From: a virus
Direction: 5' to 3' (one strand)
Virus record (IMG/VR): IMGVR_UViG_3300045581_000282
Span: 1 to 23,730 of that record
Length of the DNA: 23,730 nt
Shown here: piece after piece, positions 1 to 23,730 of the stretch
Position numbering within the stretch: the stretch's first letter is position 1
Layout of the letters: each line of letters begins with the position of its first letter
Program-made: the position numbers and the translations under genes
Notes under the pieces: model-generated
Seen by the model: only the letters and a program-made list of their open reading frames with translations
Told to the model about the DNA's origin: nothing
Database searches by the model: none

Positions 1-395
1 CAATGGACGAGGCCGAGCCTAAGTACCTTGGCTTACCTGGCGCAAAGACTCACCTCTACAACACCAAAGGATATTTCCGAGCAGGAAATACTATTTCACT
101 TTGTGAAGGCGAGATTGACACCATCACACTCGATTACGCTTGCGGTGTGCCGTCTGTTGGAATCCCAGGAGTCAACAACTGGAAGAAGCATTACACAAGA
201 TTACTTGGTGACTTTGAAACAGTATTCCTTTTTGCAGATGGTGACCAAGCTGGTCTTGACTTTGCCAAGAACCTTAGTCGCGAACTTTCCAATCTTATTA
301 CCATACATCTACCAGAGGGTGAAGACGTTAACTCTATCTTTATCAAAAAAGGTGTCACGTTCTTCCGCGAGAAGATTGCGAGCGCCAAATGTTAA
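1..395 (+). CDS. DNA primase, C-terminal TOPRIM part (5' end outside window)
   Basis: This is the C-terminal part of a DnaG-type primase, which makes RNA primers for phage DNA replication. The reading frame is open to the left edge. The first ATG in the window (base 3) is probably internal, because a 130-residue product would lack the zinc-binding and RNA-polymerase subdomains of a normal primase. TOPRIM motifs are visible: ISLCEGEID at about residues 31-39 (acidic Glu) and FLFADGDQAG at about 75-84 (the DxD metal-binding pair). Its stop TAA overlaps the start of the next gene. A TOPRIM segment of a primase-helicase fusion cannot be excluded without the upstream sequence; the TOPRIM call itself is firm. 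Confidence 0.82.
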   Translation, partial: MDEAEPKYLGLPGAKTHLYNTKGYFRAGNTISLCEGEIDTITLDYACGVPSVGIPGVNNWKKHYTRLLGDFETVFLFADGDQAGLDFAKNLSRELSNLITIHLPEGEDVNSIFIKKGVTFFREKIASAKC

Positions 396-733
396 TGCCT
401 GACAAGGAAGGATTCTTCTATTGTGACAACAGAGAATGTACATTCGACACCGACAACCTCTTTGAGCTCCTTGACCACCAAGGAGTCGACTACACTTGGG
501 GTATTCGCCTCTCTCGCAGCCATAGCTTCGATATGTTCCAGTTCCTCAAATCCTTGGACGAAAACTTATCCGACCCAGAAGAACTCCACACCATCGTCCA
601 GTCAGCCATGATTCTATTTATCAATGCCAGTAGGGATGAGATAGATGACTTTGTTATCGAGTCTGCCATCCTAACCGAATCTGAGTCACTCATCGAAAAC
701 ATCGAAAAAATGCTGAAAAATGAGGAAAAATGA
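389..733 (+). CDS. Hypothetical acidic protein downstream of primase
   Basis: I do not recognise this 114-residue protein. An N-terminal stretch FFYCDNRECTF (residues about 9-19) looks like half of a zinc ribbon, but no second Cys pair follows. The rest is acidic and probably helical, with many Asp, Glu and Ser residues towards the C-terminus. Two starts are possible: ATG at 389, overlapping the primase stop by seven bases, or ATG at 395 in a TAATG one-base overlap. Neither has a strong ribosome binding site, so translational coupling to the primase is likely. It ends in an ATGA overlap with the next gene, which places it in the replication operon. Confidence 0.6.
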   Translation: MLMPDKEGFFYCDNRECTFDTDNLFELLDHQGVDYTWGIRLSRSHSFDMFQFLKSLDENLSDPEELHTIVQSAMILFINASRDEIDDFVIESAILTESESLIENIEKMLKNEEK

Positions 734-1011
734 GCGAATTCGACAGTGAACTTTACTACGTCTACGACGAACTTTACAAACTCTGCCTCCGAAAGCACCG
801 TGATTACGGGCCGAGGAATATCTCGCAGAGTCCTGGGGGACCTGTGAATGGTTTGCGAGTGAGGATGCACGACAAGCTTGCTCGCATTAACAACTTAATA
901 GACTCAGGTATACAACCCGAGAACGAATCCCTTGAGGATTCTTTCAAGGACATAGCGAACTATGCCATCATTGGATTGATGGTAATGAGAGGAAAGTGGC
1001 CCAATGATTAA
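730..1011 (+). CDS. Nucleotide modification associated domain 1 (DUF1599) protein
   Basis: This 93-residue protein matches the Nmad1/DUF1599 family of small all-helical proteins common in phages, distantly related in fold to MazG-type nucleotide pyrophosphohydrolases. Family-like segments are KHRDYGPRNIS (about residues 18-28), GLRVRMHDKLARINNLI (about 41-57), and SLEDSFKDIANYAIIGLM (about 67-84), with conserved Asp, Lys, Arg and the DxANYA core. The family is linked to nucleotide metabolism or base modification; the exact reaction is unknown. The gene starts in an ATGA overlap with its upstream neighbour and ends eight bases into the HNH gene, so it is co-translated within the replication block. 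The family assignment is good; the function is inferred. Confidence 0.72.
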   Translation: MSEFDSELYYVYDELYKLCLRKHRDYGPRNISQSPGGPVNGLRVRMHDKLARINNLIDSGIQPENESLEDSFKDIANYAIIGLMVMRGKWPND

Positions 1012-1303
1012 GAAGTTTGGTCCATACAAAGGTTCAAAGCAGAACGGTGGGAGACCTATCTATGTCTTCAAGCGCAAGAAGAAGAACGGCGAGACAGTCA
1101 CTACTTCTTCTAATAAAGCCCGTGTGGATTATGAGGAATCTACTGGAAAGTCTTTACCGAAAGAAAAAGAAGTAGACCACATCAACAACAAAGGACGTGA
1201 CGGAGATGATCGCAAGAGTAACTTGCGTGTCGTTTCTAAATCGAAGAATGTTGGAATGGAAAACAAGCGCAGAGCTAAACGAAAGAGAAAGAAGAAAGCA
1301 TGA
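1004..1303 (+). CDS. HNH endonuclease
   Basis: A 99-residue, very basic HNH-family nuclease. The ββα-metal motif is visible as EVDHINNKGRDGDDRKSNLR (about residues 56-75) followed by VVSKSKN: His59 is the expected general base, with downstream Asn residues at 73 and 82 completing the motif. The N-terminal half is Lys/Arg-rich with GRPIYVFKRKKKNGE, consistent with DNA binding, and the C-terminus is a run of Lys and Arg. It overlaps the upstream gene by eight bases and the downstream phosphoesterase by four (ATGA). Such compact genes are either free-standing homing nucleases or phage nucleases; here it sits in an operon without interrupting another gene, so mobility is not evident. Confidence 0.78.
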   Translation: MIKKFGPYKGSKQNGGRPIYVFKRKKKNGETVTTSSNKARVDYEESTGKSLPKEKEVDHINNKGRDGDDRKSNLRVVSKSKNVGMENKRRAKRKRKKKA

Positions 1304-2058
1304 AGCGAGTCGTTGTTCTATCCGACATCCAGGCTCCAAGCCATGATGGTCGGGCGATTACCACGCTGTATGAGTTCGTTCGAGACTTCGAACCAGATGA
1401 ACTCTACTGCGTAGGTGATGAGGCGGACAGTCCAGAACCTTCACGATGGAATAAGGGTAGAGCAGCGGAATACGCAAAGACTCTACAATCAGGGCTCGAC
1501 AAGACATCAGAGATAATGGAAGGCTTCAGAGAAGCCCTTGGGGACAAGCCCTTTCATGTAATGAGGAGTAATCATGGAGACAGAATCGGGAACTACATCG
1601 ACAAATACGCCCCTGCACTTGCTGGGCTCCGCGCTTTGGAGTATGAGGAACTGCTCCGATATCGCGAACTCCGTATTACGTTCCACGATAGGATCTGGCA
1701 GTTTGCCCCAGGATGGGCTCTTGCCCATGGAGACGAGGGAAGCCTTATATCTACTTCGGGAGGCACTGCGCTTAACCTTGCACGACGTATCGGACTATCT
1801 GTTGTCTGTGGACATACCCACCGACAAGGAATCCAGCACTATCATACTGGGTACAACGGGAGGATTCTCTCCAGGCTCTTCGGAGTAGAAGTCGGACACT
1901 TGATGGACCTAGCTAAGGCAGATTACCTGTCTACTGGTTCAGCAAACTGGCAGCAAGGTTTCACAGTCCTGTACATCCGCCGTTCCAATGTTACGCCAGT
2001 CAATGTGCCTATCATCGGACGTTCTTTCTCTGTTGAGGGAGAGACTTACGCGTGGTAA
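1300..2058 (+). CDS. Calcineurin-like metallophosphoesterase
   Basis: A 252-residue dinuclear-metal phosphoesterase. The five family motifs are present in order: SDIQ at residues 8-11 (Asp9, with Gln in place of the usual His of DxH), GDEAD at 39-43, SNHGD at 90-94 (the GNHD/E motif), AHGD at 142-145 and GHTH at 171-174. The DxQ variant is seen in other phage members. It should hydrolyse a phosphodiester or phosphomonoester; the natural substrate is not deducible, though the neighbours (primase, Nmad1, HNH) suggest nucleic acid or nucleotide processing. It starts in an ATGA overlap with the HNH gene and overlaps the sigma-like gene by seven bases. Confidence 0.83.
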   Translation: MKRVVVLSDIQAPSHDGRAITTLYEFVRDFEPDELYCVGDEADSPEPSRWNKGRAAEYAKTLQSGLDKTSEIMEGFREALGDKPFHVMRSNHGDRIGNYIDKYAPALAGLRALEYEELLRYRELRITFHDRIWQFAPGWALAHGDEGSLISTSGGTALNLARRIGLSVVCGHTHRQGIQHYHTGYNGRILSRLFGVEVGHLMDLAKADYLSTGSANWQQGFTVLYIRRSNVTPVNVPIIGRSFSVEGETYAW

Positions 2059-2792
2059 CAGAACGATACGACAGTTTGGTTGCTCATATCGCTTATGAGT
2101 TCTCTCGTAAGTTTCATATGGTCGAGTCTGATGACATACGCCAAGAGCTTTGGCTATGGTTTATGGAACATCCTAACAAGGTGAACGTATGGGAGAAACT
2201 CGATGGGAAACAAGCAACTAAGCTTATTGCACGCTCTCTTAGAAATGCAGCGAAAGACTACTGCCAGAAAGAGAAAGCGCGTATTGTCGGATATCGTGTG
2301 GAAGATAACTACTACTACGACAGGCAGGTTCTTGAGCTCCTTCTTCCTGCTGTCCTTCGTGGGGATACTACTGCTCCTGCTATGAATGATCTTGGCTTCA
2401 CAGCCAGCAAGAAGGTTCTGTCTGAGGGTGGCAACTGGTTTGCCATGACTGCTGATATTGACAGGGCTCTAGTAAAGCTTAAGCACGATGCTATGACTAT
2501 CATCTATCTACGATTCGGTGATGGATGTGATAACACCACGCTAGCCAAGGAATTAAATATCTCAGAGGATGCAGCACGTATGCGTGTCAATCGTGCTATC
2601 AATAACTTGCTCAACATTCTGGGTGGGAACAGGCCACGCAAGGAACGCGATTACTCTGCTGAAGAAGTTTCCAAAGCTTCTGCAGATGTTCAAGAGAACG
2701 GCGAGGTCTTCCCCAACACAAACTTTTCCGCGCTCGCCTCCGAGGGCGATGCGCTGGAAGATGATGCGGAGATTAGCGATGATTTGCCCTAG
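2052..2792 (+). CDS. Sigma-70-like RNA polymerase sigma factor
   Basis: A 246-residue protein with two sigma-like modules. Residues about 1-80 resemble region 2, with SDDIRQELWLWFMEH (26-40) matching the core-binding helix and IARSLRNAAKDYCQKEKAR continuing it. Residues about 138-190 resemble region 4: DAMTIIYLRFGDGCDNTTLA, then a helix-turn-helix at about 161-185 (NTTLAKELNISEDAARMRVN). An acidic tail follows from about 200. It probably redirects host RNA polymerase to phage promoters, perhaps the late module at 8606 onward, where no good host-type promoter is seen. Translation starts with GTG at 2052, inside the phosphoesterase stop region. One copy of the CCAACACAAAC repeat lies in its 3' coding end. 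A non-sigma HTH regulator is the alternative. Confidence 0.75.
   Translation: MVTERYDSLVAHIAYEFSRKFHMVESDDIRQELWLWFMEHPNKVNVWEKLDGKQATKLIARSLRNAAKDYCQKEKARIVGYRVEDNYYYDRQVLELLLPAVLRGDTTAPAMNDLGFTASKKVLSEGGNWFAMTADIDRALVKLKHDAMTIIYLRFGDGCDNTTLAKELNISEDAARMRVNRAINNLLNILGGNRPRKERDYSAEEVSKASADVQENGEVFPNTNFSALASEGDALEDDAEISDDLP
2713..2723 (+). repeat. CCAACACAAAC repeat, copy 1
   Basis: Exact copy of the 11-bp repeat also found at 7115, 7213 and 8171, with a one-base variant at 7273. This copy is read as PNTN in the tail of the sigma-like protein and is followed by a GC-rich CGCGCTCGCC stretch, like the 8171 copy. Confidence 0.5.
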
Positions 2793-2937
2793 TTGCAGTT
2801 TGGCTGGCGATTACCTGAGCAAAGGCATGGAGAGGTTCGCGGAGAACTTCCATGTCGAGTGTCGGGGTGATTGTACATGCCAACACCATGTTGTAGGTGT
2901 CTGGACAATAAAAAAGCCCCTACCGCCGAAGCGGTAA
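2779..2937 (+). CDS. Small Cys/His zinc-binding protein
   Basis: A 52-residue gene nested over the end of the sigma-like gene (14-base overlap). The start ATG at 2779 has a GGAG ribosome binding site seven bases upstream. Metal ligands are arranged as Cys3-x2-Cys6 near the N-terminus, then His25, Cys28, Cys32, Cys34 and His36 (HVECRGDCTCQHH), a pattern typical of small actinophage zinc proteins whose role is unknown. The coding sequence runs into the hairpin at 2915-2942 and its TAA is inside the right arm, so the last residues (KKPLPPKR) are encoded by terminator DNA. It is the last rightward gene of this block and converges on the leftward operon. Confidence 0.72.
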   Translation: MICPSCSLAGDYLSKGMERFAENFHVECRGDCTCQHHVVGVWTIKKPLPPKR

Positions 2938-2942
2938 GGGCT
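2915..2942 (-). terminator. Rho-independent terminator for the leftward operon
   Basis: The arms 2915-2926 and 2931-2942 form a 12-bp stem with one mismatch around CGAA. Read on the minus strand it has a TTCG loop and is followed by a run of six T (complement of the A-tract at 2909-2914). It lies directly after the last leftward gene (stop at 2953-2955). On the plus strand there is no T-tract, so it should act mainly leftward, though the hairpin may also slow convergent rightward transcription. Confidence 0.85.
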
Positions 2943-2946
2943 GAGT

Positions 2947-2961
2947 GTACGATTATCGTAC
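2947..2961 (-). promoter_or_regulatory. 15-bp palindromic site, copy 1
   Basis: GTACGATTATCGTAC with outer T and A. It lies between the operon terminator and the last leftward gene and supplies that gene's ending, Val-Arg-TAA. Unlike most copies it has no leftward gene downstream. Confidence 0.85.
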
Positions 2962-3129
2962 AGGTTCTGCTAAGTGAACATCGTAGTCGTAGACGATGTT
3001 AGAGGTGGAGTTATCTAACTCCCACTCGTTTAGTTCTTCGGCAACTAGGATTGCCTTAGACCTAGATTCTGCTTCTACCTCTTGGACAAAGGTAAAAGAT
3101 CGCTCCTGATAGACAATGTATTTTGTCAT
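2953..3129 (-). CDS. Hypothetical small protein, last gene of leftward operon
   Basis: A 58-residue protein starting MTKYIVYQ. I chose the ATG at 3129 because it overlaps the stop of the upstream gene by one base (TGATG), the operon's usual coupling; an upstream in-frame ATG at 3150 would add seven residues and lie deeper in that gene. The sequence alternates β-like and helical segments (IVYQERSFTFVQEVEAES, then a helix AILVAEELNEWEL), a pattern shared by many small phage proteins of unknown role with a VEAxSxxxAxxxA core. The final codons, Val-Arg-TAA, are made by palindromic site copy 1. No function can be assigned. Confidence 0.65.
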   Translation of the reverse strand: MTKYIVYQERSFTFVQEVEAESRSKAILVAEELNEWELDNSTSNIVYDYDVHLAEPVR

Positions 3130-3323
3130 CAGGCTTCTAGTTTGACCCATTTCATCGCTACGCGGAGAAGGTTGTCGTAGTCGCCTGACATGGAGTCAGC
3201 GAGGTACTGCTCTACCTCGCTATCTGTTGCACCCTTCTTGCGAAGGGCGCGACTTACTGCTGACATTACTGAGAATGCGTTGCCGTCGTCTGGAACGACG
3301 ACAACATCATACATAGGTTCCAT
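3129..3323 (-). CDS. Hypothetical small protein (phage-conserved type)
   Basis: A 64-residue protein with a β-strand start (MYDVVVVPDDGNAF) and two predicted helices (VMSAVSRALRKKGATDSEVE and DYDNLLRVAMKWVKLE). Proteins of this pattern, with a DGNAF-like turn and a GDYDxLL segment, recur in actinophage genomes without known function; I judge this by recognition only. The ATG at 3323 has an AGAAAGGA ribosome binding site, and palindromic site copy 2 ends 13 bases upstream of the ATG. Its stop overlaps the start of the next gene by one base. Confidence 0.7.
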   Translation of the reverse strand: MEPMYDVVVVPDDGNAFSVMSAVSRALRKKGATDSEVEQYLADSMSGDYDNLLRVAMKWVKLEA

Positions 3324-3336
3324 GACATTCCTTTCT

Positions 3337-3351
3337 GTACGATTATCGTAC
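3337..3351 (-). promoter_or_regulatory. 15-bp palindromic site, copy 2
   Basis: Exact GTACGATTATCGTAC, outer bases T and G. It provides the Val-Arg-TAA end of the 39-residue membrane miniprotein and lies 13 bases upstream of the next start codon (3323), just before that gene's ribosome binding site. Confidence 0.88.
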
Positions 3352-3462
3352 GGCTAGTGAGAGAATGATACCAACCGCAAAGAGCGTAGTAAAGGCAGTA
3401 ATCACAATGAGTGACAACTGCTCGCCTACGGACTCCACGAAGTAGTCATATTCATCTTTCAT
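3343..3462 (-). CDS. Membrane miniprotein (39 residues)
   Basis: A short gene starting MKDEYDYFVES. After an acidic N-terminus of about 15 residues it has one clear hydrophobic segment (LSLIVITAFTTLFAVGIILS, about residues 16-36), then AVR and TAA, so a single-pass membrane protein is likely. The start at 3462 overlaps the WhiB gene by 11 bases and has a GAGAGGG stretch upstream. The stop codon is supplied by palindromic site copy 2. Role unknown; small phage membrane proteins can act in lysis, superinfection exclusion or membrane remodelling, and nothing here chooses between these. The hydrophobic segment and operon fit make it credible despite its size. Confidence 0.6.
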   Translation of the reverse strand: MKDEYDYFVESVGEQLSLIVITAFTTLFAVGIILSLAVR

Positions 3463-3784
3463 ATATTGCCACACCCTCTCTTTGTATGTGAGGAATGGTC
3501 AAGAGCATGTCGATTGTTTTCATACCTGACTTCTCCTGAATCTCGGTGCGCTGGAACCAATCCAATCCTGCCCAGATGCCGTAAAGCGTGGTGTAACGGA
3601 TTGAATAGTCGAAGCACTCTTTGAGAGCAGGACAGGTAGAACATATCTCCCTAGCCTTCATCACATTTGGAGTCTTTGTCCACTTCCTGTGTCTCCCCGT
3701 GTTGATTTCCACGGGGAACCACAAGTCGGGATCATGTTCGGTACACGAAGCGTGATTGACGAAGTTAGGCATGTGATTAGACAT
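3452..3784 (-). CDS. WhiB-like Fe-S transcriptional regulator
   Basis: A 110-residue Wbl protein. The four cluster-binding cysteines are Cys14, Cys48, Cys51 and Cys57 (C...CSTCPALKEC), preceded by DPDLWFP (19-24) and followed by the G[VI]W-turn GIWAG (69-73), then a basic tail. Family members bind a 4Fe-4S cluster and contact the principal sigma factor of host RNA polymerase to change promoter choice; phage copies can interfere with host WhiB function. ATG 3784 follows a GAGGTG ribosome binding site; Met5 is an alternative start. Palindromic site copy 3 lies 14 bases upstream. The upstream zinc miniprotein overlaps by eight bases. This gene is the strongest marker of an actinobacterial host. 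Confidence 0.93.
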   Translation of the reverse strand: MSNHMPNFVNHASCTEHDPDLWFPVEINTGRHRKWTKTPNVMKAREICSTCPALKECFDYSIRYTTLYGIWAGLDWFQRTEIQEKSGMKTIDMLLTIPHIQREGVAIYER

Positions 3785-3923
3785 GTTTCACCTCATCTGT
3801 ACGATTATCGTACACATCGAATCGTGCCATAGAACATGAGTAGCAATAGATTCTGACACTACGGAAGTGCTCGGAGACATGGATTGGCTCGTCACACTTC
3901 CAACAGCGTTGTTCTGTTGTCAT
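3777..3923 (-). CDS. Zinc-ribbon miniprotein with palindrome-encoded C-terminus
   Basis: A 48-residue protein starting MTTEQRCWKC. Two CxxC pairs, Cys7/Cys10 and Cys27/Cys30 (CWKC and CYSC), separated by 16 residues, make a typical zinc ribbon. The C-terminal portion VYDNRTDEVKHV contains YDNRT, which is palindromic site copy 3 read in frame. The start at 3923 has an AGAAAGG ribosome binding site about six bases upstream, and the stop lies eight bases inside the WhiB gene. It is too short for routine gene callers. Function unknown; a nucleic-acid or protein-binding adaptor is possible. Confidence 0.7.
   Translation of the reverse strand: MTTEQRCWKCDEPIHVSEHFRSVRIYCYSCSMARFDVYDNRTDEVKHV
3799..3813 (-). 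promoter_or_regulatory. 15-bp palindromic site, copy 3
   Basis: Exact GTACGATTATCGTAC with outer T and A. It is translated as YDNRT near the end of the zinc-ribbon miniprotein and lies 14 bases upstream of the WhiB start codon, immediately before the WhiB ribosome binding site. Confidence 0.88.
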
Positions 3924-3925
3924 TG

Positions 3926-4162
3926 TTACCTTTCTAGCGGAAGTTGACCCGCTAAGTTGCGATAATGCGTGGCTCGCATCATCAGCCGAGTGTGTTCCTC
4001 GGCGTTTCCCTGTGCTAATGCTTGTTCAGCATCGAACAGGAACATTTCAGCGCGTTTGCCGTAGTAAAACGGCGTAGGCGGAACTGGCTTGTACTGCTTG
4101 ACCTTGCGAACACGTTTGAGTTCTTTCTTGACGTGTCGCTTACGTCTGCGCCTACCAGACAT
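3926..4162 (-). CDS. Hypothetical basic protein
   Basis: A 78-residue protein starting MSGRRRRKRHVKKELKRVRK. I chose ATG 4162 because an AAAGGG stretch precedes it and because the longer frame back to 4285 would lie wholly inside the upstream gene with an odd composition. The first 25 residues are almost all Arg and Lys; the rest (FYYGKRAEMFLFDAEQALAQ, then a second helix MMRATHYRNLAGQLP) looks like a helical hairpin. The basic arm suggests nucleic-acid binding. It overlaps the amidotransferase end by 11 bases and stops two bases before the start of the zinc-ribbon miniprotein. I do not recognise a family. Confidence 0.65.
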   Translation of the reverse strand: MSGRRRRKRHVKKELKRVRKVKQYKPVPPTPFYYGKRAEMFLFDAEQALAQGNAEEHTRLMMRATHYRNLAGQLPLER

Positions 4163-5006
4163 CCCAACCACCCTTTGAAGTGACAGGCTCAGACTTGGGC
4201 TTCTTGTCCTCTGGGTCGTAGCACAGACACGCGAGTTCTTCTGCGCTACACCACAGACAACAACGGCACATGGGGCACATGTCACTATCTGCCATCATCT
4301 CCAAGTCTTGCGAGTAGTCGTACGTGCAGACAGAGCAGATGAGTTCTTCTGGCTCGTCGAACATGTACTGATTGACCCTGCCAAGTGTACGATTATCGTA
4401 CGATGAGGAATAAGGCTTGGCATACCATGATAGATAATCCAAGTCGCATGAGTCGTTAGACCACCACACGCCTGACTCATCTATTTTGCCCTTCTCCTCA
4501 TGTATCAGATAACACGTCTGCTTTGCATCAGGATTGAGCGTGAGTACGCATACTTTCGAACCAGATGTGAAGTCCTCGATGAGGTTGTACACCTGCTCAT
4601 TGTCGAGAGCCGTCACACCGCCGATATGCGGTAGCAAGTCCTCGGCAAAGATACGAGTGTCGCTACGAGTGTCTCCCTTTGGCTCGATGATAGGCAAGTG
4701 ACCATTGTGACCAAGATAGGTCAATGGATCATTACCAACCTTGAATGGATGACAGTTGGCTACTGTCTTGTCACCAAGAGTTGCGAAGCGAGCGTGCCAC
4801 ATGGCGAAACTCTCCATGTATTGCTTGCGAAGTTCCAAGAACCTCCTGATGGATTCGTCAGGGTTCATGGTGTGTTCGACTATGATTCGATTCTCGCTTG
4901 GAACTAGAATCGCAAAGCCGAAGCCGTGCGGATTGTTAAGTGCCGAGGCGATGAGTTTATCCTCTGAAGGTATGACGTTCGGAGGTATTACGCATAACAT
5001 ACACAT
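4152..5006 (-). CDS. Class II glutamine amidotransferase-like protein with Cys-rich tail
   Basis: A 284-residue protein whose first ~190 residues match the Ntn-hydrolase class II glutaminase fold, which releases ammonia from glutamine for a partner enzyme. Cys2 directly after Met1 is the expected nucleophile once Met is removed. Other family landmarks are NNPHGFGFA (24-32), HARFAT (71-76), NCHPF (84-88), GHNGHL (99-104) and SDTRIF (115-120). Residues 203-207 are YDNRT, encoded by palindromic site copy 4. After it comes a Cys-rich tail with Cys224, 227, 244, 247, 249, 250, 253, 260 and 262, probably binding zinc. It starts in a TAATG overlap with the amidoligase gene, so the two are likely co-translated partners. 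The acceptor substrate is unknown. Confidence 0.8.
   Translation of the reverse strand: MCMLCVIPPNVIPSEDKLIASALNNPHGFGFAILVPSENRIIVEHTMNPDESIRRFLELRKQYMESFAMWHARFATLGDKTVANCHPFKVGNDPLTYLGHNGHLPIIEPKGDTRSDTRIFAEDLLPHIGGVTALDNEQVYNLIEDFTSGSKVCVLTLNPDAKQTCYLIHEEKGKIDESGVWWSNDSCDLDYLSWYAKPYSSSYDNRTLGRVNQYMFDEPEELICSVCTYDYSQDLEMMADSDMCPMCRCCLWCSAEELACLCYDPEDKKPKSEPVTSKGGWDVW
4387..4401 (-). promoter_or_regulatory. 15-bp palindromic site, copy 4 (inside amidotransferase)
   Basis: Exact GTACGATTATCGTAC, outer T and G, read in frame as YDNRT at the junction between the glutaminase domain and the Cys-rich tail. An in-frame ATG (4364) lies 22 bases downstream, close to the spacing seen at true gene starts in this operon. 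Confidence 0.85.
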
Positions 5007-6670
5007 TAGATTGAACTCCTTTCTGATTCCGTACGATAATCGTACAGAGGTTCGTTGTTGAATGATGCTTCCAAAAGTGCAAAGAGATTCGGGTACTTGG
5101 TGATGTTCTCACCGACATAGCCACAGAATCTAACCCACGACAGAGCCTTGTTAGAGCCTGTCACTTTGAGGTCACGTGTGTATTCGACGGCAGCGTGAAC
5201 GAACTCAAGATTCGCAAGACACCTGCTCGCTTTGAGCGAGCCTTTGAATATGCGTATCTCAATGGTGTTCTGATTCTCCATGTTGATAACGGAGTACCTG
5301 CCATTAGCCTGAGAGTGATGCTTGACTTTATCCCACAGCCTGCCCTTGTCTGAGAAGTCGGCATACTGATTGGATGATCTACCAGCAAGTCGCTCGACCT
5401 GACGTTGATTATCGTAAATCAACTTGCAGAATCTAAGTTCATGCCGTTGCCGTACGATTATCGTACGCTCTAGGTAACTGACATCCATTTCGCCTTCTCT
5501 GCGTGTGTGTATTGGACCGAATCCAACACGCCCCACGTGTACGTGAAAGCCACAGGATGAGTTAGCGTTCCACGAACGGAAGCCCATGCTCTGTGCCTTA
5601 CGCGTAAAGCGCCACGGAAAGTTGGTCTGATATTCTTCGAGTGAGTGAGGATGAGTCACCACCTCGAAGCCGTTATCAACCGAGCCGTCATACTTATAGA
5701 TAGCGCGGTCACCAAGTATGTAAGCCAGTTCTTCGGCGCAGTTATAGAGTTCCCCGTCTGTGGATTCGATTTCTAACTCGAAGCCAAGATAGTAGGGAGC
5801 GTTGCCAAACCTGCCCCAGTATGGTCGGTAGTTGTACGAGTGGATGATTGACTCTCTTTCTTCGTCATCATTGTCGCAACCGCATTGGCGACCATCATTT
5901 TCGCTATACGGCTCGTCACAGTATTCACACAATAAGAAAATGTCATCGTAACAAGATTGACAGAATCTCTCATTGTAATACGTGATAGCCGTATCGCTAA
6001 TCAAGTAGTAGTTCTCGCATGGATTACAGAGGAAATGGTCTGGATGTTCTACTAGTGCCTCCGTTAAATGATCCTCACACAGTAACGTGCCGTCGAAGGA
6101 ACGCGCTGTGATAGCCCACCCTCTGAACGATGGTTGCATCCTGTCATAATACATATGACTTTCATAGCGCCATGTCCGAGAGTAGTGACCATGCCAGTAG
6201 TTACCATTCTCAATGAGGGTAATCCGTTGAGGACAATCCTCAATCTCACAGACTGTTCGTGAACAGTAACCATGAACTGCGACCTCGCCATCTTCTTCCC
6301 TTGATGTCCTGACCATAACAGACGTTTGCCCGTCTAGTATTGGTCGATTGCAACAACGGCAGATGATACGTTGCTCTGTGATATTCGTACGATTATCGTA
6401 CAGATAATCTCTGAAGTGAGCCATATCCCATGCCGTCAGGACATTGTTCTCGAACATGCCCTCTCCATACATGCGCTCTGATGTGTAATGTACGGAAGAA
6501 GGGTCACTCATGTATAAGTTCTCGATTACAATATCGAACTTCATGGTGATGCAAGGTGGACACATCTCATTGAATGAGTATTCCAAGACATCTATTGAGT
6601 AAAGATGATTAGGTCTATTGCAATGGGAGCAATAACCAAGACCTGCGAAGGTTGGATTGTACTGAGTCAT
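5006..6670 (-). CDS. Amidoligase-family enzyme with Cys-rich N-terminal half
   Basis: A 554-residue protein. The C-terminal half (about 290-500) matches phage 'amidoligase' proteins of the glutamine synthetase/GCS-like COOH-NH2 ligase group: YLGFELEIES (294-303), KYDGSVDNGFEVVTHP (326-341), SSCGFHVHVGR (371-381), and NTIEIRIFKGSL (468-479) with acidic and His residues expected to bind metal and ATP. The N-terminal ~270 residues carry many CxxC pairs (14/17, 37/40, 104/107, 215/218, 237/240, 248/251, 263/265), suggesting several zinc ribbons. Three palindromic sites lie inside: YDNRT at 91-95, RTIIVR at 402-407 and YDYRT at 543-547. It is joined by overlaps to a zinc miniprotein upstream and the amidotransferase downstream. 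It probably forms an amide or isopeptide bond; substrate unknown. Confidence 0.8.
   Translation of the reverse strand: MTQYNPTFAGLGYCSHCNRPNHLYSIDVLEYSFNEMCPPCITMKFDIVIENLYMSDPSSVHYTSERMYGEGMFENNVLTAWDMAHFRDYLYDNRTNITEQRIICRCCNRPILDGQTSVMVRTSREEDGEVAVHGYCSRTVCEIEDCPQRITLIENGNYWHGHYSRTWRYESHMYYDRMQPSFRGWAITARSFDGTLLCEDHLTEALVEHPDHFLCNPCENYYLISDTAITYYNERFCQSCYDDIFLLCEYCDEPYSENDGRQCGCDNDDEERESIIHSYNYRPYWGRFGNAPYYLGFELEIESTDGELYNCAEELAYILGDRAIYKYDGSVDNGFEVVTHPHSLEEYQTNFPWRFTRKAQSMGFRSWNANSSCGFHVHVGRVGFGPIHTRREGEMDVSYLERTIIVRQRHELRFCKLIYDNQRQVERLAGRSSNQYADFSDKGRLWDKVKHHSQANGRYSVINMENQNTIEIRIFKGSLKASRCLANLEFVHAAVEYTRDLKVTGSNKALSWVRFCGYVGENITKYPNLFALLEASFNNEPLYDYRTESERSSI
5031..5045 (-). promoter_or_regulatory. 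15-bp palindromic site, copy 5 (centre reversed)
   Basis: GTACGATAATCGTAC on the plus strand, so the central base is opposite to most copies. It encodes YDYRT near the amidoligase C-terminus and lies 24 bases upstream of the amidotransferase start, just before its AAAGGAG ribosome binding site. Confidence 0.87.
5452..5466 (-). promoter_or_regulatory. 15-bp palindromic site, copy 6 (inside amidoligase)
   Basis: Exact GTACGATTATCGTAC, outer C and G. It is read in a different frame from the other internal copies, giving RTIIVR. No obvious gene start follows. A half-matching sequence, GATTATCGTA, lies 36 bases to its left at 5407-5416. Confidence 0.85.
6387..6401 (-). promoter_or_regulatory. 15-bp palindromic site, copy 7 (inside amidoligase)
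   Basis: Exact GTACGATTATCGTAC, outer C and A, read in frame as YDNRT at residues 91-95, between two CxxC-containing segments of the amidoligase N-terminal half. Confidence 0.85.
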
Positions 6671-6771
6671 TCTAAATCCTTCCCGTCATGGATACATTGA
6701 CGACACATGTACCAACCGCCATTTTCTTTGGTAAAGGTAGCGGTATCACCGCATACAAAACATTTTTTCAT
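6667..6771 (-). CDS. Zinc-ribbon miniprotein (34 residues)
   Basis: A very short gene starting MKKCFVCGDTATF. Cys4/Cys7 and Cys23/Cys26 (CFVC and CRQC) form a two-pair zinc ribbon with a 15-residue spacer, and His28 follows. It begins in an ATGA overlap with the membrane miniprotein upstream and ends in an ATGA overlap with the amidoligase, so it is translationally linked on both sides. A GGTGG ribosome binding site precedes the start, and palindromic site copy 8 lies 12 bases upstream of the ATG. Its ribbon resembles those in the amidoligase N-terminal half, so it could be an accessory module, but that is inference. Confidence 0.72.
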   Translation of the reverse strand: MKKCFVCGDTATFTKENGGWYMCRQCIHDGKDLE

Positions 6772-6935
6772 AGTCCACCACCCGTACGATTATCGTACAA
6801 GTCTGCTGTGCAAGAGCCGTAGCCTGAACCAGTCCAACACACGTCACGTGTGAGGTAGGTGAATAGGGCAACGGCTATGAGAACGAAAGTCCACAATACG
6901 AACTTACCCCTGCGAGTAAGTTTGATGTCGTTCAT
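6768..6935 (-). CDS. Membrane miniprotein (55 residues)
   Basis: A short protein starting MNDIKLTRRGKFVLW, with a basic N-terminus, one hydrophobic segment (FVLWTFVLIAVALFTYL, about residues 12-28) and a short polar C-terminus with two Cys. It is probably single-pass with the C-terminus outside by the positive-inside rule. I prefer ATG 6935 because AAAGGA lies about nine bases upstream; an in-frame ATG at 6950 would add five residues with a poorer ribosome binding site. The C-terminal codons include palindromic site copy 8, read as YDNRT followed by GGGL. It is the first gene of the leftward operon, downstream of a possible promoter near 7041-7069. Function unknown. Confidence 0.65.
   Translation of the reverse strand: MNDIKLTRRGKFVLWTFVLIAVALFTYLTRDVCWTGSGYGSCTADLYDNRTGGGL
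6784..6798 (-). promoter_or_regulatory. 15-bp palindromic site, copy 8
   Basis: Exact GTACGATTATCGTAC, outer C and A. It is translated as YDNRT at the end of the membrane miniprotein and lies 12 bases upstream of the 34-residue zinc protein start. Confidence 0.88.
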
Positions 6936-6971
6936 AACCTGTCCTTTCATAGTGCCTTGTTGGGTGTACCC

Positions 6972-6986
6972 GTACGATTATCGTAC
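6972..6986 (-). promoter_or_regulatory. 15-bp palindromic site, copy 9
   Basis: Exact GTACGATTATCGTAC, outer C and A, in the leader of the leftward operon, downstream of the possible promoter at 7041-7069 and upstream of the first gene start by 36 bases (21 if ATG 6950 is used). Confidence 0.88.
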
Positions 6987-7040
6987 AGGTGTGGAAGTAC
7001 GCGAAGGCAAGGACGCATACTTCCACTCTCAAAGTTTCCC

Positions 7041-7069
7041 ATATTAGGCTTCTTAAGTCAAGCGCCCAA
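7041..7069 (-). promoter_or_regulatory. Possible leftward operon promoter
   Basis: On the minus strand, a TAATAT -10-like box (7046-7041) lies 17 bases from TTGGGC (7069-7064). The -10 is good and the -35 matches only half of TTGACA; a better TTGACT (about 7061-7056) is too close to this -10. Initiation near 7034 would leave palindromic site copy 9 in the leader. No better candidate was found upstream of the operon. Confidence 0.4.
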
Positions 7070-7114
7070 CGGCAACGGCTGAGGATGCGGTGACGGCTGT
7101 GTCTGTGCTTCGCG

Positions 7115-7125
7115 CCAACACAAAC
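7115..7125 (+). repeat. CCAACACAAAC repeat, copy 2
   Basis: Exact 11-bp copy in the gene-free stretch, preceded by GCTTCGCG. Minus-strand reading is GTTTGTGTTGG. Confidence 0.55.
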
Positions 7126-7152
7126 TTCGTGCGCTGGGTTGCGGTGAGGACT

Positions 7153-7167
7153 GTACGATTCTCGTAC
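7153..7167 (-). promoter_or_regulatory. 15-bp palindromic site, copy 10 (variant)
   Basis: GTACGATTCTCGTAC: one substitution (A to C) in the right arm, with outer T and A intact. It is the only imperfect full-length copy and sits between repeat copies in the gene-free stretch. Confidence 0.75.
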
Positions 7168-7212
7168 ACAATAACCCGATTGTCGGAACGGCGCTACATG
7201 TGCTATGCGAAG

Positions 7213-7223
7213 CCAACACAAAC
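7213..7223 (+). repeat. CCAACACAAAC repeat, copy 3
   Basis: Exact 11-bp copy, followed after seven bases by a perfect hairpin (GTAGCC-TTC-GGCTAC, 7231-7245). Confidence 0.55.
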
Positions 7224-7272
7224 CCTAGCGGTAGCCTTCGGCTACTCGCCTTATACGGGCGCACACGTGCGC

Positions 7273-7283
7273 CCTACACAAAC
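7273..7283 (+). repeat. CCTACACAAAC repeat, variant copy 4
   Basis: One-base variant of the 11-bp repeat, overlapping the right arm of a seven-base-pair hairpin (GGGCGCA-CACG-TGCGCCC, 7257-7274) and followed by TTTCGCGAGCG. Confidence 0.5.
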
Positions 7284-7350
7284 CTTTCGCGAGCGTGATC
7301 CGAGACGTGATCCGCGTTAGAAATACGATCTTATTTTCAGACATGCGAAA

Positions 7351-7378
7351 GCGCCCGACCCCTTGCGAGGTCGAGCGC
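7351..7378 (-). terminator. Probable terminator of the 7395-8009 gene
   Basis: The arms 7351-7360 and 7369-7378 form a 10-bp GC-rich stem with one mismatch. On the minus strand it is followed by TTT and then mixed bases, a short T-tract. It begins 17 bases past the stop codon of the leftward 204-residue gene. Position supports a terminator; the short T-tract lowers certainty. Confidence 0.6.
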
Positions 7379-7394
7379 CTTCGAGCGTTAGGGC

Positions 7395-8009
7395 TTAGGC
7401 GTTAGCCTTCACCTTCGAGCGCACCGCAGGATGATTAGCGCGGGTCGCTTCGCTCATCTTCTTCACCAGATTGAGGAACTTCTCCCATTGAGCCGAGTCT
7501 CTTGGCGTGATGTCCTCGATGTCAGCCATGAGCCCGATGAACAGAGAGACAGCCGAGTCAGCAGTCACAACCGCCTCGCCAGCCTTGCGACCAGCCTTCG
7601 CCCTCTCGCCCTGAGAAGGAACCGACTTCGCGAAAGCCTCGAAGGATTCAGCCTCGCCAACCTTCGCCTCGAACTCTTTGCCAAATGCTCGCTTGGCTTG
7701 GATTGTCACGTTCAAGACATCTTTCAGAGCCTTAGCCTTGCCACCTTCGAGGCTACGAACCTTCGATGATGCTACGAAGTATTGAGCCGTAGATGGCTTG
7801 ATTGTTGGGAGTGACCCCTTTGCCTCGCTCGCCTCGATTGTCGCCTTCAAACCGCGCACCGAGATTGCGCCAGCCTCTAGCATCTTGACCGCCTTCTCAT
7901 ATACCGAGAGTTCAGCCTCGAAGTTCAACACCGCTTCGAATGATGCTTGGAGTTCAGCGTTCACGCCGTCTAGATTGGAAACCACTTTGCCGTTCTTTGA
8001 TTTAGCCAT
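7395..8009 (-). CDS. Hypothetical helical protein under its own promoter
   Basis: I do not recognise this 204-residue protein. It is rich in Ala, Lys, Glu and Ser, almost entirely helical by inspection, with no Cys and little aromatic content. A basic stretch (ERAKAGRKAGEA) lies at about residues 133-144. The gene uses more GC-rich codons than the adjoining operon. The ATG at 8009 follows GAAAGG about ten bases upstream. It stands alone: a promoter at 8059-8087 with a palindromic site just upstream, and a hairpin terminator after the stop. A stand-alone, strongly promoted gene next to the site array makes it one candidate for the array's DNA-binding protein or for an abundant early protein, but no DNA-binding motif is certain. 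Confidence 0.72.
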   Translation of the reverse strand: MAKSKNGKVVSNLDGVNAELQASFEAVLNFEAELSVYEKAVKMLEAGAISVRGLKATIEASEAKGSLPTIKPSTAQYFVASSKVRSLEGGKAKALKDVLNVTIQAKRAFGKEFEAKVGEAESFEAFAKSVPSQGERAKAGRKAGEAVVTADSAVSLFIGLMADIEDITPRDSAQWEKFLNLVKKMSEATRANHPAVRSKVKANA

Positions 8010-8058
8010 TTTCTTGCCTTTCGATTAGGTGGCTTGGCTTGTCCTTGCCACTAAGAGC

Positions 8059-8087
8059 ATTTTGCCAGAAATCCCCCGTTAGGTCAA
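8059..8087 (-). promoter_or_regulatory. Leftward promoter for the 204-residue gene
   Basis: On the minus strand TTGACC (8087-8082) is separated by exactly 17 bases from CAAAAT (8064-8059), matching the bacterial housekeeping promoter at five of six and four of six positions. The start codon is about 50 bases downstream of the -10. Palindromic site copy 11 is centred about 61 bases upstream of the expected transcript start, a spacing that would suit an activator. Confidence 0.6.
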
Positions 8088-8105
8088 ATCTAAATCCCCC
8101 GCGCC

Positions 8106-8120
8106 GTACGATAATCGTAC
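8106..8120 (-). promoter_or_regulatory. 15-bp palindromic site, copy 11 (centre reversed)
   Basis: GTACGATAATCGTAC on the plus strand, outer C and G. It lies 18 bases upstream of the -35 box of the leftward promoter and is the rightmost copy found. Confidence 0.87.
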
Positions 8121-8170
8121 GCTCAGCCACGCTCGAAGCCAGCCAGCCAGACCAGCCAGCAGATAGCCCA

Positions 8171-8181
8171 CCAACACAAAC
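8171..8181 (+). repeat. CCAACACAAAC repeat, copy 5
   Basis: Exact 11-bp copy in the divergent control region, followed by GC-rich sequence ending in CTCGCGCTCGCCG. Confidence 0.55.
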
Positions 8182-8223
8182 CGCCCACCGATTAACACTC
8201 GCGCTCGCCGTTATTAAAAAAAT

Positions 8224-8248
8224 CTCGCTCGCTCGCTACGCTCGCTCG
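8224..8248 (+). repeat. CTCG tetranucleotide array
   Basis: Three CTCG units, an interruption (CTACG) and two more CTCG units, directly after a poly-A run (8216-8222). Related CGCTCGCC words occur on both sides. It may simply be low-complexity sequence in a regulatory spacer. Confidence 0.5.
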
Positions 8249-8434
8249 CCCCAAACGCTCGCCAATCGTCAGAGCCTTTCCCTTACAAGCAAAAGCCTTC
8301 GAGTCGCTAGCGCGACCCCAGTTTTTATAATGGGCGGAGCCCATGTTATACACTATCCCCTCATAATATTTTTCCAGTATTTGTCCGATTTGCCCCTAAT
8401 ATATGTGACTTGAGTAACAAAAATAAGAAAGATG

Positions 8435-8573
8435 CGTTCGGAATCGTCTTCTGAACGGGTTAGTATATATAGGGAGTATAAACGAGCGGCTAACGTGAGC
8501 GAGTTTATCGGGCCTCGGCAGGCTATGGGCCTGCCTCGTACGAGGGGGTAGTGAGGCGCTCTTAGGGAGCGCC
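8435..8573 (+). other. Tandem hairpin leader upstream of terL
   Basis: Three stems with five-base loops follow each other: 8435-8443 with 8449-8457 (nine pairs, one G-U, loop TCGTC); 8517-8523 with 8529-8535 (loop TATGG); and 8555-8561 with 8567-8573 (loop TTAGG). Between the first and second, ATAAAC (8478-8483) can pair with GTTTAT (8503-8508), and GTTAG (8459-8463) can pair with CTAAC (8490-8494) in its loop, an H-type pseudoknot. CCTCGTACGAGG (8534-8545) is a perfect palindrome overlapping the second stem. The array ends 21 bases before the terL ribosome binding site. It could be a leader RNA, a small RNA or a packaging site. Confidence 0.5.
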
Positions 8574-8605
8574 GAACGAAGGGGGATTTATAATGGAGGT
8601 TTTAT

Positions 8606-10477
8606 ATGGCGGCTAAATCTGGCAAAGAGCATCATAATGTTGCCAAGTTAGCGGAGGCCAAAAAGAAGGTTTTGGATTTCGTCCGTCAAGGATTAGACCT
8701 GCAGGATGCTATAGCTCGCTCTGGTAGGAAACCTGATGTGATGAAGGACTGGCGGAAAGACCCCAAGTTCGTCAAAGACTTGGAATCTGCCAGGGAAGAA
8801 GGCGAGCGCTCTCTCAGTATCGTCACTGGGGATGCCAAGTACAAGATCGGGTTTGAGGAGTTCTCTGCAGAGTTTCTAGACTCACCCATCTTTCCACACC
8901 ATAGGTCATGGATCGATGTACTTGAGGGGCGCCAGCCGTCCTATCTCCACCCAGCCATGACATATGAGCCTGCCAGTCCTAAACGCCTCCTCATCAACGT
9001 ACCCCCTGAGCACGCCAAGTCCACGGTCATCACCGTCAACTACTGTGTCTATCGGATAGCGATGGACCCGAACGTCAAGATTACGATTGTCTCCAAAACT
9101 CAGGAACGTGCCAAGGAGTATCTCTACTCCATCAAGCAACGCCTCAGCCATGAGCGCTGGTCTAGGCTCCAGGCTGTCTATGGTTCTGCTGGTGGCTGGA
9201 AAGAGGATGCTGACACCTGGAAGGCTGACCGTATCTACCTCAGCCGAGACTCGACCGAGAAGGACCCAACTGTCCAAGCCCTCGGTATAGGTGGACAGAT
9301 TACAGGAGCCCGTTCCAACCTCATCATCCTCGATGACGTTGTGACCACCTCCAATGCCCATGAATGGGAGAAACAGCTACTCTGGCTTCAGAGGGATGTC
9401 GTGACCCGTCTGGGTGACAACGGTAAGCTTCTCATCGTTGGTACGCGTATCGCTGCCAATGACCTCTATAGAGAGATTCGCAACGCTGCCCATTGGACGG
9501 GTGGCAAAACCCCCTTTACGTATTTTGCTATGCCAGCCGTGCTGGAGATTGACGGGGATCCAGAGAACTGGGTCACTCTTTGGCCGAAGTCGCATATACC
9601 TTGGGAGGGGTCGGATGAGGATGTCATTCCCGATGAAAACGGCTTGTACCCTAAATGGGACGGACCCGCACTGTTTAGACGAAGAAGCGAGGTTAGCCCG
9701 AGCGCTTGGGCTCTGGTCTACCAACAGCAAGACGTACAGGAAGATTCTATTTTTGCCCCTGCGTGTATCCAAGGTTCAACGAACAGGATGCGTAAGCGAG
9801 GACCGTTAAAGCCTGGAGTTCCAGGACATCCTAAGGCACACGGGGCTTGGTACACCATCATGGGACTTGACCCAGCTATGACTGGTAACACGGCAGCGGT
9901 TATTATGACTGTAGACCGCAATACTCGCAGAAGGTACATACTCGACTGCGAGAATATGTCAGACCCAACACCACAGAAGATACGCCAGCTTATTGAAGAC
10001 TGGGCGCACAAGTATCAACCTCAAGAACTTCGTATCGAGATTAACGCACACCAGAAGGCTTATGCCTTAGATGATGACCTACGTTCCTTCCTGGCATCCG
10101 TAGGTATCAGGTTCTCCAGCCAGTTCACTGGTAAAAACAAGTGGGACACTTCGTTTGGTGTAGCGGCGATGTCAGGACTCTTTGGTACCATGCGTAATGG
10201 TAATCATCAAGACGATAACCTGATAGAGCTTCCCTCACAGGAAGGCTCTGAAGGCATCAAGGCACTCATCCAGCAGTTGATTACGTGGCACCCTGAGACT
10301 CGGGGTAAGACGGACTGCGTGATGGCGCTCTGGTTCTGCGAACTGAGAGCGAAAGAAGTCATCAGTAACGCAAGAATCGATCAGAGCCACATCGACAACA
10401 GATGGGCAACCAGACGCCAGCTCCAGAGTCGTTACTCAGTCAACCTGAGTGACTACGAGATGGCTATGTATGAATAG
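8606..10477 (+). CDS. terL: Terminase large subunit (ATPase-nuclease)
   Basis: A 623-residue packaging motor. The ATPase domain shows a Walker A-like NVPPEHAKST (131-140), Walker B LIILDD (239-244) and the coupling segment VGTRIAANDLYREI (278-291). The RNase H-like nuclease domain begins about residue 415 with MGLDPAMTGNTA (Asp422), followed by LRIEIN (Glu479) and a late acidic region near 533-536. The first ~60 residues contain a helix-turn-helix-like segment (FVRQGLDLQDAIARSG, about 25-40) resembling small terminase DNA-binding domains, and no separate small terminase gene is seen nearby. The start at 8606 has a strong GGAGG seven bases upstream. It acts in the cytoplasm with the portal encoded next to it. 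Confidence 0.93.
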   Translation: MAAKSGKEHHNVAKLAEAKKKVLDFVRQGLDLQDAIARSGRKPDVMKDWRKDPKFVKDLESAREEGERSLSIVTGDAKYKIGFEEFSAEFLDSPIFPHHRSWIDVLEGRQPSYLHPAMTYEPASPKRLLINVPPEHAKSTVITVNYCVYRIAMDPNVKITIVSKTQERAKEYLYSIKQRLSHERWSRLQAVYGSAGGWKEDADTWKADRIYLSRDSTEKDPTVQALGIGGQITGARSNLIILDDVVTTSNAHEWEKQLLWLQRDVVTRLGDNGKLLIVGTRIAANDLYREIRNAAHWTGGKTPFTYFAMPAVLEIDGDPENWVTLWPKSHIPWEGSDEDVIPDENGLYPKWDGPALFRRRSEVSPSAWALVYQQQDVQEDSIFAPACIQGSTNRMRKRGPLKPGVPGHPKAHGAWYTIMGLDPAMTGNTAAVIMTVDRNTRRRYILDCENMSDPTPQKIRQLIEDWAHKYQPQELRIEINAHQKAYALDDDLRSFLASVGIRFSSQFTGKNKWDTSFGVAAMSGLFGTMRNGNHQDDNLIELPSQEGSEGIKALIQQLITWHPETRGKTDCVMALWFCELRAKEVISNARIDQSHIDNRWATRRQLQSRYSVNLSDYEMAMYE

Positions 10478-10485
10478 GATATCTA

Positions 10486-12204
10486 GTGGATATTAGCACA
10501 ATCGCGAGGCGTGTAGAGAACCTCAAGCAGCGTAATGCAGCACGTGATGCTCGCATGGGGGATATCCTTGCTGTTCGCAAGGGAGATATGGGCGGAATCT
10601 TCCCAGACCTATTCCCAGAGGGTCTTGAGAGGCCCATGGTTGCTAACTTCGTCGATGTCGCAGCACGTGACTTGGCTGAAGTTCTTGCTCCACTCCCATC
10701 CTTCAACTGCTCAACCGATAATGTCAACTCTGATAAAGCACGCGCCTTTGCTGACAAGCGCGGTTTGATTGCTAACAACTATGTTTATACCTCGCGACTT
10801 CAGTCACAGATGTACTGGGGTGCTGACTGGTATTTCTCATACGGCTTCTTACCATTCCATGTAGAGCCAGATTTTGAAACCAACCTACCGCGCATCCGCC
10901 TAGATGACCCGATGGGTGCATATCCAGAGTTCAATCGTTTCGGACAGTGCATCGCATACGCTAAGCGTTATATGAAGAGCTTGGGTGAGATTGTCAATGA
11001 CTTCCCTGAGTATGCAGGTCAGTTGCTAGGACGACATGGCTGGGATCAAGACACCAACACGATGGTCGAGCTTATCCGTTATGTCGATAAGGAGAACATA
11101 GTTCTCTACTTACCTTCACGTGGCAACATGGTATTGAGCGCTGCTGGTAATCCTCTAGGCAAGATGAACATCTTCGTAGCACGACGTCCTGGTATTGATG
11201 ACGAAGCACGTGGACAGTTCGATGATGTACTGTACGTACAACTTGCACGCGCACGTTTTGCTAACCTTGCGATGGAAGCAGCAGAGAAGTCAATCCAATC
11301 TCCGCTTGTAGTTCCGTCAGATGTCCTAGATATGCCAATGGGTGCAGATGCGATTATTCGTACTGCAACACCTGGTGGCGTACAACGTGTAAGGCTTGAT
11401 GTTCCACCTGCAGCATTCCAAGAGCAGGCATCGCTTCAAGCAGAGTTACGTCTCGGCGCACGCTATCCAGAGGGCCGTACTGGTAACATCGACGCCAGCA
11501 TTATCACTGGTCAAGGTGTCCAAGCGCTTCTCGGTGCGTTTGACTCGCAGATTAAAGCTGGTCAGACGATTATTGCTGAGTGCCTAGAAGACGTAATGAA
11601 AACATGTTTCGAAATGGATGAACTCCTTTTCGATAAAGAAAAGAGTGTCAAGGGTGTAGCACACGGTACTCCGTACGAGTTAAAGTACACACCAAGTAAA
11701 GACATCAAAGGCGACCACACCATTGAGGTGCGGTACGGTTTGATGGCAGGACTAGACCCTTCGCGAGCCTTGATATTCTCTCTTCAAGCACTGGGTGCAG
11801 AACTTGTATCCAAAGACTTCATTCGACGCGAGCTTCCCTGGAGCATCAATGTCTCTCAAGAGGAACAGCGCATTGAAGTTGAGAAGATGCGTACCAACCT
11901 TTCTGCTGCTATTATGGCAACCGCGCAAGCGATTCCAGCTATGGCAACTCAAGGTCAAGACCCATCTCCACTCATTCAAAAGATTGCTGATGTCATCGAA
12001 AGACGTCGCAAAGGGGACAGCATAGAGACTGCTGCTTTAGCCGTGTTCACACCTGAACAACCAGAGCAGCCTAGTTCGACCTCACCAGAAATGCAGGGTC
12101 CAGTTGAGACGCCTCCGTCCCCAGTCGCTCCTGGTCCCTCTGGTGAGGTCCCTCAACAAGGGCAGATGAGTTTAGAGCAGTTACTAGCAGGCTTAGGAGG
12201 ATAA
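10486..12204 (+). CDS. Portal protein
   Basis: A 572-residue portal, the dodecameric ring through which DNA enters and leaves the capsid. Support comes from its place directly after terL and before the capsid genes, its usual length, and a portal-like profile: a helical N-terminus, an αβ core around residues 100-300 (YWGADWYFSYGFLPFHVEP, RIRLDDPMGAYPEF), and a long helical C-terminal part. The last ~55 residues are Pro/Ser/Gln-rich (TPEQPEQPSSTSPEMQGP) and probably disordered. It starts with GTG at 10486, six bases after AGGA, eight bases past the terL stop. Two bases separate it from the next gene. Confidence 0.85.
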   Translation: MDISTIARRVENLKQRNAARDARMGDILAVRKGDMGGIFPDLFPEGLERPMVANFVDVAARDLAEVLAPLPSFNCSTDNVNSDKARAFADKRGLIANNYVYTSRLQSQMYWGADWYFSYGFLPFHVEPDFETNLPRIRLDDPMGAYPEFNRFGQCIAYAKRYMKSLGEIVNDFPEYAGQLLGRHGWDQDTNTMVELIRYVDKENIVLYLPSRGNMVLSAAGNPLGKMNIFVARRPGIDDEARGQFDDVLYVQLARARFANLAMEAAEKSIQSPLVVPSDVLDMPMGADAIIRTATPGGVQRVRLDVPPAAFQEQASLQAELRLGARYPEGRTGNIDASIITGQGVQALLGAFDSQIKAGQTIIAECLEDVMKTCFEMDELLFDKEKSVKGVAHGTPYELKYTPSKDIKGDHTIEVRYGLMAGLDPSRALIFSLQALGAELVSKDFIRRELPWSINVSQEEQRIEVEKMRTNLSAAIMATAQAIPAMATQGQDPSPLIQKIADVIERRRKGDSIETAALAVFTPEQPEQPSSTSPEMQGPVETPPSPVAPGPSGEVPQQGQMSLEQLLAGLGG

Positions 12205-12205
12205 C

Positions 12206-12430
12206 ATGGCAGCAAGAAAGAAACCTTCCCGCAAGAAGAAGGTTCAGACAGTTGCCGATGAATCCTTCTCCGCACTAGAACAATACGCAATTTGGCTTAA
12301 TGAATATTATCATTCGTTAAGAAAAGCAGGATTTCCAGCTGATGTCGCTATGACAATCATGATGGACAAAGATTCCTACCCAGACTGGGTTCCTTTTAAG
12401 AGTACTTTGACTGATGAAGACGAGGACTGA
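12206..12430 (+). CDS. Hypothetical small protein after portal
   Basis: A 74-residue protein with a strongly basic N-terminus (MAARKKPSRKKKVQ), a helical middle (SALEQYAIWLNEYYHSLRKA) and an acidic end (DEDED). The ATG follows GGAGGA at a good distance, and only a few bases separate the genes on either side, so it belongs to the virion assembly operon. The charge pattern could suit DNA or portal contact, but no family is recognised. Confidence 0.68.
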   Translation: MAARKKPSRKKKVQTVADESFSALEQYAIWLNEYYHSLRKAGFPADVAMTIMMDKDSYPDWVPFKSTLTDEDED

Positions 12431-12433
12431 CCA

Positions 12434-12841
12434 ATGTCAATGCAAGATATGCCTGGAGGTCCAGGACCGTTTGCGCGAAGGAATGACCTTGGCAACGTTA
12501 AGAAGATTCAGCGCGAAGGAAAAAACCTAGCAGAAGCACCTGGTGGTTCTTATGGCGAGCGCAAAGCCATTCAAGAAACAGCACAAGGCGCATCAACTCA
12601 AATGCCTCAACCTACAACTGGTTTTAATCCTAGTATGTTGCCTTCTGTTAACGCATTTGCACCTGGTACCCCTGGTGTTCCATTAAGCAACGGAGCAGCT
12701 GGCGGACCAGGAAGTGCTATTCAACAGACTCCAGTTGATGATATTGATTCTGGTGCTGCACTTGCTCGCGCTATTTTTGCTGCAAATCCAACATCTATGA
12801 ACGCTAGACTTGTAGAAGCATACGAAGAAATAGGTAAATAG
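12434..12841 (+). CDS. Hypothetical Gly/Pro-rich protein in head module
   Basis: A 135-residue protein, mostly low complexity: Gly, Pro, Ala and Gln dominate residues about 5-105 (for example MPGGPGPFARRND and AFAPGTPGVPLSNGAAGGPG), with a short helical C-terminus (ALARAIFAANPTSMNARLVE). It is probably largely unfolded. Its TAG stop overlaps the GTG start of the next gene by one base (TAGTG), so the two are probably coupled. It could be a linker or chaperone for the large virion protein downstream; this is only positional inference. Confidence 0.68.
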   Translation: MSMQDMPGGPGPFARRNDLGNVKKIQREGKNLAEAPGGSYGERKAIQETAQGASTQMPQPTTGFNPSMLPSVNAFAPGTPGVPLSNGAAGGPGSAIQQTPVDDIDSGAALARAIFAANPTSMNARLVEAYEEIGK

Positions 12842-15800
12842 TGCCAGGGACAAATCTGTCGCCTGCTGCTCAGGCACTGTACACCAATAAGAGTGAAGCC
12901 ATGGCGCGTACTGTTCGCATCCAAATGGCTAATCTTACGCCTGACATGTACAAGAACTATGAGGATATTGCTTCTAAGTATCCATCTATCAGTCCAGATT
13001 TGATTATGGGTATGGTCAAGCAAGGCTTGAACGCGTCTACCCCTGGAATAGACAAGATAGTAACGCTTGATGGTATATCTCAATTAAAACGTGACTCTAT
13101 GAACGTCGACAAGATTAAGTCGACTGTAGATAAAGACAAAGGTTTTCTTGGCGCAATCGGCGGTGCTTACAGAGATTACATTTACGACCCACTCAAAGGC
13201 ATTACTAGAGTTGCTTTTGCTACCCTTCGCTACCCATATGATCTTGTAACTACGCTTACACGTGACGTATTTGCTTTTGAAGAACCAGCAGGTTCTCAAA
13301 CAACTCAATTTTTCAAAGACTTGGGTACACTTGGTGGGCAAAATACTCAACTTGGTGCTCTTATTGCAGATGCAGTTGGTGGCAAAAAAGGCGTAGATAC
13401 TGGTTCTGGTTTTTTCATTAACCCTAAAAGCCGTGTGGGTAAAGCAAATGCAAAAGCCATGTCATCATACGGTACTATTGAGGGTGATTCTTTTACTATT
13501 GGCCGTAATATATTCCGTGCTTTGGCTGATAATCCAGACAAGACTGCTTATAAAATATCATCTGGTATTGTCGATGCAGTTCTCAACGTAGCATTAGACC
13601 CTTCAACGTGGTTTTTTGGCGCAGGTGCCGCTTCAAAGATTCTTACAGGATCAAAAGAACTTGCCAAGGCTAAAGAAGTATCTAAAATTTTTGCTGACGG
13701 TAGCGTAGAAACCATTGCCAAGGCTACTAAAAAGCGTGTATCTAATAATCTTGCACGTAACGAACGTAAGTTGCTTGAACTGGAAGCCAATCGAACCGTA
13801 CAAGCTGAGAAAACAGTAAGTAAAATTCTACAAACAGAAGCAGACAGCTTCAAAGCATACGGAACTGACGCTACTGCACAGCAAACATTAAGTAGTGGAA
13901 ACCTTGCTCAGTGGATTACTACCGAGCCGAAGATTCAAAATGGCGATATGCTGCGTGGTCTTGATAGTTTAATTGCTGACCATAAATCTCTTGAAGGATT
14001 CTCCAGTGGTTACATCATGCTGGATGAGGCACCTGAGGCTGGCAAGGTATCAATCGGTGTCCACGTAGATGATGAGTACTTTGTAACTGGTTTAGAAAAG
14101 GTTAAGCTAAATCTTCTAGACCTAGCTGATGACATGTCTAGCAAAACAGCTAAGCAAGTCCAGTCTGAAACCAATAAACGTAACATGCTCATCGAGCAAA
14201 TCAACGATATTGCCAAAGATCCTAATGTTTCTCCAGAAACGCGTGCTGCTTTTGCTAAGCTTGCTGAAGAAATCAAAGTTGACGCCATGGACCTTAAGGG
14301 TTTTTCATGGGCTAAATCTCAACTCGCACTAGGAGATGAGCCAGTAAAAAACATTGGTTACATGTTGCGTCAACTTGTTGATAGCAAGAATGTAAATGCT
14401 GTAGAACTCTTTACAGAAACAGTGATGAAGATATGGAAAGCGGACGGATTTACTAATGTTCGCACTGCACTTGGTGGCACTGGTGGAGTTCTTATTACTA
14501 ATGCAAAGAAGATTGCAGCTAATCACGCTCAAATTGGTTATGCTTTATCAGATCTGGCTCAACCAACCAATCTTGGAGCTAACGTAGCCAAGTTATTGCA
14601 GACCCTGGGTGATAACGATGCTCAGATTGCCAAAACGCGTGCCAAAGTAGATTCTCTTCGTGAACAAGACAAGGTTATTAAGCAGCAAATCAAAGATATT
14701 GACCTGTATCGTCAGTATGCTAATAATGATCCAGATATGCTGCGCGAGATGGTCAATCATGACTCCAACTGGCAGAATATAGAAAATATTCTTAAGTTAA
14801 AGCCAGATATTAACCAAAAAGATGCTTTAGCCGAGGCTGTTCGTGAGAAACTTGGAATCATCGACTTTGCTGGTGGTGGAGTTGCTGAGGTTCCTGAGTA
14901 TGCTAAGGTGCTTAAGTACATGCTTGGACGTCAGTTTCAAGAAGTAGCAGAAGTCGTAGCTAAAGAAAAGAACCTTGGTAGAATCCGTAGGCTTTTCGGC
15001 AATAAGTTAGATGCTGAAATGGTTATAGCACTTGGTGCTGCCGAAAACTCAGACGACGTACTTCGTGTGTTTTTGCGCCAGATGGGTTCTCCAGAGACTG
15101 ATCCGCAGATTTTTAAGTCACTTGCACTACGCGGTGAAGCTGCTAAGTTAGTTGCTAATCCATTAGCACGCCTTGTACAACCAATCAATCTGGTTCCGCT
15201 TCGCGCTCTTGAGGCTTTAGATAAAAGTTTCAATAGATTCTTTGTTCGCTCTACGGCACTTAATCTTAATGATTTAACTGGTCTTACCAATGGAGTAGAA
15301 GACTGGATTAGTTCCTCTCAGTTTAAGACTCTTATCGGTAAAGAAGCTCAAGAGAAGCTTATTGATGATGTAACGGAAAAGTTACTACGCTCCAACAACG
15401 AGCAACAAAGAGCGGCCATTATTGCTGACTCTATTGCTGGCGCTATTAGAGATGGTGCAAAGCGTTTAGGTTTAGATGAAGATGAGACTAAAAAACTTTA
15501 TGATATGGTCAAACTGAGCGGTAAAGTTCGTGCTCAGGAAACCGCATATACTGTTGGTAGAGTTATGGATGGTGCTGATCCAGAGATAGTATTTGCTGGA
15601 GATGAAGCAGTATCTCTTGGTAAAGGTATATCTTACTTCCAGCTTATAAAAGGTACAGTATTCCTACCAGATAGTAGGGAAATATTAAAGTCTTTTAACA
15701 AATACGCTTTATCTTCTACACGTGATAAAATAAAATCAGGTCGTATTCTTGCTGAAGAAGTAGGAGATGTTTGGCGTACAGCCCAGTTGGCATTCCGCTA

Positions 15801-18651
15801 TTCTTATATCCTACGTAATATTGGTGAAATGCAGATGCGCCAGCTTCTTTCTGGCCATACAAATATTATTACTAATCCTCTTCAGTTTATATCTATGGTT
15901 ATGGCTAACAGCGGTAAGAGCAATTTCCTTACTAAGCGTATAGCTAAGTACCAGTATGACCTAGCTGGGAACAGATTTGCTAACGAGTTGGCTGATGGGG
16001 AATACCTTGAAGCCATACGTGGATATCAGATAAACGCATTCCGCAGAGGTTCTGTATCAGACTATAGAGGTAATCGTAGTTCTGAGTTATTCAAATTCTA
16101 CAAAGTGCTTGAGGCTAACCCTCAAATGAGTAAAGAAACCCAGAAACAGTTCTGGAATGGTCTTGCTTACACTATCAATCGATTTGCTAGCGACCCGATC
16201 AATAGCAAGATTGCTCGCTTAATGGCTGTTGGCGATGAGAATGCTAAAAGAGCGTTCGTTAAGGGTATTGCAGATGACTTTGATAATCCTAATGGACTTA
16301 TCCAACAGTACATATCTGGTGTATTCAAAGAAAATGAAGGCATCTTCCGTATCTTTTTCAAAGATGTAAATCTTCCAGAAGAAAAGTTATTGACTAAAGA
16401 TAACCTTTCTCTAGAAAAGATGTTCATATTTTTCTTTGATGAAGCTCAAGAACACACCATAGCTGGTCAGATTAGAGCTATTGCTGGTCAAGGGCCACAG
16501 TCCAAACGTATATTCGACATACTTGCAGATGAAGATGTTATAAAAGCACCCTGGTCTGCTAACGTAAAAACAACTCGCGAGTTTGATGCGTTAGAAGGCA
16601 AGTTCGCCTCTCAACTAGAGAAAACCTTTACACTTGACGATATCAGGGGTTCTCGCGTTTTGAGTGAAAAAGAAGCTGCTATGGGCAAACAATCTGCAAA
16701 AGAAATCAATAGGATTGTTGACGTATTCTTTAACTACGCTACTAAACTAGAGTCTAAATATAACTTTGGTCCTGAATACCAAATGGCATATTGGGACTTT
16801 GTTGGTAGATACGCTACCATGCTTAGCACCAAAGAACTCAAGGAAGTTGCTGTTAAGGCTCAACGCTCCCTTGCTCCTCTACGTATCGGTGGCAAAGTAG
16901 TTAAGAATGATGCTGGAGAAGAAATTGTTGTCGGCGGTAAAGTTTTAGGGCGTAAACATCCTACACTGCGTGTGATCGAATCAGAACTTAAAAAGCGTGC
17001 CAAAGGTAAAGGCAACTTATCTGCTGATTCTAACTGGGTTGCTGTTCATCAGATGGCTGCTCGTGAGGCATCAAAGTATGTTAAAGACTTATTCTACGAT
17101 GCTAGCCGTCAAAAACAGTGGGCTCAGGCATTCCGATTGGTTGCTCCGTTTGCTCAGGCTCACACCAACACGATTTCAAAGTGGGCGCAACTTACTTCTC
17201 GTAACCCATTACCAGCGTATAGATTTGCTAAGGCTCTTGATGGTTTGACCAAAGAAGGATCAAACGTCATCTATGATGCCACGGGTATGACATATGATGA
17301 CCAACAGGGATTCTTGTACTCACAAGAAGGGCGAGATGGGAAGCAGTTTAAGATTCCTTTGGTAGGAAACTTCCTCGGCGCACTTGTTGGTAAATCTTTG
17401 AATATGAAAGATGCCTTCCAAGTAACTGCACCACTAGAGTCTCTTAACCTAGCCTTTGGTCAGGTAAACCCATTGATTCCAGGGTTCGGTCCTGCAGTGC
17501 AACTAGCGTTTACTGGCACCCAGAAAGTAGAAGCGTTTGGACCAGGATACCAAATCCTCAGAGATATTATTACCCCATTCGGACAAGCTGATAGCATAGA
17601 AGACATAGTATTTCCTTCTTGGTTCAGAAAAAGCGCACTGTTCTTCTTGGGCAACAATCCAGAAGTACAACGCCGTACAAAAGACTGGGCTTCCTACCTT
17701 GCTTCTACAGGTGAGTATGGAGACAACCCGTTAGCAAATGATGCGGCTAGAACACAGTTGTTTGCTGATGCAGAGAAGTTATCTAGGAACCTTGGTATCG
17801 TAATGGGTATCTTCCAAAGTATTTCACCAGCAACTCCATCTTCTGAGATTCTTGCAAAAATCAAGAATCCAGAAAACAAAATGAATTTCATGACGATGAC
17901 GATGCTGTATGAACACTTTAATCGTATTACCAATGCTAACCCTGGTAACTATCAGGCTGCTGTTCGTCAGTTTGCTGAGACTTATGGAAAGAATAACCTG
18001 TTGGCTATTATGGGCGGAACCACAAGTGCGGTTCGTGGAACCGATGATGCTTGGACATTTCTTAACAACAATCCAGATGCTGCTGCTAAGTATGCTCGCA
18101 ACCCAGGAGATATAGTTCCATTCTTCTTCCCTGGTGGAGAGTTCTCAGTTAAATACAGGAACTGGCAAGTAGGCACAGGAGCTAGGCGCCAACTCAACTC
18201 TCAAGAACTTGCTCAAGAAGCAGAGGGCATGATTTATACCATGCTTAAGTCTCAAATTGCAGAAGAGCAAATAGCCAATGGCTATCCTCAGTTCTGGTAT
18301 GTACAGAAAGTTTCAGAACTTGATAAACAGTTCGGTGCTAGACCACCAGATACGACTGTATCAGGAACCGCTCAAGAGAAGATTGCTCGAGTCGGAGAAG
18401 CTCTTAATGACCCAGCATTTCAAGATTCACCAGTTTATCAAGAGACGTTAGAATTCTATACTCAGTATCAAGAGTTTGCAAAGTTATTGAATAACCTCAA
18501 AGTGTCTAACTATGCTGAGATTACCTCTAAGGGTGGATACCCAACGCTTATGAGGAACCAGTTAGTAGCTACAGCAGAACGTCTTATGCAGCAGAATCCG
18601 TCGTTTAGCCGAATGTATTACGGCGTATTCTACGGTCAAGTGGAAGGTTAA
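12841..18651 (+). CDS. Giant probable internal virion (ejection) protein
   Basis: A 1936-residue protein, the largest in the window, between portal and capsid genes. It starts with GTG at 12841. It is mainly helical with many amphipathic segments (for example YIYDPLKGITRVAFATLRYP near residue 117 and IVDAVLNVALDPSTWFFGAG near 244), a coiled-coil-like stretch at about 585-620 (AQIAKTRAKVDSLREQDKVI), and near 1425-1460 FRLVAPFAQAHTNTISKWAQ, a pattern I associate with phage internal virion or polyvalent proteins. No lysozyme, protease or polymerase motif was recognised. Size and place suggest a capsid-internal protein ejected with DNA; an alternative is a large portal-associated structural protein. 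Its stop overlaps the next start (TAATG). Confidence 0.72.
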   Translation: MPGTNLSPAAQALYTNKSEAMARTVRIQMANLTPDMYKNYEDIASKYPSISPDLIMGMVKQGLNASTPGIDKIVTLDGISQLKRDSMNVDKIKSTVDKDKGFLGAIGGAYRDYIYDPLKGITRVAFATLRYPYDLVTTLTRDVFAFEEPAGSQTTQFFKDLGTLGGQNTQLGALIADAVGGKKGVDTGSGFFINPKSRVGKANAKAMSSYGTIEGDSFTIGRNIFRALADNPDKTAYKISSGIVDAVLNVALDPSTWFFGAGAASKILTGSKELAKAKEVSKIFADGSVETIAKATKKRVSNNLARNERKLLELEANRTVQAEKTVSKILQTEADSFKAYGTDATAQQTLSSGNLAQWITTEPKIQNGDMLRGLDSLIADHKSLEGFSSGYIMLDEAPEAGKVSIGVHVDDEYFVTGLEKVKLNLLDLADDMSSKTAKQVQSETNKRNMLIEQINDIAKDPNVSPETRAAFAKLAEEIKVDAMDLKGFSWAKSQLALGDEPVKNIGYMLRQLVDSKNVNAVELFTETVMKIWKADGFTNVRTALGGTGGVLITNAKKIAANHAQIGYALSDLAQPTNLGANVAKLLQTLGDNDAQIAKTRAKVDSLREQDKVIKQQIKDIDLYRQYANNDPDMLREMVNHDSNWQNIENILKLKPDINQKDALAEAVREKLGIIDFAGGGVAEVPEYAKVLKYMLGRQFQEVAEVVAKEKNLGRIRRLFGNKLDAEMVIALGAAENSDDVLRVFLRQMGSPETDPQIFKSLALRGEAAKLVANPLARLVQPINLVPLRALEALDKSFNRFFVRSTALNLNDLTGLTNGVEDWISSSQFKTLIGKEAQEKLIDDVTEKLLRSNNEQQRAAIIADSIAGAIRDGAKRLGLDEDETKKLYDMVKLSGKVRAQETAYTVGRVMDGADPEIVFAGDEAVSLGKGISYFQLIKGTVFLPDSREILKSFNKYALSSTRDKIKSGRILAEEVGDVWRTAQLAFRYSYILRNIGEMQMRQLLSGHTNIITNPLQFISMVMANSGKSNFLTKRIAKYQYDLAGNRFANELADGEYLEAIRGYQINAFRRGSVSDYRGNRSSELFKFYKVLEANPQMSKETQKQFWNGLAYTINRFASDPINSKIARLMAVGDENAKRAFVKGIADDFDNPNGLIQQYISGVFKENEGIFRIFFKDVNLPEEKLLTKDNLSLEKMFIFFFDEAQEHTIAGQIRAIAGQGPQSKRIFDILADEDVIKAPWSANVKTTREFDALEGKFASQLEKTFTLDDIRGSRVLSEKEAAMGKQSAKEINRIVDVFFNYATKLESKYNFGPEYQMAYWDFVGRYATMLSTKELKEVAVKAQRSLAPLRIGGKVVKNDAGEEIVVGGKVLGRKHPTLRVIESELKKRAKGKGNLSADSNWVAVHQMAAREASKYVKDLFYDASRQKQWAQAFRLVAPFAQAHTNTISKWAQLTSRNPLPAYRFAKALDGLTKEGSNVIYDATGMTYDDQQGFLYSQEGRDGKQFKIPLVGNFLGALVGKSLNMKDAFQVTAPLESLNLAFGQVNPLIPGFGPAVQLAFTGTQKVEAFGPGYQILRDIITPFGQADSIEDIVFPSWFRKSALFFLGNNPEVQRRTKDWASYLASTGEYGDNPLANDAARTQLFADAEKLSRNLGIVMGIFQSISPATPSSEILAKIKNPENKMNFMTMTMLYEHFNRITNANPGNYQAAVRQFAETYGKNNLLAIMGGTTSAVRGTDDAWTFLNNNPDAAAKYARNPGDIVPFFFPGGEFSVKYRNWQVGTGARRQLNSQELAQEAEGMIYTMLKSQIAEEQIANGYPQFWYVQKVSELDKQFGARPPDTTVSGTAQEKIARVGEALNDPAFQDSPVYQETLEFYTQYQEFAKLLNNLKVSNYAEITSKGGYPTLMRNQLVATAERLMQQNPSFSRMYYGVFYGQVEG

Positions 18652-20012
18652 TGATGGTTACTAAGGTAAAGACAGCTGACGAAGCCAGAAAGGCTGCTAC
18701 AGAGCAGTCAGCAGCGTTTCAGCAAGTCAATGTTAACCCTATTGGACCAAACGCTTATACAGATCCTAACAATCCATATCTTAAGTTGTTAGGTGCTGGC
18801 GCAGATCCGATTAACAAAGCCACTTACTTCCAGGAACTCTACCGTGGTCTTGCAGAGCAAACGTCACCAACTGGCGCAGGTAATCTATGGGATTACATGC
18901 AGACACTTCTGCGTACTACTGGATTCTCTAAGGGCAAAACTGCTATCGGTATTGCAGACCCTACGGATATTGATGGTCTCATCAAAGCAATCGGTGGAGC
19001 TATCGGCACAAACTCTCCTGATGTTCTATCGTATCTTGAGGCTATTGCAGCAACTGGTGGACGCGGTAAAAAAGAAGTCAAGCAACCAGATACAACAACT
19101 AAGTTCACACGCCAGGTCACATCAGCTCTTCGCTTGAAAGACCTAGGAGATGCAACCAATGCTTATAATAATTCTTTCTTCCTAGCATATGGATCTCTTC
19201 CAAACCAAGATAACATCAAGTCATTCCAAGATGCTTGGAACCGAGAAGTTAAGATGCAGAACCCTACCACTTTGACAAGGGGTAAGACCCAGTTTGCCAA
19301 GGTATACGATAAGACATCTGATCCAGTTATCGATAAGAAGACTGGTAAGCAAAAAGTAGATAAGTTTGGAAATCTTGTCTTTTCAAAGCAAAAGACTAAC
19401 AAAGAGGGTGTTCTTCAATACGAGACTATTACTGGGACAAAGACCGCTACAACTGGTGAGGACTTTACTGCTGAAGAGCAGGCCGAGTTCATGGCCGATT
19501 ACCTTGTTGCTAACTTTCCAGATATCAAAGATGCCGAGAATCTTGGTGGTTCAGCTAAGGTAATCTATGACTCTGTAGTCAATCTTTACAAAAACAACTA
19601 CCAAGAAGTTCCCAACTTTGCTGAGGTAGCTCCAATTATCAAAGATGTCATTGGCTCTGGTAAAGCAGAAGTAGGTCAAGAGTACCTTCGTCAAGCGCAA
19701 GAAAAAGTACGCAAGCAGGTTAGCAAGCAGTACATGTCTATTGCTGACAGCGTTGCCGAGGGTCAGAATGCCAGCGAAATAATCAAACCACTCATCGATA
19801 AGACAAGCGCTGCTTTCGAAGAGAGTATAAACATCAATGATCCATTTATGAAGATGATTCTCAACTATCAGGCTTCTGATGGTACATACAGGCTTCCAAA
19901 CGAGTACGAGTTGACTAATATGATTATGAAAGACTCTCGCTCAAAGAAGACATCTGGTGCTATTAATAATGCGGTTGATTTTGTACAAAGACTCAAGAGC
20001 AGGTTAGGATAA
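18651..20012 (+). CDS. Putative virion protein
   Basis: A 453-residue protein of unrecognised family, helical at both ends, with a β-rich, Lys/Thr-rich middle (residues about 218-275, for example DKKTGKQKVDKFGNLVFSKQ). It begins in a TAATG overlap with the giant protein; ATG 18654 is an equally possible start. It lies in an unbroken structural operon and ends two bases before the next gene, so a virion or assembly role is likely. The C-terminal segment (YEYELTNMI-like region and AVDFVQRLKSRLG) is helical. It may work with the two large neighbours. Confidence 0.7.
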   Translation: MMVTKVKTADEARKAATEQSAAFQQVNVNPIGPNAYTDPNNPYLKLLGAGADPINKATYFQELYRGLAEQTSPTGAGNLWDYMQTLLRTTGFSKGKTAIGIADPTDIDGLIKAIGGAIGTNSPDVLSYLEAIAATGGRGKKEVKQPDTTTKFTRQVTSALRLKDLGDATNAYNNSFFLAYGSLPNQDNIKSFQDAWNREVKMQNPTTLTRGKTQFAKVYDKTSDPVIDKKTGKQKVDKFGNLVFSKQKTNKEGVLQYETITGTKTATTGEDFTAEEQAEFMADYLVANFPDIKDAENLGGSAKVIYDSVVNLYKNNYQEVPNFAEVAPIIKDVIGSGKAEVGQEYLRQAQEKVRKQVSKQYMSIADSVAEGQNASEIIKPLIDKTSAAFEESININDPFMKMILNYQASDGTYRLPNEYELTNMIMKDSRSKKTSGAINNAVDFVQRLKSRLG

Positions 20013-20013
20013 C

Positions 20014-21354
20014 ATGGCTGTTACCAAGAAACAAAAAAGTGCATCTGCTCAAGCAGTATACAGAGCTGGTGAAAGAGAAACAACTCCAGCCAGGTCTGTA
20101 GAAACTGTAGTTTCAGTACAGGACACAGGAGAAGAACAGGCTGCTTATCGCGCTGGCGAACGAAACGCTCCTCCACCGCAATCGTTTGATCAAGCCCTAA
20201 GCACGTTTCAAAATCTAGCTGCAGCATTTATACCAAATAATACGATTATAGACACCAGTGGTAATGCTGTTATTGTAGATATTAACGGTAGAGATATAAA
20301 TGGAAATCTTGTAAAAGAAGCTACTCCTGCTGATATTTTGACTATCGAACAAGAGGTCAAAAATATAGACAAGCAAGCAGCAACTATTGCTGCAGCAGCA
20401 GACGAAGCAATCAGTATCCTTCCTACTGTCAAGAGTATTGTTACTGGTACTGGAACCCCAACATCAGAGGCAGATATTGTCAAAGCAGGTCTAAAGGCAA
20501 TAGGTTTTAAGTCAGAAATCCTAGATTCTAGCACAGCCTTTATTCAGATGCTTATAGATGAGCAGATAGATAATGATAAAGTTATTGATATTCTTCTTAA
20601 CAATAAAGAATATGTGACAAAGAGTGGCGTTAAGATTGAATCGCCATTCTATAAACAATATGGATATCTTGCTGAGTTTTCACCAACTCAAAAAGAATCA
20701 TCAGAAATATATAACTTTGTTCTTGGCATGGAAAATCTAGTAAAAAAGTACAACATATCTAGTAGATTTGCTAGCCCAGAATCACTCAAAAAATATGTTC
20801 AGCAAGATGTAGAAGTTTCAGCTCTTGACGAAAGAGCTAATATGGCAAGACTTAAGGGCATTACTGCTGACCCAGTGTATGTTGACGCTCTTGTAAGGCT
20901 TGGGTTTATAAAGCAAGGGCAAGACTTGACTGATTATTTCCTTGATCCAGATATAGGTATTCAAGAGTTTGAGTCACGTCAAAGAAGCTTTGCGCTTACC
21001 ACTGAGGCTCTTCGTAGAGCATCTAGAGGTGTGGTAGTAGACACAGCTCGTTTGAAACAACTTGCCGATACTCTTGGAGCGGAAGGATACACAGCAGAAC
21101 AAGTTGGACAAACTGCTGCAGCAGCATATGAGACTATTGCCCAGCAGTTGCCAGAACTTAGCAAACTTTCAGCTATGTATGAAAAGACTGACCAAGCAAA
21201 AAATGCACAACAACTACAACAAGAGCTTGAGTCTGAACAGTTATTTGGTATGGCATCCCAACGCCGTAAGAAACTCGAAGAGCGAAATCTAGTTGAGTTT
21301 ATGGGAAGTGCAGGAAGAGCAAGTACTAGCAGGAAGACTGCTGGACTTATATAG
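20014..21354 (+). CDS. Putative virion protein with N-terminal YRAGER duplication
   Basis: A 446-residue protein of unknown family. The N-terminus carries a repeat, YRAGER, at residues 16-21 and 45-50, each followed by a short Pro-containing stretch. Further along are acidic helical regions, and the C-terminal third has long helices (RSFALTTEALRRASRGVVV, AGYETIAQQLPEL-like) with a Gln/Glu-rich coiled-coil-like segment near 390-420. AGGATAAC supplies a ribosome binding site. The gene lies in the structural operon and is followed by a 117-base gap before the scaffold gene. Virion association is inferred from position. Confidence 0.68.
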   Translation: MAVTKKQKSASAQAVYRAGERETTPARSVETVVSVQDTGEEQAAYRAGERNAPPPQSFDQALSTFQNLAAAFIPNNTIIDTSGNAVIVDINGRDINGNLVKEATPADILTIEQEVKNIDKQAATIAAAADEAISILPTVKSIVTGTGTPTSEADIVKAGLKAIGFKSEILDSSTAFIQMLIDEQIDNDKVIDILLNNKEYVTKSGVKIESPFYKQYGYLAEFSPTQKESSEIYNFVLGMENLVKKYNISSRFASPESLKKYVQQDVEVSALDERANMARLKGITADPVYVDALVRLGFIKQGQDLTDYFLDPDIGIQEFESRQRSFALTTEALRRASRGVVVDTARLKQLADTLGAEGYTAEQVGQTAAAAYETIAQQLPELSKLSAMYEKTDQAKNAQQLQQELESEQLFGMASQRRKKLEERNLVEFMGSAGRASTSRKTAGLI

Positions 21355-21471
21355 AATCCCTAGATGGATCGACCAGCCCCATCAGGTGTACAAGACTGGT
21401 AGTAAGAGCCAATACAGGTCCCCCAACCTATATTGAGGCTTACGACAACTACTAATAAGGGAGAGGTTGCT

Positions 21472-21957
21472 ATGAGCAACAATCGCGATAACTACTGGGA
21501 TGACGAAGACGATGAGGATGACACTGTTCAGACTCCAGCGTTTGAGTCGGAAACTGACCTGGTTCGAAAACTCCGCAAGGCTTTGAAAGCCGAGCAGAAA
21601 CGGAACAAGGAACTTGAGACCTCTTTAGGTGACTTGAGCAAGGCCCAGCGTGAGCGCGTACTAAAGGATGTTTTTGCATCCCGTGGCGTAAACACCAAAG
21701 TAATGAAGTTCGTACCACAAGACTTGGATTCTTCGGAAGAGTCTATTAGCTCATGGTTGGAAGAGAACGCTGATGTGTTCGGATATACTGTCCAATCTCA
21801 AAAGCAAGTCAATGAGCAGGATCTCGCAAGTCTAAGGCAAATGGACATTGTTACCCAAGGTGCTATGTCGCCAGACCGAGCAAATAGTTTAGAGATGCAA
21901 CTTCAGAATGCAAATTCTGAGGAAGAAATTCTCTCGATTCTTCGCTCGCAACAATAA
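21472..21957 (+). CDS. Probable capsid scaffold protein
   Basis: A 161-residue acidic protein directly upstream of the capsid gene, the standard place for a scaffold. It has a very acidic N-terminus (NYWDDEDDEDDTVQ), a charged coiled-coil-like helix at about 28-66 (LVRKLRKALKAEQKRNKELE) and helical C-terminal segments. I chose ATG 21472, preceded by GGGAGAGG, over an in-frame ATG at 21433 that lacks a good ribosome binding site. Scaffolds fill the procapsid, guide capsid subunit assembly and then leave. No protease gene is visible in the window, so removal may not need cleavage. Identification is by position and composition. Confidence 0.7.
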   Translation: MSNNRDNYWDDEDDEDDTVQTPAFESETDLVRKLRKALKAEQKRNKELETSLGDLSKAQRERVLKDVFASRGVNTKVMKFVPQDLDSSEESISSWLEENADVFGYTVQSQKQVNEQDLASLRQMDIVTQGAMSPDRANSLEMQLQNANSEEEILSILRSQQ

Positions 21958-21985
21958 TCCGTTCATAGTCTATAAGGAGACTTAA

Positions 21986-23185
21986 ATGGCAAATGATGCC
22001 TACGTATCAACCTCGAGCTCGTCTCTTGGTGGTACAGCAGGCGGTGCTGGTCTCGTACAGAAGGCATACGATCGCCTTCTCGAGTTCGCTCTCCGTTCAG
22101 AACCTCTCATTCGTTCTGTTGCGGACAAGCGTCCAGCCCGTCAGTCTATCCCAGGTTCTACAGTTGTTCTACAGCTGTACAAGGACTTGGATGTTGCGAC
22201 ATCAGCTCTATCTGAGACAGTTGATCCAGATGCAGTTGCTATGTCAACCCCTAACTCCGTAACCATTACTCTTCAAGAGTACGGTAACGCAGTTATCACA
22301 ACCCGTGCGTTGGACCTCTTCAGCCTTGCTGATGTTGATCCAGCAATCGCAAACATCATCGCTTACAACCTTGCTGACTCTATCGACAGCGTTGCTATGA
22401 CCACACTCCGTGGTGGAACCAACGTCATCTATGGCGGTTCTGCAACTTCGACAAGTGCGCTTTCTGCTGGTAACACCATCACTTCCGCACAGCTTCGTAA
22501 GGCAGTTGCTAAGCTTCGCTCCAACAAGGCAGTTGCTCGCAAGGGCTCACTCTACTGGGCAGGTATTCACCCTGAGGTTTCACACGATCTTCGTGCCGAG
22601 ACTGGTGCTGCTGCTTGGCGTGACCCACACAACTACCAAGATGGGTCGCAAATCTGGGCAGGTGAGATTGGACAGTACGAAGGTCTCTTCTACGTCGAAT
22701 CACCACGTATGTACAACGCCAAGGATGGCGCTGACCAGACTGCTCTTCAGACCACCGCTGTAACCGTTGCTGGTACTTCTGGAGGCTTCACCCTCGGTGT
22801 TGCTTCTTCAGCTGTCATCGCAACTCGTGCAGAGGTTGGCGACAAGATTGCTGGAACTGGTATTGCTACAGGTGCAAAGATTACTGCAATCAGCACCTCT
22901 GGTAACACCACCACCTTCACCGTCGATGTTGCTCACACCGCTCCTGTTACTGCAACAACCGTTGTTACGGTCACTCCAGTAACTCGAGTATTCCGCACAA
23001 TCCTTTGCGGTAAGCAAGCGATGGCTGAAGCTGTGGCAGAAGAGCCACACACCGTTATCGGTCCAGTAACCGACAAGTTGATGCGTCTCCGCCCAATGGG
23101 TTGGTACGGCGTACTCGGCTTCGCACTGTACCGTCAAGAGGCACTCTATCGCCTCGAGAATGGTTCTTCAATCGCTGCTCTCTAG
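21986..23185 (+). CDS. Major capsid protein (N4-gp56-like) with inserted domain
   Basis: A 399-residue capsid subunit. Segments characteristic of the N4-gp56-type family are RQSIPGSTVVLQLYKDL (52-68), SETVDPDAVAMS (76-87), EYGNAVITTRALDLFS (98-113), YWAGIHPEVSHDLR (190-203) and WAGEIGQYEGLFYVESPR (224-241), ending in LRPMGWYGVLGFALYR (368-383). Between about 252 and 335 is a Thr/Val/Gly-rich β domain (VGDKIAGTGIATGAKITAIS), probably an Ig-like insertion displayed on the capsid surface. An AAGGAG ribosome binding site precedes the ATG. Codon use is smoother and more GC-rich than in the preceding large genes, as expected for a very highly expressed gene. Confidence 0.87.
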   Translation: MANDAYVSTSSSSLGGTAGGAGLVQKAYDRLLEFALRSEPLIRSVADKRPARQSIPGSTVVLQLYKDLDVATSALSETVDPDAVAMSTPNSVTITLQEYGNAVITTRALDLFSLADVDPAIANIIAYNLADSIDSVAMTTLRGGTNVIYGGSATSTSALSAGNTITSAQLRKAVAKLRSNKAVARKGSLYWAGIHPEVSHDLRAETGAAAWRDPHNYQDGSQIWAGEIGQYEGLFYVESPRMYNAKDGADQTALQTTAVTVAGTSGGFTLGVASSAVIATRAEVGDKIAGTGIATGAKITAISTSGNTTTFTVDVAHTAPVTATTVVTVTPVTRVFRTILCGKQAMAEAVAEEPHTVIGPVTDKLMRLRPMGWYGVLGFALYRQEALYRLENGSSIAAL

Positions 23186-23199
23186 TTGATTGACTGGTG

Positions 23200-23217
23200 G
23201 GCTAGGGCAACCTAGCC
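23200..23217 (+). other. GCAA-capped hairpin after capsid gene
   Basis: A perfect seven-pair stem, GGCTAGG (23200-23206) with CCTAGCC (23211-23217), closed by a GCAA tetraloop, lies 15 bases past the capsid stop. There is no T-tract, so it is more likely an mRNA 3'-end stabiliser or partial attenuator than a full terminator. Confidence 0.55.
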
Positions 23218-23245
23218 TACTGGTAAGTTCACTAGGAAGGGACTT

Positions 23246-23518
23246 ATGACTGAGTATATATTCACACCACCGACAGTAGAAGAGGGTCCTGCTGGTGCGG
23301 CTAGGTTGTTTCAGTTCTACAAACTCAAAAGAGGAATCACTGTAGTACGCGATATTGATGGAGACTACAGCCAGATTAGATATCCAGAGGATGAGGACCT
23401 TCCCAGTTACCCAGAGGTATACCGTGGTGGTTATGAGTACGTAGTATCGGAAGCCACTAAAGCTGCTTTGATTGCTGGCAACGTAGGAGTGACGGAGGAC
23501 AACTTTGAGCCTGCATAG
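23246..23518 (+). CDS. Hypothetical small protein downstream of capsid
   Basis: A 90-residue protein beginning MTEYIFTPPTVEEGPAGAAR. The N-terminal FTPPTVEEGP and the following KLKRGITVV, together with a C-terminal EATKAALIAGNVGVTEDNF, form a pattern I recognise from proteins that follow capsid genes in actinophages; its role is unknown. It is acidic and likely a small head or head-tail protein. A GGAAGGGA ribosome binding site precedes the start. The gene overlaps the next one by 14 bases. Confidence 0.75.
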   Translation: MTEYIFTPPTVEEGPAGAARLFQFYKLKRGITVVRDIDGDYSQIRYPEDEDLPSYPEVYRGGYEYVVSEATKAALIAGNVGVTEDNFEPA

Positions 23519-23730
23519 GGAACGGGAACATCCCACCTACGTAGATGGGTGTTTTGGATGTAAGATAGGCACGCTGGTAGTCTCGTCTGGAGATGCCAAT
23601 AGTAACAAGCTTATGTCTTCAAAGAAATGGGACAGAGAACTGAGCGCTTACAAAGAAGCTCGAAAGCAAGGGATACAACCTGCTGGTACTTCTATGAGGG
23701 CGATTGAGGAATCCCTCAAAGCATCAGAAA
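23505..23730 (+). CDS. Hypothetical CxxC protein (3' end outside window)
   Basis: An open frame that runs off the right edge after 75 codons. I place the start at TTG 23505 because GGAGG sits six bases upstream inside the previous gene; no ATG or GTG start fits before the conserved part. The sequence has HPTYVDGCFGCKIGTL (Cys16 and Cys19 of a CxxC) and later ARKQGIQPAGTS, a combination I recognise from a widespread actinophage protein family of unknown role. Only one Cys pair is visible. Alternative starts cannot be excluded, but the motif makes the frame secure. Confidence 0.7.
   Translation, partial: MSLHREREHPTYVDGCFGCKIGTLVVSSGDANSNKLMSSKKWDRELSAYKEARKQGIQPAGTSMRAIEESLKASE

What the first reader, a model, noticed from the sequence alone, without database searches (positions are those of the whole stretch)
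4152..6771. Amidoligase plus class II amidotransferase plus zinc modules: candidate modification system
Adjacent overlapping genes encode an amidoligase with a Cys-rich N-terminal half, a class II glutaminase-like protein and a free zinc-ribbon miniprotein. Known of the families: class II glutaminases release ammonia from glutamine, and amidoligases of the glutamine synthetase/GCS group join carboxyl and amino groups using ATP. Their pairing suggests synthesis of an unusual amide, on a peptide, the cell wall or another molecule. The zinc segments may recognise the target. WhiB, a basic protein and two membrane miniproteins in the same unit hint at host-directed function.
Basis: partly seen in the sequence, partly recalled or inferred. 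Interest (0 to 1): 0.68.

Follow-up and report, generated by a model that had tools for sequence, protein, structure and literature searches.

The report
Amide-making gene pair under palindrome array
A phage of freshwater actinobacteria carries a known kind of amide-forming enzyme pair, in an operon studded with about eleven copies of one palindrome; related phages each use a different palindrome, matched to their own version of the operon's first protein, which looks like a new kind of self-specific phage gene switch.

Summary
Window 4152-6771 (minus strand) encodes a glutamine-synthetase-fold amidoligase (AL), a class II glutaminase (GAT) and a zinc-ribbon miniprotein. Catalytic residues are invariant in 69 AL and 74 GAT sequences, and AL lies directly before GAT in 68 of 68 viral loci with enough sequence. 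The pair itself is not new: mycobacteriophage Marvin, OM43 phage MEP402 and a spring-water podovirus carry it. Most likely GAT passes ammonia to AL, which amidates a carboxyl group; the target is unknown.

The surprise is around it. The operon (2947-8120) carries 11 copies of GTACGATWATCGTAC (0.02 expected), near gene starts and inside coding sequence. Relatives carry the array at the same places but with their own palindrome (11 types in all), inside otherwise identical flanks. The operon's first gene (7395-8009, 204 aa, no known family or fold match) occurs exactly where the array occurs (34 versus 10 loci). Among phages whose terminases are 94-99% identical, this protein is 80% identical if the palindromes match and 25% if not. 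Loci fetched with this protein alone carried the predicted palindrome in 23 of 23. I infer a co-evolving regulator and operator array, stoperator-like but palindromic, in phages without a detected integrase.

The parts
5006..6670 (-). AL: amidoligase of glutamine-synthetase/GCS fold (Amidoligase_2, PF12224) with a Cys-rich N-terminal half
   Evidence: Pfam 23.8 bits vs cut-off 22; catalytic residues E298, E300, K326, D328, S330, E336, H376, H378, N463, E471, R473 invariant in 67-69 sequences; AlphaFold model matches 1tt4, glutamine synthetases, GmaS and Dop in the PDB
4152..5006 (-). GAT: class II glutamine amidotransferase with Cys-rich C-terminal end
   Evidence: PHROG 25883 2.8e-35 and GlmS-like PHROG 9.8e-6; C2, R73, H100-N101-G102, D116 invariant in 74 of 74
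6667..6771 (-). 34-aa zinc-ribbon miniprotein (CxxC...CxxC)
   Evidence: reading frame; blastp found it only in the window's own copies
7395..8009 (-). Leader protein, first gene of the operon, 204 aa: proposed binder of the palindromes
   Evidence: presence and divergence track the palindrome type; AlphaFold model all-helical, pLDDT 86; no Pfam, significant PHROG or PDB match
7836..7862 (-). Proposed recognition helix of the leader protein, residues 50-58 (SVRGLKATI)
   Evidence: K55, V51 and Q76 track the GTACGAT type across deep subclades
8059..8087 (-). Likely promoter of the operon, TTGACC-17-CAAAAT
   Evidence: consensus scan; a similar TTGAC...ATTCTCTTA pattern lies before the gene in most relatives
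8106..8120 (.). Palindrome 1, upstream of the promoter
7153..7167 (.). Palindrome 2 (one mismatch)
6972..6986 (.). Palindrome 3, before the 60-aa membrane miniprotein
6784..6798 (.). Palindrome 4, before the zinc-ribbon miniprotein
6387..6401 (.). Palindrome 5, inside AL (read YDNRT)
5452..5466 (.). Palindrome 6, inside AL in another reading frame (read RTIIVR)
5031..5045 (.). Palindrome 7, at the end of AL just before the GAT start; counterparts in relatives have near-identical flanks but other palindromes
4387..4401 (.). Palindrome 8, inside GAT
3799..3813 (.). Palindrome 9, before WhiB
3337..3351 (.). Palindrome 10, before the 64-aa protein
2947..2961 (.). Palindrome 11, just before the operon's terminator
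2915..2942 (-). Intrinsic terminator at the end of the operon, 12-pair stem then T run
3452..3784 (-). WhiB-like regulator in the same operon
   Evidence: PF02467 E 7.1e-13
3926..4150 (-). Conserved basic protein after GAT
   Evidence: found in 58 loci by blastp, tally includes the window's own copies

Best explanation
The window is part of a phage of freshwater actinobacteria. Its leftward operon encodes a leader protein, then small proteins, the AL-GAT pair, a basic protein, a zinc protein, WhiB and small proteins. (a) AL and GAT act together: GAT splits glutamine and hands ammonia to AL, which uses ATP to turn a carboxyl group into an amide, probably on a host cell-wall peptide or protein (catalytic parts shown by sequence and fold; ammonia transfer and target inferred). 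(b) The leader protein binds, as a dimer, the palindromes tiled over the operon, and so represses or blocks transcription of the operon, starting with its own gene (its coupling to the palindromes is shown by co-occurrence and co-variation; DNA binding, dimer and repression are inferred). Each phage lineage has its own leader-palindrome pairing, so one lineage's protein should not act on another's operon. A cell already infected would shut the early operon of a second phage of the same type, which would favour new types (hypothesis).
For: (a) AL passes its Pfam cut-off; the fold matches YbdK-type ligase 1tt4, glutamine synthetases, GmaS and Dop; active-site residues invariant, also in Marvin, MEP402 and a podovirus, except K326, which is Glu in the podovirus; gene order AL then GAT in 68 of 68 loci, gap -1 to 36 nt. 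(b) 11 palindromes against 0.02 expected, none outside the operon. Arrays in relatives with 11 palindrome types. Palindromes differ inside identical 12-16 nt flanks. Leader present with array in 34 of 34 loci, both absent in 10 of 10 (L022, listed as discordant, has its leader ORF). TerL 94-99% pairs: leader 80% identical with the same palindrome, 25% with another; other genes nearly equal. 23 new loci fetched by leader sequence alone: all have the predicted palindrome. On the leader tree palindrome types change 10 times, the minimum; 14 on TerL and AL trees, 12 on GAT. First site usually lies upstream of the likely promoter. Residues 51-55 and 76 follow palindrome type.
Against: No experiment. 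GAT is under the Pfam cut-offs. No solved structure resembles the leader model, so a DNA-binding fold is not shown. The site nearest the promoter lies upstream of it in some phages and downstream in others, so simple promoter repression is not established. The palindromes' central base shows an orientation bias in some genomes, which a fully symmetric DNA site would not need. An anti-superinfection role is pure inference. Most sequences are metagenomic contigs from related phages, so they are not independent samples.
Confidence: 0.62

Rival explanations
1. The palindromes work in RNA: each folds into a hairpin upstream of a ribosome site and the leader protein binds the hairpins to control translation, termination or mRNA cleavage.
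For: Many sites lie 10-25 nt upstream of start codons; central base is biased in some genomes, e.g. 8 of 8 T in L007 and 7 of 7 A in L056; the arms could pair as a 6-bp stem.
Against: In the window and many relatives the first site lies upstream of the likely promoter and would not be transcribed from it; sites also lie in mid-gene and before the terminator; all copies in a phage keep one stem sequence, whereas a simple hairpin requirement would let each stem drift.
Confidence: 0.15
2. The leader-array pair is a partition, packaging or DNA-compaction system rather than a gene switch.
For: Repeated palindromes with a dedicated co-evolving protein also describe centromere-like systems; spacing is fairly regular, mostly 150-1300 bp.
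Against: Sites are confined to one operon and bracket it from promoter to terminator; no lysogeny gene was found that would need partition. ParA itself was not searched for.
Confidence: 0.08
3. AL does not use ammonia from GAT; it joins an amino acid or amine to a carboxyl group, and GAT acts on the same molecule separately.
For: Fold relatives of AL include enzymes that use amines or protein side chains (GmaS, Dop); Arthrobacter cluster AL phages list an amidoligase beside an AIG2-like protein, with no GATase named there (PMC5513430).
Against: AL and GAT are strictly adjacent in this group and in three unrelated phages, and the GAT active site keeps the standard glutamine-binding residues.
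Confidence: 0.25
4. The pair is a metabolic helper that improves nitrogen use by the infected cell, as proposed for Phage-ZRK32.
For: [quoted passage not shown]
Against: No other nitrogen gene was recognised in this operon; the zinc modules and co-transcribed regulators are not expected of a plain metabolic enzyme. The growth effect in ZRK32 was not traced to these genes.
Confidence: 0.1
5. The palindromes are a mobile or selfish repeat that spreads through the operon.
For: Copies sit in variable loops of proteins as well as between genes.
Against: Each phage has one type throughout, matched to its leader protein, at conserved positions with conserved flanks; no copies elsewhere in near-complete genomes.
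Confidence: 0.03

Closest known systems
Amidoligase + class II GATase pair of mycobacteriophage Marvin (gp105-gp106) and of MEP402 (gp06-gp07)
   Same: Same two enzymes, same gene order, same active-site residues; Marvin also shares the Cys-rich end of GAT
   Different: Only about 27-33% identical; AL here has a much longer Cys-rich N-terminal half; gene context is different, and neither has the leader protein (tblastn)
Repressor-stoperator system of cluster A mycobacteriophages (L5, TipsytheTRex; PMC6550527, PMC9283540)
   Same: Many copies of one binding site in promoter and non-promoter positions; site and protein diverge together between relatives
   Different: Stoperators are 13-bp, asymmetric, genome-wide and bound by a monomer with an HTH and a stoperator domain in temperate phages; here sites are 15-16-bp palindromes within one operon, the protein matches no solved fold, and no integrase was found
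Start-associated and extended start-associated sequences (SAS/ESAS) of cluster K mycobacteriophages (PMC3203893)
   Same: Repeats just upstream of translation starts; ESAS contains inverted repeats; consensus differs somewhat between subclusters
   Different: SAS is a 13-bp asymmetric site associated with translation starts; here sites also lie inside genes and before the promoter, the palindrome is wholly exchanged between relatives, and a matching protein is identified
Glutamine synthetase / GCS2 (YbdK) / GmaS / Pup ligase-depupylase superfamily
   Same: Predicted fold of AL
   Different: No sequence match to any PDB chain; substrate unknown

Membership tests
Amidoligase_2 (PF12224) | Profile match over curated cut-off | tested here: met
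   23.8 bits vs 22
Amidoligase_2 (PF12224) | Glutamine-synthetase/GCS-type fold with conserved acidic and His active-site residues | tested here: met
Amidoligase_2 (PF12224) | ATP-dependent amide-bond formation | not testable with these tools
   needs enzyme assay
Class II glutamine amidotransferase | N-terminal Cys nucleophile at position 2 | tested here: met
   74 of 74; also Marvin, MEP402, podovirus
Class II glutamine amidotransferase | Arg, Asn-Gly oxyanion pair and Asp that bind glutamine | tested here: met
   R73, N101-G102, D116 invariant; roles assigned from general knowledge of GlmS-type enzymes
Class II glutamine amidotransferase | Profile match over Pfam cut-off | tested here: not met
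   20.5 bits vs 23 (GATase_4), 19.8 vs 27 (GATase_6). A score cut-off is not a biochemical feature; placed as a distant member by motif and PHROG match
Phage AL-GAT pair (Marvin type) | AL directly followed by GAT on the same strand | tested here: met
   68 of 68 loci; Marvin, MEP402, podovirus
Cluster A repressor-stoperator system | Many copies of one site, co-varying with one protein | tested here: met
Cluster A repressor-stoperator system | 13-bp asymmetric site oriented with transcription | tested here: not met
   sites are 15-16-bp palindromes; an orientation bias of the central base remains in some genomes
Cluster A repressor-stoperator system | Sites spread over the genome | tested here: not met
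   confined to one operon
Cluster A repressor-stoperator system | Protein with HTH plus stoperator domain | tested here: not met
   no significant PDB fold match, no Pfam match
Cluster A repressor-stoperator system | Temperate phage with integrase or ParABS | tested here: inconclusive
   no tyrosine or serine recombinase in 11 near-complete genomes; ParABS not searched; no leader gene found by pattern search in 84,980 bacterial and archaeal genomes
Cluster A repressor-stoperator system | Protein blocks transcription elongation and gives immunity | not testable with these tools
   needs experiment
Cluster K SAS/ESAS | 13-bp asymmetric repeat associated with translation starts | tested here: not met
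   palindromes, also in mid-gene and upstream of promoter

The most novel reading that the evidence does not exclude
The leader proteins are a new family of sequence-specific DNA-binding proteins with an exchangeable recognition helix. Together with their own palindrome array they form a self/non-self switch in non-integrating phages: each lineage silences the early operon, including the amide-forming enzymes, of superinfecting phages of its own type only, and lineages escape by changing protein and all sites together.
Probability: 0.33. Interest if true: 0.85.

Novelty: new variant of a known kind. Interest (0 to 1): 0.7.

Why it matters
The enzyme pair recurs in unrelated phages of very different hosts, and its product is still unknown; the invariant residues and strict linkage found here make a simple assay possible. 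The palindrome system matters more. It offers a natural set of 11 protein-site pairings in close relatives, with the candidate contact residues narrowed to a few positions, so a DNA recognition code of an unknown protein family could be read almost directly. It also raises the question of why phages without a detected lysogeny module diversify what looks like immunity specificity, and how all sites of an array change together.

Tried and rejected
P0002 as a single query found no viral contigs because its back-translated patterns fell in variable parts; the GAT query found 73 loci. PDB sequence searches with AL found nothing, with GAT only weak class II hits, and with the leader profile only weak matches to designed helical proteins, taken as composition artefacts. 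Foldseek of the leader model gave nothing significant in the PDB and one viral match of E 0.0017, prob 1.00 but TM 0.37, to an unnamed protein, not pursued. A pair-spacing pattern for the palindromes found nothing. Considered and set aside: the palindrome as a protein-level motif (it is read in different frames: YDNRT, RTIIVR, VRLSYD); as a mobile repeat; as an RNA hairpin only. A Pup-directed role of AL was considered because of the fold match to Dop, but the pair also occurs in a Methylophilales phage whose host, from general knowledge, is not expected to have Pup. The two main papers on the AL-GAT pair (Iyer 2009, Mageeney 2012) are not held and are cited only through PMC10580990.
Full report
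On the minus strand of the window lie a 34-residue zinc ribbon (6667-6771), the amidoligase AL (5006-6670) and the glutaminase GAT (4152-5006), each overlapping the next by a few bases. AL passes the Pfam Amidoligase_2 threshold; GAT is a distant class II glutaminase, under the Pfam cut-offs but with a strong match to an unnamed phage family and a weaker one to GlmS-type proteins. WhiB in the same operon is confirmed.

Is the pair real and complete? A search of IMG/VR with GAT returned 73 loci. In all 68 with enough upstream sequence AL is directly before GAT on the same strand, with a gap of -1 to 36 nt. Across 74 GAT sequences Cys2, R73, T76, H86-P-F, H100-N-G, S115 and D116 never change; in the AL alignment (69 sequences, 67-69 letters per column) E298, E300, K326, D328, S330, E336, H376, H378, N463, E471 and R473 never change. 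The cysteines of the AL N-terminal half and the GAT C-terminal end are nearly invariant inside this group. The AlphaFold model of AL (pLDDT 79) matches the YbdK-type ligase 1tt4, glutamine synthetases, GmaS and, more weakly, the Pup depupylase Dop.

Is the pair new? No. The pair in the same order occurs in mycobacteriophage Marvin, in OM43 phage MEP402 and in a podovirus from a spring, with the active-site residues kept; the one exception among those compared is K326, which is Glu in the podovirus. The literature has proposed cell-wall modification against superinfection, or metabolite synthesis (PMC10580990, citing the papers that first noted it; those are not held here). Phage-ZRK32 carries both with a nitrogen-metabolism proposal (PMC10945688). 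The zinc parts are not common to all pairs: MEP402 and the podovirus lack the GAT zinc end and many of the AL cysteines. The best mechanism is glutamine-dependent amidation of a carboxyl group, with ammonia passed from GAT to AL; the target is not known and nothing here identifies it.

The palindrome array. The operon carries 11 copies of GTACGATWATCGTAC, one with a mismatch, against 0.02 expected, and none lies elsewhere in the window. The first lies upstream of a likely promoter (8087-8059), the last just before the terminator (2942-2915). Most lie just before a start codon; three lie inside AL and GAT, the two in AL read in different frames (YDNRT and RTIIVR), so selection acts on DNA or RNA, not on protein. 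The spacing never exceeds 953 bp in the window.

Each lineage has its own palindrome. In relatives the array occupies the same operon, but the sequence differs: GTACGAT-W-ATCGTAC, GGTCGG-NTT-CCGACC, GTTAGGA, GTCTGAT, GTAGGAT, GCAGGAT, GTTGGAT, GTGCGAT, GTGGGGA, and the 16-bp forms GTTTGGA-NN-TCCAAAC and GTACGAT-AT-ATCGTAC. Within one phage all or nearly all copies are of one type. Just before GAT, L006, L014 and L026 have near-identical flanks, TGAAAACTAACC and AGAAAAGAGTAAGCCA (one base differs in L014), around GTACGATTATCGTAC, GTCTGATTATCAGAC and GTTAGGATTCCTAAC; 46 of 48 phages have their own type in the 60 nt before GAT. In near-complete genomes the array is confined to this operon, and genomes without the leader gene (G025, G026) and the isolated Planktophila phage E7 show no such array.

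The matching protein. Among the genes compared, the operon's first gene is the one that tracks the palindrome. (1) Presence: of 44 loci covering the region from terminase to AL, 34 have both leader and array, 10 have neither (L022 counts as discordant only because it was left out of my list, its leader ORF is). (2) Divergence: in pairs with terminases 94-99% identical, the leader is 80% identical when palindromes match (n=10) and 25% when they do not (n=29), while GAT is 92 and 90, the phosphoesterase 96 and 97, the sigma factor 90 and 88. After regression on GAT the leader shows 28.7 points of excess identity in same-palindrome pairs; WhiB shows 7.1, AL 2.2, the sigma factor 1.3. (3) Trees: 11 types need 10 changes on the leader tree, the minimum, against 14 on the terminase and AL trees and 12 on the GAT tree (quick method). 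(4) New loci: 23 further loci, fetched with leader sequences alone, all contain the palindrome predicted by their leader type, some with one mismatch or as a single copy near a contig end. (5) Residues: 14 of 14 GTACGAT-type leaders from several deep subclades share S50-V51-R52-G53-x-K55 and Q76-Y77 although some are below 40% identical to the window's. K55 occurs elsewhere only in the GTAGGAT type, which shares the GTA start of the half-site. The closely related GCAGGAT, GTTGGAT and GTAGGAT proteins differ at positions 51-55. These positions lie in a predicted helix of a confident all-helical model that matches no solved structure.

What it does. Because the first site is usually upstream of the promoter and the sites are palindromic, binding of a dimer to DNA is the simplest reading; control at promoter and along the operon, starting with its own gene, is inferred. 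An RNA-level role is less likely but not excluded: some genomes show a biased central base. No tyrosine or serine recombinase was found in 11 near-complete genomes, no leader in the phage records, and none in 84,980 bacterial and archaeal genomes by pattern search. So a classical prophage immunity role is not supported, while exclusion of same-type phages during infection would explain the diversification. That last step is a hypothesis.

Compared with known systems. It works like the cluster A repressor-stoperator system in having many sites of one protein that diverge with it (PMC6550527), but it fails that family's defining features: asymmetric site, genome-wide spread, HTH plus stoperator domain (PMC9283540). 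It resembles cluster K SAS/ESAS in lying before gene starts (PMC3203893) but differs in symmetry, in mid-gene and pre-promoter copies, and in having an identified partner protein.

Host. The closest isolated phages by terminase are Planktophila phages E7 and F5 (59% and 58% identity), which infect 'Ca. Nanopelagicales' (PMC10202952); with WhiB, a freshwater actinobacterial host is likely.

Limits. All evidence is computational. Many loci are close relatives, so counts overstate independence; the strongest controls are the near-identical phages with different palindromes and the loci fetched by leader alone. The alignment of the most distant leaders is uncertain.

Noticed in passing
window 7115-7283, 8171-8181, 2713-2723: GTTTGTGTNGG occurs 5 times, all on the minus strand, against 0.04 expected; four copies lie in non-coding parts of the same operon. 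Similar motifs are visible in relatives. Function unknown.
   Followed up: partly
window 1300-2058: The metallophosphoesterase gene is bimodal among relatives: mostly about 40-44% or about 81-89% identical to the window, while neighbouring genes vary smoothly. Looks like exchange between two old alleles.
   Followed up: no
L005 and L011: Two phages with close terminases have the same palindrome type but leader proteins from two distant GTACGAT subclades, as if the leader had been replaced by another reader of the same site.
   Followed up: partly
L006, L014, L026 around the GAT start: All sites of an array differ between relatives while flanks stay nearly identical. How 8-11 sites change in concert is unexplained.
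   Followed up: partly
L052 and L053: A GTACGAT array with one extra base pair between half-sites (16 bp), served by a distinct leader subfamily; a natural test of dimer spacing.
   Followed up: partly
window 2052-2792: A sigma-factor-like protein (Sigma70 region 4 below cut-off; PHROG sigma-K factor 1.3e-21) ends next to the operon terminator, so the two units converge.
   Followed up: no
window 12841-18651: A single 1936-aa open reading frame in the structural gene region, found in all 11 genomes compared (1922-1957 aa); not identified.
   Followed up: no
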